64,000 bases of DNA from NCBI RefSeq assembly GCF_017603825.1, contig NZ_CP072014.1, positions 2,604,001 to 2,668,000 of the forward strand. Reading direction: 5' to 3'. A model generated the notes under the pieces. The model saw nothing but the letters and a program-made list of their open reading frames with translations, was not told the origin of the DNA and did not search any database. The stretch comes from Arthrobacter crystallopoietes. Lineage in GTDB: Bacteria; Actinomycetota; Actinomycetes; Actinomycetales; Micrococcaceae. The first letter of the stretch is position 1. Each line of letters begins with the position of its first letter. The position numbers and the translations under genes are program-made. Below, one piece after another: positions 1 to 64,000 of the stretch.

Positions 1-141
1 TCCGTGGAGGACGTGGTGGACCGCTTCGTGGAGGCGACCGAGGAGTACAACAACGACAACCCTGACCATGGCTACGAGGGGGATCCACGGCAGTCGGGCT
101 CGATCTACTACGGCTACCTCATCCGCGGTTCGCTGTTCTGA
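1..141 (+). CDS. C-terminal fragment of an unidentified protein
   Basis: The first frame is open from the window edge to a TGA at 139-141 and gives the last 46 residues of a gene that begins before the window. The fragment is acidic and ends in GYLIRGSLF. I do not recognise a family from so short a piece. It lies just upstream of, and in the same direction as, the TMEM175-type gene, so the two could share a transcript. Confidence 0.6.
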   Translation, partial: SVEDVVDRFVEATEEYNNDNPDHGYEGDPRQSGSIYYGYLIRGSLF

Positions 142-187
142 CCCTAGTCCGGCTTTGACGGAGGGCACCGGCGCCGGGCAGGAAGGA

Positions 188-847
188 GTGCCGGAGCGCC
201 ACGAAGGATTGCGGGAGCGCCACCGGAGGCTTTTCGGCTCCGGTGCCTCCCTCGAACGGCTGGTGTTTTTCAGCGACGCCGTCTTTGCCATCGCCATGAC
301 GTTGCTGGTCCTGGAAATCATCATTCCCGAAGGGCTGGACCAGGAGCATCTGGGCGCTGCCCTGCTGGCGGCGATGTTGGAGTTCTTCGCCTATGCCGTG
401 AGCTTCGCCGTGATCAGCACTGCTTGGATGAACCACCACCGGAAATTCATTGTCATCCGCCGCTACGATGTCCGTCTGCAGTGGCTGAACCTGCTTCTGC
501 TGTTCTTCATTGCGGTCCTGCCGATGCCTACCAGTTTCCTGAGCAACTATGGCGGCGAAATTTCGCCGTGGCCCGCGGTGCTCTACGCGAGCGTGACGGC
601 AGCTGTCTTCGTGATGCTGAACCTGATCTGGGTGCATGCGTGGCGGGCAAAGCTAATGACCCAGGACGTGGACCGGGCTATGTACCGGTACGTGTTCTGG
701 TCCATCCTGCCGGTGCCGCTGGTCTTCGTGCTGAGCATCCCGGTGGCGTTCTTCCACACGGATGCCGCCATGTATATGTGGCTGCTCATCATTCCCGCCA
801 TGGTGATCACCCGGAGAATTGGCCGGAAAGGTGCGGATGCCCCTTAG
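188..847 (+). CDS. TMEM175-family (DUF1211) potassium channel protein
   Basis: Integral membrane protein of about 219 residues. The first helix carries the family signature RLVFFSDAVFAIAMTLL (F-S-D-x-x-F-A-I), the pore-lining motif of TMEM175/DUF1211 potassium-selective channels. Further hydrophobic segments follow to a basic C-terminus. Prokaryotic members are usually about 200 residues and assemble as tetramers with two six-helix repeats per pair; this one is of that length. The start is uncertain. The frame is open from ATG 68, but that would overlap the preceding gene by 74 nt, so I chose GTG 188, which abuts AAGGAG; TTG 155 and TTG 209 are alternatives. Function as a K+ leak channel is inferred from the family. 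Confidence 0.8.
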   Translation: MPERHEGLRERHRRLFGSGASLERLVFFSDAVFAIAMTLLVLEIIIPEGLDQEHLGAALLAAMLEFFAYAVSFAVISTAWMNHHRKFIVIRRYDVRLQWLNLLLLFFIAVLPMPTSFLSNYGGEISPWPAVLYASVTAAVFVMLNLIWVHAWRAKLMTQDVDRAMYRYVFWSILPVPLVFVLSIPVAFFHTDAAMYMWLLIIPAMVITRRIGRKGADAP

Positions 848-884
848 TCAGCCCCCTGCCAACGCAACCCGCTCCTTGGGAACG

Positions 885-954
885 GCGAGAACGTCCCTGC
901 CGGTTCCGACGCCCTCGTGGGAGGGACGATCTGGTGCGGCAGGGACGTTCTCGC
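885..954. repeat. 17-bp perfect inverted repeat with 36-nt loop
   Basis: Arms 885-901 (GCGAGAACGTCCCTGCC) and 938-954 are exact reverse complements. The loop contains a further partial copy (GAGGGACGAT). It lies between two converging genes and has no T-run after it, so it does not look like a standard terminator. It could be a dispersed intergenic palindrome. Confidence 0.7.
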
Positions 955-980
955 GAAAAATCGCGGCCAGCATGAGGCTG

Positions 981-998
981 GCTCCAGCGGGCTGGAGC
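981..998. terminator. hairpin at the end of the SCO4848-type gene
   Basis: GCTCCAGC at 981-988 and GCTGGAGC at 991-998 are perfect reverse complements separated by 2 nt. The stem reaches the first base of the stop codon of the leftward gene (998-1000). There is no U-tract, so a terminator role is only plausible. Confidence 0.35.
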
Positions 999-1219
999 TA
1001 GCCCGCCATCAGCCGGAAACCGATCACCAGCGTGGCGATCCCCAGGATCATAGACGTGGTGATCAGCATGAACCGCGTGGTGAGGTAGCTGGTCATATTG
1101 CCCTTGTTGTCCTTGGACCGCGGGTCCTTCCAGACTTGGAGCAGGAACGGCACCCAGGCGATGACGCTCCAGAAGCCGGCGAAGACCAGGATCCAGGCCA
1201 GGGCAGCAGGTACGTTCAC
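998..1219 (-). CDS. SCO4848-type small membrane protein
   Basis: A 73-residue protein with two transmembrane helices (about residues 5-27 and 48-70) joined by a charged loop containing WKDPRSKDNKG. The order helix, W-K-D-P-R-S, helix, and the FWS and WV positions in helix 1, resemble the SCO4848 family of actinobacterial membrane proteins, whose function is unknown. The start is GTG 1219. The gene lies 13 nt downstream of the DUF2505 gene on the same strand and probably shares its transcript. Confidence 0.75.
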   Translation of the reverse strand: MNVPAALAWILVFAGFWSVIAWVPFLLQVWKDPRSKDNKGNMTSYLTTRFMLITTSMILGIATLVIGFRLMAG

Positions 1220-1232
1220 GGTCGGTAAGCCC

Positions 1233-1733
1233 TTATGCCCGGCCGGCGATCCAGGCTTCGGCCTGCTCCGCCTGGATCCTCAGCGCCTTGCCCAGCATGG
1301 GCTCGGCTGCCGAAGCGATCTTGCCGCCGAGGAACGGGATGCCGGAGGAAACTTCGCCTTCGAGATCCACACGGGTGGAACCGCCCTCGGAAACCAGCTT
1401 CTGCACGGCGGCAACGTCAACCGGCGCTCCGGCAATCTTGACGCCGACGTTGACGGTGCGGGAGCCGTCGGCTTCCGGGGCCTGCCACTGCTCGGTCTGC
1501 GTCACGTTCAGGAACTCACCCAACATTTTCCGCGCAATGTCCGGGAGCCGGGTGGTGGGAATGTTCCGGACCACGGTGAGGGTGAAGGGACCATCGACGT
1601 CGCCCTCCTGCTCCACGGAGACAAGGCTGCCGCCGACCATCTCGCTGATGTGGCGGAGGAAGTCCGCGCTGACAAAGGTCTCGGTGACCCGTGCAACGGG
1701 GTGGGACAGGTTGGTGGAGGCGCTCAAGGCCAT
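1233..1733 (-). CDS. DUF2505 domain-containing protein
   Basis: A 166-residue soluble protein matching DUF2505, a family common in actinobacteria with a START/SRPBCC-like alpha/beta fold. Visible family traits are the N-terminal HPVARVTETFVSADFL stretch, the alternating beta strands, and a C-terminal helix after GGKIASAAEPMLGKAL. No catalytic residues are known for the family. It is the first gene of a probable two-gene unit with the SCO4848-type gene. The role is unknown; binding a hydrophobic ligand is a possibility from the fold only. Confidence 0.85.
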   Translation of the reverse strand: MALSASTNLSHPVARVTETFVSADFLRHISEMVGGSLVSVEQEGDVDGPFTLTVVRNIPTTRLPDIARKMLGEFLNVTQTEQWQAPEADGSRTVNVGVKIAGAPVDVAAVQKLVSEGGSTRVDLEGEVSSGIPFLGGKIASAAEPMLGKALRIQAEQAEAWIAGRA

Positions 1734-1810
1734 AGGTGGACTCCAAAGATCGGTCTCGGTTGGGATCAGAGTCCATCCTACTGTCTTGCACGGATGCGGC
1801 GCCTCCGGTG

Positions 1811-2020
1811 CTAACTCGACGGATCCGCCTCCACCGCTGCCTCCGCCAGGTAGGCCGCGACCGCCGTCTCGTTGATCCGGAACGAGTGGCCGATGTGGAC
1901 GGCAGGCATCTCGCCGGAATGCACCAGGCGGTACACGGTCATCTTGCTGACATTGAGCCGGGCTGCGACGTCCGAAACTGTCAGGAAGCTGCCGATGTCC
2001 AGGTTCTGTTCACGTGACAT
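1811..2020 (-). CDS. BldC-like helix-turn-helix DNA-binding protein
   Basis: A 69-residue protein consisting almost entirely of an excisionase/MerR-type helix-turn-helix: FLTVSDVAARLNVSKMTVYRLVHSG followed by the wing-like EMPAVHIGHSFRI. It is the size and layout of BldC, the small developmental regulator of streptomycetes that binds tandem repeats cooperatively. Micrococcaceae usually encode one such protein as a stand-alone gene. Which genes it controls here cannot be told. Excisionase of a mobile element is the main alternative, but no integrase is nearby. Confidence 0.85.
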   Translation of the reverse strand: MSREQNLDIGSFLTVSDVAARLNVSKMTVYRLVHSGEMPAVHIGHSFRINETAVAAYLAEAAVEADPSS

Positions 2021-2135
2021 TTTTCCTCCCCAGGAAAGGTAACGCCACTGTAGGCCTCGGCCGTGGCGTGGGTGGCGGAAACACGCTGGTGTTGTCGTTT
2101 CGATACCGCGGGTGGCGCGCCGTTACCTGATCGCG

Positions 2136-4235
2136 TCACAGGGCGCCGGGCTTCCCCGGAGTGAAGAGCCAAGTGTCGAACAGCTCTGTCAGATCCTGCC
2201 CCGAGTACTGCTCGGCGAACTGGATGAACTGCTTCGTCGAGACGACCTTGCCGGCTTTCTCCGTGCTCCAGCTCTTGAGCAGGCCGAAGAACGTGTCATC
2301 GCCGAGCTCCCCGCGCAGTGCGTGCAGCACCATCGCGCCGCGGGCCTGCACGGAGGCGTCGAAGACCCGCTCCGCTCCCGGATCCGAAATGCGCAGGTCC
2401 CAGAAGGGATCGTCGGCCGGAATGCCGCCGTAGAATTCGAACGCATCCTGCGCCTTGCCGAGGTCCTGTTCCTCGTTCCACAGCCACTGCGCGTAGGTGG
2501 CGAAACCATCCGCCAGCCAGGCATCCCGCCACGAGGCGAGCGAGAGGCTGCCGCCGAACCACTGGTGCGCCAGCTCGTGGACCATCATCGAGTCGGCGCT
2601 GGCCGGATCGTAGAACCAGTCTTCCGCATAGGTCGGGCGGCTCTGGCTCTCCAAGGCAAACCCCAGACCGTCTATTCCACTAACGACGCCGCCCGCGGCC
2701 TCCGCGGGATAGTCACCGAAATTGTCGGCCAGGAAACCGATGATTTCGGGCTGGCGGGCCAGTCCCTTTTCAACCCTTGCGCCGATGGAGACCGGCGTGG
2801 AAACCCCGGCTTCCCAGTCATTTTCGTTACCGGGGCTGCCCTCCGGCGCACCGGGAATGGTCCAGCCTTCCAGCCGGTCCCGGTTGCGGTCGTTCTCAAA
2901 GGACGTGCTGCCCTCGTCGGTGGAGACAATGATGTCCTCGATCAGCACGCCGTCACGCTGGCCGTTGATGTCGCTGGCGTAGGTGATGGACAGCTCCACG
3001 TCCGTGCCCTTGTAGGCGGACAGATCGAACTCCCACTTCTCCCAGCCATCGCTGGTGCCGCTGGCAGCCCACCAGTTGCCTGAGGTGCCTTCCGCCGTGC
3101 AGCTGCCCTCGCCGTCGTCGGTTTGATAATGCTTGAGGAACGGGTGCACCTCGTGCCAAGCAGGGCAGGCCAGCCCGGTGTCGTGAGTGGCGTGGCCGGT
3201 GGTGTCCTTGAGCGTGGTCCAGTCCTCGGCGCCGGCGGTACGGGCCTCCACGAACGCGAAGTCCCAGCCCGGTTCCGTGTCGCGTTCGAGCCAGAAGGAC
3301 AGCTCGGCGCCGTCGTTAGGAATGCTGATGGTGCGGCTGAGCCGCTTGTAGGAGGAGTCCGAGGTGCGGGACCAGGCCAGACCGTTGCCGTTGCGCGGGG
3401 TTATGACCGACTTCAGTTCCGGATCCACCGCGTCCCAGTAATCGATACCGTCCTTGGCGTAGGAGTCGATCTCAAACTCGCCTACACTCATCGAGGCTAG
3501 GTACGCCGGCAGCTGTTCCTTGGCTTCCCACGTCCACGTGGTCCGGCCGCTCCTGGACTTCTTGTCCTTCAGCGCGCCGTTGGCGAGGGCTTCCCAGCCG
3601 TCCGGCACGGAGATGTTGTAGGTGTAGGTGGCCTTGTCCCGCGGGTGGTTGTTGGACGGAAACCAGGTGGGCGCGGTCAGCGGATGGCCGGTGACCGTGG
3701 CACCGGTTTCGGTATGGATGAAGCCGGCCAGGCCGGGCTCCTTGATGGTTTTGGGCACGCCCGAGTACTTGACGACCACGGTGAACTTGTCGCCCTCGCG
3801 GATGTTCTGCGGAGACCGGACCTTCAGCTCGCCGTCCTCCGGAACGGACCAGTAGGCAGAGAGGCCGTTGACCTCGACGGAATCCACCGAGAGTCCGCGC
3901 AGGTCCAGGTTGAAGGAGGACAGATCCTGGGCGGCACGGGCGCTGATGGTGGCAAGGCCGTCGAGCTTGTCCGTGGGCGGATGGTAGGACAGATCCAATT
4001 GGTAGTGCCTGACGTCGTAGCCGCCGTTGCCGGCCTGCGGGAAGTACTTATCGCCCACGCTGGCCGCGCCGGATTGGGATTCGAACAACCGCGGATCAGG
4101 CGCCGCAAGGGCGGCCGTTCCCGGTAGGACAGCCAGGCCCGCGGCCAGCGATGCCGCCACGGCTACCGCGATGCCGGTTCTGCGCCATACTGCCGGGCCA
4201 GTTGGTTCCGTGCCTGACCAGGATCTGTTGCTCAT
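2136..4235 (-). CDS. secreted M1-family metallopeptidase with embedded jelly-roll insert and altered active site
   Basis: A 699-residue exported protein. ATG 4235 follows AGGGGG and starts a signal peptide with hydrophobic core at about residues 20-45. The N-terminal M1 beta-domain is followed at about 282-470 by an inserted module (FWLERDTEPGWDFAFVEAR ... LSAYKGTDVELSITYASD ... GVLIEDI) resembling the MAM/immune-inhibitor-A type domain. The catalytic domain then resumes with the exopeptidase segment GFALESQSRPTY and the zinc motif HELAH at 553-557. Two expected residues differ. The third zinc ligand, Glu in WLxEGFA, is Asp 576 (WLADGFA). The transition-state Tyr, three residues before the G of YxxG, is Gln 630 (VQARGAM). 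The family normally cleaves N-terminal residues from peptides outside the cell; this copy may be weakened or have another role. Confidence 0.88.
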   Translation of the reverse strand: MSNRSWSGTEPTGPAVWRRTGIAVAVAASLAAGLAVLPGTAALAAPDPRLFESQSGAASVGDKYFPQAGNGGYDVRHYQLDLSYHPPTDKLDGLATISARAAQDLSSFNLDLRGLSVDSVEVNGLSAYWSVPEDGELKVRSPQNIREGDKFTVVVKYSGVPKTIKEPGLAGFIHTETGATVTGHPLTAPTWFPSNNHPRDKATYTYNISVPDGWEALANGALKDKKSRSGRTTWTWEAKEQLPAYLASMSVGEFEIDSYAKDGIDYWDAVDPELKSVITPRNGNGLAWSRTSDSSYKRLSRTISIPNDGAELSFWLERDTEPGWDFAFVEARTAGAEDWTTLKDTTGHATHDTGLACPAWHEVHPFLKHYQTDDGEGSCTAEGTSGNWWAASGTSDGWEKWEFDLSAYKGTDVELSITYASDINGQRDGVLIEDIIVSTDEGSTSFENDRNRDRLEGWTIPGAPEGSPGNENDWEAGVSTPVSIGARVEKGLARQPEIIGFLADNFGDYPAEAAGGVVSGIDGLGFALESQSRPTYAEDWFYDPASADSMMVHELAHQWFGGSLSLASWRDAWLADGFATYAQWLWNEEQDLGKAQDAFEFYGGIPADDPFWDLRISDPGAERVFDASVQARGAMVLHALRGELGDDTFFGLLKSWSTEKAGKVVSTKQFIQFAEQYSGQDLTELFDTWLFTPGKPGAL

Positions 4236-4371
4236 GCTGCCCCCTGAAACAGCGCAGTCGGTGTCTCTACCTTGCGCCGCTTCTGCAAGTGGTGTCAATG
4301 AATACGACCGGTGCAGTGTTACTGCGCCCCGGTGCCATTCTTGGTCCCGGTGCTTGGGAAAAAGTTATGTT

Positions 4372-4387
4372 GCAACGTTTACGTTGC
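4372..4387. promoter_or_regulatory. 7-2-7 palindrome, candidate operator
   Basis: GCAACGT at 4372-4378 and ACGTTGC at 4381-4387 are perfect reverse complements around TT. The site lies about midway between the divergent starts of the M1 peptidase (4235) and the SHOCT gene (4517). It is AT-richer than its surroundings and resembles a repressor binding site; the regulator is unknown. Confidence 0.45.
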
Positions 4388-4516
4388 GGTGCCACCCGCA
4401 CCCCTGTATCTCCACGCCGGAGATGGGTAATCTGGCTATAAGAAACACTGTTCAGAGGCGACGTTGTCCGCGGCTCTATGGCAAGGTTGCTTCCGCGTCG
4501 AGGGAGATGCATTGCA

Positions 4517-4795
4517 ATGAATGCAGAATGGTTCTTAGTCGGCGGAGCCTGGCTGTTCGGCCTGGTGCTGCTGATGGTCGTGGTACTGCTGGCAGTCATG
4601 GTGGTGCGGGCCTTTGTGATTGCTACCCGCAGTGGGCAGGAGCCGTTCCTGCTTACCCCGACAGCAACGCATCATGCACCGCCGCCCCGAAGCATGGCAC
4701 GGCAGATCCTGGACCAGAGGCTGGCCCACGGCCAGATCACTTTGGACGAATATCAGGAGCGGCTGCGCGTCCTCGGCGAAACCAGCAACGTGTAG
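4517..4795 (+). CDS. small membrane protein with C-terminal SHOCT domain
   Basis: A 92-residue protein. One transmembrane helix (about residues 6-32) is followed by a linker and a SHOCT motif (ARQILDQRLAHGQITLDEYQERL), the short C-terminal oligomerisation-type domain found in many small bacterial proteins. ATG 4517 has GAGGGAGA upstream; an in-frame ATG at 4478 lacks this. TATAAG at 4437-4442 is a possible -10 element. The specific function is unknown. It is convergent with the HNH gene, with a 9-nt gap. Confidence 0.8.
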   Translation: MNAEWFLVGGAWLFGLVLLMVVVLLAVMVVRAFVIATRSGQEPFLLTPTATHHAPPPRSMARQILDQRLAHGQITLDEYQERLRVLGETSNV

Positions 4796-4804
4796 CCCGT
4801 CAGG

Positions 4805-5722
4805 TCATTCCTGGTCCCCGGTGCCCTTGATCTGCAGCAGCCGGGCGGCATCCCGCTGGGCCGCTTCTTCCTCGGGGCTCAGCACTGAGCCGGAAACGTG
4901 CGGCGGCGCCGCCATCAAGCGCCTCAATTCTGCGGGGGAGTAGGGGACGGGCGTGCGCTGGTGAGCCATCGCGTGGCAGTTGGCGCAGAGCGGCACCAAA
5001 TCGGTCAACGGATCCAACTGGTAGTCCGGGCCCTGTTCGGCGGCCGGAACGATGTGGTGGACCTGGATGTAGTCTTTGCCGAGCCCGCCGTAGGCCGCTT
5101 CGAAGTTGAAACCGCAGGCCGCGCAGCTGGATCCATAGTGGCGGATGCAGGCCGTTCTCGCCTGCGGGCTGACCTCGTACCGGTTGGCGGAGACCTTCAG
5201 CAGGGCCTCATCCGGAAGCGCACCCGGCACGGCCAGCGTCGCCTCGAACTGGGATGGCCCGGCATAGTCGGCCCAGACGTCCCGCAGCGCGGGAAGTTCG
5301 GCGGGCGGGATAGGCTCGCCCCAGCCACGGACCGAGCCCCACGGCATGCCGGGAACACGGCTGGCCAACTCATCGTGGGGAACATGTTCGCCTTGGCGCA
5401 GGAGGGCGTCGAAATCGACGTCGACGGTAGGGCCTGGTTCCAGGCCCGCGGATCGGGACACGGAGACACCGTCGGGTCCCACCACGCCATGGCCGATCAG
5501 ACCCCGGTGCTTCCCACCCGTGAGCAGCAGCCAGACCTCGGTGCCCGGGGCAGGCCCCGGCGCCGGGAAAATTTCTGCTTGTCCAGCGCGATCCTGAGGC
5601 AAGCCAAGGCTCCATCTGGTCCGGAACGCGCCGGTTTCAGTGACAAGCTCCACCACCTCGGGGAAAGCCGGTTGCCACACATTCCAATCGGCAGGATCCC
5701 AGCCGAGGACGATTGCGTTCAT
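4805..5722 (-). CDS. HNH endonuclease with PUA/EVE-like N-terminal region
   Basis: A 305-residue protein. The C-terminal HNH core has zinc cysteines C200/C203 (CAAC) and C246/C249 (CANC), the catalytic VHH at 221-223, and downstream H250 and H254, as in McrA-like nucleases. The first 130 residues contain WLLLTGGKHRGLIGHGVV, similar to the strand pattern of EVE/PUA-like modified-base readers. That architecture is known in modification-dependent (type IV) restriction enzymes, so cleavage of modified phage DNA is a reasonable inference. No methylase or partner gene is adjacent, which fits a stand-alone type IV enzyme. The HNH call is firm; the reader-domain call is tentative. Confidence 0.85.
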   Translation of the reverse strand: MNAIVLGWDPADWNVWQPAFPEVVELVTETGAFRTRWSLGLPQDRAGQAEIFPAPGPAPGTEVWLLLTGGKHRGLIGHGVVGPDGVSVSRSAGLEPGPTVDVDFDALLRQGEHVPHDELASRVPGMPWGSVRGWGEPIPPAELPALRDVWADYAGPSQFEATLAVPGALPDEALLKVSANRYEVSPQARTACIRHYGSSCAACGFNFEAAYGGLGKDYIQVHHIVPAAEQGPDYQLDPLTDLVPLCANCHAMAHQRTPVPYSPAELRRLMAAPPHVSGSVLSPEEEAAQRDAARLLQIKGTGDQE

Positions 5723-5836
5723 GGAATCCTCCTTGGTCCAGCTGGCCCGTTCTTCCGCCGTGGATGCGTCCGCGGTTTTCGCTGAAAAGCCTCGTCGGGC
5801 CGCTTCAAGCCAAGACTGCGGACGCGTCCATTAGCA

Positions 5837-7150
5837 TCAAGGGCGCCCGATGCCCTTGTAAGTCCAGCCGGCTTCGCGCCAGGTTGCGGCGTCGAGGACG
5901 TTGCGGCCGTCGAGAATGCTCTTTTCGTCCACGAGATTTGCGACGGCGGCCGGGTCCAGTTCGCGGTATTCCTTCCATTCGGTCAGGAGTACCAGGGCGT
6001 GGGCCTTGGCCAGCGCGGTCTTTGTGTCCGGTTCGTAGGACAGTTCGGGGAAGCGGCCCTTCGCGTTGGGCAGCGCTTCCGGGTCGGTGACCGTGACGGT
6101 GGCGCCCTGCAACTGGAGCTGCTGGGCAACGCTGAGCGCGGGGGAGTCGCGCACGTCGTCGGACTCGGGTTTGAATGCGGCGCCGAGGACGGTGATGCGT
6201 TTGCCGATCAGGGAGCCGCCGACGAGTTCGCGGGTCAGCTCGACCACGCGGGAGCGGCGTCGCATGTTGATTGCGTCCACTTCGCGCAGGAAGGTCAGGG
6301 CCTGGTCGGCGCCGAGTTCGCCGGCGCGGGCCATGAAGGCGCGGATGTCCTTGGGCAGGCAGCCGCCGCCGAAGCCGACGCCGGCGTTGAGGAACTTGCG
6401 GCCGATCCGGTCATCCATGCCGATAGCATCGGCCAGGGCGGAGACGTCGGCGCCGGCGGCTTCGCAGACCTCGGCCATGGCGTTGATGAAGGAGATCTTC
6501 GTGGCCAGGAAGGAGTTCGCGGCGGTCTTGACGAGTTCGGCGGTGGCGTAATCGACCACGAGGCGCGGGGTCTCGTTGGACAGCGGGGTGGCGTAGACCT
6601 CGTCCAGGGCGGCGGTGGCGCGTGCGCCCCGTTCGCCGGCGGGGACGCCGTAGACGAAGCGGTCCGGGGTCAGGGTGTCCTTTACGGCGTGGCCTTCGCG
6701 CAGGAACTCCGGGTTCCAGGCGAGGACGGCCCCGGGTGCCTTGGCGGCGACCATGTCGGCCAGGCGCGCTGCGGTGCCCACGGGAACGGTGGATTTGCCG
6801 ACGGCGATGTCGCCTTCGTGCAGGTAGGGGATGAGTTCGTAGAACGCGGAGTCGACGTAGGTCAGGTCCGCGGCGTATTCGCCCTTGCGCTGCGGGGTAC
6901 CGACGCAGACGAAGTGGACCTGGGCGCCTTCGGCGTCGGCCATTGACGTGCTGAACTTCAGCCGCCCGGTCTCCTGGACCTCGGTCAGCAGTTCCGGCAG
7001 GCCGGGCTCGAAGAACGGTGCGCGGCCGGCCTGCAGCTCGGTGATCTTGCGCTGGTCCACATCGATGCCAACGACTTCATGGCCGAGCTTGGCCATGGAA
7101 GCCGCGTGGACGGCGCCTAAGTAACCACAGCCAATGACGGAGATACGCAT
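5837..7150 (-). CDS. ugd: UDP-glucose 6-dehydrogenase
   Basis: A 437-residue NAD-dependent enzyme that oxidises UDP-glucose to UDP-glucuronate, a precursor of surface polysaccharides. The N-terminal Rossmann motif is ISVIGCGYLG, the central domain includes NPEFLREGHA, and the catalytic Cys is C264 in GFGGGCLPKD. The C-terminal domain holds the second Rossmann-like fold. ATG 7150 is preceded by AAGGATCTGT; in-frame codons further upstream lack this signal. Length is normal for the bacterial single-copy type. It is transcribed alone, convergent to nothing close. The family also contains GDP-mannose dehydrogenases, so the sugar nucleotide is the less certain part. Confidence 0.92.
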   Translation of the reverse strand: MRISVIGCGYLGAVHAASMAKLGHEVVGIDVDQRKITELQAGRAPFFEPGLPELLTEVQETGRLKFSTSMADAEGAQVHFVCVGTPQRKGEYAADLTYVDSAFYELIPYLHEGDIAVGKSTVPVGTAARLADMVAAKAPGAVLAWNPEFLREGHAVKDTLTPDRFVYGVPAGERGARATAALDEVYATPLSNETPRLVVDYATAELVKTAANSFLATKISFINAMAEVCEAAGADVSALADAIGMDDRIGRKFLNAGVGFGGGCLPKDIRAFMARAGELGADQALTFLREVDAINMRRRSRVVELTRELVGGSLIGKRITVLGAAFKPESDDVRDSPALSVAQQLQLQGATVTVTDPEALPNAKGRFPELSYEPDTKTALAKAHALVLLTEWKEYRELDPAAVANLVDEKSILDGRNVLDAATWREAGWTYKGIGRP

Positions 7151-7451
7151 ACAGATCCTTTGAACGAGACTTCTTGGAAAAACCCTATTGACAGTATCCC
7201 GCAAACATGAAGAGAAGATTAAAACGCCACTGAACTTGAGGGGCGCCGCTGAACTTGAGGGGACCTTGAGGTTCATACCTTAGGGTGAGGCCAAGCCTAA
7301 ACGCTTGAGCCACCTGGGGACGGCCATGCGATGGGCGATTATTGGGGAGTTGGGGAACTCATATGTCTGTACTTGTTCGCGTCCAAAGTGCCATCCGTCA
7401 ACCTGGACAAAAATACCGAACAGCCAGCCGTAGCGAACAGTTGGTGCTGCC
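7151..7451. other. intergenic region with repeated TGAACTTGAGGGG element
   Basis: A 301-bp divergent region between ugd and a membrane protein gene, with no coding signal. TGAACTTGAGGGG occurs exactly twice, at 7231-7243 and 7250-7262 (19-bp period), with a shorter CTTGAGG at 7265-7271. The region is less GC-rich than the genes and presumably holds both promoters. Confidence 0.5.
7231..7271. promoter_or_regulatory. direct repeats, candidate regulator binding sites
   Basis: Two perfect 13-bp copies of TGAACTTGAGGGG with a 19-bp period, plus a third partial CTTGAGG. Same-face spacing close to two helical turns suggests cooperative binding of a regulator acting on ugd (start 80 nt away) or on the rightward gene. 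Confidence 0.4.
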
Positions 7452-8306
7452 ATGACCGGATTCATGAGCGAGCGCGTGCAAGCTGCTGCGGACAATGGAA
7501 CGGTCCTGGTCGGCGTGCTGTGTCTGGCCCTGGTGTTCCTGTTTTTCGCGCTGCAGCGCAAACCGCCGCGGTTGCTGAAGACCGATCCCGCGATGCTGCC
7601 GTCCACGTTTTTCACCGGCGTCATGGCAGCGGCCCTGTTGGCAGGGCTTAACGGCGGCGGGACTTCAGAGCTGATCGGTGCAGGCCTGGCGGCGGGCGCT
7701 GCCTATGGCCTGTTCTGCAGCTTTGTCCGGCAGCGGCCCGCGCGGTCGGGCAGCCTGCACCTTGTCAGGTCTTTCATTGAGTTCATCATTGCCGCGGCGG
7801 CGGTGTTCTACGCGACCACCGCCTACTTTGAGCTGGCGGCCCAGTCGTCCGCAGCCGGGTTGCCGCGCCCATTCTGGACCGCAACCTACATTGCGCTACT
7901 GGCCGCTGCGTTCATCGCGGTGCTGCCGAATACGCTCCACAAGATGGGCAGCCATGGTTCGATCCTGGACGTGGGCATGTGCACGTATGCCGCCCTGGTG
8001 TTGCTGACCTTCTGCCTAGCGCCGACCGGCTTGGGGACGCTGGGGCTGCCCGGGGACCGCTGGATCTGGGCGATCGCCGGTGTTGCGGTGGTTCTGATCG
8101 CCAGCGTGCTGGCGCCCGGTGCGGTGACGGTGGCCGGCGGCCTGTTCCTGCTGCTCGGCGGGGTGCTGCTGGATGCCTCGGTCGGGGCGGATTTTTCGCC
8201 GTCGTCGCTTGTCTCCGCGTCGGTTCTGGGCGCCTATGCGGCCTGCTTCTGGCTGTGCCTGAGTTTGACGCAAAAAGTACTTCCGCCAGTGGTGCAGATG
8301 CGCTAG
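7452..8306 (+). CDS. polytopic membrane protein of unknown function
   Basis: A 284-residue protein made of about eight hydrophobic segments. The first (VLVGVLCLALVFLFFAL) is followed by a short basic loop. Only the loops near residues 35-45 and 90-100 are charged. No transporter or enzyme motif is recognisable. The start is ambiguous: ATG 7452 and ATG 7464 both lack a strong ribosome binding site. It ends 23 nt before the M28 lipoprotein gene and may be co-transcribed with it. Confidence 0.75.
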   Translation: MTGFMSERVQAAADNGTVLVGVLCLALVFLFFALQRKPPRLLKTDPAMLPSTFFTGVMAAALLAGLNGGGTSELIGAGLAAGAAYGLFCSFVRQRPARSGSLHLVRSFIEFIIAAAAVFYATTAYFELAAQSSAAGLPRPFWTATYIALLAAAFIAVLPNTLHKMGSHGSILDVGMCTYAALVLLTFCLAPTGLGTLGLPGDRWIWAIAGVAVVLIASVLAPGAVTVAGGLFLLLGGVLLDASVGADFSPSSLVSASVLGAYAACFWLCLSLTQKVLPPVVQMR

Positions 8307-8329
8307 TTTCAACGCAAGGGGGAATATCC

Positions 8330-9355
8330 ATGAAAATGCATAGAAGTGCCCGGGCAGGTCTTGCCGCAGTGGCTGCGGCCGCCGTCGTTGTTCTTGCAGG
8401 TTGTTCCGCCGCTCCGCCGCCGCTCGTTCCAACGCACAGCGCTGACACCGGTGCGCTGCGCGAGGCCGTCAGCGCCCGGGACATCATGGACCACCTCGAG
8501 GCGCTGCAGGACGTGGCCGATGCCAACGGCGGCCACCGGGCCGCCGGCAGTTCCGGCTACGAGGAATCCGCCCGGTATGTCGAGGAGCAGCTGCGCGCGG
8601 CCGGGTACGCCCCTGTGCGCCAGCATTTCACTTACGAGGACCACGGCGAGGAGATCGAGACCTTCAACATCCTCGCGGAAACCGGCGGCAGCGACGAGCA
8701 CACCATTGTGGTGGGCGGGCATTTGGATTCGGTGCGCCGCGGGCCCGGCATCAACGACAACGCCAGCGGGGTGGGTGCCATCCTCGAAACGGCGCTGCGG
8801 ATGGCGGATTCCGGGATCGAGCCGATCAACAAGGTGCGGTTCGCATTCTGGGGCGGCGAGGAGGAGGGGCTGTACGGATCGCAGCATTACGTGGACGAAC
8901 TCAGCGGCAGCGAGGCCGGGCAGCATGCGGTCTATCTGAACCTGGACATGGTGGCCTCGCCCAACGGCGTACGATTTGTGCACGACGGCGACGGCTCAAC
9001 CTTCGGCGACAACGTCCCCAACGGTTCGAATGAGATTGAGGACGTTTTCGTCGACTATTTTGCCGACCGCGGGCTGGAGGTGCTGCCCACTCCGTTCTTG
9101 GATGGCGACTCCGACTACGCGGCTTTCCTCAAAGCCGGGATTCCCTCCGGCGGGCTCTTCACCGGCGATGCGGGCACCAAGAGCGGGGCCGAGGTGCAGG
9201 GCTTCGGCGGCGAGGCGGGAGTGGCATACGACAGTTGCTACCACGAGTCCTGCGACACGATCGAGAACGTGGACACGGACCTGCTGGAGGAAATGGCCGA
9301 CGCGCTGGCACACGCGACAATAGCCTTCGCCACGGCCACTCCCGCGGAGGGCTAA
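8330..9355 (+). CDS. M28-family metallopeptidase, lipoprotein
   Basis: A 341-residue exported peptidase. The signal peptide ends in the lipobox LAGC with Cys 25, so it should be lipid-anchored outside the membrane. The M28 zinc ligands are all visible: H131 (GGHLDS), D143 (GINDNASG), E177/E178 (WGGEEEG), D206 (LNLDMV) and H305 (CYHESCD). The family are co-catalytic di-zinc aminopeptidases. ATG 8330 follows AAGGGGG with good spacing. It is a close paralogue of the next gene but lacks the PA domain. A strong terminator follows at 9377-9419, so the two paralogues are probably separate transcripts. Confidence 0.92.
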   Translation: MKMHRSARAGLAAVAAAAVVVLAGCSAAPPPLVPTHSADTGALREAVSARDIMDHLEALQDVADANGGHRAAGSSGYEESARYVEEQLRAAGYAPVRQHFTYEDHGEEIETFNILAETGGSDEHTIVVGGHLDSVRRGPGINDNASGVGAILETALRMADSGIEPINKVRFAFWGGEEEGLYGSQHYVDELSGSEAGQHAVYLNLDMVASPNGVRFVHDGDGSTFGDNVPNGSNEIEDVFVDYFADRGLEVLPTPFLDGDSDYAAFLKAGIPSGGLFTGDAGTKSGAEVQGFGGEAGVAYDSCYHESCDTIENVDTDLLEEMADALAHATIAFATATPAEG

Positions 9356-9376
9356 GCGGCCTAGCCCGTACTGCAG

Positions 9377-9419
9377 CCTGCCTGTCGGCTTCGATTGCCG
9401 GATCAGGCAGGAGGTTTTT
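9377..9419 (+). terminator. intrinsic terminator after the M28 lipoprotein gene
   Basis: Outer stem CCTGCCTG (9377-9384) with CAGGCAGG (9404-9411), inner stem CGGC (9386-9389) with GCCG (9397-9400), then AGGTTTTTG. This is a stem-loop followed by a T-run, on the strand of the upstream gene. Confidence 0.75.
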
Positions 9420-9569
9420 GTCAACCCCTGATGGTGATTTTGCCTCCTCGAAGGGGCAACTGGTTGTGCGCTCTTCCGGCCCGTGAATCCCTCGACTAAC
9501 GTCAGCCACACGACCGGTGTTGGGGGCCATGCCGGGCGACATTCAACCGAAATCAGGGGAATGACGAAA

Positions 9570-11087
9570 ATGAATCATCGTCGCAATAAGCGTGTCGGGG
9601 CGATAACCGCCGTCGTCGCTTTGGCACTCGGCGCCGGGCTGCCCGCCTACGCGGACAACGGGACGGACACGGAAAAGCTGCGTGAAGCCGTTACTGCTGA
9701 GAGCATCATGGACCACCTCAAAGAACTGCAGAAGGCCGCCGACAACAATAACGGCAACCGCGCAGCCGGAACCGCTGGCTACGAGGCAACGGCGGAATAC
9801 ATCGAGTCCGAATTGAAGGATGCCGGCTACGACCCGCAGCGCCAGTACTTCGACTACCAGCAGTTCATTGAACATACGGACTCGGAGCTGGTCCAGGTTT
9901 CGCCGACCGAGAAGACCTATGCCAACGGAACCGACTTTACGACCATGGAGTACTCGGGTGCCGGCGACGTGACGGCGGCAGTAACAGCAGTGGATGTGAA
10001 TTTCACCGATCCGGCGGCCTCGACCAGCGGTTGCGAAGCCGCCGACTTCGAAGGCTTTACGGCCGGCAACATCGCCCTTATCCAGCGGGGCACCTGCACA
10101 TTCGGAGTAAAGGCGCAGCTGGCTGCGGAGGCAGGTGCTTCGGCAGCCATCATCTTTAATCAGGGCAATGGCGACGACCGGACGGGGCTCCTGAACGGAA
10201 CGTTGGGTGAAGCCGTTGCGATCCCGACGGTCGGTGCCACCTACGCAGTGGGCCAGGCTCTGGCCGCAAATCCGGCGACAACGGCGCACGTGAAGGTGGA
10301 TGCCGAAGTCAAGCAATCCACCACGTTCAATATCCTGGCGGACACCGCCGGTCGCGCAGACCGCACCGTAGTGGTCGGCGCCCACCTGGACAGCGTGGCC
10401 GAAGGTCCCGGCATCAACGACAATGGCTCCGGCAGCGCTGCAATCCTTGAGACGGCTATCCAGATGGCTGAGCAAGACAAAGACGGGCCGCGCAACCGCG
10501 TGCGCTTTGCCTTCTGGGGAGCAGAGGAAAGCGGACTGATCGGCTCCACCCACTATGTCTCACAGTTGACCAAGGAGGAGATTAAGCAGCACGCCCTCAA
10601 CCTGAACTTCGATATGGTTGGCTCGCCAAACTTCGTGCGTTTTGTGTATGACGGCGACGGCGATGCTTTCGGCCAGGTCGGCCCGAACGGATCGGCCCAC
10701 ATCGAACATGTTTTCAACGACTACTTTGCCTCTCAGGAGCTGGCATCAGCACCCACGGCCTTCAGCGGCCGGTCCGACTATGCTGCCTTCATCGAAAACG
10801 GCATTCCGGCAGGCGGCTTGTTCACCGGAGCGGAAGGAGTGAAAACCAAGGAGGAGGCAGCTGTTTTCGGCGGTACGGAGGGGGCGGCCTACGACGCCTG
10901 CTACCACCAGGCGTGCGACGATATCGAAAATTTGAGTACGGAGGCGCTCGATCAGATGTCAGACGCTGTGGCGCACGCAACGCTCACCTTTGCCGAGACG
11001 ACGTCCGCAGTCAACGGGACGGCCAAGGGCGGCTCCAACAGCGGTGTTGCCGACATGAAGTTTAAGGGGCACTCCGCACTGAAGTAA
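9570..11087 (+). CDS. secreted M28-family metallopeptidase with PA domain
   Basis: A 505-residue exported peptidase. The signal peptide runs to about residue 28 (PAYA before DNG), without a lipobox. The mature N-terminus matches the upstream paralogue (IMDHLKELQKAAD, NRAAGTAGYEATAEYI). A protease-associated domain is inserted at about 105-245 (CEAADFEGFTAGNIALIQRG is its hallmark). The peptidase core then resumes with H272, D284, E319/E320 and a later CYHQACDD. ATG 9570 lies 9-10 nt after AGGGG; ATG 9561 is an alternative but too close to it. Likely an extracellular aminopeptidase for peptide scavenging. Confidence 0.92.
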   Translation: MNHRRNKRVGAITAVVALALGAGLPAYADNGTDTEKLREAVTAESIMDHLKELQKAADNNNGNRAAGTAGYEATAEYIESELKDAGYDPQRQYFDYQQFIEHTDSELVQVSPTEKTYANGTDFTTMEYSGAGDVTAAVTAVDVNFTDPAASTSGCEAADFEGFTAGNIALIQRGTCTFGVKAQLAAEAGASAAIIFNQGNGDDRTGLLNGTLGEAVAIPTVGATYAVGQALAANPATTAHVKVDAEVKQSTTFNILADTAGRADRTVVVGAHLDSVAEGPGINDNGSGSAAILETAIQMAEQDKDGPRNRVRFAFWGAEESGLIGSTHYVSQLTKEEIKQHALNLNFDMVGSPNFVRFVYDGDGDAFGQVGPNGSAHIEHVFNDYFASQELASAPTAFSGRSDYAAFIENGIPAGGLFTGAEGVKTKEEAAVFGGTEGAAYDACYHQACDDIENLSTEALDQMSDAVAHATLTFAETTSAVNGTAKGGSNSGVADMKFKGHSALK

Positions 11088-11111
11088 GGCAATAGAAACC
11101 CTGCGTTACAG

Positions 11112-11801
11112 CTAGTGGTTGGCGCCGCCGTCGTTCATCTGTTCCGGATGTTCGGCGGCGGCGTCCTCTTTGGCTACGCGCCGGTATTCCAGGAACGCAT
11201 ACAGGACCACCAGGCCCAGCGCCGAGCCATGGGTGTTGGCCAGCACATCCTGCATGGTCCCGAACCGGCCGGGCAGGAACGTGTCCTGGACCAGTTCGAT
11301 CAGGAACGAGACGGCGAAGGCAGCAGGGACGGCGATCCAGCGGTAACCCGCACGCAGGAGCGTCCCGCCCAACAGGCCGAGCGGCACGAACATCACAATG
11401 TTGGCGCTGGTCTCGACGAAGTTGTAATCGATCCAGTCCGGCGCACCGAAGGCGTGCAGCTTCGCCAGCACCTGCAGGATCGTGCCGCTCGCATCGCGGT
11501 CCACCGGCGTTGGCCACAGCACGACCAGGGCCACCGTCAACAGGTAGCCGATCAGCAGGAAGCCGGGCAGATGCCCGCGCCGCCCACCAGCAGGTGCGGT
11601 CAGCAGCCGGGCTCCGTTTTTGGCATCGTGCCTTCGCCGGAACCAGGACTCAAGCCTGGCCCAGGGCCGCGACCGGCGCATCGCCAGCACAGCGGACTTC
11701 AACCGTGCCGCCAGCGGTGCCAGTTTCGTCCCGAACTCCTTACCCTGCATTCCCAACTTCGCTGCCCACGTCCCCAGTTTGGTCCCTAACGTGTGCCGCA
11801 T
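11112..11801 (-). CDS. VanZ-like family membrane protein
   Basis: A 229-residue protein. The basic N-terminal 80 residues are followed by about four transmembrane helices with VanZ hallmarks: NFVETSANIVMFVPLG, a conserved F-L-I-E-L-V-Q, and GRFGTMQDVLANTHGSALG. VanZ is linked to low-level teicoplanin resistance in enterococci, but most members have no known role. ATG 11801 shares its A with the TGA of the histidine kinase (TGATG), so translation is probably coupled to the kinase. That is an unusual pairing and hints at an envelope-related signalling unit. Confidence 0.88.
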   Translation of the reverse strand: MRHTLGTKLGTWAAKLGMQGKEFGTKLAPLAARLKSAVLAMRRSRPWARLESWFRRRHDAKNGARLLTAPAGGRRGHLPGFLLIGYLLTVALVVLWPTPVDRDASGTILQVLAKLHAFGAPDWIDYNFVETSANIVMFVPLGLLGGTLLRAGYRWIAVPAAFAVSFLIELVQDTFLPGRFGTMQDVLANTHGSALGLVVLYAFLEYRRVAKEDAAAEHPEQMNDGGANH

Positions 11802-13519
11802 CAAACCTTGTCCGCCGACGTCGCCTCCGTCGGAAGCACCGGGTTCCCGCCGTCGGCCGGAAGCAGGACCCTGAATGTGGTGCCCTTGCCGAGCTCACTT
11901 GTGAAGTTGATTGCGCCGCCGTGCGCTTCAACAATCGCCTTGGTGATCACCAGGCCAAGGCCAACTCCGGGGATGGCCGCGCGGCGGACCGTGGGAGTGC
12001 GGAAGAATTTGGTGAAGACCCCGCCCAGGTCTTCTTCCGCGATGCCCATGCCGTGGTCTTCCACCTCGATGCCGACACTGCCCTCCGCCCGCCACGCACG
12101 GACGGTAACGCGACCGCCGGCGGGGGAGTACTTGATCGCGTTGGAGAGCAGATTGTCCAGCACCTGGCACATTCGGTCATGGTCAATGAACGCCTCGAGA
12201 TCGCTGGGGCTTTCATTGACCAGCACGACGCCGGCTTCCTCCGCCCGAGGTGTTGCCGAAGCCAGGCAGGATGCGATGACGTCGGCCAGATCGGCGTTGC
12301 GCTGCTCGATCTTGGCCGGGCCGGAGGCAGTGGTGAGCAGGTCCGAGACCAGCTGGAGCAGCCGTTCGGCGTTGCGCAGCGCCACACGAAGGGATACGGC
12401 CATGGAGCCGTCCGGATCCTTCAGCTGGGTTTCTTCCAGCGCCAGATCGAGGTAGCCGATGATTGAGGTCAGCGGTGTGCGCAGCTCGTGCGACACGCTG
12501 GCCACGAAATCGTCTTTGGCAGCCAGGGCGTTCACCAGATCCGTGACATCGCTGAAGGCAACTACAGAACCGGCGAAGGCGCCGTCGTCGTCCCGCATGG
12601 ATCTGGCGGAGATGGACATGGCCCGTTGCTGCTTGCCCTCGCCGATCCAGACCAATTCGTCGGAAAAGGTCTCCCCGCGCACGGCCCTCAGGACCGGCCG
12701 CTCATCCGGCGGGATCAGCGAGGTACGGTCCGGTTTGTACACGTGCAGCTGGCCTTCATTGGGATCAATATTGCCCGCGGGAGCGGCCAGCATGTGGTTC
12801 TGCAGTTGGCGCCGGTTCATCAGGATGTCGTGCCCGTTTTTGTCGACAGCGACCAGACCGACGCCGACCGTGTCCATCATCGTCTGCATGAGCCTGGAAC
12901 GGTCCCTGGTTTCTTCCAGGACAGCCTGAAGTTCGCGGTCCTTGGCTTCGAGGACTCCCTGTTTGTCCGTCTCGCTCAGGCTGAATATCGACGCCGTGAC
13001 GCAGATGGCGAGCATGATGATGGGAATCAGGAAAGGATCGGCCAGCCCGGCTGCGGTGACCGGCTCACCTGAGGTCAACACAGGTACCCAGACCAGCATC
13101 AAGGGCGCGAAGAAGCTGATGATTCTGGCGGCAACTGGCGCAACTCCGGACCATGCCAACCAGAACACCGGGAAAACCGCCAGCATGCTCAGCCCGCTCA
13201 GCGACTCCGCACCGCCTGTTCTCAGCGCCGCTACGACAACGAAATCCAGTAGCGGGATGACCCAGTAGGTGGGGTAGGGCAAGCGGTCCCAGGGGACCAG
13301 AAAGCTGGCTACCGTCAGAACTGCCAACATGATGAGCCCAGCCTGGAAAGCGTCGTTACCAAGTGTGGCCGGGAAGAAGAATGCCGCCACCAGGGCCACC
13401 AGGGCCACGCAAATCACCAGCGGCATCTGGCTCAGGAAGACACGGTGCCGCAGATTCAGTTCATGAAACTGCTTCCGCACGCCGAGCATGGCCAGCGCGT
13501 TTTTGACGACTGCGGACAT
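11801..13519 (-). CDS. membrane sensor histidine kinase with PAS domain
   Basis: A 572-residue kinase. About six transmembrane helices occupy residues 30-180. A coiled segment and a PAS-like domain (about 205-325) follow, then HisKA with the phospho-acceptor H344 (SVSHELRTPL) and a HATPase domain with N box (NLLSNAIKYSP), G1 (DHGMGIAEEDL) and G2 (GVGLGLVI). ATG 13519 is preceded by GGGGAAC; the frame is open further upstream but runs into the promoter region. It is divergent from the response regulator at 13733, its probable partner. The stimulus is unknown. Confidence 0.93.
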   Translation of the reverse strand: MSAVVKNALAMLGVRKQFHELNLRHRVFLSQMPLVICVALVALVAAFFFPATLGNDAFQAGLIMLAVLTVASFLVPWDRLPYPTYWVIPLLDFVVVAALRTGGAESLSGLSMLAVFPVFWLAWSGVAPVAARIISFFAPLMLVWVPVLTSGEPVTAAGLADPFLIPIIMLAICVTASIFSLSETDKQGVLEAKDRELQAVLEETRDRSRLMQTMMDTVGVGLVAVDKNGHDILMNRRQLQNHMLAAPAGNIDPNEGQLHVYKPDRTSLIPPDERPVLRAVRGETFSDELVWIGEGKQQRAMSISARSMRDDDGAFAGSVVAFSDVTDLVNALAAKDDFVASVSHELRTPLTSIIGYLDLALEETQLKDPDGSMAVSLRVALRNAERLLQLVSDLLTTASGPAKIEQRNADLADVIASCLASATPRAEEAGVVLVNESPSDLEAFIDHDRMCQVLDNLLSNAIKYSPAGGRVTVRAWRAEGSVGIEVEDHGMGIAEEDLGGVFTKFFRTPTVRRAAIPGVGLGLVITKAIVEAHGGAINFTSELGKGTTFRVLLPADGGNPVLPTEATSADKV

Positions 13520-13666
13520 GTTCCCCGGTTTCCTGTTCCTGCAGCAGATGACACGTGATACCGGCACAGTTTGTCCTGCCCGCCGGAAAATCAGTATAAA
13601 GGTGGGCCTGTCCCGTTCCGGCCATCGTAGCCCGGCAAGGTCGGAAAAAGTGTCCGAGGTGAAAGG

Positions 13667-13672
13667 TATAAT
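13667..13672 (+). promoter_or_regulatory. perfect -10 element of the response regulator gene
   Basis: TATAAT at 13667-13672 lies 60 nt before the response regulator start in a locally AT-rich stretch. No good -35 is seen at 17 nt spacing, so activation by another factor is possible. On the other strand, TATACT (13593-13598) could serve the histidine kinase. Confidence 0.5.
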
Positions 13673-13732
13673 ACGAACAGTTGTTGCGGCGAGGCGCATC
13701 ATTGACGTGCGGGCAGGAAGTTCGGGGGGATT

Positions 13733-14563
13733 TTGGAAGCATCACGGGTGGCAGTCATTGTCGAAGATGACCGCGACATACGGGACCTCATCGAGGCTGT
13801 TCTGATTCAATCTGGTTTCGAGGTCTATGCTGCAGCCAGCGGGGAAGAAGGCGTTCAAGCCGTAGAGGAACACGACCCCTCCATCGTCACTCTGGATCTT
13901 GGCCTGCCGGATATGGACGGGTTCGAAGTAGCCCGGCGGATCCGTCTCTTCAGTGACAGCTACATCATCATGCTCACCGCCCGCGCCGAAGAGCTGGATA
14001 CTTTGCTGGGGCTGGAATCCGGCGCAGATGACTACATCACCAAACCGTTTCGCCCGCGAGAGCTGCGGGCCCGCGTGGCAGCTATGCTCCGGCGGCCGCG
14101 GATGGGCGACACTGGTGCGATTTCCGTGGGCCGCGTGTCGGTGCCTGCCGCTCCGGCAAATGGATCAGGGCAGCCGGAAGGCAAGGGGCAGGAACAGGTG
14201 GCCGAACCGGCGACTAATGGAAACCAAACCGGCACATACTTGCATAACGGGCTTCTGCTGAACCACCGCACGCGGACCACAGAGGTCAACGGCCAGGAGA
14301 TTGAGCTGACCCGCACGGAGTTCGACCTGCTCCACGCGTTGATGGAAAGCGGGCGCGTGGTGCGTACTAAGACGGACCTTGTCCGCCGGCTCCGCTACGA
14401 GGACTACGACACTGGCTCGTTTATCAGCGACGCCGATATGCGCGCTATAGAGGTCCATATCGGTAACCTGCGCAGGAAGCTGGGCGATAATTCGCGCGAG
14501 CCCCGCTGGCTGGAAACAGTTCGCGGAGTCGGTTACCGGCTAGCCCCCAAGACTCTCCGCTAA
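13733..14563 (+). CDS. OmpR-family response regulator
   Basis: A 276-residue two-domain regulator. The receiver domain has acidic residues at 11-13 (EDD), phospho-acceptor D55 (VTLDLGLPD), and the K of DYITKPF. A glycine- and glutamine-rich linker of about 35 residues is longer than usual. The winged-helix effector domain is at about 190-272 (LTRTEFDLLHAL ... RKLGDNSREPRWLETVRGVGYRL). The start is taken as TTG 13733 behind GGGGGGA; GTG 13748 is the only close alternative and has no suitable ribosome binding site. Probable partner of the divergent histidine kinase. Confidence 0.9.
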   Translation: MEASRVAVIVEDDRDIRDLIEAVLIQSGFEVYAAASGEEGVQAVEEHDPSIVTLDLGLPDMDGFEVARRIRLFSDSYIIMLTARAEELDTLLGLESGADDYITKPFRPRELRARVAAMLRRPRMGDTGAISVGRVSVPAAPANGSGQPEGKGQEQVAEPATNGNQTGTYLHNGLLLNHRTRTTEVNGQEIELTRTEFDLLHALMESGRVVRTKTDLVRRLRYEDYDTGSFISDADMRAIEVHIGNLRRKLGDNSREPRWLETVRGVGYRLAPKTLR

Positions 14564-14612
14564 CCGACCCGCCGTGTGCGGGCGTCTGGCCTCGCCGCGT
14601 CCATCTGCCGGA

Positions 14613-15014
14613 TTAATTGACGCCGTTCCTCCGACAACCTGCCTGTGGTTCCAAGTAGTCCAGTTGTAGCTGGGCCATCGTGGCGCGACCGCATGCCGTG
14701 ATCTCGTCCAACAGGTCCAAAGTGCAGGAAGTCATAATGTCTTCGCCCAAACGGAGCAGCATTGCCTGCAGGTTCGCTGCCAATTGGGACAGCCTGCCAG
14801 CGCCGGCCATCGCGCTGGAAACCTTCACGCTCAGGACAACGTCCATGGCAGCCTTCGCATCGGAAGCCCGGATAGCTTGGCACAAACGGACTTGTCGTTC
14901 ATCCCAGATGCCGATGAAGCTACGGACGAATGCCCGGCAGGTCTCTTCATCCTCAAGCTCAGCCGCCAGCTGATGCAGCGTTTCCAGAGAGACCAGCGGC
15001 GCAACTTTCGGCAT
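14613..15014 (-). CDS. Hpt-like protein lacking the phosphorylatable histidine
   Basis: A 133-residue, mostly helical protein with the layout of a histidine phosphotransfer domain: PLVSLETLHQLAAELEDEE, a four-helix body, and VLSVKVSSAMAGAGRLSQLA where Hpt proteins carry H-x-L-K-x-S-S. At that position the histidine is replaced by leucine (L-S-V-K-V-S-S). It therefore cannot relay phosphate in the usual way and may act as a binding partner or inhibitor of the adjacent two-component system. ATG 15014 gives a start directly before the domain. It converges on the response regulator gene. Confidence 0.75.
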   Translation of the reverse strand: MPKVAPLVSLETLHQLAAELEDEETCRAFVRSFIGIWDERQVRLCQAIRASDAKAAMDVVLSVKVSSAMAGAGRLSQLAANLQAMLLRLGEDIMTSCTLDLLDEITACGRATMAQLQLDYLEPQAGCRRNGVN

Positions 15015-15237
15015 ATTTGCTACCGCCCTTCTGCCAGTCAATCGACCGCTCGCACTTGATCCCTGGACCTCTACTTCGCTACGACATTCATCGTGCCTTG
15101 CGACGCTCAGGATGCAAGGCAAAAAAGACTCAAGATCGGCTCAAGATTGCCTGACGTGCAACGTCCGCCCGCATCTGCCGGTAACCGCCACCAGTTGAAG
15201 GGTGGACACCGGCATCGACACAGGAAGGCGACATCAG

Positions 15238-16584
15238 TTAGTTGCGACCCTCGCCCTCAAACACATCGGGGATGCCGTCCTGGTCGGTGTCTGCGGTCTC
15301 GAGTTCCTCGATCTTGCGGTAGTGGCGGTTGCGGGCGCGCAAAATGACGGTGGCGGCTAGCGCGGAAATGAGGGAGCCGGTCAGCACCGCAACCTTCGCA
15401 TGATCGTGATGCTCAGTGCCGAGGGCGAAGCTGAGGTCGTTAACCAGGAGCGAGACGGTGAAGCCGACGCCGGCGAGTAGCGCGATACCGAAAACGTCGA
15501 TCCACTTCAGCGTCGGGTCCAGATTAGCCTTGCTGAGCTTGGTCAAGGTCCAAGTGGTCAGCATGATGCCGATGGGCTTGCCAAGGAACAGGCCAAGGAT
15601 GATGCCCAAAGCAACAGTATCGGTGAGGGAGGCGCCAAAACCCTCCCAACCGCCCAACGCGACGCCGGCGGAGAAGAAGGCGAAAACTGGAACCGCGAAG
15701 CCGGTGGAGAGCGGGCGGAAGCGGTGCTCCAGCTGCTCGGCTAAACCGGGGCCGGCATCCGGGCCGCCGTCCTTTCTGCTGCGCAGCACCGGCACCATGA
15801 AGCCCAGCAGTACGCCGGCGACGGTGGCGTGAACACCGGAGGAGTGCATCAGAGCCCATGTGATGATGCCCAGCGGCAGCAGGATGATCCACGCGGCGAT
15901 GTGGTTCTTGGCGAAGAACTTAGCGTACTTCTGGGTCAGGAAAGCGAACAGCGCCAGCGGGACGAACATCAGGAGCAGGAACGGGACGTGCACTTCGGCG
16001 GTGTAGAAGAAAGCGATGATCGCTATGGCAATCAGGTCATCCACCACCGCCAGCGTGAGGATAAAGATGCGCAGGGCGCTGGGCAGGTGCGAGCTGATGA
16101 CCGCGAGGACAGCGACGGCGAAAGCGATGTCCGTGGCGGTTGGAATGGCCCAGCCTCGCAGCGCCTCGGGGCCGGCGGTCAGGTTGACGATCACGTAGAT
16201 GAGGGCAGGAACTGCTACGCCGCCGAAGGCTGCGGCAATGGGCACGATCGCCCGGCTGGGGGAGCGCAGGTCGCCTGCAACGAACTCCCGCTTGAGCTCC
16301 AGGCCTGTGAGGAAGAAGAAGATCGCAAGCAGGCCGTCGGAGGCCCATTTCCCGATGCTCAGGTCGAGGTGCCAGGGCTCGTAGCCGATCTTGAAGTCGC
16401 GGATGGCGAAATAGCTGTCCGCGGCGGGGGAGTTGGCCCAGATCAGGGCTGCTACCGCGGCGATTAGCAGCATGATGCCGCCGACGGTTTCCTTGCGCAT
16501 CAGATCGCTGAGCCGGACATATTCCGGGTAGCTGCCTCGGCTAAGAATGGTCTTCTTGCCGTTTCCGGGGGCGGGGTTAGTCAC
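15238..16584 (-). CDS. nhaA: Na+/H+ antiporter NhaA
   Basis: A 448-residue membrane protein exporting Na+ in exchange for H+ for pH and salt tolerance. Family motifs are clear: the [13 protein letters not shown] helix with the conserved Asp, and the paired aspartates of [10 protein letters not shown] that bind the ion. The N-terminus has ESVGGIMLL-like sequence ([14 protein letters not shown]). The C-terminal tail of about 30 charged residues is longer than in the E. coli protein and ends in an acidic [15 protein letters not shown] stretch resembling a calcium-binding thrombospondin type-3 loop, though it is expected to be cytoplasmic. GTG 16584 follows GGAGAACC. Confidence 0.95.
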
Positions 16585-16877
16585 TGGTTCTCCAGACGAT
16601 TTTTGACATCACAGATGTACTCGACGACCAGACTTCCCGTCACACCGTGAGCCAGTTTACATCCATGCGCGTGAGGTGCGTCATCTGTTACTGCACCAGG
16701 AGGACACTGCAGGCGGCCCCGAAGAAGGCCACGTTGCGGGGTGGGTTGACTGGCGTTAACTAGCTGAGCGCACAGCCTGCTGCAGGTGCCACCGGGTTTT
16801 CGACCAGAGCCGAGCACCGGAGTTCTCCTGCAACAAAAAGGCTGTGCGCCCAGGTGTGTGGGGCTGTAAAGCCTGGA

Positions 16878-17117
16878 CTAGCGGGAAGTGTTGAGTTCTT
16901 CGTGCGAGTCCGAGCGCCCAAGGATCTCCTTGGGGATGAAGAATGCGAGGGCAAAGAGCAGCAGCCCGATGCCGAAAGCCGGAATGGCACCGATCTGCGG
17001 CTCCAGTCCGAAGGAGAGGAGGGCTCCCGCGAAGAGGACCATCATGATGACGAAGGTGATGATATTGCTAACCAGGTGGCCTTCACCGGAATGGGAACGC
17101 TGCTTGGGGGTTGCCAT
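16878..17117 (-). CDS. small two-helix membrane protein
   Basis: A 79-residue protein with a short polar N-terminus (MATPKQRSHSGEGH) and two transmembrane helices at about residues 17-37 and 44-65, then a charged tail. ATG 17117 lies 9 nt after GAGGAGAATC. No family is recognised. It is downstream of nothing close on its strand except deoC, whose stop codon precedes it by 56 nt, so the pair may form one transcript. Confidence 0.7.
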   Translation of the reverse strand: MATPKQRSHSGEGHLVSNIITFVIMMVLFAGALLSFGLEPQIGAIPAFGIGLLLFALAFFIPKEILGRSDSHEELNTSR

Positions 17118-17173
17118 GGAACTGATTCTCCTCGTTAATGCCGTGCTAAAAGAAGTGCCCAAAATTGAGCGGA

Positions 17174-17845
17174 TTAGTATGCGGAAGTAGCTTGCTCACC
17201 GTTAACAATAGCGACTGATGAGCTCGCTCCAATTCTCGTGGCACCGGCTTCGAGCATCGCGCGGGCGTCCTCGATAGAGCGGATGCCCCCGGAAGCCTTG
17301 ACTCCGAGCTTCGGACCGACCGCCTTGCGCATCAGGGCAATGTCTTCAACAGTTGCCCCGCCGCCGCTGAAACCGGTGGAGGTTTTCACGAAATCCGAGC
17401 CCGCTTCGGCCGCGACCTCGCAGACCAGGGTCTTTTGTTCATCGGTGAGGAAATGTGTTTCCAGAATGACCTTCAGTGCAGCCCCGCCGGCGTGCACGGC
17501 ATCGGCCACGGCAGCGATGTCCGTGTACAGCGAGTTGCGGTCATTGGCACGGGCAGCGGCGATGTTGATGACCATGTCGATCTCGTCTGCGCCGTCCAGA
17601 TTGGCTCCGCGGGCCTCGTAGACCTTCACATCGGTGGGAGTGGCTCCGAACGGAAATCCAATAACGGAACAGGTCTTTACGCCGGAACCCTTGAGTGTGT
17701 TGTGCACCAGGGCAGTCCAGAGCGGGTTGGTGCAGACCGAGGCGAACTTGTGCTCAACGGCCTCCTTGCACACGGCAAGGATGTCTTCGCGGGAAGCATC
17801 CGGCTTGAGCAGCGTGTGGTCAATGTAGGAGGCGATCCCGGACAT
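17174..17845 (-). CDS. deoC: deoxyribose-phosphate aldolase
   Basis: A 223-residue class I aldolase converting 2-deoxyribose-5-phosphate to glyceraldehyde-3-phosphate and acetaldehyde, the last step of deoxynucleoside breakdown. The Schiff-base lysine is K154 (FVKTSTGFS) and the second active-site lysine K183 (GVKASGGIR); the N-terminal IDHTLLKPDAS is typical. ATG 17845 is preceded by AAGGGTG. Length is normal. It acts in the same pathway as the purine nucleoside phosphorylase and phosphoglucomutase at 34.5-37.2 kb. Confidence 0.95.
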   Translation of the reverse strand: MSGIASYIDHTLLKPDASREDILAVCKEAVEHKFASVCTNPLWTALVHNTLKGSGVKTCSVIGFPFGATPTDVKVYEARGANLDGADEIDMVINIAAARANDRNSLYTDIAAVADAVHAGGAALKVILETHFLTDEQKTLVCEVAAEAGSDFVKTSTGFSGGGATVEDIALMRKAVGPKLGVKASGGIRSIEDARAMLEAGATRIGASSSVAIVNGEQATSAY

Positions 17846-18013
17846 AGTCACCCTTTCGACAGCTTGTTCTGGAGCTCCCATCTTTGCATAGAAGCACTGG
17901 CCCCGCATGGGTCACGGCGAGTCGCCTGCGATGGCGGTGAACGGGTCCGACGGCAGGCCGAAAAAAGGGTGTACCGGTAGGTTCAAGCGCCAAAGACGTG
18001 GTGAGATATTGGA

Positions 18014-19669
18014 ATGACATCTACCGCGGACTCACCGGCCGGCGGCGAACCTGCCCCATTGGCGCTGGTCGCGGGATGTCCGGACGCGCTGACGGGCATC
18101 CCGGCGGCCCTGCGTGCAGCGGGCATCTCGGTGGTGGACGGAACCGGGGCGGCAGGAACAGCACCTGATGTCGCCGTCGTTGCTGTGGGCCCGGACGGAA
18201 ACGGAGCCGACGTGCTGGCCGGACTGCCGGCCGAAGCCGCAGACGCAACCGGCGGAAACCTGCCGGTCATCCTGCTGGCCAGCGAGGCCATGTCAGCCGA
18301 GGAAATTGCGGCCCTGGACGTGGCCGATTTCCTGATGGAGCCTGTGCCGGAACAGGAGCTGGTGCTGCGGATCCGCACCTTGCTGAAGCGGACCAAACGG
18401 CAGCAACTCCGGCGCGATTCCACCGCGCAGTTGCGCCAGCGCACCCGGGCGATTTCGGCGGCGATCCGATCGTCGAACGATCCGCAGTTCATGGCCGAAC
18501 AGGTAATCGCCGGCTTGAGCGAAACTTTCGGGGCTGACCGCAGTTGGATCCGTACCTTCGGCGACGAACGCGTCCCGGCGCTGGAAATGGGCTGGGACAG
18601 CTACGGCATCAACGCTTCCGCACCCGCCCTGCCCGCGGATGAGGCTGAGCGGCTGGCGGCGATGCTATGGGAGGACGAGACCGTCCTGTCCGTGCCGGAC
18701 CACGATGGCGCGGAGCTGCCCGATTGCGAGTCATTGAGGAAAGCGGCCGGCAAGGACGGGCTCAAGACCTCGGTAGTGGTACCGCTTGGCCACGGCGGCA
18801 AATCCTTCGGGTTGCTTTGGCTCGCCGGTATAAGCCGCGCCCGCGAATGGGCGCCGATCGAGCTGTCGCTGATCCAGCACGTTGCCGGCAACCTCGCTCA
18901 CGGTCTGGTGCAGGGCCAGCTCATCACCGCCCAGCGGCAAGTACTTGACCGGGTGCGTGAACTGGACCAGGCGAAAAGCGAATTCGTCGCCACGGTCAAC
19001 CATGAATTGCGGATCCCGCTGAGTTCGATCATCGGCTACTTGGACATGATCATGGACGACGGCGTGGGCCAGCTTCCGCACGAGATAGCCAGAATGCTCG
19101 AGATTGTGGATCGTAATGCCCATCGGTTGAACAACCTCGTCGAGGATGTGCTCACGCTCTCCAGGAGCGACGCCGGAAACATCCAGCAGTCCATCCAGCC
19201 GGTCAAGCTCGTCGCTTTGCTGCAGTCCGTCATCAGCACGCTGGCGCCTGCGGCAACAGCCGGCCGGATTGATCTGAGCCTTCGGGAGCCAGCTTCGGAC
19301 GTCGAGGTGGACGCCGACCAGGAACAGCTGGAGCAGGTGTTCGTGAACATCATCTCGAATGCGGTGAAGTTTACGCCCGCCGGCGGCAGTGTCGCCGTCG
19401 GTATCAGCAGCGGCAGGAGTGACTCCGGGGTTCCGCGGGCTTGCGTCAAGGTACGTGACACCGGTATCGGCATCCCGGCCGACGAGGTGCCCAAGCTGTA
19501 CGGCCGGTTCTACCGTGCCTCCAATGCCACCGCCGCCGCCATCCAGGGCACGGGACTCGGACTGTCCATTGTGCAGGATCTGGTGCACCAGCACGGCGGC
19601 GAACTGCATATTTCGTCCCGGCTGCATGAAGGGACCACGGTTTACGTCCAGCTGCCCGCGCGCCGCTAA
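18014..19669 (+). CDS. sensor histidine kinase with pseudo-receiver and GAF domains
   Basis: A 551-residue cytoplasmic kinase without membrane segments. Residues about 15-125 fold like a response-regulator receiver (PLALVAGCPDA ... LPVILLAS ... ADFLMEPVPEQEL), but the phospho-acceptor position is valine (VAVVAVGPDG), so it is a pseudo-receiver. A GAF-like domain follows at about 150-300. HisKA carries H330 (ATVNHELRIPL), and the HATPase has NIISNAVKFTP, DTGIGIP and GTGLGLSIV. It is 83 nt upstream of the GGDEF-EAL gene on the same strand and may control or share expression with it. Confidence 0.92.
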   Translation: MTSTADSPAGGEPAPLALVAGCPDALTGIPAALRAAGISVVDGTGAAGTAPDVAVVAVGPDGNGADVLAGLPAEAADATGGNLPVILLASEAMSAEEIAALDVADFLMEPVPEQELVLRIRTLLKRTKRQQLRRDSTAQLRQRTRAISAAIRSSNDPQFMAEQVIAGLSETFGADRSWIRTFGDERVPALEMGWDSYGINASAPALPADEAERLAAMLWEDETVLSVPDHDGAELPDCESLRKAAGKDGLKTSVVVPLGHGGKSFGLLWLAGISRAREWAPIELSLIQHVAGNLAHGLVQGQLITAQRQVLDRVRELDQAKSEFVATVNHELRIPLSSIIGYLDMIMDDGVGQLPHEIARMLEIVDRNAHRLNNLVEDVLTLSRSDAGNIQQSIQPVKLVALLQSVISTLAPAATAGRIDLSLREPASDVEVDADQEQLEQVFVNIISNAVKFTPAGGSVAVGISSGRSDSGVPRACVKVRDTGIGIPADEVPKLYGRFYRASNATAAAIQGTGLGLSIVQDLVHQHGGELHISSRLHEGTTVYVQLPARR

Positions 19670-19751
19670 AAGAGGTACCCATTGAGGTACCAGCTGAAGA
19701 TAAAGGTTTCACATAAACTGGTGTCGTACGTTGCCATTTTGAAGGGAACCC

Positions 19752-21287
19752 ATGGACTCCGCACCCGCTGAGGACCCGCGGCTGCAACAGCTGGTCGAGG
19801 GTGTCGTCAAGCTGGCCGCGGGTGACCTCAGCGCCAGGATCCAGCCGTCTGAGAAACGGGATGACATAGACGCCGTCATCACCGGCGTCAATCTGCTGGC
19901 CGAGGAGCTCCACTACATCTACTCCGACTTGGAACAGCGCGTCGAGGAGCGGACCGCGGCGCTCATCGAGGCACAGGCAAAGCTGCAGCGGATGGCGATG
20001 ACGGATGCGCTCACCGGTCTGGCCAACCGCTCGACCCTGCGTGACCGGACGCAGGAGGCACTGGCTGCGGCTGAGGGCGGGAAACGTGCGCCGGCCGTGC
20101 TGATGCTGGACCTGGACTCTTTCAAACCGATCAATGACAGCCTCGGCCACGGTGCCGGGGACGAAGTCCTGGTGGAGGTGGGCCGCCGGCTGTGTTCAGC
20201 CGTCCGGGACACGGACACGGTGGCCCGGCTGGGCGGGGATGAGTTCGCTATCCTTATCCCCGAGGCCACCGAGGCGGATGTCCGGGCGATTGCGGATCGC
20301 GCGCAGGCGGCGCTGCAAAGCAGCATCACCGTGGGCACGGTCTCCGTCTGGGCAATGGCTAGCATCGGTGTGAGCATCGGCACCGAGGGGACGTCGGCCG
20401 CGTCCCTGCTCCGCGACGCCGACGTCGCCATGTACGAGGCCAAATCGCGCGGACGGAACAACGTCCAGATCTTCCACCCGTCAATGCTCCATGCCACGCA
20501 GCAGCGCTCGCGCACAGCTGCCGAACTGCGCAACGCCATTGAGAACGGCGAACTGTCGCTGTACTACCAGCCCGTGGTGGAGCTGGCCACCGGCAGCATC
20601 ATCGGGATCGAGGCGCTGGTCCGCTGGGTGCATCCAACCCGCGGCATGATCATGCCGGAGAATTTTATCCCGGTGGCCGAGGAAACCGGACTCATCGTGG
20701 ATCTGGGCCGGTGGGTCCTGCAGGAGGCGCTGCAACAGCTTAAGGCTTGGAACGACATCGAACCCTTGCCTGCGCACCTTAAGCTCCACCTGAATCTCTC
20801 CGCAGCGGAGCTGTTGCGCAACGACCTGCTGGAGGATATCGCAGGGTCGTTGGAGCGGTATGGCATCGACCCGGGACGGCTGGTTTTCGAGATCACCGAG
20901 ACCGTGCTGATGACCCGGGAAACCGAAGAGGCACAGGTGCTGGGAAAAATCCGCGGGCTCGGCGTCGGACTGCAGATCGATGACTTTGGCACGGGCTATT
21001 CCTCCATCAGCTATCTGCGCTCGCTGCCCGCCGACACGGTGAAAGTGGACCAGTCCCTGATCGAGGGGATGGACAACGACGCCGGTCAGCGGACCTTCGT
21101 GGCGGCGGTCCTGCAGCTGATCGAGTCGGCGGGGTTGCAGGCTATTGTCGAGGGCATCGAGACCGCGGAGCAGGCTATCCAGCTGCGCCGGCTGGGCTGC
21201 CGCTTTGGCCAGGGCTATTACTTCGGCAGGCCTGTCCCGGCGGAAGAAACCGTGGCTTTACTCAATTCACCCCTGCCGCCTGCGTAA
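19752..21287 (+). CDS. cyclic-di-GMP synthase/phosphodiesterase (GGDEF-EAL)
   Basis: A 511-residue protein. Residues about 10-75 look like a HAMP-type helix pair (AAGDLSARIQPSEKRDD) without membrane helices. The diguanylate cyclase domain has intact GGDEF at 161-165, and the product-inhibition I-site RDTD at 152-155 with correct five-residue spacing. The EAL domain has EAL at 287-289, NLSA, EITET, DDFGTGYSS, VKVDQ and EGIET, all needed for phosphodiesterase activity. Both activities therefore look possible. It makes or degrades the second messenger c-di-GMP. It ends 9 nt before the methyltransferase gene. Confidence 0.93.
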   Translation: MDSAPAEDPRLQQLVEGVVKLAAGDLSARIQPSEKRDDIDAVITGVNLLAEELHYIYSDLEQRVEERTAALIEAQAKLQRMAMTDALTGLANRSTLRDRTQEALAAAEGGKRAPAVLMLDLDSFKPINDSLGHGAGDEVLVEVGRRLCSAVRDTDTVARLGGDEFAILIPEATEADVRAIADRAQAALQSSITVGTVSVWAMASIGVSIGTEGTSAASLLRDADVAMYEAKSRGRNNVQIFHPSMLHATQQRSRTAAELRNAIENGELSLYYQPVVELATGSIIGIEALVRWVHPTRGMIMPENFIPVAEETGLIVDLGRWVLQEALQQLKAWNDIEPLPAHLKLHLNLSAAELLRNDLLEDIAGSLERYGIDPGRLVFEITETVLMTRETEEAQVLGKIRGLGVGLQIDDFGTGYSSISYLRSLPADTVKVDQSLIEGMDNDAGQRTFVAAVLQLIESAGLQAIVEGIETAEQAIQLRRLGCRFGQGYYFGRPVPAEETVALLNSPLPPA

Positions 21288-21296
21288 GGTAATTTC

Positions 21297-22094
21297 ATGC
21301 CAAAAATCTGGGACTCGGCACTGCTGCTCCCCAAGCTAGCCCGCCTGGCTTCCCGCGTACCCAAAAATCCGCATCATGCGTGGGAAAACTACTGGGCCGG
21401 CATCACCCGCACGGGCAAAGACGGCGAGGTCCTGTGGGACGCCGCGGCCGAGTCCGAGCGCCTGAGCTACCTCGCGCCGATCAAGGAGCACTTTGATCCG
21501 GCGCTGCCGGTGGTCGACATCGGCTGCGGCAACGGAACCTACACGCGGTGGCTGGCCACCCTGTTCCCGCAGATGCTGGGCGTGGACGTCTCCGCCAGCG
21601 CCATCCGCCGTGCCCAGGCGGAGGCCGAAGCCGAAGGCATCCGTGACGTCGAGTTCGCGGCGATGGACGCGGTGGCCGACGGCGCCGGGGACCTGCTGCG
21701 CGAGCGGCTGGGCGGCTCCGCGAACGTGTTCCTCCGCGGCGTGCTGCATGTGCTCAAGCCGCAGGAACAGGCACGGCTGGCGGCGAACCTGCACACGCTG
21801 GCGGGGGAGCAGGGCCGAGTGTTCCTCGCCGAAACCAACTTCCAGGGCAACCGGTTCCAGTATGTTGGCCATCTTGGAGCCACCCGCCACGGCATTCCGC
21901 ATCCGCTGCGGCGCGCCATCGAGGGCCTGCCAATGCCCGGACACTTCGGCCAGCGGGAGCTGACCGCGGTGTTTCCCGCCTCAAAGTGGCAGCTGCTGGC
22001 TGACGGGCCGGCGGTCATCGAGGCGGTGCCGATGAAACAGGACTCGGTGACGGAGCAAATTCCCGGCTACTTCGCCGTCTTGCAGACCAACTGA
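21297..22094 (+). CDS. class I SAM-dependent methyltransferase
   Basis: A 265-residue protein with the class I methyltransferase fold. Motif I is VVDIGCGNGTYTRWLA; an acidic ribose-binding residue follows in LGVDVSASAI; motif IV is around FLRGVLHVLKP. The substrate cannot be told; the family methylates small molecules, lipids or proteins. The start has AAGGTAATTTC upstream and the gene follows the GGDEF-EAL gene by 9 nt, so they are probably co-transcribed, although no functional link is obvious. Confidence 0.85.
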   Translation: MPKIWDSALLLPKLARLASRVPKNPHHAWENYWAGITRTGKDGEVLWDAAAESERLSYLAPIKEHFDPALPVVDIGCGNGTYTRWLATLFPQMLGVDVSASAIRRAQAEAEAEGIRDVEFAAMDAVADGAGDLLRERLGGSANVFLRGVLHVLKPQEQARLAANLHTLAGEQGRVFLAETNFQGNRFQYVGHLGATRHGIPHPLRRAIEGLPMPGHFGQRELTAVFPASKWQLLADGPAVIEAVPMKQDSVTEQIPGYFAVLQTN

Positions 22095-22232
22095 GCCCTG
22101 AATCTCACTGCCGCCGCCGAGACGGGTGAGGCTCAATTTACAGAGCAGACATCAAGGTGCAATCCGGCCGGGACACTGTTTCCGTAGCGTTGCTGCACAT
22201 CAACGAGCAGCCGAACGAGCCATCGGAGGAAC

Positions 22233-23135
22233 ATGTCCTACGTCAAACCGGAACAGGTGGTCGAGGCAGCCGTCGCGGCGGGCAAGGCCAAGGCCGACGC
22301 GGGCAATCTGCAACTGCTGATGCGCGGCGTTCTCGGCGGGGCGATCCTCGCCTGCGCCACCACGCTGGCCCTGGTTGCGGCCGGACAGACCACAGGAATT
22401 GTCGGCGCGATCATCTTCCCGCTGGGCTTTGTGATCATCGTGATTCTTGGCCTGGAACTTGTTACCGGCGCCTTCGCCGTCATCCCGCTGGCGGTTCACC
22501 GGAAGCAGGCCTGCATGGCGGACATGCTGCGCAATTACGCCGTGGTCATCCTTGGGCATCTGGTCGGGTGCCTGGGGTACGGGGCGGCGTACGTCGCGGT
22601 GATCACCCGCATGGGGACTTCCGACGCCGACCCGATGGTCGCCACGCTGGTTAACCTCGCGGAGGCTAAAACACTGGCGTACGCCGAGCTGGGCGGCGCG
22701 GGGTTTGCGCTCGTGTTCATCAAGGCCGTCCTGGGCAACTGGATGGTCACGCTAGGGGTGGTGCTTGCGATGACCTCCACTTCCACTGGCGGCAAGATCC
22801 TGGCGATGTGGCTGCCGATCACGTGCTTCTTCGCCCAGGGTTTTGAGCACGCGGTGGTCAATATGTTCGTGATCCCGGCGGGCATGATGCTGGGCGCCGA
22901 TGTGGGTGTGGGGGACTGGTGGCTGTGGAACCAGGGGCCCGTGCTGCTGGGCAATTTCCTCGGCGGGGTGCTGCTGACCGGGTTCGCGCTCTACTTCGCG
23001 CACCTCAAAACCCCTGCTGCGGGGCCACTGCCGGAGCTGCAAGAGGAGCAGGGGTACGGGCTGGCGGAGCAACTCCAGCTGGAGAACGAACTGGAGACAC
23101 TGGCGTCCGCACAGGGCGTGCCGGCCAAACGCTGA
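22233..23135 (+). CDS. formate/nitrite transporter family channel
   Basis: A 300-residue membrane protein of the FNT family, pentameric channels for formate, nitrite or related monovalent anions. About six transmembrane helices are visible. Family marks include the N-terminal cytoplasmic helix (VVEAAVAAGKAKADA), LGLELVTGAFAVIPL, KAVLGNWMVTLG, and GFEHAVVNMFVIPAGMM with the conserved His. ATG 22233 is preceded by GGAGGAAC. It lies 10 kb from the nitrite reductase genes; nitrite entry is a possible role but the substrate is not defined by sequence. Confidence 0.92.
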   Translation: MSYVKPEQVVEAAVAAGKAKADAGNLQLLMRGVLGGAILACATTLALVAAGQTTGIVGAIIFPLGFVIIVILGLELVTGAFAVIPLAVHRKQACMADMLRNYAVVILGHLVGCLGYGAAYVAVITRMGTSDADPMVATLVNLAEAKTLAYAELGGAGFALVFIKAVLGNWMVTLGVVLAMTSTSTGGKILAMWLPITCFFAQGFEHAVVNMFVIPAGMMLGADVGVGDWWLWNQGPVLLGNFLGGVLLTGFALYFAHLKTPAAGPLPELQEEQGYGLAEQLQLENELETLASAQGVPAKR

Positions 23136-23187
23136 CGGGACGCGCTGAGCCGAACGGCAGGCGTTTCCCGGCAGTGCGACCCTGGGT

Positions 23188-23421
23188 TCAGTGTCCCGAC
23201 CCAGGCCCATCCACGCGGCGCTCGTCTGAAGCTTCCCGGGCATGCTCCTTGGCTTCTTGCTGGTGCTGCTCGAGCTTTTCCTCGGCTTCGCGCCGCCGCT
23301 TGGAAACGGCCCTCGGGTCGTCGACGGGCAACGCTCCGCCTGTCTCGATGGGCCCGGTATGCGGGCTGCCGTCATGCTCGCGGCGGCCGTGGCCGGAGGG
23401 GTCCGGTTCGTTTTCGTTCAT
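23188..23421 (-). CDS. small charged hypothetical protein
   Basis: A 77-residue, very hydrophilic protein: acidic, proline- and glycine-rich in the first half, with a predicted helix of alternating K/R and E in the second (KRRREAEEKLEQHQQEAKEH), which could form a coiled coil. ATG 23421 is the likely start (an in-frame codon at 23439 is the alternative). No family recognised. Codon usage fits its neighbours, which supports a real gene. Confidence 0.55.
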   Translation of the reverse strand: MNENEPDPSGHGRREHDGSPHTGPIETGGALPVDDPRAVSKRRREAEEKLEQHQQEAKEHAREASDERRVDGPGSGH

Positions 23422-23483
23422 GTGCGCATAGTTCCACATTCGTTACGCCGGCAAAAGGGCGTATGCATCAACTGAGAAGTGGT

Positions 23484-23566
23484 CTCTGACTCCGGGCCGT
23501 TCGCGGCCGGGTGCTCCCGGGGCTCCGCGCGGTGTCGGCCCGGCGCACCCGGAGTCAGAGCTTTTT
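23484..23566 (+). terminator. long stem-loop with T-run
   Basis: CTCTGACTCCGGG at 23484-23496 pairs perfectly with 23548-23560 (13 bp); the 51-nt GC-rich loop can form its own hairpins. CTTTTTA follows on the plus strand, as in an intrinsic terminator for rightward transcription. The distal arm overlaps the last codons and stop of the leftward secreted HEXXH gene, so it may also end that transcript. Confidence 0.65.
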
Positions 23567-24391
23567 ACCGGCCAGGAGCGTGGCCGCCGCTGTTCCCCGC
23601 GCACCCGCGCAGTTCTTGGTGTAGGTGCCGAAGATGAGTTTGCTGTTCACGCCCATCCGGAAGGCCATGCAGTCCGCTGCCTGTTCTATCCCGCCCGTAC
23701 CGGTGGTTTTGTAGATCTTGTTCAGTTTGGCCCGCAGCGTTCCCTGCTGCGACGGCGGGTAGAGGCTGAACTCGCGGATGTGCGCGCATTCATGCAGGGC
23801 CGCATATTTCAGCAGGTTGCCCGCCGGCCGGCGGGCGACATTCATCCGCAGTGAGGTGCTGTAGGTGTAGCTGCGCAGCCGGTCCTCTTCCAGGATGATC
23901 ACGTTGGGGCAGTACTTTTTGACCTGGTTGTAGACGGTCTTCTTATAGCCCTTGTACGACCTGGGGTTCTCGTGCCGCAGCGTGACGTGCTTCGATTCCC
24001 ACCGGGCTTCCTTGCTGCTGGCGTTGACCACCAGGCGGTACTTCTTCTTGACGGTGGCCCCGGTGTGGGTGGTCCGGACGGTAACTGCCGTGGAGGTGGC
24101 CTTCCCGGCCTGCTTCTTCCAGGTCAGCCTCTGCAGCGTGATCCACTTGCCATTACGCGATTCCTGCAGCACACCTGACCGGTTGGTCTTGATGTTCCTC
24201 AGGACGTACTGCTGCGAGAAGCGTTTATAGGAAGCGACATAACCGCCCGCGTTGCTGAACAAGGCCTTCGAATTCGAACTTCCGACGGCCACGACGGACG
24301 TGGCGGGCAGGGCGGCCGTAGCCGGCGCTGCGGGAAGCATCACTGAGGCTGTGAGGGCGCTGCAGAGCAGGGCAGTAGTTAGGCGCTTCAC
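23555..24391 (-). CDS. secreted HEXXH protein, orphan gluzincin-like
   Basis: A 278-residue exported protein. The signal peptide covers about residues 1-27 (cleavage near ATA-ALPA). The middle is basic and strand-rich. A zinc-protease-like motif HECAH occurs at 200-204, and E236 with D240 (GIEQAAD) gives the ExxxD pattern of gluzincins such as thermolysin, 32 residues further on. Four mature cysteines (C161, C202, C241, C261) could form two disulfides. No known peptidase family is recognised beyond the motif. Likely a small extracellular metalloprotease or a relative that lost activity. Confidence 0.78.
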   Translation of the reverse strand: MKRLTTALLCSALTASVMLPAAPATAALPATSVVAVGSSNSKALFSNAGGYVASYKRFSQQYVLRNIKTNRSGVLQESRNGKWITLQRLTWKKQAGKATSTAVTVRTTHTGATVKKKYRLVVNASSKEARWESKHVTLRHENPRSYKGYKKTVYNQVKKYCPNVIILEEDRLRSYTYSTSLRMNVARRPAGNLLKYAALHECAHIREFSLYPPSQQGTLRAKLNKIYKTTGTGGIEQAADCMAFRMGVNSKLIFGTYTKNCAGARGTAAATLLAGKKL

Positions 24392-24455
24392 GTCGAGGTC
24401 TTTCTCGAGTGACGGGCAAGGCCCTACTGCCCCGCTGGAGGAACTGCCCGCGAAT

Positions 24456-24479
24456 GATTATGGATGGGACTCCATAATC
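24456..24479. promoter_or_regulatory. 9-6-9 inverted repeat, candidate operator
   Basis: GATTATGGA at 24456-24464 and TCCATAATC at 24471-24479 are perfect reverse complements with a 6-nt spacer. The site is 65-88 nt upstream of the secreted HEXXH gene and downstream of the VOC gene. It is AT-rich for this genome and lacks a U-tract, so an operator is likelier than a terminator. Confidence 0.45.
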
Positions 24480-24541
24480 GGTGCACCGCGTACTTGGGTC
24501 AACGCCCCAATAATGGGGGCCCGGTGTTGAGTATTAGGGAA

Positions 24542-25327
24542 TCAGCCCTCCACTGCCGGCTCCTGCAGCACCCAGAAAATGGCGCCGTGCGGATCCTGCA
24601 GCATGGCTATCCGCCCCACGCCCGGAATATCCACCGGTTCCCGCAAGACCGTCCCGCCGCCCTTCTGCGCAACAACGACGGCGGTGTCCGCGTCTTCGGT
24701 GCCGAAGTAGACCTCCCAGCGCGGAGATCTGTCCTCGGTCTCGGGCTCCTTGAAGCCTGCCACGTACATTCCCGCGGCCTTGAGCATGGTGAAAGTACCG
24801 CCGTCGACCTGCTCCTCGTGCGGCTCCCCGCCGAGCACGGCGAGGTAGAACGGCACGGCGTGGTCCCAGTTGTCCGCTGCCAGTTCATGCCAGACGATGG
24901 TGCCGGGCTCATTGATCAGCCCGGCACCGGTGTGCTGCCCGGATTCCCACAGCAGCAGCGGCGTCCCGATACCGTCCTCGATGGCGGCCATGCGTCCGGA
25001 CCCGGACACATCCGTGGCGGGCATGACGACCAGTCCGCCGGCGGGGATCACTTTCTCCAGCGTGGCATCAAGGTCATCGACGGCAAAGTAGGTGTTCCAG
25101 GCAGTGGGCACACCTGCTTCCACCGCTTCCGTGGTCTGCCCGGCGATGGCGGCGACGGGAATGCCGCCGATCGTGGCCGTAGCGTAGCTGCCCTGGGCCG
25201 AACTGGTGCTGTCCGTGTACCGCCAGCCGAACAGGGCATTGTAGAACGTCTTGGACGCCTCCGGATCCGGCGACTGCAGGTCGACCCACGCCGGGGCGCC
25301 CTGCGGAAACTTTTCGACTGTGCTCAT
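24542..25327 (-). CDS. VOC family protein with two glyoxalase-like domains
   Basis: A 261-residue protein containing two vicinal-oxygen-chelate domains. The first (about 10-120) has APAWVDLQSPDPEASKTFYNALFGW; the second (about 135-255) has HELAADNWDHAVPFYLAVLGG and ends in the typical LQDPHGAIFWVLQ. Such double-domain proteins belong to the glyoxalase/bleomycin-resistance group; many have no known substrate. ATG 25327 is preceded by AGGAGC. It is divergent from the aldehyde dehydrogenase across 258 bp. Confidence 0.9.
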   Translation of the reverse strand: MSTVEKFPQGAPAWVDLQSPDPEASKTFYNALFGWRYTDSTSSAQGSYATATIGGIPVAAIAGQTTEAVEAGVPTAWNTYFAVDDLDATLEKVIPAGGLVVMPATDVSGSGRMAAIEDGIGTPLLLWESGQHTGAGLINEPGTIVWHELAADNWDHAVPFYLAVLGGEPHEEQVDGGTFTMLKAAGMYVAGFKEPETEDRSPRWEVYFGTEDADTAVVVAQKGGGTVLREPVDIPGVGRIAMLQDPHGAIFWVLQEPAVEG

Positions 25328-25585
25328 GGCTGCTCCTGTGTTCGGGCGGCTGATGTTGCAGTTCCCGGCCAGTCTAATCGCGCGCACGGACAGGATGGCG
25401 CCGGAGGAGGACACAGGTCTCCCGCCTGCCTGGAAGTGCGGAAGGCGGGATAGACGTGCACCTATCTTTCCGCCGTCGTGCGTGGTAGCAAGGGAAGTAA
25501 CCTTATTTTTCATTGCAGGCGCGGCTGTGCGTGTTGCAGTGCGCGGGCGCGGACACCGGGCGCCTGCCGGACAGGGAGGCACATC

Positions 25586-27049
25586 ATGGCAATTCAGCGT
25601 GACCTGATCATCGGCGGAAAGCACGTTGCCGCCGTATCCGGCAAGACCACCGAGGACATCAACCCCTACACAGGACAGCCCTACGCCACGGTGGCTGCCG
25701 CCGGTGTGGAGGACATGACCCGTGCTGTCGACGCCGCCGCCGGGGCCTTCGATCAATGGGCGGGCATGGCGCCGAGCGCACGGCGGAAGATCTTCCTGCG
25801 GGCGGCCGACCTCCTCGAGGAACGGGCCGAAGACGGCGTCTCGCTGATGGCCGGCGAAGTGGGCGGCGTGCGGAGCTGGGCCCTGTTCAATATCGGCCTG
25901 GCCGCGAACATTCTGCGTGAAGCGGCGGCAGCAACCACCGCTCCGCAGGGCGATGTGCTCGCCACGGATATGCCCGGCGTGTACTCCCTGGCGGTCCGGC
26001 AGCCGTTCGGCGTGGTGGGTGCCATGTCGCCGTGGAACGCGCCGTTCATCCTGGGCATCCGGGCGATCGCGGTTCCGCTGGCGGTGGGAAACACGGCGGT
26101 GCTGAAGCCGAGCGAGGACGCGCCGCTGTCCTGCGGACTGTTCCTGGCCGACGCGCTGCTTGACGCCGGGATCCCCGACGGGGTGCTGAATGTGGTGACC
26201 AATGCGCCCGAGGATGCGGCCGACGTCGTAAGCACCATGATCGCCGATGAGCGCGTCCGCTGTGTGAACTTCACCGGCTCCACTGCCGTGGGCCGGAAGA
26301 TCGGCATGCAGGCGGCCGAGCACCTGAAGCCGGCCGTTCTTGAGCTCGGCGGGAAGAACAGCCTGGTGGTGCTCAAGGACGCAGACCTGGACTATGCGGT
26401 GAATGCGGCGGCCTTCGGGTCCTTCATGAATGCCGGGCAGATCTGTATGTCGGTGGACCGGGTGGTGGTGGACAAGAGCCTGGCAGCCGAGTTCACCGAA
26501 CGGTTCGCGGCGAAGGTCTCAGCGTTGCCGACCGGCGACCCGACCGACCCGGAGACCGTAATCGGGCCTGCCGTCAATGCGAAGTCCGCGCAGCGCCAGT
26601 ACAGCCTGATCGACGACGCTCTGGCCAAGGGTGCGACCGCCGTGGCAGGCGGCCACAAGCTGGAAAACTCGCTGGTTCCTGCCACCGTGCTGACCGGGAC
26701 CACGCCGGATATGAAGATCTACCACGATGAGATCTTCGGCTCCGCGACTACCGTGCTGGAGGCCGACAGCCCGGAGCATGCAATCGAGCTGTCCAACGAC
26801 ACTAAGTACGGCCTGACCGCGGGCGTGATCACCGAGAACATCCACGAGGGACTTAAGGTGGCGCAGCGGCTGCGTACCGGGATTGTCCATGTGAATGATC
26901 AGCCGGTGGCGGACGAGCCCATGGCACCGTTCGGCGGCGTGCAGAACTCCGGCTACGGCAAGTTCGGCGGGCAGGCCGGGATCGATTCGTTCAGCGAGCT
27001 GCGCTGGGTGACCATTCAGCAGTACGGCCACGCGCAGTACCCGTTTTAG
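25586..27049 (+). CDS. NAD(P)-dependent aldehyde dehydrogenase
   Basis: A 487-residue enzyme oxidising an aldehyde to the acid. The catalytic Cys is C287 (NAGQICMS) and the general base E253 (LELGGKN); FTGSTAVG and SPWNAPF are the NAD-binding motifs, all intact. The overall look (LRQPFGVVGAMSPWNAP, EVGGVRSWA) is close to aromatic-aldehyde members such as salicylaldehyde or vanillin dehydrogenase, but the substrate is inferred only. ATG 25586 follows GGGAGG. It stands alone, so no pathway can be read from neighbours. Confidence 0.93.
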   Translation: MAIQRDLIIGGKHVAAVSGKTTEDINPYTGQPYATVAAAGVEDMTRAVDAAAGAFDQWAGMAPSARRKIFLRAADLLEERAEDGVSLMAGEVGGVRSWALFNIGLAANILREAAAATTAPQGDVLATDMPGVYSLAVRQPFGVVGAMSPWNAPFILGIRAIAVPLAVGNTAVLKPSEDAPLSCGLFLADALLDAGIPDGVLNVVTNAPEDAADVVSTMIADERVRCVNFTGSTAVGRKIGMQAAEHLKPAVLELGGKNSLVVLKDADLDYAVNAAAFGSFMNAGQICMSVDRVVVDKSLAAEFTERFAAKVSALPTGDPTDPETVIGPAVNAKSAQRQYSLIDDALAKGATAVAGGHKLENSLVPATVLTGTTPDMKIYHDEIFGSATTVLEADSPEHAIELSNDTKYGLTAGVITENIHEGLKVAQRLRTGIVHVNDQPVADEPMAPFGGVQNSGYGKFGGQAGIDSFSELRWVTIQQYGHAQYPF

Positions 27050-27194
27050 CGGGAAAACGTCGTCTTCTTGCGGTTAGATAACAAGTGAAACGAATGATCG
27101 GTAAATCCTTCCATCAACCTGTCCTACAAGGTATCGTATGTGTCTGTTGTCACTACGAGGATAGTGAACCGAGACTCCCTGGAAAGGGGACAAA

Positions 27195-27533
27195 ATGCCG
27201 CATGAGGTGGCGATGCTACGTACCGACGGGCCGGTGGCCACGAGGCCCTCAGACAGCACGTTGGAGCTTGGCGAATTTCTTGGCGCGCACGGCGAATGCC
27301 TCCTGCAGGAAATCCAAACCCTGTTGGCAGAGCTCGACGGCAAGGTCACCCGGTACACCTGGCTGAAGTCTTCCCAGGAAGCACCGAAGGAACAGCGGGC
27401 CGAGAACATGCGGTCCCTGGCCTTCATGCAGACGGCGCTGGAGGACATCACTGCCACGGTGGTCGGCATTTCAATGAGTTCCCAGAGCGGTCCAGGCACA
27501 GGAACTTCCGACCGGCTTTCCAGCTGCGGCTAG
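27195..27533 (+). CDS. hypothetical protein
   Basis: A 112-residue soluble protein with a central helical section (LGEFLGAHGECLLQEIQTLLAELDGKV) and a low-complexity Ser/Gly/Thr tail. ATG 27195 has AAGGGG five nt upstream. The 145 bp before it are clearly less GC-rich than the genes, which suggests a promoter of its own. No family is recognised. Confidence 0.65.
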   Translation: MPHEVAMLRTDGPVATRPSDSTLELGEFLGAHGECLLQEIQTLLAELDGKVTRYTWLKSSQEAPKEQRAENMRSLAFMQTALEDITATVVGISMSSQSGPGTGTSDRLSSCG

Positions 27534-27691
27534 CGCGCCGGCTGCAGCGCGGGGGTACGTCTCGTCCCTAGGGGGACCGCTGTCCGTAACTACGGCGGTG
27601 ATGAGGCCGGCTGCGGCAGTTCAGCGGCGGTGCCCGGATGAGCCGAACTGACCCGGCTGCGGTTACCGGCAGGGGTAGCTGCTGGCCGGGG

Positions 27692-28900
27692 CTAGACGTT
27701 CAGGCGGTAGCCGCGCTTGATGACGGTGGCCACCAGCGACGCATCCGGCAGTGCTTGGCGGAGCCGGCTGATGGCCATGTCCAAAGCGTGTTCGCCAGGA
27801 GCGTCCGGCAGGCACTCGATAAGTGTTTCCCGGGGCAGGACAGCGCCGCCGGCCGCGGCCAAGGCCCGGAAGATCGCCATGGGCGTGGGCGAGAGATCCA
27901 CTCGTTCCTCGCCTAAAATGACCGAGCGGCCGCGGATTTCAACGGCACCGAGAGCGGTATCCACGCGCTGGATCTGGTTCTCGGACAGGTGCTCCACCAC
28001 CAGCCGGATAAGGGCTCCCATGCGGTAGCGCTCCGGCATAATGGGACGGATGCCCGCGTCCTCCAGCGGCTTCGCGGTGACCGGTCCGACGGCTGCGGCA
28101 ACGACGTCGTTCTTGAAGGCAGCTACCAAGGCATTGTAAACGCCCATCTCATGTGCAGTGCTCCACAACGCATCCACTGCGGGGGCACTGGTGAAAGTGA
28201 CCACGTCGAGGTGCCGGTTCACGGCGGCCTCGATGAGCCGGGGGACGTTGTCGCCGGCGCCTTCCGGCTTGACCCACCGGTACGGAGTGACGGTCAGCAC
28301 CGAGGCGCCTGCCGCGCGCAGCCGGGCCAGCTGCTCGGTGTCGGTGTAGCCGTGCAGTTGGATGGCGACCATGAGGCCGTCCACGCCTTCCTCAAGCAGC
28401 ATGTCCACCATGGTGGCGGTGCGTTCGTCGTGGCTTATGCCCACATCGTTCAAACCGGCCGCGCGGACGGCGCCGCGGGCCTTGGGTCCGCGGACGAAGA
28501 TCCGGGAGGCCTCAAGCACGTCCATCAGGTCCTCGCCGAGACCATGGGCATCGGCCGCCTCTGACCAGCGGCGCATGCCGTAGGCCGTGGTGATCAAGGT
28601 GATGTCGGGGCGGGCGTGCAGGATTGCGGCCGTGTCCTGCATGAGCAGATGGTCCTCTTCAACGGGGGCGATCTTCATCGCGGGGGCATGCAGCACCACG
28701 GCGCCGCGCCGCTCCAAGGCGGAGATGAGGTCTTCGGACCGGCGGTCGGAAGTGACACCGATGCGGAAGCCCGCGAGGGCCTCCGCGTTCGGCAGCGCCA
28801 GGACCGGCAGAGGGCCGGTGGCCGGGTTGGCTGCTCCCGTGTCCGGGCCAGCGGTTCCCGCGTCCGGATCAGTGCGGTCGGTCAGGGGTGCTGCGCTCAT
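27692..28900 (-). CDS. nnaR: NnaR-like regulator: uroporphyrinogen-III synthase-like domain with winged helix
   Basis: A 402-residue protein. Residues about 40-290 match uroporphyrinogen-III synthase (HemD), including VTFTSAPAVDALW and AVGPVTAKPLEDAGIRP. Residues about 310-400 form an OmpR-type winged helix (LSPTPMAIFRALAAAGG ... AISRLRQAL ... VIKRGYRLNV). The same fusion is found in NnaR of Streptomyces and mycobacteria, which co-activates nitrate/nitrite assimilation genes together with GlnR. Its place at the end of a nirB-cobA unit supports that assignment over a plain HemD enzyme. ATG 28900 overlaps the cobA stop (ATGA). Confidence 0.85.
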   Translation of the reverse strand: MSAAPLTDRTDPDAGTAGPDTGAANPATGPLPVLALPNAEALAGFRIGVTSDRRSEDLISALERRGAVVLHAPAMKIAPVEEDHLLMQDTAAILHARPDITLITTAYGMRRWSEAADAHGLGEDLMDVLEASRIFVRGPKARGAVRAAGLNDVGISHDERTATMVDMLLEEGVDGLMVAIQLHGYTDTEQLARLRAAGASVLTVTPYRWVKPEGAGDNVPRLIEAAVNRHLDVVTFTSAPAVDALWSTAHEMGVYNALVAAFKNDVVAAAVGPVTAKPLEDAGIRPIMPERYRMGALIRLVVEHLSENQIQRVDTALGAVEIRGRSVILGEERVDLSPTPMAIFRALAAAGGAVLPRETLIECLPDAPGEHALDMAISRLRQALPDASLVATVIKRGYRLNV

Positions 28901-29925
28901 TGTGCTCCCACGCTGTCCGCCAGCCGGGCAAGCCGGCCCGCAGTCTCCTTGCAGCCGTGGGCGAGCTTGACCACTTCGCCGATCACGAGGATCGCGGGAG
29001 ACTTGACCCGCGCAGCGCCGGCTGCGGTGACGATGCCTGTCAGTGTGGAGACCGTGGTGCGCTGTGAGTCGCTGTAGCCGCGCTCCACGATAGCCACCGG
29101 CATGTCGGCCCGCATGCCGGCACGGCGCAGACCGGCCGTGAACTGGGGCAGCGTCCCCACACCCATCAGGACGACGACGGTGCCGCCGAGGCCCGCGAGA
29201 TGCAGGTGCTCGTCATCAGTCAGCGGGGCGTGTCCCGAGACCACGGTGAACATGTGGCTCACCTCGCGGTGGGTGACCGGGATTCCGGCGGCGGCCGGAA
29301 CGGAGATGGCGCTGGTGACACCGGGAATCACGCTGACCGGCACGCCGGCCTTGGCGCAGCTGATGACCTCCTCGCCGCCGCGGCCGAACACGAACGGGTC
29401 GCCGCCCTTGAGCCGGACCACGTTGTTGCCCGCCAGGGCCGACTGGATCATCAGGTTTTCGATGTCGGCCTGCTTGACCTTGTGGTGGCCGGGCTGCTTG
29501 CCCACGTCGATCAGCTCGGCGCCGGGGGCCAGGACGGTCAGGTTCCGGTGCGGGGCAAGCCGGTCGAAGTAGACCACGTCCGCCTCGAGCAACGCCTGGC
29601 GTGCCCGCACCGTGAGCAGGTCATCCGTGCCCGGGCCGCCGCCAACCAACGTGACGCGGCCGCCGGGCGCAGCGGCTTCCTCGTTGACCAGAAGGACCCC
29701 GCGGCGGCGGCAGGTTTCCGGCAACGGCAACCAGCCGCTGTCGCCGTCGTTGATTGCCGCTACCATCACGACGCCGTCCAGCAGTTCGGAACGGAAATCT
29801 GCGGGGGAGGCGAGCGTATGCACGGTGGCTCCGGCGGCGCGGTAGCGGCGGATGGCGCGGCGTGCGGCCGCGGGGGCACCCGTGACCAGGACTGTCTGGC
29901 CGGTGAGGTCGGCGTTGAGCTGCAT
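28897..29925 (-). CDS. cobA: uroporphyrinogen-III C-methyltransferase
   Basis: A 342-residue enzyme making precorrin-2, the siroheme precursor, by two SAM-dependent methylations. The methyltransferase domain (about 88-330) has VGGGPGTDDLLT, RLKGGDPFVFGRGGEE and PGVTSAISVPAAAGIP. The first 85 residues look like a shortened relic of the precorrin-2 dehydrogenase Rossmann fold of CysG (TVLVTGAPAAARRAI), lacking the usual Gly-rich loop and the rest of that domain. It starts 2 nt after the nirB stop with AGGAG inside the nirB end, so the two are co-translated. Siroheme is the cofactor of NirB. Confidence 0.93.
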   Translation of the reverse strand: MQLNADLTGQTVLVTGAPAAARRAIRRYRAAGATVHTLASPADFRSELLDGVVMVAAINDGDSGWLPLPETCRRRGVLLVNEEAAAPGGRVTLVGGGPGTDDLLTVRARQALLEADVVYFDRLAPHRNLTVLAPGAELIDVGKQPGHHKVKQADIENLMIQSALAGNNVVRLKGGDPFVFGRGGEEVISCAKAGVPVSVIPGVTSAISVPAAAGIPVTHREVSHMFTVVSGHAPLTDDEHLHLAGLGGTVVVLMGVGTLPQFTAGLRRAGMRADMPVAIVERGYSDSQRTTVSTLTGIVTAAGAARVKSPAILVIGEVVKLAHGCKETAGRLARLADSVGAQ

Positions 29926-29927
29926 GG

Positions 29928-32705
29928 TTACTCCTGTGAAGCGGGCTGGCGGACGGGGATTGAAGCGCCCAGCAGGACCGGGCCTTCACCGGTGGCTGCC
30001 GCTGCGCGCTCATCATCTGTGGCGGGCCGGATCATCCCGCGCTCGCTGACGTTCGCGATGGAATCATCCTTCTGGTCCGGGGCGTTCACGAAGGAGCGGA
30101 AACGCCGCAGCCGGTCCGGGTCCTTCAGAGTAGCGGCCCACTCATCCTCGTAGTTATCAACGTGACGTGCCATTGCTGCCTCGAGGTCATGGGCGATCCC
30201 CAGGACGTCATTGATGACGACATCCTTGACATGTTCGATGCCGCCGTCCAGGTCTTCCACCCAGCGGGCGGTGCGCTGCAGCCGGTCCGCAGTGCGGATG
30301 TAATACATCAGGTAGCGGTCGATGTACTTGAGAAGGGTTTCGTTGTCCAGGTCTTTGGCCAGCAGTTGGGCGTGCGCCGGGTTGGCCCCGCCGTTTCCGC
30401 CTACATACAGGTTCCAGCCGTCCGCGGTGGCGATCACACCGACGTCCTTGCCTCGGGCTTCGGCGCACTCCCGGGCACAGCCGGAAACACCCATCTTGAA
30501 CTTGTGCGGGGCCCGCAGCCCGCGGTACCGCAGCTCCATCGCGATGCCCATGGCCACCGAGTCCTGCACGCCGAAACGGCACCAGGTGGACCCGACGCAA
30601 GTCTTCACATTGCGCAATGCTTTGCCATATGCCTGGCCCGACTCGAAGCCGGCCTCGACCAGTTCCTTCCAGATGTCGGGCAGCTGCTCCAGCCGGGCGC
30701 CGAACATGTCGATCCGCAGGGCGCCGGTGAGCTTGGTGTAGAGGCCGTACTTCTGTGCCACGCGGGCAATCACGGCGAGCTTCTCGGGAGTGATCTCGCC
30801 GCCCGGGATGCGCGGGACCACCGAGTAGGTGCCGTTCTTCTGCATGTTGGCCAGTGCACGGTCGTTGGTGTCCTGCAGCGTGCCGCGGCCGCCGTCGAGC
30901 GGGTATTCGGTCAGCTGTGACGCGAGGATGGAGCCAATGGCGGGCTTGCAGATGTCGCAGCCCAGCGGGGCACTGGTTGCCGTGGTGCCATCCTCGAGCT
31001 CCAGCTCCACGGGGGTGCCGAAGCGCAGGAAAATCTCCTCGGCACTGGTCAGCCCCAAGGCACGCACTGCCTCGAAGAGCTCCGCGCGGGAGAGGGAGAA
31101 ATGCTCGCACAGGGCTTTGGAAACTGTGATGCCGTTCTTGGTCAGCTCGGTTTCGAGCAGCTTCTTGAGCATCGGCACGCACGAGCCGCACTGGGTGCCG
31201 GCGCGGGTGCAGGCCTTCAGCCCGCCGAGGTCCTGGACCGGGTCCTGGCCTTCGCAAGCGCCGCAGCCGTTGACCGCGTCCCGGATGGAGCCGGCCGCCA
31301 CGTTGTTGCACGAACACAGGATCGCATCGTCCGGCAGTTCAGTGTCCGGAGCGTCCCCGCCGCCGGCAGCGGAGAGATACGCACCGGGTTCGGCGGGCAG
31401 CTCGCGGCCCAGCAGCGGGCGCAGGCTCTGGTACGGGGCGGCATCACCAACGAAGATGCCGCCGAGCAGGGTCTTGGCGTCGTCGGTGGTGACGATCTTC
31501 TGGTAGACGCCTCGGGCCGGATCCGCGTAAACAATTTCCAGCGCATGCTCGGTCTTGGCGAAGGCGTCGCCGAAGCTGGCGACATCAACGCCGGAGAGTT
31601 TGAGTTTGGTGGCGGTGTCGAAGCCGGCGAAGGTCGCCTGCCCGCCGGACAGCCGGTCCGCGACGATCTCCGCCATGGAGTTCGCAGGCGCCACCAGTCC
31701 TACACACATGCCGCCGAAGTTGGCGACTTCGCCCACGGCCCAGATATTCTCGACGTCGGTGGCGCAGGTTTCGTCGATTACGATGCCGCCACGAGCGCCC
31801 ATCCGGAAGACGGGGACGAAGTCCTCATCGCCCAGCTCGACCGGTGTGCCGGCGGCCTGGCTGGCGGCGGCCTCGGCTTCGGCCTTGGCCCGGTTGTTGA
31901 GGGTGCGCGCCAGCTCGTCGCGTGGCCGGACGCCGATGGAGACCACCACCATGTCCGCCGGGATGATCCGGCCGTCTGCCATTTCCACGCCGGTGACCAC
32001 GGATTCGCCATCCGCACCGGGCTCGGTCAGGACGGCTTTGGGGAATACGCCGCCGTGAACCTCCAGGCCCTTTCCGGCGACGAGCCGGCCCATGGCCTGG
32101 CCCGCGCCCTCGTCCAGCTGTGTACCCATCAGCCACTTGCCGCCGTCGATAATCACCGGATGGGCGCCGAGGCTCTGCAACCCGGCCGCGGCCTCCAGCC
32201 CCAGCAGCCCGCCGCCGATCGTCACCGCGTTGATGGTGCGGCCATGCTTCGCGGTCAGCTCGGCGACCTGTTGATTGATGCCCCAGACGTCCTCCAGGGT
32301 GCGGTAAACGCTGGTGTGTTCGTTGCCCGGGATCGGCAGGGTGGCCGCGTTGGAGCCGGTGGCCAGCACCAGCTCGTCGTACGGGTAGCGGGCGCCGCCC
32401 TCCGTAATGACTTCTTTGGCGGCCAGGTCCAGATCCACTGCACGTGCCCCGGTAACCAAGGTGACGCCGTCGTTCTCCCAGAGACTTTTCTCGCCCAGCG
32501 TAAGGTCCACGTCCGTTTCGGTCAGCGCCTTGCTCAACGCCACGCGGTCGTACGGCAGATGGACTTCCTCGGTCAGCACGGTGATGACCGTTTGGCCGGC
32601 GGCGATGGTGTTCCGGGCGCACATGGCCTCGACGAAGCGGTGAGCCGCGGGGCCGCCGCCGATGACCACAATCCTGCGCGATGCAGTGGATTCCGACTGG
32701 TTCAT
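29928..32705 (-). CDS. nirB: nitrite reductase (NADH) large subunit
   Basis: A 925-residue assimilatory enzyme reducing nitrite to ammonium. In order: an FAD/NADH pyridine-nucleotide oxidoreductase domain (IVVIGGGPAAHRF; VTIGGGLLGLEAAAGL), a BFD-type [2Fe-2S] region (CSCNNVAAGSI ... CGSCVPMLKK), a second similar segment (CDICKPAIGSIL), and the siroheme/[4Fe-4S] reductase domain with CVGSTWC and GCARECAEARGKD. ATG 32705 is preceded by AGAGGTAGG. The C-terminus carries an extra tail of about 30 residues. It heads nirB-cobA-nnaR. The small subunit nirD is encoded divergently rather than downstream. Confidence 0.95.
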   Translation of the reverse strand: MNQSESTASRRIVVIGGGPAAHRFVEAMCARNTIAAGQTVITVLTEEVHLPYDRVALSKALTETDVDLTLGEKSLWENDGVTLVTGARAVDLDLAAKEVITEGGARYPYDELVLATGSNAATLPIPGNEHTSVYRTLEDVWGINQQVAELTAKHGRTINAVTIGGGLLGLEAAAGLQSLGAHPVIIDGGKWLMGTQLDEGAGQAMGRLVAGKGLEVHGGVFPKAVLTEPGADGESVVTGVEMADGRIIPADMVVVSIGVRPRDELARTLNNRAKAEAEAAASQAAGTPVELGDEDFVPVFRMGARGGIVIDETCATDVENIWAVGEVANFGGMCVGLVAPANSMAEIVADRLSGGQATFAGFDTATKLKLSGVDVASFGDAFAKTEHALEIVYADPARGVYQKIVTTDDAKTLLGGIFVGDAAPYQSLRPLLGRELPAEPGAYLSAAGGGDAPDTELPDDAILCSCNNVAAGSIRDAVNGCGACEGQDPVQDLGGLKACTRAGTQCGSCVPMLKKLLETELTKNGITVSKALCEHFSLSRAELFEAVRALGLTSAEEIFLRFGTPVELELEDGTTATSAPLGCDICKPAIGSILASQLTEYPLDGGRGTLQDTNDRALANMQKNGTYSVVPRIPGGEITPEKLAVIARVAQKYGLYTKLTGALRIDMFGARLEQLPDIWKELVEAGFESGQAYGKALRNVKTCVGSTWCRFGVQDSVAMGIAMELRYRGLRAPHKFKMGVSGCARECAEARGKDVGVIATADGWNLYVGGNGGANPAHAQLLAKDLDNETLLKYIDRYLMYYIRTADRLQRTARWVEDLDGGIEHVKDVVINDVLGIAHDLEAAMARHVDNYEDEWAATLKDPDRLRRFRSFVNAPDQKDDSIANVSERGMIRPATDDERAAAATGEGPVLLGASIPVRQPASQE

Positions 32706-32823
32706 GGGCCTACCTCTGGTTAGGGTGCAGTTTCCTCGCCCCGGCCTGAGCAGTGTTACCTGCAGGTTCCGGTGCATTGCATCCCAGCGTAGGATCCCGC
32801 CGTTGCGCTCGAATTTCCCTGCT

Positions 32824-32839
32824 GTTTCCCGCAGTTGAC
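32824..32839 (-). promoter_or_regulatory. GlnR-like half-site pair facing nirB
   Basis: Read on the minus strand this is GTCAA-N6-GAAAC (plus strand GTTTC at 32824-32828, TTGAC at 32835-32839), matching the GTnAC-N6-GAAAC layout of GlnR boxes in all but one base. It is about 120 nt upstream of nirB. Binding by GlnR is inferred from the pattern only. Confidence 0.4.
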
Positions 32840-32867
32840 TTTTCCCTAGCCATTTCCGGGGCATGGC

Positions 32868-32894
32868 GTGAAGAATCCGAAACCTGCCCGAAAC
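32868..32894 (+). promoter_or_regulatory. GlnR-like repeat array
   Basis: GTGAA-N6-GAAAC-N6-GAAAC: three elements at 32868, 32879 and 32890 with the 11-bp period of GlnR a/b sites. Two GAAAC copies are exact. Located centrally in the divergent region, so it could serve either gene. Confidence 0.45.
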
Positions 32895-32989
32895 AAACGA
32901 CGGCGGGGCGCACCATCCGCTGGGATTTGCCCGTTCGATGGGGAAGGTCCGGCGCATCACAGGTGCCTTTCCGGGGCCGTGAGAAGCGT

Positions 32990-33005
32990 TTTACGAACCC
33001 GAAAC
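32990..33005 (+). promoter_or_regulatory. GlnR-like half-site pair facing nirD
   Basis: TTTAC-N6-GAAAC (32990-32994 and 33001-33005), again the GTnAC-N6-GAAAC layout, 78 nt before the nirD start; a GTGAG element lies one 11-bp step upstream (32979). Confidence 0.4.
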
Positions 33006-33082
33006 AGCGCCGAGGGCCGGATGAAACACGGGCTCCGTAGCTTGGTAGCCATCGACAACCGATTCAACACCGAACGGGGTTC

Positions 33083-33508
33083 ATGATGACCGCACTTACC
33101 GCTCCCGAGATACTTACGGCGTCCGAGCTGCGCCCTGACGCACTGGCCGCCGATGCCCTCGAGTGGCATACCGTCTGCCGCGTTGCCGATCTGGAAGTTG
33201 CCTGGGGCGAGGCCGCGCTGATCGATGGCGAACAGGTGGCTCTGATCAAGGTCTCCGCCAGCGAGGTCTACGCGGTTTCCCACCGCGACCCGGCTACCGG
33301 AGCCCACGTTATGGCCCGCGGCATCGTCGGTAATAAGGGCTGGCACCGGACGCTCGCGTCACCCTTGTACAAAGAGGTCTACGACTTGGCGACGGGCGAA
33401 TGCTTCACCGATCCGGCCTTGTCCCTGCGCGTCTACCCGGTCCGGCTCCGGGATGGTGTGGTGACCGTTGGAGTGCCGGGCCGCGCCGCCGTCGGAATCG
33501 CCGCATGA
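33083..33508 (+). CDS. nirD: nitrite reductase (NADH) small subunit
   Basis: A 141-residue protein with a Rieske-like beta fold but, as usual for NirD, without the cluster-binding Cys-His motifs. Marks include WHTVCRVADLEVAWGEAALI, VYAVSHRDPATGAHVMARGIV and SPLYKEVYDLATGECFTD. It completes the NADH nitrite reductase with NirB, which is encoded on the other strand. Two ATGs (33083, 33086) follow GGGG; either may be used. Its TGA overlaps the ATG of the chelatase gene (ATGA), so the two are translationally coupled. Confidence 0.93.
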   Translation: MMTALTAPEILTASELRPDALAADALEWHTVCRVADLEVAWGEAALIDGEQVALIKVSASEVYAVSHRDPATGAHVMARGIVGNKGWHRTLASPLYKEVYDLATGECFTDPALSLRVYPVRLRDGVVTVGVPGRAAVGIAA

Positions 33509-34422
33509 CTGTTACTGACGCACTGACCGACACACCGTTTGAAAACACCGCCACCGTAAAGACGCTGAACGGGCGGCTCCTGCCGAGGCGGCCGAGGCGG
33601 ATCCCGCTGCCGGCGCCTGATTCTGCTGAAATGCCGGACAAGGTGATCTGCGAGCCGTGGGGTGGATTGGTGGATGTTCACACCGTGGCTTCGCTGGTGG
33701 CGGCGTCCCACGGCACCAGTTCGCCGGCCGGCCAGGCAGCCATTGGCAACCTGGTCCGTGCCGTGGCCAGGCGCCGGCCGGATCTGCACGTGGCGGAGGC
33801 GTTCGTGGATGTGCAGCAGCCCGACGTCGCTACCGTTCTGGGCGGGCTGGCTCGAGAGGCCAGGTTGTCGGAACCCGCTGCCCCGGGTGGTCGAAAACGG
33901 ATAGTGCCGCTGCTGCTCTCCGCCGGTTACCACGTCCACGTTGACCTGGCCGAAGCCGCCGCGGGGCACGGGGATGCGTCTGTGGCCGGTGCCCTCGGCC
34001 CAGAGCAGCGGCTGGTCAAGGTCCTGGCCCGGCGCCTGCAGGAAGCCGGTCTGCGCCGCGGCGACCACGTCATCCTTGGTTCGGCGGGCTCCACCGATGC
34101 CCGGGCCGTGGCCGACTGTGAAATCACGGCACAGATGCTGGGTAAGTACCTTGGAATGAACGTGGCCACCGGCTACATCTCCGCCGCGCAGCCCGAGCTG
34201 AAGTCAGCCGTCTCTGCGGGGCAGGCCAGAATTTCCAAACGGCGCTTCGCCGCCCGGAACGCGCGCGTGGTGGTGGCGACCTACCTGCTGGCTCCCGGGT
34301 ATTTCGCCTCGCTGGCTGCGGGCTGCGGCGCCGATATCGTCACGGAACCGCTGCTGGTGCCGGATCAGGAACCGCCCGCCGAACTGGTCAACCTGGTGCT
34401 GGACAGGTTCAGCCGCGGCTGA
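33505..34422 (+). CDS. sirohydrochlorin chelatase (CbiX/SirB type)
   Basis: A 305-residue protein of the CbiX/SirB class, which inserts metal into sirohydrochlorin; beside nirBD the product should be siroheme, so ferrochelatase activity is inferred. Two repeated halves are visible: ASHGTSSPAGQAAIGNLV with the first active-site His, and LLLSAGYHVHVDLAEAA with the second. The first 40 residues are a proline- and arginine-rich extension absent from short family members. It starts inside the nirD stop (ATGA). With CobA this covers the first and last siroheme steps. Confidence 0.88.
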   Translation: MTVTDALTDTPFENTATVKTLNGRLLPRRPRRIPLPAPDSAEMPDKVICEPWGGLVDVHTVASLVAASHGTSSPAGQAAIGNLVRAVARRRPDLHVAEAFVDVQQPDVATVLGGLAREARLSEPAAPGGRKRIVPLLLSAGYHVHVDLAEAAAGHGDASVAGALGPEQRLVKVLARRLQEAGLRRGDHVILGSAGSTDARAVADCEITAQMLGKYLGMNVATGYISAAQPELKSAVSAGQARISKRRFAARNARVVVATYLLAPGYFASLAAGCGADIVTEPLLVPDQEPPAELVNLVLDRFSRG

Positions 34423-34473
34423 GGCCCGGCTTTCCGGTAACTCGCCGCCGTAAGCCAGTGCGGCGTGTCATGC

Positions 34474-34491
34474 ATGTGCACCCATGCACAT
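34474..34491. terminator. hairpin between convergent genes
   Basis: ATGTGCA (34474-34480) and TGCACAT (34485-34491) pair perfectly around CCCA, midway between the converging chelatase and phosphoglucomutase genes. There is no T-run, so its terminating strength is doubtful. Confidence 0.4.
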
Positions 34492-34516
34492 CTACGCCTG
34501 CCAGCGCACCCGGCCA

Positions 34517-36397
34517 CTACAGCCCGAGGGCGTCGCTGATGTCTTCCTTGATGGTCTCCAGCGTGCCGCGGACCTTGTCGTGCATCGCGGGCAGTTCATC
34601 GGCGCCGTCCACGGGCTGGACCACCTCGATATAGCACTTGAGCTTCGGCTCGGTCCCGCTGGGCCGGATGATGACCCGTGAACCATCCCGGGTCAGGTAC
34701 TGCAATCCGTCGGTCGGCGGCAGGTCGGCGCTGCCTGCTGCGAGGTCCAGCGTAGAGTCCACCGGAGAACCGCCGAACGACGACGGCGGGTTCTCGCGGA
34801 GCCGGTGCATCATGGCGCCCAGCAGATCCAGGCTGCCCACCCGGACGGAGAGCTGGTCGGTCGCGTGGATGCCGTGCGCCAGATGGAGCTCGTCGAGTTC
34901 GTCGCGGACGTCGCGGCCCTTGGCAATGGAATCGGCCGCATACTCGGCAATCAGCAGGGCGGCGGATATGCCGTCCTTGTCCTTGACCAGATCCGGCGCC
35001 ACGCAGTAACCGAGCGCCTCCTCGTAGCCGTAAGACAGGCCGGGCACGCGCGAGATCCACTTGAAGCCGGTCAGCGTCTGCACGTGCGCGATGCCGTGCC
35101 GCTCGGCGATCTTGCCCAGCAGCCGCGAGGACACGATGGAGTTGGCGAAGACCGGAATATTGCCGCCGGCCGCCCCCGACGGTCCGGACTGGCTGCCCTC
35201 GGAGCCGGACCCACCGGCAACCTCGCCCGCGAAACCAGCGCTCCCCGTGGCCGCATCAACGGCGTCGTTAGCTGAATCCATTTCCGCCTGCGCCCTGAGC
35301 CGGCCCGCGATGTGCGTGCCCAGCAGGGCGCCCACGTCGTCGCCGCGGAGCATGCCCCACTTGCCGGTTTCGGGCCACTTCACGGCGACGGCGGCGCGGT
35401 CCGCATCCGGATCATTGGCGAGCACGATGTCCGCATCGATCCTCTCGGCCAGTTCGAGGGCCAGGTCCAGCGCACCGGGTTCCTCCGGGTTCGGGAAGGC
35501 CACGGTGGGAAACAACGGATCCGGCTCAGCCTGCGCCTCCACCAGAGTGACGTCCTCAAAGCCGGCACGCTGCAGTACATTCAGCGCGGTCTTCCCGCCG
35601 ACACCGTGCATGGGCGTCAGCACGATCTTCAGCCGGCGCGACGGGAAATGCCGCGGATCGGCCAGCGCGGTAATAGCGTCAACGTAGGCGTCCTCGATGG
35701 AATCGGGTTCGCCCGAGGCCGGCAGCACGGTCCAGCCGCCTTCGGCCAGCGCGATGCCCTCCAGTCCGTCGAACGCGACAATCTCGGCGGCAATTTGCTC
35801 ATCTGCCGGCGCCACAATTTGTGCGCCCCGGCCGTTTTCCTTCACCGCACGTCCGCCCAGGTAGACCTTGTAGCCGTTGTCCTGCGGCGGATTGTGGCTC
35901 GCCGTGACCATCACCCCGCCGTCGCACTCGAGGGCACGCACCGCATAGGCGAGAACCGGAGTCGGAAGCGCCGACGGCAGCAGGAACGTTTCGATACCGG
36001 ACTCGGTGAAGATGGCCGCGGTCTCCTGCGCGAAAATGTCCGAGTTGCGCCGGGCGTCATAACCAACGACGGCGCGCGGCCGGCCATGGGTGCCCACCTT
36101 GGCTACCAGGAATCTCGCCAGCCCGGCGGCCGCATGCCGCACCACAACCCGGTTCATCCGGTTCGGCCCGGGGCCCAGGGCCGCCCGCAGTCCGGCGGTG
36201 CCGAACTCGAGCCGGCCGCTGAAACTGTCCGCCAGCTCCTGCCGGGCCGCGGATCCGGTCTGGCCTTCCTCGCGGGTGCGCTCCAGCAGTTCGCGGAGTT
36301 CCTGCACGGTTTGCGGGTCCGGATCCTGCGCCATCCAGGCTTCGGCCGCGGCGGTAAGAGAAGCGAACGGATCCTGTTCGGAGTCAGTCAATGCCAT
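34517..36397 (-). CDS. phosphoglucomutase/phosphomannomutase
   Basis: A 626-residue alpha-D-phosphohexomutase; the long PGM2-like subgroup also includes phosphopentomutases. The catalytic phospho-serine is S167 (TASHNPPQDNG), the metal-binding loop DPDADRAAVAV, and the phosphate-binding end RPSGTEPKLKCY. An insert of about 35 residues rich in Gly, Ser and Ala precedes GGNIPVFANSIVSSRLL and is probably a flexible surface loop. It ends 12 nt from the purine nucleoside phosphorylase gene and is transcribed after it; phosphopentomutase activity would join PNP to deoC in nucleoside breakdown. This order matches deoD-pmmB of mycobacteria. Confidence 0.93.
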   Translation of the reverse strand: MALTDSEQDPFASLTAAAEAWMAQDPDPQTVQELRELLERTREEGQTGSAARQELADSFSGRLEFGTAGLRAALGPGPNRMNRVVVRHAAAGLARFLVAKVGTHGRPRAVVGYDARRNSDIFAQETAAIFTESGIETFLLPSALPTPVLAYAVRALECDGGVMVTASHNPPQDNGYKVYLGGRAVKENGRGAQIVAPADEQIAAEIVAFDGLEGIALAEGGWTVLPASGEPDSIEDAYVDAITALADPRHFPSRRLKIVLTPMHGVGGKTALNVLQRAGFEDVTLVEAQAEPDPLFPTVAFPNPEEPGALDLALELAERIDADIVLANDPDADRAAVAVKWPETGKWGMLRGDDVGALLGTHIAGRLRAQAEMDSANDAVDAATGSAGFAGEVAGGSGSEGSQSGPSGAAGGNIPVFANSIVSSRLLGKIAERHGIAHVQTLTGFKWISRVPGLSYGYEEALGYCVAPDLVKDKDGISAALLIAEYAADSIAKGRDVRDELDELHLAHGIHATDQLSVRVGSLDLLGAMMHRLRENPPSSFGGSPVDSTLDLAAGSADLPPTDGLQYLTRDGSRVIIRPSGTEPKLKCYIEVVQPVDGADELPAMHDKVRGTLETIKEDISDALGL

Positions 36398-36409
36398 TAC
36401 TCGGTCCTC

Positions 36410-37210
36410 TTAGAGCTTGGCGATGATATCGGCCAACAAGCGCGAGATGCGCGCTCCGGCGGCTTGCCCGGCTTCGATCACTTCCTGGTGGCTAAGGGGA
36501 ACCGGGCTGATGCCGGCGGCCAGGTTGGTGACCAGCGAAATGCCGAAAACTTCCATCCCGGCGTGACGGGCCGCGATGGCCTCCAGCGCGGTGGACATGC
36601 CTACCAGGTCCGCACCGATCCGCTTGGCGTACTGTACCTCCGCGGGCGTCTCGTAGTGCGGGCCGGTGAACTGGGCGTAGACGCCCTCGTCCAGGCTCGG
36701 GTCCACCTCTTTGGCGAGCGCACGGATGCGGGAGGAGTAGAGATCCGTCAGATCCACGAACGTCGCGCCTTCAAGCGGCGACCTGGCCGTGAGGTTAATG
36801 TGGTCGCTGATCAGTACCGGCGTACCGGGCTTCCAATCCGGATTCAGCCCGCCGCAGCCGTTGGTCAACACCAGTGTCTTCGCGCCGGTTGCCGCTGCTG
36901 TGCGCACGCCATGGACCACCGCGCGGACGCCTTTGCCCTCATAGAAATGCGTCCGGGCGCCGAGCACGAGGGCCCGCTTGCCGTCCGGAGTCAGCACGGA
37001 CCGGATGGTACCGACATGGCCCTCCACGGTCGGGGCGGAGAAGCCGGGAATCAACCAGGCATCCAGCGTGTGGGTGGTCTCGCCGATCAGTTCAGCGGCC
37101 CCACCCCAGCCGGAACCGAGCACCAGCGCCACGTCGTGGTTCTGCACGCCGGTCTGTTTGGCAATGTACGAGGCGGCAGCGGAGGCAAGTTCAAACGGAT
37201 CAGTAGTCAC
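36410..37210 (-). CDS. purine nucleoside phosphorylase
   Basis: A 266-residue trimeric-type PNP that splits purine (deoxy)nucleosides with phosphate into base and (deoxy)ribose-1-phosphate. Motifs: VLGSGWGGAAE (phosphate loop), GARTHFYEGKG, LTNGCGGLNPDWKPG, FTGPHYETPAEVQY, and VGMSTALEAIAARHAGMEV with the substrate-binding Met and the following Glu/His region. GTG 37210 is the start. It heads a two-gene unit with the phosphohexomutase and diverges from the LpdA-type flavoprotein gene. Confidence 0.94.
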   Translation of the reverse strand: MTTDPFELASAAASYIAKQTGVQNHDVALVLGSGWGGAAELIGETTHTLDAWLIPGFSAPTVEGHVGTIRSVLTPDGKRALVLGARTHFYEGKGVRAVVHGVRTAAATGAKTLVLTNGCGGLNPDWKPGTPVLISDHINLTARSPLEGATFVDLTDLYSSRIRALAKEVDPSLDEGVYAQFTGPHYETPAEVQYAKRIGADLVGMSTALEAIAARHAGMEVFGISLVTNLAAGISPVPLSHQEVIEAGQAAGARISRLLADIIAKL

Positions 37211-37270
37211 ACAGATAACCTACCCGCTGCCCGCCGCAGGCTCCATAGCTCACGCCGGATGCCGCCGCCG

Positions 37271-37308
37271 TCGCACCTGATCAGGTTGAGTGCTGTGATC
37301 AGGTGCGA
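37271..37308. promoter_or_regulatory. 13-12-13 perfect inverted repeat before the LpdA-type gene
   Basis: TCGCACCTGATCA (37271-37283) and TGATCAGGTGCGA (37296-37308) are exact reverse complements. The left arm is itself part of the 12-bp palindrome ACCTGATCAGGT (37275-37286). The repeat ends 5 nt before the ATG of the flavoprotein gene and 61 nt from the divergent PNP start. A repressor here would block the flavoprotein transcript; alternatively it folds as a 5-prime mRNA hairpin over the ribosome binding site. Confidence 0.6.
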
Positions 37309-37312
37309 CAGA

Positions 37313-38725
37313 ATGGCGAGTGTGACGAACCAAATTGATTTCAGCGCCCCCCGTCTGGTGATCCTGGGCGGCGGCCCGGGCGGATACGAAGCCGCCATGG
37401 TGGCCAATTCACTCGGGGCGAAGGTGACCGTCATTGAGCGCAAGGGCATGGGCGGCTCGGCCGTGCTCACCGACGTTGTGCCCTCCAAAACCCTTATTGC
37501 GACGGCGGATGCCATGCGTCGTGTGGCCGGCGCCCACGATCTGGGCGTACGTTTCGACGAGCGCTCCGGCGCCGCCTACGCTGACTTGCAGACCGTCAAC
37601 TCGCGGCTGCTCAAGCTCGCCGAAACCCAGTCCTCGGACATCCACCGGGGGTTGGAACGTGCAGGCGTCCGGGTCATCATCGGCAACGGCCGGCTAGCCG
37701 ATTCGAACACCATCACCGTCGAAACCGAGACCGGTACGGAGACCATCGACGCGGATGCAGTGCTGGTCGCCACCGGCGCGACTCCGCGCGAGCTGCCCTC
37801 GGCCAAGCCTGACGGGGAACGCATCTTCAACTGGACCCAGGTCTACAACCTGACCGAAATCCCGGAGCACCTGATCGTCGTCGGCTCCGGCGTCACGGGC
37901 GCCGAGTTCGCCTCCGCCTACCGCATGCTCGGCACCAAGGTCACGCTGGTTTCCTCGCGCGACCGCGTGCTGCCCGGCGAGGACGCGGACGCCGCCGAGG
38001 TGCTGGAAGAGGTCTTCGCCCGCAGCGGGATGACCGTGCTCTCGAAGTCCCGTGCCAACGCCGTGGAAAGGACCGACGACGGCGTCCGGGTCACGCTGAA
38101 CGACGGACGGATCGTGGACGGGTCGCACTGCCTGCTGGCGGTCGGCGGCATTCCCAACACCTCGGGCATCGGTCTGGAAGAGGCCGGGGTGGCGCTGTCT
38201 GAAAGCGGCCACATCAAGGTGGACGGCGTCTCGCGCACCACGGCCTCGCATATCTATGCTGCCGGTGACTGCACTGGGGTCTTCGCCCTGGCTTCCGTGG
38301 CAGCAATGCAGGGCCGCATCGCCGTGGCGCACCTGCTGGGCGATTCGGTGACGCCGCTGAAGCTCAAGCGGGTTGCCTCCAACATCTTCACCAGTCCGGA
38401 AATCGCCACCGTGGGCGTGACCGAGGAGGACATCGCGGCCGGAAAGTACCAGGGGGATGTGATCAAGCTGTCACTGAACACCAACCCGCGGGCCAAGATG
38501 ATGAACGTGACGGAGGGCTTCGTGAAGATCATTGCCCGCCGCGGTTCAGGCACTGTGATCGGCGGCGTTGTGGTGGCCCCGCGCGCCTCCGAGCTGATCT
38601 TCCCGATCGCGCTGGCCGTGACGCAGAAGCTTCATGTGGATGACTTGGCCAACACGTTTACCGTCTACCCGTCGCTGACCGGCTCCATCTCCGAGGCCGC
38701 ACGCCGGCTGCACGTCCACCTGTAG
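37313..38725 (+). CDS. LpdA-type flavoprotein NAD(P)H-quinone reductase
   Basis: A 470-residue flavoprotein of the disulfide-reductase fold. The FAD motif is RLVILGGGPGGYEAAMVA, the second nucleotide motif IVVGSGVTGAEFASAY, and the FAD-ribityl motif IYAAGDCTG. The redox-active CxxxxC is missing: the segment reads GMGGSAVLTDVVPSKTL. That is the trait of M. tuberculosis LpdA (Rv3303c), which reduces quinones rather than disulfides, and the neighbourhood with PNP and phosphohexomutase matches as well. Start is ATG 37313 (AGGTG upstream) or GTG 37322. Confidence 0.92.
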   Translation: MASVTNQIDFSAPRLVILGGGPGGYEAAMVANSLGAKVTVIERKGMGGSAVLTDVVPSKTLIATADAMRRVAGAHDLGVRFDERSGAAYADLQTVNSRLLKLAETQSSDIHRGLERAGVRVIIGNGRLADSNTITVETETGTETIDADAVLVATGATPRELPSAKPDGERIFNWTQVYNLTEIPEHLIVVGSGVTGAEFASAYRMLGTKVTLVSSRDRVLPGEDADAAEVLEEVFARSGMTVLSKSRANAVERTDDGVRVTLNDGRIVDGSHCLLAVGGIPNTSGIGLEEAGVALSESGHIKVDGVSRTTASHIYAAGDCTGVFALASVAAMQGRIAVAHLLGDSVTPLKLKRVASNIFTSPEIATVGVTEEDIAAGKYQGDVIKLSLNTNPRAKMMNVTEGFVKIIARRGSGTVIGGVVVAPRASELIFPIALAVTQKLHVDDLANTFTVYPSLTGSISEAARRLHVHL

Positions 38726-38872
38726 ACGCGGAATTTGCGGTTTCGGGACTGTGGTCCCGGTACCGCCCCGCTGCGGAAGGGCCCGCCGACATCTGTTCTA
38801 GCAGTCGCGGATCTTCCCGATAGGGTTGAGTCCGGACGGCAAGCGCGATTCATCTGAAGAGGGGCGGGGCGG

Positions 38873-39649
38873 GTGCACCGGCGGAACAAGGTTCTCAAAA
38901 ACAAGACGTTGCAGAACGTCGGACTGGCGGTTCTGCTGCTGGCCACGCTGGCGGCATTCGTCTACGCCTTCCTGCCCAAGCCGTCCGCAACACCGGTGGG
39001 CGGGACAACCCAGCCGGCGGAAGCCACGCCGTCGTCCGCTCCAACGGAAACCACCAGTGCCAGCCCCACGCCGTCCGCCACAGCCACGGAGACCGATGAA
39101 GCCGAGCCGCCCGTTGCGGCATTCCTCGGCGATTCCTACACCGAGGGTATCGGCGCCTCCAGCCAGGAGGACCGCTGGAGCACGCTGGTCGCCTTGGAGC
39201 TGGGCTGGGAAGAGATGAACCACGGGATCTCGGGCACCGGGTACGCCACCAACGCGCAAGGTCCGGGGTACGTGGACCGGCTCGATGACGTCATCGCGGA
39301 CAATCCGGACGTGGTGGTCGTCTCCGGCGGGCAGAACGATTTCAGCACCTACCAGTTCGACCCGCAGGGCACGCTCCAGGCCATCTCCAGCGTCTATGAG
39401 GAACTGCGCGCGGAGTTGCCTGACGCCGAGGTTATCGCCGTCGGCCCGTCCACGCCAAGCGCTGTGGACCAGACCGTCTTTGCCCTCGACGCAGCTGTGC
39501 AGGAAGCAGCGAAAAGCGTCGATGCCACCTATGTGAGCCTGCTGGATCCCGATGTGTTCACGCTCGAGATGATCCAGTCGGACGGTGTCCATGTAAACGA
39601 CGCCGGCCATGCGGCAATCGCCGAACGCGTCATCAACGCGGTGAAGTAG
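38873..39649 (+). CDS. exported SGNH/GDSL hydrolase
   Basis: A 258-residue protein with an N-terminal membrane anchor or uncleaved signal (about residues 14-35) and a Pro/Thr/Ser-rich linker to about residue 80. The SGNH hydrolase domain has block I FLGDSYTEG (Ser), block III VVSGGQNDF (Asn), and block V DGVHVNDAGH (Asp-His). All catalytic residues are present, so it should be an extracytoplasmic esterase or deacylase, of unknown substrate. The GTG start follows GAGGGG. Confidence 0.9.
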   Translation: MHRRNKVLKNKTLQNVGLAVLLLATLAAFVYAFLPKPSATPVGGTTQPAEATPSSAPTETTSASPTPSATATETDEAEPPVAAFLGDSYTEGIGASSQEDRWSTLVALELGWEEMNHGISGTGYATNAQGPGYVDRLDDVIADNPDVVVVSGGQNDFSTYQFDPQGTLQAISSVYEELRAELPDAEVIAVGPSTPSAVDQTVFALDAAVQEAAKSVDATYVSLLDPDVFTLEMIQSDGVHVNDAGHAAIAERVINAVK

Positions 39650-39682
39650 ACGAGCGGTGAAGTGGACGAGCGGGGCCGAAAC

Positions 39683-39823
39683 CTAGACGGTCAGGACCTG
39701 GAGGAGCCGCCAGCCTTCCGGAACCTGCTGTTCCAGGGCGGCTTTGGCCTCGGCATAGTCAACTCCTTCGGCTTCAATTTCCTTGATTTCCACCGGTTGA
39801 ATTTTTCCTTTTACCTTGACCAC
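39683..39823 (-). CDS. 46-residue conserved-looking small protein
   Basis: A short frame running from GTG 39823 to TAG 39683, encoding a regular, strongly charged peptide: VVKVKGKIQPVEIKEIEAEG followed by a helix with YAEAKAALEQQVPEGWRLLQ and the end VLTV. The composition (alternating K/E, a strand then a helix, W near the end) and the high GC at third codon positions look coding. It is convergent with the SGNH gene. The ribosome binding site is weak. No family is known to me. Confidence 0.55.
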   Translation of the reverse strand: MVKVKGKIQPVEIKEIEAEGVDYAEAKAALEQQVPEGWRLLQVLTV

Positions 39824-39900
39824 AGGGACAGATTAGCCTGTTCCGGCCGCGGAGCGGGGGAGCGGCGCGGGTGGTTCCGGTCACTTTGCCGGGCGCGCAC

Positions 39901-40521
39901 TCACTTCACCGAGATGCTGTTGCCGGAACCCTCGTCGTTGATCCGGGGATTGCCGGCGCCGAACGTGACCTGATTGCCCTGTCCCTCGAGGCTGATCTGG
40001 CCCACCTCATCGGCGTGCAGCGTGTTGTTGCTGCCCTCGGCCCGGAGCCCGGCAGCTTTCTCCACCGTCACAGTGTTCCGGGGCCCGTCGACATCGATTT
40101 CATTGACCGATTCGGCGCGCACGGTGGTGCCGGAAGACAGGATGTCAATCTCCCGGCAATGGCCCGTGACCGTCAGCGTAATGCCGTTGGCCAGCACTTC
40201 GATCTTCCCGCCGCCGTCGCAGACCAGTTCCACGTCCGCGTCGGCCAGCGTGAGTTTGCGTTCCCGGCCGGGCGACAGGATCGGCTGCGCCAATGCGGTG
40301 CTGCTTTGCGTCGACGAGGCGGGGGCCGCAACTGCAGGGGGACTCTCGGCCGCGGCGGGAGCCGGGGCCGGCGCAGGTGCGGCCGGCGCGGGAGCAGAGC
40401 CGTTCACAGCGCTGCCGATCGGGGTGGCGGTGTCCGTCGTGGCGGTCGCCGTACAGCCCGACATCAGGAATACGACGGCGGCAAGACCCACCACGGTGCG
40501 CAGGGCCGGCTGGTGCTTCAT
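39901..40521 (-). CDS. DUF3060 lipoprotein
   Basis: A 206-residue exported lipoprotein. Lipobox LMSGC (Cys 23); then about 60 residues of Ala/Pro/Ser linker; then a DUF3060 domain of short repeated beta strands (CDGGGKIEVLANGITLTVTGHC, NEIDVDGPRNTVTV, NNTLHADEVGQI, GQGNQVTFG), likely a small beta-helix. Function unknown; DUF3060 is widespread on actinobacterial cell surfaces. ATG 40521 is preceded by GGGAGTG. Confidence 0.88.
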   Translation of the reverse strand: MKHQPALRTVVGLAAVVFLMSGCTATATTDTATPIGSAVNGSAPAPAAPAPAPAPAAAESPPAVAAPASSTQSSTALAQPILSPGRERKLTLADADVELVCDGGGKIEVLANGITLTVTGHCREIDILSSGTTVRAESVNEIDVDGPRNTVTVEKAAGLRAEGSNNTLHADEVGQISLEGQGNQVTFGAGNPRINDEGSGNSISVK

Positions 40522-40701
40522 CGGACACTCCCTCGATCAGCGTGCGCGATGGACACCCGCCCGCTGAGGCCGGCGGAGCCATCGCCCTATCCGGAGGCTA
40601 GCCCAGGCAGGTTGGAAAATGACTGCAACGGCCCCGACCTGCCGCGCCGATATACCGAGCAACTCCGACGTCGAGAAGACCGCCCAGTGACCAGACAGCC
40701 G

Positions 40702-43212
40702 TTATTTACTCAGCCCGGCGCGGCGGAGCGCTTCGGCCATCGCGGTGTTTGCCGGAGCCGGTTCCTTGCGGCTGTCCCGGCCGCGCGGTGGGTTGGGGCG
40801 GCCGCCGGAGCGGGGGTTGCCCTTGGAATCCCCGCGGTCACGGGATGGGCCGGGCCGGCCACCCTTGCCCTGGCTGGTGTTCGCCGACGAGCCCTTGTCT
40901 GCGGAGGCGTCCCGGCCTGCTGCGGCGCGTCCGCCCTGCTTGGCGCCGGCTTCGTCGTCCAGCCGGAGGGTGAGCGAAATGCGCTTGCGGTCCGGATCGG
41001 CCTCGAGCACCTTGACCTTGACTACCTGGCCGGACTTAACCACTTCGTGCGGGTCCGAGATGAACCTGTTGGACATGGCCGAAACGTGGACCAGCCCGTC
41101 CTGGTGCACGCCGACGTCGACGAAAGCGCCGAAGGCAGCCACGTTGGTGACGGTACCTTCGAGGATCATGCCCGGGACCAGATCGGAGATCTTTTCCACG
41201 CCCTCGGAGAAGGACGCCGTGGTGAAGGTCGGCCGCGGGTCCCGGCCTGGCTTCTCGAGTTCGGAGATGATGTCCCGCACCGTGGGCAGGCCGAAGGAGT
41301 CGTCCACGAAGGTCTGCGGGTCCAGCGTTGCCAGCGAACCCACGCCGCGCGGCACATCGGCGGCCGCGGCCCCGGCGGCCGAAAGGATCTTGCGGGCAAC
41401 GCCGTAGGCCTCGGGGTGCACACTGGAGGAATCCAGCGGCTCGGCGCCGCCGGTGATCCGCAGGAAGCCCGCGCACTGCTCAAACGCCTTGGCGCCCAGC
41501 CGAGGCACCTTTTTCAGGTCCGAACGCTTGGCAAACGGCCCGTTCTCGTTCCGGAAGGACACGATGTTCTCGCTCAGCAGCGGCCCGACGCCAGCCACTC
41601 TGGCCAACAGCGACGGCGAAGCGGTGTTCACGTCCACACCCACGGCGTTCACACAGTCCTCCACCACGGCATCCAGCGAACGCTCCAGCTTGGTGGCGGT
41701 GACGTCATGCTGGTACTGGCCGACGCCGATGGATTTCGGATCGATCTTCACCAGTTCGGCCAGCGGATCCTGCAGCCGGCGGGCAATCGACACTGCACCG
41801 CGCAGCGAGACGTCCAGCTCCGGCAGCTCGGCCGAAGCCAGTGCGGACGCCGAGTAGATGGAGGCGCCCGCCTCGGAGACCACCAGTTTCTGGATCTTCT
41901 GCTTCGGCGCCAGGAGCTTGATCAGCTCGGTGGCCAGCTTGTCCGTCTCGCGGGAGGCGGTGCCGTTGCCGATCGCCACCAGGTCAACGTTGTGCTTTTC
42001 GGACAGGCGGGCCAGGGTGACCAGCGAGTCGTCCCACTTCTTGGCCGGCGCGTGCGGGTAGATGGTGTCCGTGGCGACCACCTTGCCGGTGCCATCGACC
42101 ACGGCGACCTTCACGCCGGTCCGCAGGCCCGGATCCAGTCCGAGCGTGGCGCGGTTCCCTGCGGGGGCGGCCAGCAGCACGTCGCGCAGGTTGGCCGCGA
42201 AGATCCGCACGGCCTCGTCCTCGGCGTCGGTAAAGAGGCGCACGCGCAGGTCGATCGCGAGCTTAACCAGAATGCGGCGCCAGCCCAGCTGCGCCGTCTG
42301 CATCAGCCACTTGTCAGCCGGCCGGCCGTGGTCAGCGACGCCGAGCTTGTAGGCCACGGCGTTTTCGTAGCGGCCGCGCGCAGCAGCGAATTCTTCCTTG
42401 TCCGAGGCGTCGCCCTCGACAATGTTCAGGTCCAGCACCCCTTCCTTCTCGCCGCGCAGCAACGCCAGGACCCGGTGCGAGGGCAGGCCCGAAGGAACCT
42501 GCGCGAAGTCGAAGTAGTCGGCGAACTTCTGCCCATCGGACTCCATGCCTTCACGCACCTGCGCACGGACCAGCCCCTGCTTCCAGAGACGCTCGCGCAG
42601 TTCGGTGACCAGATCCGCGTCCTGGCTGATCCGCTCCACCAGGATCGAGCGCGCTCCGGCCAACGCTTCGGCCGCATCATTGACGGCATGCTCGGCGTTC
42701 AGGTAGCCGGCTGCTTCAGCCTCAGGTTCAAGGCCGGGGTTGGCCAGCAGGGCGTCCGCCAGCGGCTCGAGCCCGGCCTCGCGGGCGATCTGTGCCTTGG
42801 TCCGCCGCTTCGACTTGAACGGCAGGTAGATGTCTTCGAGCCGGGCCTTCGTGTCCGCGGCCTTGATGCTCGCCTCCAGCTCGGCGGTCAGCTTGCCCTG
42901 CTGCGCAATGCTTTCCAGCACGGAACGACGCCGGTCCTCGAGTTCGCGAAGGTAGCGCAGCCGTTCTTCCAGATCGCGCAGCTGGGCATCATCGAGCGTG
43001 CCGGTTACTTCCTTGCGGTAGCGGGCGATGAACGGCACGGTGGAACCGCCGTCGAGCAGCTCTACAGCGGCCTTGACCTGCCAGGGCTTGACGCCGAGTT
43101 CTTCAGCAATCTGGGCGTAGATCCGGGCGTTGAGCTGGTCCGGATCAACAGGCTTCAGGGCGGGGTTGGCGGCGGGCACTGCGGAGTTGGGCGTTTGCGT
43201 CACCCGATCCAT
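40702..43212 (-). CDS. Tex family RNA-binding transcription accessory protein
   Basis: An 836-residue protein homologous to Tex/Spt6-like factors. In order: helical Tex N-domain (about 20-200), a YqgF-like RNase-H fold (LGLDPGLRTGVKVAVVDGTG), helix-hairpin-helix segments (SLLARVAGVGPLLSENIV), and an S1 RNA-binding domain (about 645-715, GMILEGTVTNVAAFGAFVDVGVHQDGLVHVS). The tail of about 90 residues is rich in Gly, Arg and Ser, as in many actinobacterial copies. ATG 43212 is chosen; GTG 43203 is possible. It acts on nucleic acids in the cytoplasm. Confidence 0.94.
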   Translation of the reverse strand: MDRVTQTPNSAVPAANPALKPVDPDQLNARIYAQIAEELGVKPWQVKAAVELLDGGSTVPFIARYRKEVTGTLDDAQLRDLEERLRYLRELEDRRRSVLESIAQQGKLTAELEASIKAADTKARLEDIYLPFKSKRRTKAQIAREAGLEPLADALLANPGLEPEAEAAGYLNAEHAVNDAAEALAGARSILVERISQDADLVTELRERLWKQGLVRAQVREGMESDGQKFADYFDFAQVPSGLPSHRVLALLRGEKEGVLDLNIVEGDASDKEEFAAARGRYENAVAYKLGVADHGRPADKWLMQTAQLGWRRILVKLAIDLRVRLFTDAEDEAVRIFAANLRDVLLAAPAGNRATLGLDPGLRTGVKVAVVDGTGKVVATDTIYPHAPAKKWDDSLVTLARLSEKHNVDLVAIGNGTASRETDKLATELIKLLAPKQKIQKLVVSEAGASIYSASALASAELPELDVSLRGAVSIARRLQDPLAELVKIDPKSIGVGQYQHDVTATKLERSLDAVVEDCVNAVGVDVNTASPSLLARVAGVGPLLSENIVSFRNENGPFAKRSDLKKVPRLGAKAFEQCAGFLRITGGAEPLDSSSVHPEAYGVARKILSAAGAAAADVPRGVGSLATLDPQTFVDDSFGLPTVRDIISELEKPGRDPRPTFTTASFSEGVEKISDLVPGMILEGTVTNVAAFGAFVDVGVHQDGLVHVSAMSNRFISDPHEVVKSGQVVKVKVLEADPDRKRISLTLRLDDEAGAKQGGRAAAGRDASADKGSSANTSQGKGGRPGPSRDRGDSKGNPRSGGRPNPPRGRDSRKEPAPANTAMAEALRRAGLSK

Positions 43213-43262
43213 TTTGCCGTATCCGGGCGGCGGCGTGCGAAATGGTGGCGGCGCGCGGAGCG

Positions 43263-43598
43263 TCACTGCTCGTCAGGGTAGTAAAAGCCGTAGTCGTCAT
43301 AGGGGTCCCGCCAAGCGGATTCGTCCCGGGTAATGCGTCGAACGTCCGACGCCGGAACCCACTGGGTGCGCATGGAACCGTTGTCGTCCACCCACTTGAG
43401 CTGGACCGTGTTGCGGTCCCAGGAAATGGCCTTCGCATCCACGGTGTCATTGGCGCCGCCACCAATGCGCGCGCGGACATAGGGCTCGCGGCGGTAGGGC
43501 GCCCGGGTGACTGTTCCGCGCTTAACCGGGCGTCCGCCGTCGTTCCTTGCGTACTCCCTGGCGGTCACAACATCCACTTTATTCACGAACGCGAGCAT
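43263..43598 (-). CDS. hypothetical protein
   Basis: A 111-residue, basic-then-acidic soluble protein ending in DPYDDYGFYYPDEQ, with a strand-rich centre (AISWDRNTVQLKWVDDNGSMRTQWV). No family is recognised. ATG 43598 is preferred; an in-frame TTG 43616 has no better ribosome binding site. Codon use matches the neighbours. Confidence 0.6.
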   Translation of the reverse strand: MLAFVNKVDVVTAREYARNDGGRPVKRGTVTRAPYRREPYVRARIGGGANDTVDAKAISWDRNTVQLKWVDDNGSMRTQWVPASDVRRITRDESAWRDPYDDYGFYYPDEQ

Positions 43599-43705
43599 GG
43601 CAGCCGGCTCGGACAATATTCGTCAGGGGGCCGCCGGCCCCCTGTTATTCCCAGGGCGAGGCACTAGCATGGGGCCAACTGCCAATCATCGGGTGTGGGG
43701 ATCCA

Positions 43706-43828
43706 ATGGGACTACGACGGAAATGGCGCCGCCTGAGCGACGCCAAGAAGAGGAATATCGCCAATACCGTGGTGGCGGTGCTGGCCGTGCTGGTGCTGGC
43801 AGCGGTTGCCTACGCCATGCTGGCGTAG
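43706..43828 (+). CDS. small single-helix membrane protein
   Basis: A 40-residue peptide: a basic N-terminus (MGLRRKWRRLSDAKKRN) and one transmembrane helix (IANTVVAVLAVLVLAAVAYA). ATG 43706 is preceded by GGGG with good spacing. The positive-inside layout indicates an N-in orientation. No function known. Confidence 0.6.
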   Translation: MGLRRKWRRLSDAKKRNIANTVVAVLAVLVLAAVAYAMLA

Positions 43829-43876
43829 GGGCTGCGGGTCCGGGCGGGGCTGGAGGCCGCCGGTCCGCCGCGGTAC

Positions 43877-45085
43877 TCAGGCGGCCCGGCGCGCTGCGAT
43901 CCGGCCGGAGACGAGGAACAGTGCGCCGGCGCAGAGGCAGCAGCCAAGCATCAGCATGGCCATGGGAACGGCCGTGAAGCCTCCGCCGATACCCGCCAGC
44001 GGGGTGACGACGGCGCCCAGCACGAATTGGGAGGCGCCCAGGAAGGCTGAGCCTTGGCCTGCGGCCTGCCGGACGGTGCCGATGGCCAGGCTGGTTGTGT
44101 TGCCCATCAGGAAACCCGAGCAGCTGATCGCAAAGAAGATGGGTAGGGCCGCCCAGATGGCTGGTGCACCGGACACAACCAGGACAAAGATGGCTGCGGT
44201 CATGATCAGCTGTGCCGTCAGGGCCGCGGCAATAATGCGCCGCACGGCGAAGCGGCGGATCAGCCGGACCGAGGCCAGGCCGCAGGCCATCATCCCCAGC
44301 GCGTTGATGGCCGCGGCCGTGCCGTAGCCGATGGCGCTGAGGCCCATCAGGTTCTGGTAGACAAAGGACGAGGCCGAAATATAGGAGATGATCACGCCGA
44401 AGGTGAAAGCGAACTGGAGCACGTAGGCCGGGAACAAACCTCCTTTGAAAGCCCCTCGGACCACGTCCCTGGCGGCAAGCAGGGCGGCCTTGTCGCGGGC
44501 ATGCGGAGGATGGGTTTCGCGGACCACCAGCAGGACACCGCCGAGCATCACCGCGAATATGCCGGCAGATACCCAGAAGATGCTGCGCCAACTGCCGGCG
44601 GCAAGCAGGACGCTGCCCAGCAGGGGAGCCAGGACCGGAGCCAGGCTGGAAATGGTCAGCAGCAGGGTGAAAGCCCGCGCCGCACCGGTACCGGCGTTAA
44701 GATCCGAGATGATGGCACGGCCAATGACAATCCCGGCGGCAGCGGCAAATCCCTGGACAAAGCGGGCTCCGATCAGGAACCAGATATCCTGGGCCAGCGC
44801 AGCGGCAATACAAGCGACGACGGCGATGGCGACGCCCACCATGAGCGGCCGGATGCGCCCGTACCTGTCCGAAAGCGGACCGAACGCCAGCTGCCCGAGC
44901 GCGATGCCGAGCAGCAACGCCGTCAGCGTGAGCTGGGCGCCGGAGGCACGCACTCCCAGGTCGGTGGCGATCATGGGCAGCGACGCCAGATACATGTCAG
45001 AGGACAACGGCGCGGCGGCGGCCAACAGCGCAAGGACAGCCAGCAGCGGTCCCGACATGGCCGGCGTCGTACGTTGTGCAGTCAT
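43877..45085 (-). CDS. Bcr/CflA-type MFS multidrug transporter
   Basis: A 402-residue major facilitator with about 12 transmembrane helices. The signature loop between helices 2 and 3 is GQLAFGPLSDRYGRIRP; helix 1 has AAAPLSSDMYLASLPMIA, typical of the Bcr/CflA drug:H+ antiporters (bicyclomycin, chloramphenicol). ATG 45085 is preceded by AAGGGCC. It diverges from the second MFS gene. The actual substrate is not known. Confidence 0.9.
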   Translation of the reverse strand: MTAQRTTPAMSGPLLAVLALLAAAAPLSSDMYLASLPMIATDLGVRASGAQLTLTALLLGIALGQLAFGPLSDRYGRIRPLMVGVAIAVVACIAAALAQDIWFLIGARFVQGFAAAAGIVIGRAIISDLNAGTGAARAFTLLLTISSLAPVLAPLLGSVLLAAGSWRSIFWVSAGIFAVMLGGVLLVVRETHPPHARDKAALLAARDVVRGAFKGGLFPAYVLQFAFTFGVIISYISASSFVYQNLMGLSAIGYGTAAAINALGMMACGLASVRLIRRFAVRRIIAAALTAQLIMTAAIFVLVVSGAPAIWAALPIFFAISCSGFLMGNTTSLAIGTVRQAAGQGSAFLGASQFVLGAVVTPLAGIGGGFTAVPMAMLMLGCCLCAGALFLVSGRIAARRAA

Positions 45086-45184
45086 GGCCCTTATCCAAAC
45101 ACGCTCCGGCAGCAAGTCATGGCTGTATGACGCGGTAGAGCGACGCTAGGAAGCCCAAGGGTATTTTGGCGGCTTGTGTCCAGA

Positions 45185-45220
45185 GGTGTCCAAATACTGG
45201 AACGATGTCCGGATACTGGA
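45185..45220. promoter_or_regulatory. two tandem operator-like repeats upstream of the MHS transporter
   Basis: TGTCC-N2-ATACTGGA occurs at 45186-45200 and 45205-45219 with a 19-bp period. Each copy is also an inverted repeat (TCCA-N5-TGGA and GTCC-N7-GGAC). The second copy covers the -35 position of the TAGAAT promoter, so binding should block transcription. Confidence 0.55.
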
Positions 45221-45229
45221 CGGAGGGGC

Positions 45230-45235
45230 GTAGAA
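45230..45235 (+). promoter_or_regulatory. -10 element of the MHS transporter gene
   Basis: TAGAAT, 43 nt before the ATG at 45278. The -35 region 17 nt upstream is weak and lies within the second operator-like repeat. Confidence 0.45.
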
Positions 45236-45277
45236 TTTTCGGCGGTAATCATTCGTTTTCATCGAAAGCCGACACCC

Positions 45278-46681
45278 ATGTCTTCTGCAGCACCAGCCTC
45301 AACGGGTGCCTCCAAGGCCCCGGTTAACTCCCGCGGCCGCGTGATTGTTGCCAGCCTTATTGGCACGTCCGTTGAGTTCTACGACTTCTACGTCTACGCC
45401 ACGGCCGCCGTGCTCGTTTTCCCGGCCTTGTTCTTCCCCGGCGCCGATGCCGCCACCGCTCTGTTGAGTTCCTTCGCCGTCTTCGGCGTAGCCTTCATTG
45501 CACGGCCGCTCGGGTCCATCGTCTTCGGGCACTTCGGCGACAAGTTCGGCCGCAAGGGCACGCTGGTCGCCTCGCTGCTCACCATGGGCATCGCGACCTT
45601 CCTGATCGGCTGCCTGCCCACCGCGCAGGTCACCGGCTGGTCGTTCTGGGCTCCGGCCCTGCTGGTGGTCCTGCGCTTTGCCCAGGGCCTGGCCCTTGGC
45701 GGCGAATGGAGCGGTGCCGCGCTGCTGGCGACCGAGAACGCTCCGGCGAACAAGCGGGCCATCTACGGTACGTTCCCGCAGCTGGGCGCCCCGATCGGCT
45801 TCATCCTGGCGAACTCGCTCTTCCTGATCCTCAGCCTGAACCTGAGCAATGAAGCGTTCATGTCCTGGGGCTGGCGCATTCCGTTCCTGGGCAGCGCCGT
45901 CATGGTCATCATCGGCCTCTACGTCCGCCTGAAGCTGGTGGAAACCCCGGCCTTCCAGAAGGTCGTGGACAAGGGCGAGGTCACCAAGCTGCCGCTGGGC
46001 CGCGTCTTCAAGTCCAGCTGGCGCCAGCTGATCCTGGGCACCTTCATCATGCTGGCCACCTACGTGCTCTTCTACCTGATGACCACTTTCACCTTGTCCT
46101 ACGGCACCGCTGCCAAGACGGTGGACGACGCTGCTGCGGCCGCTGCCGCCGCCGGCAAGGACTTCGACCCCTCGGCGTTCACCGCTGGCCTGGGTTACGC
46201 CCGCAACGACTTCCTGTTGATGCTGATCATCGGCGTCGTCTTCTTCGGCATTTTCACGATGGTGGCCGGCCCGCTGGCAGAAAAATTCGGCCGTCGGAAG
46301 ACGCTGATCTGGGTTTCGCTGGGCATCGTGGCCTTCGGCTTCTTCTGGGTTCCGCTCTTCGGCGGCGGCTTCGCCGGCACCATGCTGCACCTGATCATCG
46401 GCTTCACCCTGATGGGCCTGACCTTCGGCCCCATGGGTGCCATGCTGCCGGAGCTGTTCCCGACCAACGTTCGGTACACCGGTTCGGCCGTGGCCTACAA
46501 CTTCTCCTCGATCCTGGGTGCCTCCGTGGCGCCGTTCATCGCGGTGGCGCTGTGGCAGGCGGCCGATGGCAGCACCTTCCTGGTGGGCATGTACCTCAGT
46601 GGCGCGGCCGTGATTACGCTGATCTCCCTGTTCCTGACCAAGGAAACCAAGGACATGGATTACGAGGGACTGAGCAGCTGA
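45278..46681 (+). CDS. MFS transporter, metabolite:H+ symporter (MHS) type
   Basis: A 467-residue transporter with 12 predicted helices. The MHS hallmark GTSVEFYDFYVYATAA at helix 1 and GHFGDKFGRKGTLV in loop 2-3 place it with symporters for organic acids, shikimate, alpha-ketoglutarate or osmolytes (KgtP/ShiA/ProP group). RFAQGLALGGEWSGAAL is the helix-5 motif. ATG 45278 follows a modest GAAAG. A strong terminator follows. The substrate is not defined by sequence. Confidence 0.9.
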   Translation: MSSAAPASTGASKAPVNSRGRVIVASLIGTSVEFYDFYVYATAAVLVFPALFFPGADAATALLSSFAVFGVAFIARPLGSIVFGHFGDKFGRKGTLVASLLTMGIATFLIGCLPTAQVTGWSFWAPALLVVLRFAQGLALGGEWSGAALLATENAPANKRAIYGTFPQLGAPIGFILANSLFLILSLNLSNEAFMSWGWRIPFLGSAVMVIIGLYVRLKLVETPAFQKVVDKGEVTKLPLGRVFKSSWRQLILGTFIMLATYVLFYLMTTFTLSYGTAAKTVDDAAAAAAAAGKDFDPSAFTAGLGYARNDFLLMLIIGVVFFGIFTMVAGPLAEKFGRRKTLIWVSLGIVAFGFFWVPLFGGGFAGTMLHLIIGFTLMGLTFGPMGAMLPELFPTNVRYTGSAVAYNFSSILGASVAPFIAVALWQAADGSTFLVGMYLSGAAVITLISLFLTKETKDMDYEGLSS

Positions 46682-46691
46682 CCCCGTCGTA

Positions 46692-46729
46692 AAGGCCCGC
46701 GGTTCCAACAGGAACCGCGGGCCTTTTTT
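46692..46729 (+). terminator. intrinsic terminator of the MHS transporter gene
   Basis: AAGGCCCGCGGTTCC (46692-46706) pairs perfectly with 46711-46725 around the loop AACA and runs into TTTTTT. It is a textbook rho-independent terminator and, being A-flanked, may also stop the leftward small membrane protein transcript. Confidence 0.95.
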
Positions 46730-46750
46730 GTTAGAGAATTCGGTTGTCCG

Positions 46751-47017
46751 TTAGTGGACTGCCTTCCGTTTGGTGATAAAGCCCCAAATCAGCAGTACAA
46801 CAAGGGCGCCGGCGATGGCAACGAGCCAGGTCTGGATGCTCCAGAACTCTTCCAGCCCAACGTTGAAGACGGCACTGCCAACCCAGCCGCCCAGCAGGGC
46901 GCCGACGACGCCGAGTACTAGGGTTGCGATCCAGCCGCCGCCTTGGTCACCCGGCAGGATCAGCTTGGCGATAGCGCCCGCAATTAGTCCGAGAATAAGA
47001 AAAGCAAGAAAACCCAT
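46751..47017 (-). CDS. GlsB/YeaQ/YmgE family membrane protein
   Basis: An 88-residue protein with three hydrophobic helices and the family motif GLIAGAIAKLILPGDQGGGWIATLVLGVVGALLGG. The family (transglycosylase-associated proteins) is often stress-induced in bacteria; biochemical role unknown. It is transcribed alone and converges on the MHS gene over the shared terminator. Confidence 0.92.
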   Translation of the reverse strand: MGFLAFLILGLIAGAIAKLILPGDQGGGWIATLVLGVVGALLGGWVGSAVFNVGLEEFWSIQTWLVAIAGALVVLLIWGFITKRKAVH

Positions 47018-47274
47018 GATGCTCTCTCCTTACGGTGATCAATGGTCCCCCGACGGGATTGCCGGGGAGTGTCCCTTACCAATTCCCACGGTACAACAAA
47101 GCATGCTTATTGTATTGTCTTTTTGCCAAAGGAATTTTGCGCGGCGACGGTTTGCCGCCGCTTGTTGGGGAAGGGGGGGCATGAGCCAGCGCGTGCGTTA
47201 ACCAGCGGTGCCCGGTCCGTTAACGGAACCGGGCACCTCGGGCAGGAGCTGCTGGGGCAGGAGCGGCGCCGCTC

Positions 47275-49059
47275 CTAGTCGATGATGGCGGCCAGTACGG
47301 CGCCGGCAGAGACCGTGGCGCCCGGCTTCGCCGTCAGTTTTGCGATGGTGCCGGCCTTGTGGGCTGTCAGCGGTTGCTCCATCTTCATGGCCTCAAGCAC
47401 GACGACGAGATCGCCTTCCGCGACCGTGTCGCCTTCGCTGACGGCCACCTTCACGATGGTGCCCTGCATGGGTGAAGACAGGTCATCCCCGCTGGCCGTC
47501 GGGCCAGCCGAGCCGCCGGAACGCCCGCGGCCGCGCTTGGGCTTGCCGTTGGACTTGGTGGCGGCGCCGCCGGAGGTGTTCAGGCCCGCGGGAAGGACGA
47601 CTTCCAGCCGTTTGCCACCCACCTCAACGGTGACGCGCTGGCGTTCGCCGTCGTCGTCGGTGGTTGTTGACGCCGCGGCATCGAAGGCGGGAATGTCGTT
47701 GACGAACTCCGTCTCGATCCAGCGGGTGTGGACCTTGAAGGGCTCCAGTGGGTCTGCCGGGGCGAAGTCCGGATCTGCCGTCACAGCGCGGTGGAACGGC
47801 AGGACGGTCGGCATGCCGCCGATCTCCATCTCCTCCAGGGCGCGGCGGGCGCGCTGCAGGGCCTGGTTGCGGCTGGCGCCGGTGACCACGAGCTTGGCGA
47901 GCAAGGAGTCGAAGTTGCCGCCGACCACTTCGCCGGCTTCCACGCCGGAGTCCACGCGAACGCCGGGTCCGGTGGGCAGCTTCATCGATTCCACGGTGCC
48001 CGGGGCCGGCATGAAGTTGCGGCCGGCATCCTCGCCGTTGATGCGGAACTCGAAGGAGTGGCCGCGGATCTCGGGATCGCCGTAGCCCAGTTCCTCGCCG
48101 CAGGCCAGCCGGAACTGTTCGCGGACCAGGTCCACGCCGGCAACCTCCTCGGAAATGGGGTGCTCCACCTGCAGGCGCGTGTTGACCTCAAGGAAGGAAA
48201 TGGTGCCGTCCTGGCCGACCAGGAATTCGCACGTGCCGGCGCCCTGGTACTTGGCCTCGAGCATGATGGCCTTGGACGCCTCGTAAAGCCGGTAGTTCTG
48301 GTCCGCGCTCAGGAACGGGGCGGGGGCCTCCTCGACGAGCTTCTGATTGCGGCGCTGCAGCGAGCAGTCGCGGGTGGAAATAACGACGACGTTGCCGTGC
48401 GCATCCGCGAGGCATTGGGTTTCCACATGCCGGGGGGCATCAAGGAAGCGCTCGACGAAGCACTCGCCCCGGCCAAAGGCCGCGGTGGCCTCGCGGACCG
48501 CGGAGTCGAAGGCCTCGGGGATCTCGTCCCGGTCGCGGACCACTTTGATGCCGCGGCCGCCGCCGCCGTAGGCAGCCTTGATAGCCAGCGGGAGGCCGTA
48601 GGTGTCCGCGAATGCGAGAACCTCGTCGACGCCCTGGACGGGATCTGCGGTGCCGGGAACAAGGGGGGCGCCAACCTTTTCGGCGATGTGCCGGGCCTGG
48701 ACCTTGTCGCCGAGTTTGGCGATGGCGTCGGGGGAGGGGCCGATCCAAATCAGCCCGGCGTCGATGACCCGCTGCGCGAAGTCCGCGTTTTCGGCGAGGA
48801 AGCCATAGCCGGGGTGGACGGCGTCGGCACCGGAGGCTACGGCCACGTCGAGCAGCTTGTCCATGGCCAGATAGGACTCCGTGGCGGTACTGCCGCCCAG
48901 GGAGTAAGCCTCGTCGGCCAGACGGACATGCAGCGCATCCCGGTCAGGCTCTGCGTAAACGGCGACGGAGGCGAGGCCTTCATCCCGTGCGGCTCGGATT
49001 ACGCGGACGGCAATTTCACCACGGTTGGCGATCAGTACCTTGGTGATGCGCTGGGTCAT
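47275..49059 (-). CDS. acyl-CoA carboxylase alpha subunit (biotin carboxylase and BCCP)
   Basis: A 594-residue fusion. The biotin carboxylase part (1-450) has [18 protein letters not shown], the ATP-grasp loop [13 protein letters not shown], and [12 protein letters not shown] Gly/Arg/Ser linker (about 485-515) precedes the carrier domain, whose EAMKME holds the lysine to be biotinylated (about 559). It supplies carboxybiotin to the carboxyltransferase for malonyl- or methylmalonyl-CoA, feeding lipid synthesis. It corresponds to AccA3 of mycobacteria. ATG 49059 follows AGGAG. A TTTGTAG-N5-CTACAAA palindrome lies about 90 nt upstream. Confidence 0.95.
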
Positions 49060-49362
49060 TCAAAGCTCCTTCTATCCTTGAGGAGCCTAGCGCGGTTTTG
49101 CGGGTATCGCCCAATAACCATGCCATTTGTGCGTGTGTGGGCGTGATTCTTTGTAGGTGTTCTACAAAAACGATCGGTGCCGGAAACTGGCGCGGGGCCG
49201 CTCCTCCGCCAGGAAGCCGTAGTCCCACTGTGACGATAATCCCTCAAGGCCGATTCACCGCTTTAGGTTCCGCCGGCCGTTCGCCTCCTGTATACCTGTC
49301 GGTAAACCCGTAGGGAAAATCAAGCGCGCCAACGCGGTGCCCTTGGGAGCAAAGGATGGCAG
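49060..49362. other. divergent region between acc alpha and the Ser/Thr kinase gene
   Basis: A 303-bp non-coding region. The notable element is the palindrome at 49150-49168. I see no small gene. The kinase start is preceded by AAAGGA at 49351-49355. Confidence 0.5.
49150..49168. promoter_or_regulatory. TTTGTAG-N5-CTACAAA operator-like palindrome (acc alpha)
   Basis: Perfect 7-5-7 inverted repeat about 90 nt upstream of the acyl-CoA carboxylase alpha gene. Over 21 bases (49150-49170) it matches 61616-61636, upstream of the beta subunit gene, at 16 positions, and its TGTAG-N5-CTACA core recurs at 61694-61708 before birA. A common regulator is likely; its identity is unknown. Confidence 0.65.
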
Positions 49363-50493
49363 TTGGGGGACGTGTATTTGGGGCAGTCTCTGCCAGTTAG
49401 CCTGGGTGGCCGTTACAAGCTTCAGGAACTGATCGGGCGGGGCGGATCCGCAGCGGTCTATAAGGCCATGGACGACGTGCTGGGCCGGTTCGTTGCGGTT
49501 AAGGTGTTCCGCCCCGATGTCCGCGACGAAGGGGAGCTGCGGCGTCAGGAGGCAGAGGTGCAACTGCTGTCGACATTCAACCACCCCGGCCTGGTGACTG
49601 TTTATGATGCCGGTACGGAGCAATCATCCTCTGATGGGACCCGCTCCTTTGTCGTGATGGAGCTCGCGCAAGGCAAGGACCTGCGAAACCGGCTTCGGTT
49701 GGGGCGGCTGGAGGCCAGGGATGTAGCAAAGATCGGTCACCAACTGGCGGCAGCACTTCACTATGTGCACGGTCGGGGTGTGATCCACCGCGACCTCAAA
49801 CCGGCGAACATCATGCTCGCGTTCGATGCGGATACGGGTGAGGCCCGGGCCAAGCTCATGGATTTCGGCATTGCCCGCGTCATTGAAGGAACACGGCTGA
49901 CCGCCACCGGGCAGACTGTCGGAACCGCAACCTATTTGAGCCCGGAGCAGGCCCAGGGCGGCGCCCTGGGAACATCCAGTGATATCTACTCCCTTGGACT
50001 GGTCCTGTTGGAGTGCCTGACCGGTCACGTCGAGTTCCCCGGCAGTCCGGTGGAATCGGCCGTGGCCCGCCTGCAACGTGGACCGGTTATCCCAGCGGAG
50101 ATCGGCCCCGGATGGGTTCGCCTTCTTTCAAAGATGACTGCGATGGATCCGGTTGCCCGGCCGGACGCCGCCGAAGTAGCTGCCGCGCTGGCTGATGTGG
50201 ATAGCAGGGCGTGGGAGCCGGAGCCCGCCTTGGCGCCGGAGGAAAGGCCGGAGGGCAGTACGGCGGCCATGCCGGTTTCCGTGAAGGCAAGACCTCTGCG
50301 GTCACGGCGCATGCGCAAGCTTGCCGTCTGGACAATAGCTGCAGTCCTCGTGCTCGCGGGTATTGCGGTCTTTCTACCTTCGCTAGTGTCCAGTCCGCAA
50401 GAGGCTCAGACGTCTGACCCGACACCATCGCCGGTCCTGACGGGAGAGCTCGAAGAGCACATGCGGAACCTTGAACGGAACCTTGTCCCATGA
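49363..50493 (+). CDS. membrane serine/threonine protein kinase
   Basis: A 376-residue Hanks-type kinase. The catalytic domain covers about 18-275: glycine loop GRGGSAAVY, K47 (VAVK), catalytic HRDLKPAN with D144, DFG at 167-169, and SPEQ. A juxtamembrane segment, one helix (about 320-340) and only about 35 outer residues follow, so there are no PASTA repeats to sense peptidoglycan. TTG 49363 is the start with AAAGGA; GTG 49372 is an alternative. The stop overlaps the next gene (ATGA), so the kinase and the lipoprotein are produced together. Confidence 0.92.
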   Translation: MGDVYLGQSLPVSLGGRYKLQELIGRGGSAAVYKAMDDVLGRFVAVKVFRPDVRDEGELRRQEAEVQLLSTFNHPGLVTVYDAGTEQSSSDGTRSFVVMELAQGKDLRNRLRLGRLEARDVAKIGHQLAAALHYVHGRGVIHRDLKPANIMLAFDADTGEARAKLMDFGIARVIEGTRLTATGQTVGTATYLSPEQAQGGALGTSSDIYSLGLVLLECLTGHVEFPGSPVESAVARLQRGPVIPAEIGPGWVRLLSKMTAMDPVARPDAAEVAAALADVDSRAWEPEPALAPEERPEGSTAAMPVSVKARPLRSRRMRKLAVWTIAAVLVLAGIAVFLPSLVSSPQEAQTSDPTPSPVLTGELEEHMRNLERNLVP

Positions 50494-51188
50494 AGAAGCC
50501 ACAAAGTATTCGCCGTTTCGCAGCTGCTGCGGCGGTTTCTGTCACGCTGCTCGGCAGCGCCTGCACGGCGCCGCCACAGCTGAATGCGGGAGCCGCAGAA
50601 AGAATGCAGGCCCTCGCAGCCGAGGTCCGGACCGACGCGGCAGCCGGGGATTATGAGAAGGCGATCGAGGGCCTGGGCGACCTGACGGAGGAATTGAGAC
50701 AGGCGGCAGGGGACGGGGACGTCTCGTTCGCCCGCTACCAGAGCATCGAGGCGGCCATCGAGCAACTCAGCGCGGACCTCGCCGCGGAACGGGCTGCTGC
50801 GTCGCCCCCTTCGGAAGCGGCGAACCCGGAAACGGAAGCGGCTGCCCCGAAGGCGCCGAACACTGTTGGGAATACGGAATCGACCCAGGGGCAGCCGGTT
50901 CCTCCTCCGCCGGCCCCGGCGCCCGCACCACCTCCCACCGTCTCCGCCCCGGACCCTTCCGAAACCTCGCCCGTACCGGCTGAGCCGGACAGCGGTCAGG
51001 GAAACAACAACCAGCAGGACAATGCACTTCCAGGCAAGGGCAACAACGCCATCAAGGAGGACCACGGAGCCGACCAGGATGATGCGACAGGCCCGGGTGG
51101 ATCCGGGAACGACAGGAACAACGGAGGGGCTGGGACAGGTCCCGGTTCCGGCCACGGCAAGGATAATTCCGGCAGGGACGACAACTGA
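50490..51188 (+). CDS. proline-rich exported lipoprotein linked to the kinase
   Basis: A 232-residue protein. Lipobox LGSAC puts the anchor at Cys 25. A helical section (about 30-105, AERMQALAAEVRTDAAAG ... IEAAIEQLSADLAAERAA) could form a coiled coil; the rest is low complexity, rich in Pro, Ala, Gly, Asn and Asp. No enzyme motif. Overlap with the kinase stop suggests it is the outer partner or substrate anchor of that kinase. This is inferred from gene arrangement only. Confidence 0.82.
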   Translation: MKKPQSIRRFAAAAAVSVTLLGSACTAPPQLNAGAAERMQALAAEVRTDAAAGDYEKAIEGLGDLTEELRQAAGDGDVSFARYQSIEAAIEQLSADLAAERAAASPPSEAANPETEAAAPKAPNTVGNTESTQGQPVPPPPAPAPAPPPTVSAPDPSETSPVPAEPDSGQGNNNQQDNALPGKGNNAIKEDHGADQDDATGPGGSGNDRNNGGAGTGPGSGHGKDNSGRDDN

Positions 51189-51235
51189 TTCCCGAAGGGG
51201 CTCTAGGGGCAGAGCGCCCGGGTTGCAGCCGGCTG

Positions 51236-51901
51236 TTATTGCCCCCAGAGGTCCGTAATCTGTACGTTGGCACTCGCCAGCAGGTGTCGCAGGGTGGAAA
51301 CCGAAAGACCGACGACGGCGTGCGGGTCGCCGTCGACGCGCTCGATGAAGGCCCCGCCCAGCGAGTCGATGGTGAAGGAACCGGCTACCTGAAGCGGTTC
51401 GCCAGTGGCGATGTAGGCGTCGATCTCTGCATCGCTGAGCTTGGCGAAGTACACGCCAGCCGAGGCAACCGCACCAATGGTGGCGCCTGATCCGACGGTG
51501 CTATCCGAAGCCGCATCCCCGTCGGCGTCCGCGGGCACATCCCTGCAGTCGACCAGCCAGTGCCCGGTGTGCAGCACGCCGTGGCGGCCGCTCATCCGGT
51601 GCCAGCGCTCGCGGGCAATCTCGGGTTCGTACGGCTTGCCGTGTGGTTCGCCGTCGAGTTCGAAGACGGAGTCGCAGCCCAGGACCAGCGCACCCTCCGC
51701 CTCGGGGAGGCTGGCGACGGCTTCAGCTTTGGCCCGTGCGAGCACCAGGGCGGTGTCATGCGGGTCTGTCAGCCCGTAGTGCGATGTGACCGCATCCTCG
51801 TCGACGTCGGAGACGAGAATGCTGTGGGAGATGCCGGCGTCGGTGAGCAGTTTGGTGCGGGCGGGGGAGGCGGAGGCGAGAATCAGGCGCAAATAAGTCA
51901 C
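51236..51901 (-). CDS. maf: Maf family nucleotide pyrophosphatase
   Basis: A 221-residue enzyme hydrolysing non-canonical or pyrimidine nucleoside triphosphates. Motifs: LILASASPARTKLLTDAG, SDVDEDA, and GCDSVFELDGEPHGKP; also SGRHGVLHTGHWLVDCRD. An insert of about 25 residues rich in Asp, Ala, Gly and Ser (about 132-156) is absent from typical members and is probably a surface loop. GTG 51901 gives the usual N-terminus; a 30-residue longer frame begins at 51991. Maf sits in the carboxylase locus in mycobacteria too. Confidence 0.9.
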   Translation of the reverse strand: MTYLRLILASASPARTKLLTDAGISHSILVSDVDEDAVTSHYGLTDPHDTALVLARAKAEAVASLPEAEGALVLGCDSVFELDGEPHGKPYEPEIARERWHRMSGRHGVLHTGHWLVDCRDVPADADGDAASDSTVGSGATIGAVASAGVYFAKLSDAEIDAYIATGEPLQVAGSFTIDSLGGAFIERVDGDPHAVVGLSVSTLRHLLASANVQITDLWGQ

Positions 51902-52287
51902 GTCACTAAGCGTAATGCCCGCATCAGCAAGGCCCACAGCAGCCAGCGAAGAACGCCGTCGCTTCCGCTGCAGCCCGGAAGCAGCACACAAACCGACATT
52001 TAGAATGTTGATTTATCACCATGCCCCTCCGGACCGTATGATCTCCACGGGGATTCTTCCGGCTGCCCCCTTGCACAGCAGAGTGGCGAAGGCAGCGGAA
52101 TGGACCGGTGCACCGTTGGGGGCTGTATCGTTCCGGGCCCGGTGGATCGTTGGGGGATACACCGTTCCTGAATAGCAAAACGCTCGGCCGGATGGATTTC
52201 CCGGCCGAGCGTTTTCTTGTATGTACTGCTGTCATTGGTTCTGTCCGCCTGGGGCGTCGAGCTTAGCCCCGCGTCCCCAGCAAGCGG
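51902..52287. other. intergenic region between maf and the symporter gene
   Basis: A 386-bp region. It contains a strong bidirectional terminator (52177-52215) that ends the symporter transcript. A rightward frame of 45 codons (ATG 52037 to TAG 52175) stops just before that terminator, but it lacks a ribosome binding site and I do not call it a gene. Confidence 0.5.
52177..52215. terminator. bidirectional intrinsic terminator
   Basis: AAAACGCTCGGCCGG (52177-52191) pairs perfectly with 52201-52215 around a 9-nt loop, with four T on each reading direction. It lies 73 nt past the stop of the leftward symporter gene. Confidence 0.9.
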
Positions 52288-53733
52288 TTAGTTCCTTGAG
52301 TCGACCAGGTCTTCCTCGCGGCGGTCGCTACTTGCCTCGGCTCCGGTTTCTGTCTGGCCTACCCCGTCCGCGTCCACAGCGGCGTCGTCGGTAAACGGAT
52401 CGCCGGTGCGCTTCGCATTGTAGAGGCTCAGGTCCAGGATGCCCTGGCGCTTGGAGACGATCGTGGGGACCACGGTCTGGCCGGCCACGTTGACCGCGGT
52501 GCGGCCCATGTCCAGGATCGGGTCGATGGCCAGCAGCAGGCCGATGCCTTCCAGCGGCAGGCCCAGCGTGGACAGCGTCAGGGTCAGCATGACGGTAGCG
52601 CCGGTGGTTCCGGCCGTCGCGGCCGAGCCAAGCACGGCCACCAAAGCGATCAGCAGGTAGTGCGTGAAGTCGAGTTGCACACCGAAGAACTGGGCGACGA
52701 AGATCGCGGCGATCGCCGGGTAGATCGAGGCGCAGCCGTCCATTTTGGTCGTCGAGCCCAGCGGCACGGCGAAGGACGCGTAGGCCCGGGGTACGCCCAG
52801 GTTCCGCTCGGTCACCCGCTGGGTCAGCGGCATGGTGCCCATGGAAGAACGCGACACGAAGGCCAGCTGGATGGCGGGCCACGCGCCGGAGAACCACTGC
52901 TTGACGGACAGCCCGTGGGCGCGGATCAGCACCGGGTAGACCACAAAGACCACCAACGCCAGGCCCACGTAGATGGACAGCGTGAACATGGCCAGCGAAC
53001 CCATGGTGTCCCAGCCGTAGGTGGCAACGGCCTTGCCGATCAGGCCGACGGTGCCGATCGGGGCCACGCGGATGATCCACCACAGCACCTTCTGGATCAC
53101 GGCCAGCGCGGAAGCGTTGAGCTTCAGGAAGGGCTCGGCGGGCGCGCCCACCTTCAGGGCGGCGATGCCGACGGCGATGGAGATGACCAGGATCTGCAGC
53201 ACGTTGAAGCTGACGCTCGTGGTCATGTCGCCGGATTCGGCCACCTTGGTGCTGGCTTCCAGCCCCAGGAAGTTGCCCGGGAATAGCCCGGTCAGGAACG
53301 CCCACCAGTCACCGGTGCGCCCGGTGTACTCGCCGGGCACTTCCCCGGCGGCGCTGGCGCCGGGCCGCATGACGGTGCCCAGCACCATGCCGATCACCAC
53401 GGCGATGAAGGCGGTGATGGCGAACCAGAGCAGCGTGTTCCAGGCCAGCTTGGCCGCGTTGGAGACCGCGCGGAGATTGGCAATGGAGCTGACCACGGCG
53501 GTGAAAATCAGCGGCACCACGGCCGCCTTCAGCAGCGAGATGTAGCTGGAGCCGATGGTCGTCAGGGTCTCGGTGAGCCAGTTCGGTTCGCCGGCGGCCG
53601 AGTCGCCCATGTTCTTGGCCACGAGACCAAGGATGAGGCCGGCAATCAGCGCGGCAATGATCTGCGGGCCGAAGGCGGTGGCCCACGAGGGCAGTCTCCG
53701 GGCCTGTTTTTCGGGGCTGGTAGCAGTAGTCAC
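52288..53733 (-). CDS. dicarboxylate/amino acid:cation symporter
   Basis: A 481-residue transporter of the DAACS (GltP/DctA) family, with eight helices and two re-entrant loops. The serine-rich hairpin (FVSRSSMGTMPLT), TTKMDGCASIYPAIAAIFVAQFFGV and VLGSAATAGTTGATVMLTL are conserved. It imports C4-dicarboxylates or acidic amino acids with Na+ or H+; sequence does not separate these. The C-terminal tail of about 40 acidic residues is cytoplasmic. GTG 53733 is the start. Confidence 0.92.
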   Translation of the reverse strand: MTTATSPEKQARRLPSWATAFGPQIIAALIAGLILGLVAKNMGDSAAGEPNWLTETLTTIGSSYISLLKAAVVPLIFTAVVSSIANLRAVSNAAKLAWNTLLWFAITAFIAVVIGMVLGTVMRPGASAAGEVPGEYTGRTGDWWAFLTGLFPGNFLGLEASTKVAESGDMTTSVSFNVLQILVISIAVGIAALKVGAPAEPFLKLNASALAVIQKVLWWIIRVAPIGTVGLIGKAVATYGWDTMGSLAMFTLSIYVGLALVVFVVYPVLIRAHGLSVKQWFSGAWPAIQLAFVSRSSMGTMPLTQRVTERNLGVPRAYASFAVPLGSTTKMDGCASIYPAIAAIFVAQFFGVQLDFTHYLLIALVAVLGSAATAGTTGATVMLTLTLSTLGLPLEGIGLLLAIDPILDMGRTAVNVAGQTVVPTIVSKRQGILDLSLYNAKRTGDPFTDDAAVDADGVGQTETGAEASSDRREEDLVDSRN

Positions 53734-53802
53734 CCGAAGACCATAGAGGGCGCGTATACCAAGCCAAAGGCAGCGTTGCGAAATATTACATCGACATACG
53801 AC

Positions 53803-53835
53803 GGCGGACCGTCACCTTTCCCGTGACGGCCCGCC
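53803..53835. terminator. stem-loop after the DUF885 gene
   Basis: GGCGGACCGTCAC (53803-53815) pairs with GTGACGGCCCGCC (53823-53835) with one mismatch. No T-run; located between the DUF885 stop and the symporter start. Confidence 0.45.
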
Positions 53836-53898
53836 GATGTACGGGGTGTGTGAAGTTATTCCCGGAGCCCGTGTGAGGAAGATCGCCGGCGGCCCGGC

Positions 53899-55638
53899 CT
53901 AGGCCTCGGACGGGGCCGTGTTGTCGCCCAGCAGCGCGCGGCGCAGGGTGTCCAGCCCAACCGAGCCCAGGTTGAGGGCCTCGCTGTGGAACCGCTTGAT
54001 GTCGAAGGACCCGCCCTCGCGGCGGCGGCGCTCGTCGCGGATCTGCTCCCACAGCCGCTGGCCCAGCTTGTAGGAGGGCGCTTGCCCCGGCCAGCCGAGG
54101 TAGCGGGTGAACTCGAACTTGAGCTGGCCCTCGCTGATGGCGATGTTCTTCTTGAGGAACTCGTAGCCCTTCTCCGGCGTCCATGTCCCTGAACCCCAGC
54201 GCGCAGGCACCTCAAGTTCCAGGTGGACACCGATGTCGAAGACCACGCGGGCGGCGCGCATGCGCTGGGCATCCAGCATGCCCATCTTGTCACCCGGATC
54301 GGACAGGTAGCCCAGGTCCTCCATGAGTCGCTCGGCGTACAGTGCCCAGCCTTCGCCGTGGCCGGACACCCAGCAGATGTTCCGGCGCCAGTTGTTCAGG
54401 AGCTCGCGGCGGTAGGTCGCCGTCGCAATTTGGAGGTGGTGGCCGGGCACACCCTCGTGGTAGACGGTGGTGGTTTCCTTCCACGTGGTGAAGGTGTCCT
54501 CGCCCTCGGGCACGGACCACCACATGCGGCCCGGGCGGGAAAAGTCGTCGGACGGCCCGGTGTAGTAGATGCCGCCTTCCTGGGTGGGCGCGATGCGGCA
54601 TTCGAGCCGGCGCATCGGTTCGTAGATGTCGAAGTGCGTGCCGGAGAGTTCCGCCACCGCCCGGTCCGAGAGCTTTTGCATCCAGGCCTGCAGCGCGTCC
54701 GTGCCGTGCAACTGCCGCGACTCGTCTGTATCCAGCGCGGCCATGGCCTCTTCGATGGAAGCGCCCGGCTTGATCTGTTGGGCCACGGCTTCCTGCTCGG
54801 CGATGATGCGGTCCAGTTCCTCCACGCCCCACTGGTACGTCTCTGCAAGGTCGATCGTGGCGCCGAGGAAGCGGCGGGACATCAGCGAGTAGTGCTCCCG
54901 GCCGACGGCGTCCTTCTCGGGCGCATCCGGCAGCAGCTCGTTTTCGAGGAATGCAGCCAGCGACGCGTAGGCGCGGGAAGCCGTCTCGGCGCCGGCAGCC
55001 AAGCGTTTGCGCAAGTCCTCGGGCAGCCCGCCGTCGCCGTCGTCAATCCGGGCGGAAGCGGCCAGCGAATGGAAGAAGCCGTCCTCGGCTGCGTACGCCC
55101 TGGTTTGCTCGATGACGGTTCGGATCTGGCGCTTGGCCGCCACCAGCCCGCGTTCCTTCGCCGCGCGGAGCGAGCTGGCATAGCCACTGATGGCGTCCGG
55201 CACGTTGCTCATCCGGCCGGCGATGTTGTTCCAGTCTTCCGCCGTGGCCGTGGGCATCAGGTCGAAGATGGCACGGATGTCCTGTGAGGGCGAGGCGATG
55301 TTGTTCAGGTCCGCCAGGTCCAGGCCGGTCTCGTGGATCTCCAGCTCCAGCCCCAGCCGCTCGCGCATGGCATCCAGGGTTACACGGTCCACATCGTCCG
55401 TGGGCTCCAGGTCCTCCAGCCGGCGCAGTGCCTCGCGGGTGCATTCGGCCAGCGCCTCGGCACCGGCGGGGGAGTAATCCGGGTATTCGGTTTCGTGGCC
55501 GGGGATGCCCAGCGACGTGGCGAGCGAGGGGTTCATCTCCAGCAGCGACTCGGTGAAGGAGTCCGCCACCGCGTCGATCGCAGAGGGGTTCCGCACGGCC
55601 GTGTTATCCAGGGTGGTTTCAGATGTCTGGTTAGTCAC
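53899..55638 (-). CDS. DUF885 family protein
   Basis: A 579-residue mostly helical protein of the DUF885 family, thought to be zinc metallopeptidase-like. The characteristic motif is YHEGVPGHHLQ (about 393-403), an HExxxxHH arrangement, followed by HGEGWALYAERLMEDLG, in which a Glu can complete the metal site. Related M. tuberculosis and Arthrobacter proteins are annotated as putative oligopeptide-type enzymes; substrate unknown. No signal peptide, so it is cytoplasmic. GTG 55638 is the start. Confidence 0.9.
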   Translation of the reverse strand: MTNQTSETTLDNTAVRNPSAIDAVADSFTESLLEMNPSLATSLGIPGHETEYPDYSPAGAEALAECTREALRRLEDLEPTDDVDRVTLDAMRERLGLELEIHETGLDLADLNNIASPSQDIRAIFDLMPTATAEDWNNIAGRMSNVPDAISGYASSLRAAKERGLVAAKRQIRTVIEQTRAYAAEDGFFHSLAASARIDDGDGGLPEDLRKRLAAGAETASRAYASLAAFLENELLPDAPEKDAVGREHYSLMSRRFLGATIDLAETYQWGVEELDRIIAEQEAVAQQIKPGASIEEAMAALDTDESRQLHGTDALQAWMQKLSDRAVAELSGTHFDIYEPMRRLECRIAPTQEGGIYYTGPSDDFSRPGRMWWSVPEGEDTFTTWKETTTVYHEGVPGHHLQIATATYRRELLNNWRRNICWVSGHGEGWALYAERLMEDLGYLSDPGDKMGMLDAQRMRAARVVFDIGVHLELEVPARWGSGTWTPEKGYEFLKKNIAISEGQLKFEFTRYLGWPGQAPSYKLGQRLWEQIRDERRRREGGSFDIKRFHSEALNLGSVGLDTLRRALLGDNTAPSEA

Positions 55639-55815
55639 AAGCCGAGCCTACCTGCCATCGGTTGCCTGCGGACACCGCCTGTGGGTAACGCAGGCCTTCC
55701 GTGTCCGGATTGTGCCCGGCGCGGGCCTGTTGTTTGCCGCCGGGTGAACGTAGGTTGAATGCATGGGGCCGGCCGGAGCGGCGCGGCAGGGAAGACAAGA
55801 GGGCGGTGCAGGGAT

Positions 55816-57075
55816 GTGCGCAACAGAACGACGGCGGTGCTCGCTGCGCTCGGGCTGGTGCCGGTTTTGACGCTGGCCGGGTGTAGCGCGCCGGAGCCGG
55901 AACTGCTGGCGGCGGACGGGGTTCAACAGCAGTCGGTCGCTCTGCATGAGTATCCGGAGGCGGCGGCATCGCTGCAGGACGCCACGCTCAAACTCGGTGC
56001 TGCGATGCTTGCCGGACGGCCGGAGGCAAACCAGGTCACCAGCCCGGCGAGCCTGCTCTACGCGCTCGCCATGCTACGTGCCGGCGCGGGCACCACGACG
56101 GCTGCGGAAATGGACGCTGCGCTCGGCCTGCCTGCCCAGGGCCGGGACGAAGCGATGAACGCGCTGCTCACGGCGTGGCAGGAGCACGACGGCGATCCCG
56201 GCTCCGTGGACGAGGACGAGCCTCCGGTCACGCCGCTGCTGCACCTGGCCAACGGGGTGTTCGTCGATGCGGGCACGCCTACCGGCGAGGAGTACCTGGC
56301 CAGACTGGCGGAGCACTACGGCTCGGGCGTCTATCCGGTGGACTATGCGGATCCGGCCACCAAGGACAAACTGGACGCCTGGGTCGACCACAACACCGGC
56401 GGCCGGATCACGGAAGCGCCCGGCGGGTACGACGAGGACAACACGCTGACCCTGCTGAACGCGGTGTACTTCGCGGCGGCCTGGGCGGATCCGTTCTCGC
56501 CGTCGTCAACCAAGACCGAGGACTTCACCTTGCTGAACGGGGAAGTGATCCAGGCGGAAGCAATGGGGAAACTCCTGCGCGCCGACTACGCCCGCGGCGA
56601 GGGCTGGCAGGGGATGGACCTGCCCTATAACGAAGGCTTCCTGATGCGCCTGGTCCTGCCGGACGAAGGTTCGCCGGTGCTGGACGAAGCAGCGCTGGCA
56701 ACAGTGAACAGGGCGATGGCTGCGGCCAATCCGGCGAGGGTGTCCCTGGGTCTGCCGAAGTGGGAGCACGACTACACCCAGAACCTGATTCCGGTGCTGC
56801 GCGGCCTGGGACTGGCGGAGACTCTCGGCCCGGCGCCGGACCTCCACGCCATCCAGCCGGAGGCCCGGGTCACCGGGGCGACGCAGCAGGCCAACATCAC
56901 CGTGGGGGAGAAGGGCACCGTGGCGGCCGCGGTTACGCAGCTGGATGTGATGGCCGGCTCGCTCCCGCCGCCGCCGGATGTGAAGCTGGACTTCAACCGC
57001 CCGTTCCTTTACCAGATCATCCACGCAGAGACGGGGCTGCCGCTCTTCCTGGGCACCGTGATGGATCCGCGCTGA
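55816..57075 (+). CDS. lipoprotein serpin
   Basis: A 419-residue serine protease inhibitor. Lipobox LAGC at the end of a 20-residue signal places it on the outer membrane face. The serpin fold is clear: NQVTSPASLLYALAMLRAGA, TLLNAVYFAAAWADPF, GMDLPYNEGFLMRLVLPDE and the C-terminal FNRPFLYQIIH. The reactive-loop hinge GEKGTVAAAVTQ has the small residues needed for loop insertion, so it should be inhibitory. Loop residues LDVMAGSLPPPP contain the scissile bond. GTG 55816 gives a standard lipoprotein start; ATG 55759 would add 19 residues. Confidence 0.92.
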   Translation: MRNRTTAVLAALGLVPVLTLAGCSAPEPELLAADGVQQQSVALHEYPEAAASLQDATLKLGAAMLAGRPEANQVTSPASLLYALAMLRAGAGTTTAAEMDAALGLPAQGRDEAMNALLTAWQEHDGDPGSVDEDEPPVTPLLHLANGVFVDAGTPTGEEYLARLAEHYGSGVYPVDYADPATKDKLDAWVDHNTGGRITEAPGGYDEDNTLTLLNAVYFAAAWADPFSPSSTKTEDFTLLNGEVIQAEAMGKLLRADYARGEGWQGMDLPYNEGFLMRLVLPDEGSPVLDEAALATVNRAMAAANPARVSLGLPKWEHDYTQNLIPVLRGLGLAETLGPAPDLHAIQPEARVTGATQQANITVGEKGTVAAAVTQLDVMAGSLPPPPDVKLDFNRPFLYQIIHAETGLPLFLGTVMDPR

Positions 57076-57082
57076 CGGCGGC

Positions 57083-57994
57083 TCAACGGTAGCCGGTGGT
57101 GTCCGCTGGTTTGTCCGGGTCCTGGACCTCGCGCATGTACCGCCAGGCGTCGGGCTGGCTGCCGTCGACGTCGGTGAAGCCGTAGACTTTGGCCAGCTTG
57201 CCGCTGGAGAGTGACTTCCCGTTCCAGCGGGAGACCTCGGGATCCTGGGCGAGCGCCGCGACGGCCCGGCCCACGTAGGCCGGGCTCTCGGAAATGGCGA
57301 AATGCGGGATGCGCGTGGTGGCATCGCGCCAGTTCGCTTCGGTCACGCCGAATTCGTCCAGCATCGCCTCGGACCGCAGCCAGCCCGGTGTCAGCGAGAG
57401 CGCCGTGGCGCCGTGGGGCTTTAGGTCGTGCGCCAGCAGGAAAGCCATCCGGTTCACCGCCGCCTTGGCCAGATCGTAGAAGAAGGAGGCCCGGTAGTTC
57501 TCCGCGTTGTATTCGTCCGTACCGTCGGTGACTTCGATGGCCAGTCCGCCCGGCTGCCGGATCAGCAGCGGCAGGGCGAAGTGGCTGGTGATGGCGTGGG
57601 TGTCCACGCCGAGCCGGAGCATGTGGAGGCCAACATCCAGCGAGGACTCCCACACGGATTTGTCCCACTCCATGACGGTGGCGCCCCAGATGTCGTTGAC
57701 GAGGATGTGCAGGCCGCCCTGCTCGGCGTCAATACGCGAGACAAGGGAGCGCACCTCGTCCGGCACGAGGTGGTCCACCCTGACCGCGATTCCGTGGCCG
57801 CCGGCCTCCTCGACCAGTTGCGCGGTCTCCTCGATGGTTTCCGGCCGGTTCATCTCCGACGGCTGGTCCCGGGTGGTCCGCCCGGTGACGTAGACGGTGG
57901 CGCCGGCCGCACCGAGCTGGACAGCGATCCCCCGGCCCGCGCCCCTGGTCCCTCCGGCGACGAGAGCGACTTTGCCTGTCAACGATGTTTGCAT
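57083..57994 (-). CDS. short-chain dehydrogenase/reductase
   Basis: A 303-residue SDR oxidoreductase. The cofactor motif is ALVAGGTRGAGRGIA, then NDIWG in place of NNAG, and the catalytic Y-x-x-x-K lies in FFYDLAKAAVNRM. It probably uses NADP given R at the end of strand 2 (TGRTT). The substrate is unknown. It is convergent with the serpin, with only 7 nt between the stop codons. ATG 57994 starts the protein. Confidence 0.9.
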   Translation of the reverse strand: MQTSLTGKVALVAGGTRGAGRGIAVQLGAAGATVYVTGRTTRDQPSEMNRPETIEETAQLVEEAGGHGIAVRVDHLVPDEVRSLVSRIDAEQGGLHILVNDIWGATVMEWDKSVWESSLDVGLHMLRLGVDTHAITSHFALPLLIRQPGGLAIEVTDGTDEYNAENYRASFFYDLAKAAVNRMAFLLAHDLKPHGATALSLTPGWLRSEAMLDEFGVTEANWRDATTRIPHFAISESPAYVGRAVAALAQDPEVSRWNGKSLSSGKLAKVYGFTDVDGSQPDAWRYMREVQDPDKPADTTGYR

Positions 57995-58105
57995 GCGGCC
58001 GACGTTAGTCCTGCGTCAGGTGCCGGGCAACAGCGCTCCCGGCCGCGCCCCTTGGCCGGCAGCTCTTTTGCTGGATGCCTGCCCTGCCAAAGAAGGCCCC
58101 GGAGG

Positions 58106-58573
58106 TTACTCCGGCAAGTGCGGGAAGTCGCTGCCGAGCAGCGTCCGGCTGATCGCGGCCAGTTGGTGGACCTGTTCCTCGTCGAGGCGGTCGAAGACGG
58201 CGGCCCGGACCGCGGCTACATGGCCCGGTGCGGCGGCATCGATTTTGGCCATGCCGGCTTCGGTGATGCGGGCCAGCACCACGCGGCGGTCGTTGGCGTC
58301 CATGGCCCGGGTGACATAGCCGTCTTTTTCCAGCCGGGCGACAATCCGGGAAAGCCGGGACTGCGAGGTATTGGTCAGCTCAGCCAGTTTGCTCATCCGG
58401 CATTCGCGGGTGTCGGACTCCGAAAGCATGGCCAGCACCATGTAGCCGGCGAACGTCAGGTCCTCGTCGCGCTGCAGTTGGGACTCCAGCGTGGCCGGAA
58501 GCCGGAACATCAGCGAGGCAACGGCCAGCCATGCTCTGCGTTCCTCGGGATTCAACCACTGCGGCTCTGTCAT
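58106..58573 (-). CDS. MarR-family transcriptional regulator
   Basis: A 155-residue winged-helix repressor-type protein: MSKLAELTNTSQSRLSRIVARLEKDGYV is the helix-turn-helix and AMDANDRRVVLARITEAG the wing. MarR proteins bind as dimers and are released by small phenolic or oxidant ligands. It is divergent from the NmrA-like gene, with an operator-like palindrome between them, so autoregulation and control of that neighbour are likely. Confidence 0.92.
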   Translation of the reverse strand: MTEPQWLNPEERRAWLAVASLMFRLPATLESQLQRDEDLTFAGYMVLAMLSESDTRECRMSKLAELTNTSQSRLSRIVARLEKDGYVTRAMDANDRRVVLARITEAGMAKIDAAAPGHVAAVRAAVFDRLDEEQVHQLAAISRTLLGSDFPHLPE

Positions 58574-58588
58574 GGAACAACTCTACCG

Positions 58589-58626
58589 GGAATTCACTTG
58601 ACGCTTCAAATAATTCCGCCTACATT
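58589..58626 (+). promoter_or_regulatory. promoter of the NmrA-like gene with overlapping MarR-type operator
   Basis: -35 TTGACG (58598-58603), 17-nt spacer, -10 TACATT (58621-58626). The palindrome TTGA-CGCT-TCAA (58598-58609) covers the -35, flanked by GGAATT (58589) and AATTCC (58612), nearly symmetric. It lies 16 nt from the marR start codon, so one bound dimer could repress both genes. Confidence 0.6.
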
Positions 58627-58661
58627 AGTTTCGGTTGCAAGTAATCAACGCAAGGAGCAAC

Positions 58662-59522
<861 letters not shown>

Positions 59523-59551
59523 TCCACGGACCAAGTCCCGCACAAAGACCG

Positions 59552-59589
59552 AAGACCGGCAGCTCGTTGGGGGCTGCCGGTCTTCTTTT
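59552..59589 (+). terminator. intrinsic terminator of the NmrA-like gene
   Basis: AAGACCGGCAGC (59552-59563) pairs perfectly with 59573-59584 around a 9-nt loop, followed by CTTTTT. Confidence 0.9.
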
Positions 59590-59627
59590 TACCGGAAGGT
59601 GTGCCGCTTTACCGGAAGGTGTGCCGC
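59588..59627. repeat. 20-bp perfect tandem duplication at the end of accE
   Basis: TTTACCGGAAGGTGTGCCGC occurs twice with no spacer (59588-59607 and 59608-59627). The second copy holds the last codons (R-H-T-F-R) and stop of the leftward accE; the first is an exact copy lying just past the stop. Confidence 0.85.
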
Positions 59628-59842
59628 CAGGCGCCGGGGCCGTGCTGGACCACCGGGCGCAGCAATTCACGACGGCGGGAGCTGCGGCGGCGCGGTTTGC
59701 CGCCGGTTTCCTCCTCGGAAGAGGAGGTCTGCAGCGCGAGAACGACGGCGGTGAGCGCCGCGAGTTCTTCGGCGCTGGGATTTCCTTTGGCAACAGTAAA
59801 CAACGGGGCTTGCTCGGACTGGGTCTCGGCTTCTGCGTGCAT
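59609..59842 (-). CDS. acyl-CoA carboxylase epsilon subunit
   Basis: A 77-residue protein. APLFTVAKGNPSAEELAALTAVVLAL is the AccE signature, followed by a basic segment (KPRRRSSRRREL). The epsilon subunit stabilises the alpha-beta carboxylase complex in actinobacteria and raises its activity. ATG 59842 follows GAGGAACGC; a GTG at 59956 that overlaps the beta-subunit stop would add 38 residues that do not resemble the family. The 3-prime end is duplicated (see repeat). Confidence 0.9.
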   Translation of the reverse strand: MHAEAETQSEQAPLFTVAKGNPSAEELAALTAVVLALQTSSSEEETGGKPRRRSSRRRELLRPVVQHGPGAWRHTFR

Positions 59843-59952
59843 GCGTTCCTCATTTCCGGACCAGCGCGTAGCGGCCTGGTCGGGGCTGGACCAGCGGGTA
59901 TGGCCGGCGGCTGTGCCCGTCGGGCGGATAGGTGTCCTTGCGTGGCCGGCGG

Positions 59953-61548
59953 TCACAGCGGGATGTTTCCGTGTTTCTTATGCGGCATGGTGGCGCGCTT
60001 GTCGCGCAGTGCCCGCAGGCCACGGACAATCTGCAGCCGCGTGTCGGACGGCGCCACCACCGCGTCCAGGTAGCCGAGCTCGGCCGCCTGGTAGGGATTT
60101 AGCAGTTCTTCCTCGTACTGGGTAACGATCTCCTGGCGGCGGGCTTCAACATCGCCGCCCTCGGCCTGGACGGCGGCAAGGTCCCGGCGGTAAAGAATGT
60201 TGACCGCACCCTGGGCACCCATGACGCCGATCTGGGCGGTGGGCCAGGCAATGTTCAGGTCCGCGCCGAGCTTCTTGGAACCCATGACAATGTAGGCGCC
60301 GCCGTAGGCCTTGCGGGTGATGACGGTCAGCTTGGGCACGGTGGCCTCGGCGTAAGCATAGAGCAGCTTCGCGCCGCGGCGGATGATGCCGTTGAACTCC
60401 TGGTCCTTGCCGGGCAGGAAGCCGGGGACGTCCACCAGCGTCAGGATGGGAATGTTGAACGCATCGCAGTGCCGGACAAAGCGGGCGGCCTTTTCCGAGG
60501 CGTTGATGTCCAGGGTACCGGCGAACTGCATGGGCTGGTTGGCGACGACGCCAACGGTGTGCCCCTCTACCCGGCCGTAACCGATGATGACGTTGGGCGC
60601 GTAGAGGGACTGCATCTCCAGGAAATGGCCGTCGTCCATCACGTGCTCGATGACCGTGCGCATGTCATACGGCTGGTTGGCCGAATCCGGAATGAGCGTG
60701 TCCAGTTCAAGGTCCGCTTCGGTGGTCTCGAGTACCTCGTCGAAGTCCAGCAGCGGGGCTTCGGTGAGGTTGTTCGAAGGCAGGAAATCCAGCAGTTCCC
60801 GGACGAACTCGATGGCGTCGGCTTCATCGGCGCCCAGGTAGGTGGCGGTGCCGGTGGTGGCGTTGTGCTGCCGGGCGCCGCCAAGGGTCTCCATGTCCAC
60901 TTCTTCGCCGGTGACCGTCTTGATGACGTCCGGGCCGGTGATGAACATGTGCGAGGTCTTGTCCACCATGACCACGAAGTCCGTCAGCGCGGGGGAGTAG
61001 GCGGCACCGCCGGCGCACGGGCCCATGATCAGCGAGATCTGGGGAACGACGCCGGAAGCGGCCACGTTGTTGCGGAAAATGTCCGCGAACATGGCCAGCG
61101 AGGCGACGCCTTCCTGGATGCGGGCACCGCCGCCGTCGTTAATCCCGACGACCGGGCAGCCGTTGCGCAGCGCGAACTCCTGCACCTTGACGATCTTTTC
61201 GCCGTTGACCTGGCTCAGGGAACCGCCGTAGACGGTGAAGTCCTGGCTGTAGAGCGCCACCAGCCGGCCGTCTACCGTGCCGTAGCCGCTGACCACGCCG
61301 TCGCCGAGCGGCTTCTTCTTCTCCATCCCGAAGGCGGTGGAGCGGTGCGTGGCCAGCGCGTCGAACTCTACGAAGGAGCCCTCGTCCACCAGCAGTTCGA
61401 TGCGCTCGCGGGCGGTGTGTTTGCCGCGCGCGTGCTGCTTTTCAATGGCTTCGGCGCCGGAGGGCTGCATGGCCTGGGCCTGGCGGCGGCGGAATTCCGC
61501 GATCTTGCCGGCAGTGGTCGACAGATCAAGATCTGTTTCGAGGCTCAT
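59953..61548 (-). CDS. acyl-CoA carboxylase beta (carboxyltransferase) subunit
   Basis: A 531-residue carboxyltransferase of the propionyl/acetyl-CoA type, matching AccD5 of mycobacteria. Two crotonase-like halves are visible. The acyl-CoA oxyanion segment [14 protein letters not shown] and the carboxybiotin site [27 protein letters not shown] are conserved, with [18 protein letters not shown] and [19 protein letters not shown]. It accepts CO2 from the biotin of the alpha subunit. Upstream of the ATG (68-88 nt) lies the second TGTAG-type element. AccE follows in the same direction. Confidence 0.95.
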
Positions 61549-61615
61549 GAAATCTCCGGATTCTGCGCGCTTGGCGTTGCTGGTGGCGGTGCTTGGTGTA
61601 CCCGCGGGGAGGCGT

Positions 61616-61636
61616 TAAGTAGGTTTCGTACAAAAA
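61616..61636. promoter_or_regulatory. operator-like site upstream of the acc beta gene
   Basis: AGTAG-N5-GTACA followed by AAAA, a near-copy (16 of 21 bases) of the palindrome upstream of the alpha gene at 49150-49170. It lies 68-88 nt before the start of the beta subunit. Confidence 0.55.
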
Positions 61637-61693
61637 GTCTGCCGACCGCGGCACTGTTTCACCAAGTCTAGTGAGCGCCGGTGGGTCAATAGC

Positions 61694-61708
61694 TGTAGCA
61701 ATCCTACA
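61694..61708. promoter_or_regulatory. TGTAG-N5-CTACA operator-like site upstream of birA
   Basis: Perfect 5-5-5 inverted repeat (TGTAG 61694-61698, CTACA 61704-61708), the same core as at 49152-49166. It is 72 nt before the birA start, mirroring the distance of the other site from the beta gene. Confidence 0.55.
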
Positions 61709-61779
61709 ATTTCGTGCGCAGACATTTTGCCGCCCGCGCGTCCGGTGCCTAAACGGGCCGCTCTGCGTAGGATGGATTC

Positions 61780-62667
61780 ATGAGCCAGAGTTTCTCCGAC
61801 GTTGACCGACCGGCGCTGGATTTCGAAGGACTCAGCGATGCGCTCTGTGCTCCGCTGGGACCCTACCGGAAGCTGGAACTGGTGGAGTCCACCGGCTCCA
61901 CGAACTCCGACCTGGCCACCAAGGCCAGCGGAGACAAGGTGGGTTTCTCCGATCTGAGTGTCCTGGTGGCCGAAGAGCAGACCCAGGGCCGCGGCCGGCT
62001 GGACCGGCAGTGGACTGCCCCGCCGCGTTCCTCCGTGATCGTCAGCGTGCTGCTGCGCCCTTTCAACCAAGCCGGGAATCCCGTGCCTACACAGAGCTAC
62101 GGCTGGTTCTCGCTGCTGGCGGCCATGTCCCTGGCCGAGGCGCTAGGCGAATACGCGCAGCTGGAGGCCAAGGTCAAGTGGCCCAATGACGTGCTGGTCA
62201 GTGGCCGGAAGATCTCGGGCATCCTCGCGCAGATGGTGAGCTACCCGGACGGCACGCCGCCCGCCGTCGTTATTGGCAGCGGCGTGAACGTGACCCTGGG
62301 CAAGGAGGATCTGCCCGTTCCCACGGCCACCTCCGTGGCGCTGGAAAAGGGCGCGACGACGGACCGCACCATCCTGCTGATGTCCTACCTGCGGGTTTTT
62401 GCCCAGCGCTACCGCCAGTTCTGTAACGTCAACGGGGACCCGAAGGCGCAGTGGAAGGACGGCAGCAGCCTGCTGTCCCGGCTGCAGAAGGTCATGGTCA
62501 CGCTCGGCCAGCAGGTGCGTGCGGAGTTGCCGAACGGCGGGGAGATCATCGGCGAGGCGTTCGGGCTGGACAGCTTCGGCGCGCTCAAGGTGCGTGAAGC
62601 GGACGGCACCGAACATGTAGTGTCCGCCGGCGACGTCGTACATCTGCGCCCCTACGAAGGTTCATGA
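61780..62667 (+). CDS. birA: biotin--acetyl-CoA-carboxylase ligase
   Basis: A 295-residue ligase without the N-terminal helix-turn-helix of E. coli BirA, hence not itself a repressor. The biotin/ATP loop is GRGRLDRQW; KWPNDVLV and KISGILAQM contain the catalytic lysines; STGSTNSD begins the domain. It attaches biotin to the carrier lysine of the alpha subunit at 47-49 kb. Divergent from the acc beta gene across a 231-bp region carrying two operator-like sites. Confidence 0.94.
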   Translation: MSQSFSDVDRPALDFEGLSDALCAPLGPYRKLELVESTGSTNSDLATKASGDKVGFSDLSVLVAEEQTQGRGRLDRQWTAPPRSSVIVSVLLRPFNQAGNPVPTQSYGWFSLLAAMSLAEALGEYAQLEAKVKWPNDVLVSGRKISGILAQMVSYPDGTPPAVVIGSGVNVTLGKEDLPVPTATSVALEKGATTDRTILLMSYLRVFAQRYRQFCNVNGDPKAQWKDGSSLLSRLQKVMVTLGQQVRAELPNGGEIIGEAFGLDSFGALKVREADGTEHVVSAGDVVHLRPYEGS

Positions 62668-62703
62668 TTTGCCCCACTCAACCACCCCGGTCCCGGAGCT
62701 GCG

Positions 62704-63288
62704 GTGCGGCTGAAACTGGACCCGGGGGAGCGGGCAATCGTCATCACCCGTCCCCAGGCAAGGCGCCTGTTCTGGCCTGCCATCGCGTTCCTGGCAGTGC
62801 TGGCCGCCGGCGGTTTCGGCGCCGGCTGGCTGAGCCGGGAAGACCTGCCCGCCTGGCTGGCGGACTGGCGTATGCCCCTGCTGCTGATCGGGCTGCTGCT
62901 GGCGGTGCTGCTGGCAGGCAAAATGTCGGTGCTGCCGCTGCTGCGGTGGCTGGGCACCAGGTACCTGCTCACCAACCGGCGGCTGATTATCCGCCAGGGC
63001 TGGGGCAGGCGGCGCGAACACCAGCTGCTGCTGGCATCGATTTTCGGGCTGGCCACCGAGCAGAGCCTGCTGCAGCGGATGCTGCGCAGCGGGCAGCTGA
63101 GGGCGGACGTGGGCTACGGGCGGTATTCGGTGCTGCCGGACGTGCCGGAGGTGGTTCGGTTCCGTTCACTGGTGGTGAAGGCCATCGAGGATCTGCCGCG
63201 GACTGCGATGTTTGATGGGGTAGACATGGAAAGATTGCAGGAGATGGAATACGGCGAGGAAGGTTGGCAAGGCGATGACCAGCAATAG
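62704..63288 (+). CDS. PH-domain membrane protein
   Basis: A 194-residue protein with two transmembrane helices (about 24-44 and 58-79) followed by a bacterial PH-like domain (LGTRYLLTNRRLIIRQGWGRRREHQLLL). GTG 62704 follows GGAGC. It overlaps the start of the cyclase gene by 14 nt. Such proteins often stand beside birA in actinobacteria; the function is unknown. Confidence 0.85.
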   Translation: MRLKLDPGERAIVITRPQARRLFWPAIAFLAVLAAGGFGAGWLSREDLPAWLADWRMPLLLIGLLLAVLLAGKMSVLPLLRWLGTRYLLTNRRLIIRQGWGRRREHQLLLASIFGLATEQSLLQRMLRSGQLRADVGYGRYSVLPDVPEVVRFRSLVVKAIEDLPRTAMFDGVDMERLQEMEYGEEGWQGDDQQ

Positions 63289-64000
63289 CGAGCAACGGGA
63301 ACCGGAGCCGCTGACGCTGTCCATGCCCAGGATCGTGCCCAAGGAAGAGGTCCGCGCGGTCCAGGCGGATGTGCGCGAGGACCCGCAGCCGAACAAGGTG
63401 AACCGGCAGGCGGTCCGGGACCTGGAAGTGCGGCTGCTCGGTTCCGAACGGACCATGCGCCGCCGCGAGGTGGCCGCCGGGGCCGGGGTGTCCCTGCTCT
63501 CGGCGCGCAAGATCTGGCGCGCGCTGGGTTTTGCCAACCTCGGCGACGAGGACGTGGCCTTCACGCAGGCTGACCTGGAAGCGCTGACCACCATTATCGA
63601 CATGGTCCGCGACGAGCGGCTGACCGAGGAAGCGGCCATCTCCATCACCCGCTCCATCGGGCAGATGACGGACCGTATGGTGGTCTGGCAGGTGGAGGCC
63701 CTGGTGGAAGAAATGGTCCACCAGATGCGGATCACCGACGCCGAGGCCCGCAAACGCCTCGTCACCGAACTGCCAAACCTGATCGAATCGCTGGAGAAGG
63801 TGCTGCTGTATTCGTACCGGCGCCAGCTCAACGCGGCCGTCGCGCGGCTGACCGTCCGGGCCGAGGCCGGCCTGGGGGCGGCCGGCGAGCACGACGACGA
63901 TTCGATGCCGCTGCTGCGCGCAGTGGGCTTTGCGGACCTGGTTTCCTACACCAGCCTGTCCCGCCAGATGAACGAGAAGACGCTGGCCCAGCTGGTGCAG
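63275..64000 (+). CDS. adenylate/guanylate cyclase (N-terminal part)
   Basis: The first 242 codons are present; the gene continues beyond the window. The N-terminal 200 residues include a MerR-like element (RRREVAAGAGVSLLSARKIWRALGF) and a helical section found as the regulatory domain in actinobacterial cyclases. The sequence then reaches LLRAVGFADLVSYTSLSRQM, the start of the class III cyclase catalytic domain with its first metal-binding Asp. It should make cAMP or cGMP; the purine-specifying residues lie outside. ATG 63275 overlaps the PH-domain gene, so they are probably co-translated. Confidence 0.88.
   Translation, partial: MTSNSEQREPEPLTLSMPRIVPKEEVRAVQADVREDPQPNKVNRQAVRDLEVRLLGSERTMRRREVAAGAGVSLLSARKIWRALGFANLGDEDVAFTQADLEALTTIIDMVRDERLTEEAAISITRSIGQMTDRMVVWQVEALVEEMVHQMRITDAEARKRLVTELPNLIESLEKVLLYSYRRQLNAAVARLTVRAEAGLGAAGEHDDDSMPLLRAVGFADLVSYTSLSRQMNEKTLAQLVQ

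What the first reader, a model, noticed from the sequence alone, without database searches (positions are those of the whole stretch)
49150..61708. Shared TGTAG-N5-CTACA operator ties the split acyl-CoA carboxylase genes and birA into one regulon
A perfect palindrome (TTTGTAG-N5-CTACAAA, 49150-49168) lies before the alpha-subunit gene. Twelve kb away, the beta/birA divergent region has a near-copy (61616-61636, 16 of 21 bases the same) 68 nt before the beta gene and a perfect TGTAG-N5-CTACA (61694-61708) 72 nt before birA. Each of the three transcripts that make the biotin-dependent carboxylase therefore has one site. This BirA lacks a DNA-binding domain, so another regulator, perhaps TetR- or GntR-like, should read the site. 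I know of no described regulator with this box for these genes.
Basis: partly seen in the sequence, partly recalled or inferred. Interest (0 to 1): 0.78.

Follow-up and report, generated by a model that had tools for sequence, protein, structure and literature searches.

The report
FasR operators before acyl-CoA carboxylase genes
A short DNA mirror sequence in front of the genes that make malonyl-CoA is very probably the binding site of FasR, a known switch for fatty-acid synthesis, so this soil bacterium and its relatives seem to run the making and the use of malonyl-CoA from one switch.

Summary
The box is real and conserved. TGTAG-N5-CTACA occurs exactly three times in the 4.38-Mb genome: before the carboxylase alpha gene, in the beta/birA gap, and between a PucR-type regulator gene and fabD. 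Among 1024 palindromes of that shape it ranks first in relatives' promoters: fabD 43/58, alpha 32/61, beta 27/57. It fits the published MabR recognition sequence TTTTGT-N9-ACAAAA, and the gene beside fabD is a MabR-family protein. The likely reader is therefore FasR, not a TetR or GntR protein. The one genus found without FasR lacks the sites. birA is not an independent target: both gap sites fit the beta promoter (operator 21 bp before its -10 box in 42/48), while the distance to birA's -10 varies from 57 to 170. Sites also precede bioY in some genera. Paired beta operators keep helical phase. Outside the family fabD keeps the site, but the carboxylase genes mostly do not. A known regulator with an apparently undescribed, lineage-specific extension; binding was not tested.

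The parts
49150..49168 (.). FasR operator of the alpha gene (TTTGTAGGTGTTCTACAAA), fabD-matrix score 29.1, the highest in the window
49084..49089 (-). inferred -10 box of alpha (TAGGCT), 60 bp after the operator
   Evidence: position worked out by hand from the sequence
47275..49059 (-). alpha subunit gene: biotin carboxylase with biotin carrier domain
61665..61670 (-). inferred -10 box of beta (TAGACT), 21 bp after the distal operator
   Evidence: position worked out by hand from the sequence
61616..61634 (.). proximal (weaker) FasR operator of beta, score 14.2, 76 bp from the distal one
59953..61548 (-). beta subunit gene: carboxyltransferase
61768..61773 (+). inferred -10 box of birA (TAGGAT), 57 bp after the distal beta operator; spacing not conserved
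61780..62667 (+). birA, biotin protein ligase without DNA-binding domain; neighbour of the beta operator, not shown to be a target

Best explanation
The box is the operator of FasR, the PucR-type fatty-acid regulator (orthologue of Streptomyces FasR and mycobacterial MabR) encoded directly before fabD elsewhere in this genome (G000:C1:3552704-3554014). In this family FasR has the two acyl-CoA carboxylase subunit genes as core targets, so that making malonyl-CoA (carboxylase) and using it (fabD operon) are governed together, with lineage-specific additions (bioY biotin uptake, a short-chain reductase gene, perhaps birA where it abuts beta). Most likely a FasR dimer binds TTTGTAG-N5-CTACAAA and helps RNA polymerase: at beta centred about 42-43 bp before the inferred start, where the -35 box would be; at alpha about 82 bp before it. 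A long-chain acyl-CoA probably tunes binding. Shown by sequence: conservation, geometry, family membership of the regulator, match to the published box. Inferred: that FasR binds these sites, the start sites, the sign of control and the ligand.
For: 3 of 3 exact genome sites lie before alpha, beta/birA and fabD, the last 12 nt after the fasR stop codon. TGTAG-N5-CTACA ranks first of 1024 palindromes in fabD 43/58, alpha 32/61 and beta 27/57 promoters, runner-up at most 2. A matrix built from fabD sites only recovers alpha 55/61 and beta 48/57 above 99.9% of dinucleotide shuffles. Named relatives, which overlap the unnamed set: beta 79 of 80, alpha 43 of 43 with score above 14. Published MabR box TTTTGT-N9-ACAAAA. 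The protein matches both solved MabR halves, 9f80 at 2e-52 and 9fb1 at 4.6e-20. The genus without a FasR match (3 genomes) has no site within 2 mismatches at alpha, beta or birA. Operator to -10 spacing: beta 21 in 42/48, alpha 59-60 in 47/55. MabR is an activator whose DNA affinity rises with C18, C20 and C22 acyl-CoA, not with C16.
Against: No binding or expression data. Loss of FasR with loss of sites is one event in one genus. The motif is not enriched genome-wide over its reversed control. 6 of 61 alpha and 9 of 57 beta promoters score below the cut; three of each are the FasR-less genus, the rest keep FasR. I found no -10 box in the fabD promoter. The start sites that give -42 and -82 are inferred from -10 boxes. 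Another PucR-type protein with the same box was not excluded.
Confidence: 0.86

Rival explanations
1. A different regulator (TetR- or GntR-type, or another PucR-type protein) reads the acc sites; likeness to the fabD operator is convergent or reflects shared specificity.
For: The genome has seven further matches to the FasR query, the best at E 2.2e-9. In Corynebacterium glutamicum an unrelated TetR-type protein also called FasR represses accD1, fasA and fasB.
Against: The acc sites are found with a matrix trained on fabD sites alone. The box has the half-sites and spacing of the MabR box. The C. glutamicum box AAAANATGACNANNTCCTCATNTTT is different. The neighbours of the acc sites were not searched systematically for regulator genes.
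Confidence: 0.07
2. One reading: three transcripts, one site each, birA being a true member through its own site.
For: In the window the site lies 72 nt before birA, and birA carries a TAGGAT -10-like box 12 nt before its ATG.
Against: birA has an exact site in 9 of 59 genomes, each the same physical site as a beta site. Operator to -10 distance varies from 57 to 170 for birA (8 genomes) but is 21 in 42 of 48 for beta. The beta-birA gap is 1.0-1.7 kb in 33 of 55 genomes; in the one I read, a reductase gene lies in it.
Confidence: 0.12
3. Chance palindromes or a promoter feature unrelated to a regulator.
For: Not over-represented genome-wide.
Against: First of 1024 palindromes in each promoter set, near-fixed spacing to the -10 box, found in 28 to 31 genera per gene.
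Confidence: 0.01

Closest known systems
MabR (Rv2242) of Mycobacterium and its fasII operator
   Same: Same protein family and domain order (globin-like N-domain, GGDEF-like, PucR C-terminal HTH), gene beside fabD, palindrome with TTTGT and ACAAA nine bases apart.
   Different: Target reported in the passages I saw is the fasII operon. Here the box has an inner AG...CT and also stands before separate carboxylase genes.
FasR (SCO2386) of Streptomyces coelicolor
   Same: Activator beside fabD; said to recognise an inverted repeat highly similar to that of MabR, about 67 bp before the fasII start. Original paper not seen; known through citing papers.
   Different: Reported target in the passages I saw is the fabDHPF operon; no acc or biotin genes named.
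FasR (TetR family) of Corynebacterium glutamicum
   Same: Works alike: one acyl-CoA-linked regulator governs carboxylase and synthase genes together (passages).
   Different: Unrelated TetR repressor with another box (passages).
BioQ of actinobacteria
   Same: Serves biotin genes without BirA as the regulator.
   Different: TetR family, predicted box TGAAC-N3-GTTCA (passages); not this motif.

Membership tests
FasR/MabR (PucR-type) regulator | C-terminal PucR HTH plus GGDEF-like domain | tested here: met
   HTH_30 3e-18, GGDEF_2 1.7e-10
FasR/MabR (PucR-type) regulator | N-terminal globin-like domain as in solved N-MabR | tested here: met
   residues 36-183 match 9fb1, E 4.6e-20, by sequence only
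FasR/MabR (PucR-type) regulator | gene directly upstream of fabD | tested here: met
   fasR stop at L003:1489, fabD ORF from L003:1584; acyl transferase domain; fabD model matched below its cut-off, 170 against 261 bits
MabR/FasR operator | palindrome TTTTGT-N9-ACAAAA | tested here: met
   alpha site TTTGT-N9-ACAAA plus inner AG/CT, one outer base shorter; related boxes before fabD in other families
MabR/FasR operator | bound by the purified regulator | not testable with these tools
   needs a gel shift
FasR regulon: alpha | site conserved across relatives and absent where the regulator is absent | tested here: met
   55/61; 0/3 in the FasR-less genus
FasR regulon: beta | site conserved across relatives and absent where the regulator is absent | tested here: met
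   48/57; 0/3 in the FasR-less genus
FasR regulon: birA | conserved site at fixed promoter geometry | tested here: not met
   9/59 exact, all shared with beta; spacing 57-170
FasR regulon: bioY | conserved site | tested here: inconclusive
   score 14 or more in 7, 11 or more in 10, of 22 syntenic bioY promoters; neighbouring fabG1 0 of 40 at 11 or more
   the regulator gene beside the third site is PucR-type; other neighbours were not searched systematically

The most novel reading that the evidence does not exclude
In this family one acyl-CoA-responsive FasR governs malonyl-CoA supply, malonyl-CoA use and, in some genera, biotin import. At beta two helically phased operators flank the -10 box, so that two FasR dimers, perhaps as the tetramer described for MabR, could close a small DNA loop across the promoter and make the response biphasic: activation by one dimer, shut-off when both sites fill.
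Probability: 0.3. Interest if true: 0.66.

Novelty: new variant of a known kind. Interest (0 to 1): 0.52.

Why it matters
Carboxylase is the committed step of fatty-acid synthesis; what controls its genes in actinobacteria whose BirA lacks a DNA-binding domain is, to my knowledge (recalled, not searched as such), poorly known outside Corynebacterium. The regulon gives a named regulator, defined sites and a visible rewiring (widespread at fabD, patchy at acc) that gel shifts and a fasR knock-down in a harmless Arthrobacter-type strain could test directly. It may also be a lever for malonyl-CoA-based production strains.

Tried and rejected
TetR/GntR reader of the box: set aside after the third exact site proved to lie between a PucR-type gene and fabD.

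birA as an independent member: rejected on spacing and absence of a site in 50 of 59 genomes.

'Family-only wiring', my first reading after the class survey (alpha 2/28, beta 0/28 above 99.9%): withdrawn after the order survey, where 2 of 20 alpha promoters from other families score 26-29 and two more 12-14. The two class hits at alpha are in one further family (f18).

RNA element in the conserved fabD leader: RNAalifold gave no pair, and no TANNNT column reached 8 of 31. No Rfam match at gathering threshold in window 46000-64000.

Genome-wide enrichment of the motif: not found.

Rows dropped before counts: fabD was read only where a FasR locus was fetched (58 of 61). beta was missing in 4 and birA in 2 of 61. 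Class counts use at most the best 30 loci per gene out of 79 genomes, minus the two of the own family and minus any with under 150 nt upstream or, for acc, under 45% identity. The order survey used 20 of the 46 alpha places outside the family that one search lists; 27 of its 79 genomes had no match at the strict cut-off. The bioY/reductase survey read 40 of 61 genomes; bioY was found in 22 (a notebook line saying 23 is wrong). The '103' printed counts one site of G024 twice because its flank was cut; 102 is right.

Circularity: scores for fabD are circular, since the matrix was trained on fabD sites; one search searched fabD only between -95 and -75. Scores for alpha, beta, birA, bioY and the reductase are not circular.

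Unused: structure prediction and fold search were not run.
Full report
WHAT IS THERE. TTTGTAG-GTGTT-CTACAAA at 49150-49168 is a perfect palindrome; TGTAGCAATCCTACA at 61694-61708 is exact; the near-copy at 61616-61636 shares 16 of 21 bases and has two mismatches to the ten fixed bases. The genes are as described: alpha is a biotin carboxylase with a biotin carrier domain, beta a carboxyltransferase, and BirA shows ligase domains only.

IS IT MORE THAN CHANCE. The exact pattern occurs three times in the 4,381,539-base genome, the reversed control four times, so the motif is not enriched as such; at up to two mismatches it is rarer than the control (898 against 1849). I then took the 300 nt before fabD, alpha, beta and birA in 61 genomes of the family (32 genera; loci; script) and counted every palindrome of the form five-N5-five. 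TGTAG-N5-CTACA came first of 1024 in each set: fabD 43/58, alpha 32/61, beta 27/57, birA 9/59; no other exceeded 2. Of 118 exact sites in those genomes (reversed control 216), 102 are at fabD, alpha or beta. In 80 named relatives, the nearest being Arthrobacter crystallopoietes (94% identical beta), 79 of 80 beta and 43 of 43 readable alpha promoters score above 14 with the fabD matrix; some of these are the same genomes as in the unnamed set.

WHO READS IT. The protein before fabD has the PucR HTH and a GGDEF-like domain and matches both solved halves of M. tuberculosis MabR (9f80, 2e-52; 9fb1, 4.6e-20) and 3onq (2e-32). MabR's recognition sequence is given as TTTTGT(N)9ACAAAA, and Streptomyces FasR, called its orthologue, is said to recognise a highly similar repeat about 67 bp before the start of the fasII operon (passages of PMC5541348). 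The window's box is TTTGT-N9-ACAAA with an inner AG...CT. In 17 genomes outside the family the best match in the whole fabD promoter lay at -82 to -84 in every case, though with 1 to 6 mismatches of 14; 28 promoters, searched only between -95 and -75, agree. A matrix made from 86 fabD sites alone finds alpha 55/61 and beta 48/57 above 99.9% of dinucleotide shuffles. The three genomes without a FasR match belong to one genus and have no site within two mismatches at alpha, beta or birA; that is one event. Three FasR-bearing alpha promoters and six beta promoters also fall below the cut.

HOW THE PROMOTERS ARE BUILT. Anchored on the operator, beta shows a -10 box like TAGACT starting 21 bp after the operator in 42 of 48 promoters (22 bp in 3, none found in 3). 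Alpha shows one like TAGGCT 59 or 60 bp after it in 47 of 55 (none found in 8). With a start about 6-7 bp after the -10 box, the operator centre lies near -42/-43 at beta, in place of a -35 box, and near -82 at alpha. Both are common activator positions (general knowledge), and MabR is an activator (abstract of PMC5541348). birA has a -10-like TAGGAT, TAGGCT or TAAGAT before its ATG, but its distance to the operator is 57, 80, 88, 93, 97, 103, 113 or 170 bp in the eight genomes where one was found. beta and birA are divergent in 55 of 55 genomes where both were read; the gap is 1.0-1.7 kb in 33, under 400 bp in 15, and in the long gap that I read a short-chain reductase gene lies between them. 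The site therefore belongs to beta, and birA merely comes close in a minority of genomes.

PAIRED OPERATORS. 42 of 48 beta promoters with a strong site have a second one (score above 5), mostly 64 or 65 bp away, otherwise 54-56, 75-76, 87 or 98-100; in the window 76. In named relatives 60 of 79 have one, 58 at 64-65 and 2 at 76. The spacings fall on one helical face (best period 11.1, R 0.88; 0 of 2000 random sets as good, also for distinct spacings only). The species are related, so the p-value is soft. The -10 box lies between the two sites. MabR forms dimers and tetramers in solution (PMC11617747, passages), which suits a loop; the same paper finds by electron microscopy that DNA favours the dimer, which speaks against it. 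Alpha has a second site above 5 in 13 of 55, 11 of them 53-54 bp away; fabD has no such pair in phase (3 of 58, scattered).

FURTHER TARGETS. With the fabD matrix the own genome shows two more good sites among the pattern hits that I could read: score 26.3 before a reductase gene that follows a fabG1-like gene, and 20.8 before bioY, beside an ABC ATPase gene. In 40 genomes read there, the reductase site scores at least 14 in 13/40, bioY in 7 of 22 (at least 11 in 10 of 22), and the neighbouring fabG1 never reaches 11 (0/40). These are partial, lineage-specific members; biotin is the carboxylase's cofactor, which fits.

HOW WIDE. Outside the family fabD keeps the site (27 of 28 above the 99% shuffle level, matrix trained on these), but alpha has it in 2 of 28 and beta in none above 99.9% (one above 99%). 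In the same order, 2 of 20 alpha promoters score 26-29 and two 12-14. So the acc wiring is patchy: nearly fixed in this family, gained or kept in a few others. Orthology of acc genes in those surveys rests on best match only.

LITERATURE. Searches listed no paper that I recognised as placing acc, birA or bioY under a PucR-type FasR/MabR; I opened seven papers, as abstracts, passages or one section, none in full. The library lacks most subscription journals, I did not see the original Streptomyces FasR paper, and RegPrecise was not consulted, so this is weak evidence of novelty. In C. glutamicum an unrelated TetR repressor, also called FasR, governs accD1, fasA and fasB, so the logic is known with another protein.

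VERDICT. Observation confirmed; the idea of a shared carboxylase regulon supported by comparison; regulator identified with good confidence as FasR/MabR; birA as an equal member not supported. Binding, sign and ligand remain to be shown.

Noticed in passing
beta promoters of 16 of 57 family genomes, -113 to -270 (e.g. L089, L073); no exact copy in the three genomes of the window genus: A second palindrome, GTTAC-N6-GTAAC, lies upstream of the FasR site, perhaps serving a divergent gene; it resembles the AccR box GTTAA-N6-TTAAC listed in PMC10933834.
   Followed up: partly
L003:1516-1583 and relatives: A strongly conserved block GAGCTTGGT...AAACACC between the fabD operator and the fabD start; no -10 box and no RNA consensus structure found.
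   Followed up: partly
G002, G033, G059 (genus g3, 2.0-2.5 Mb): The only genus of 32 without a FasR match; its acc promoters have no FasR site.
   Followed up: partly
window 61768-61780: birA may be leaderless: a TAGGAT box lies 12 nt before the ATG, with similar boxes in relatives.
   Followed up: no
L074:432-1334: A short-chain reductase gene sits between beta and birA in this relative; the gap is too short for it in the window and in 15 of 55 genomes.
   Followed up: partly
window 49363-50493 (+): An ORF divergent from alpha starts about 195 nt from the alpha operator on its other side; whether the operator also acts on it was not tested.
   Followed up: no
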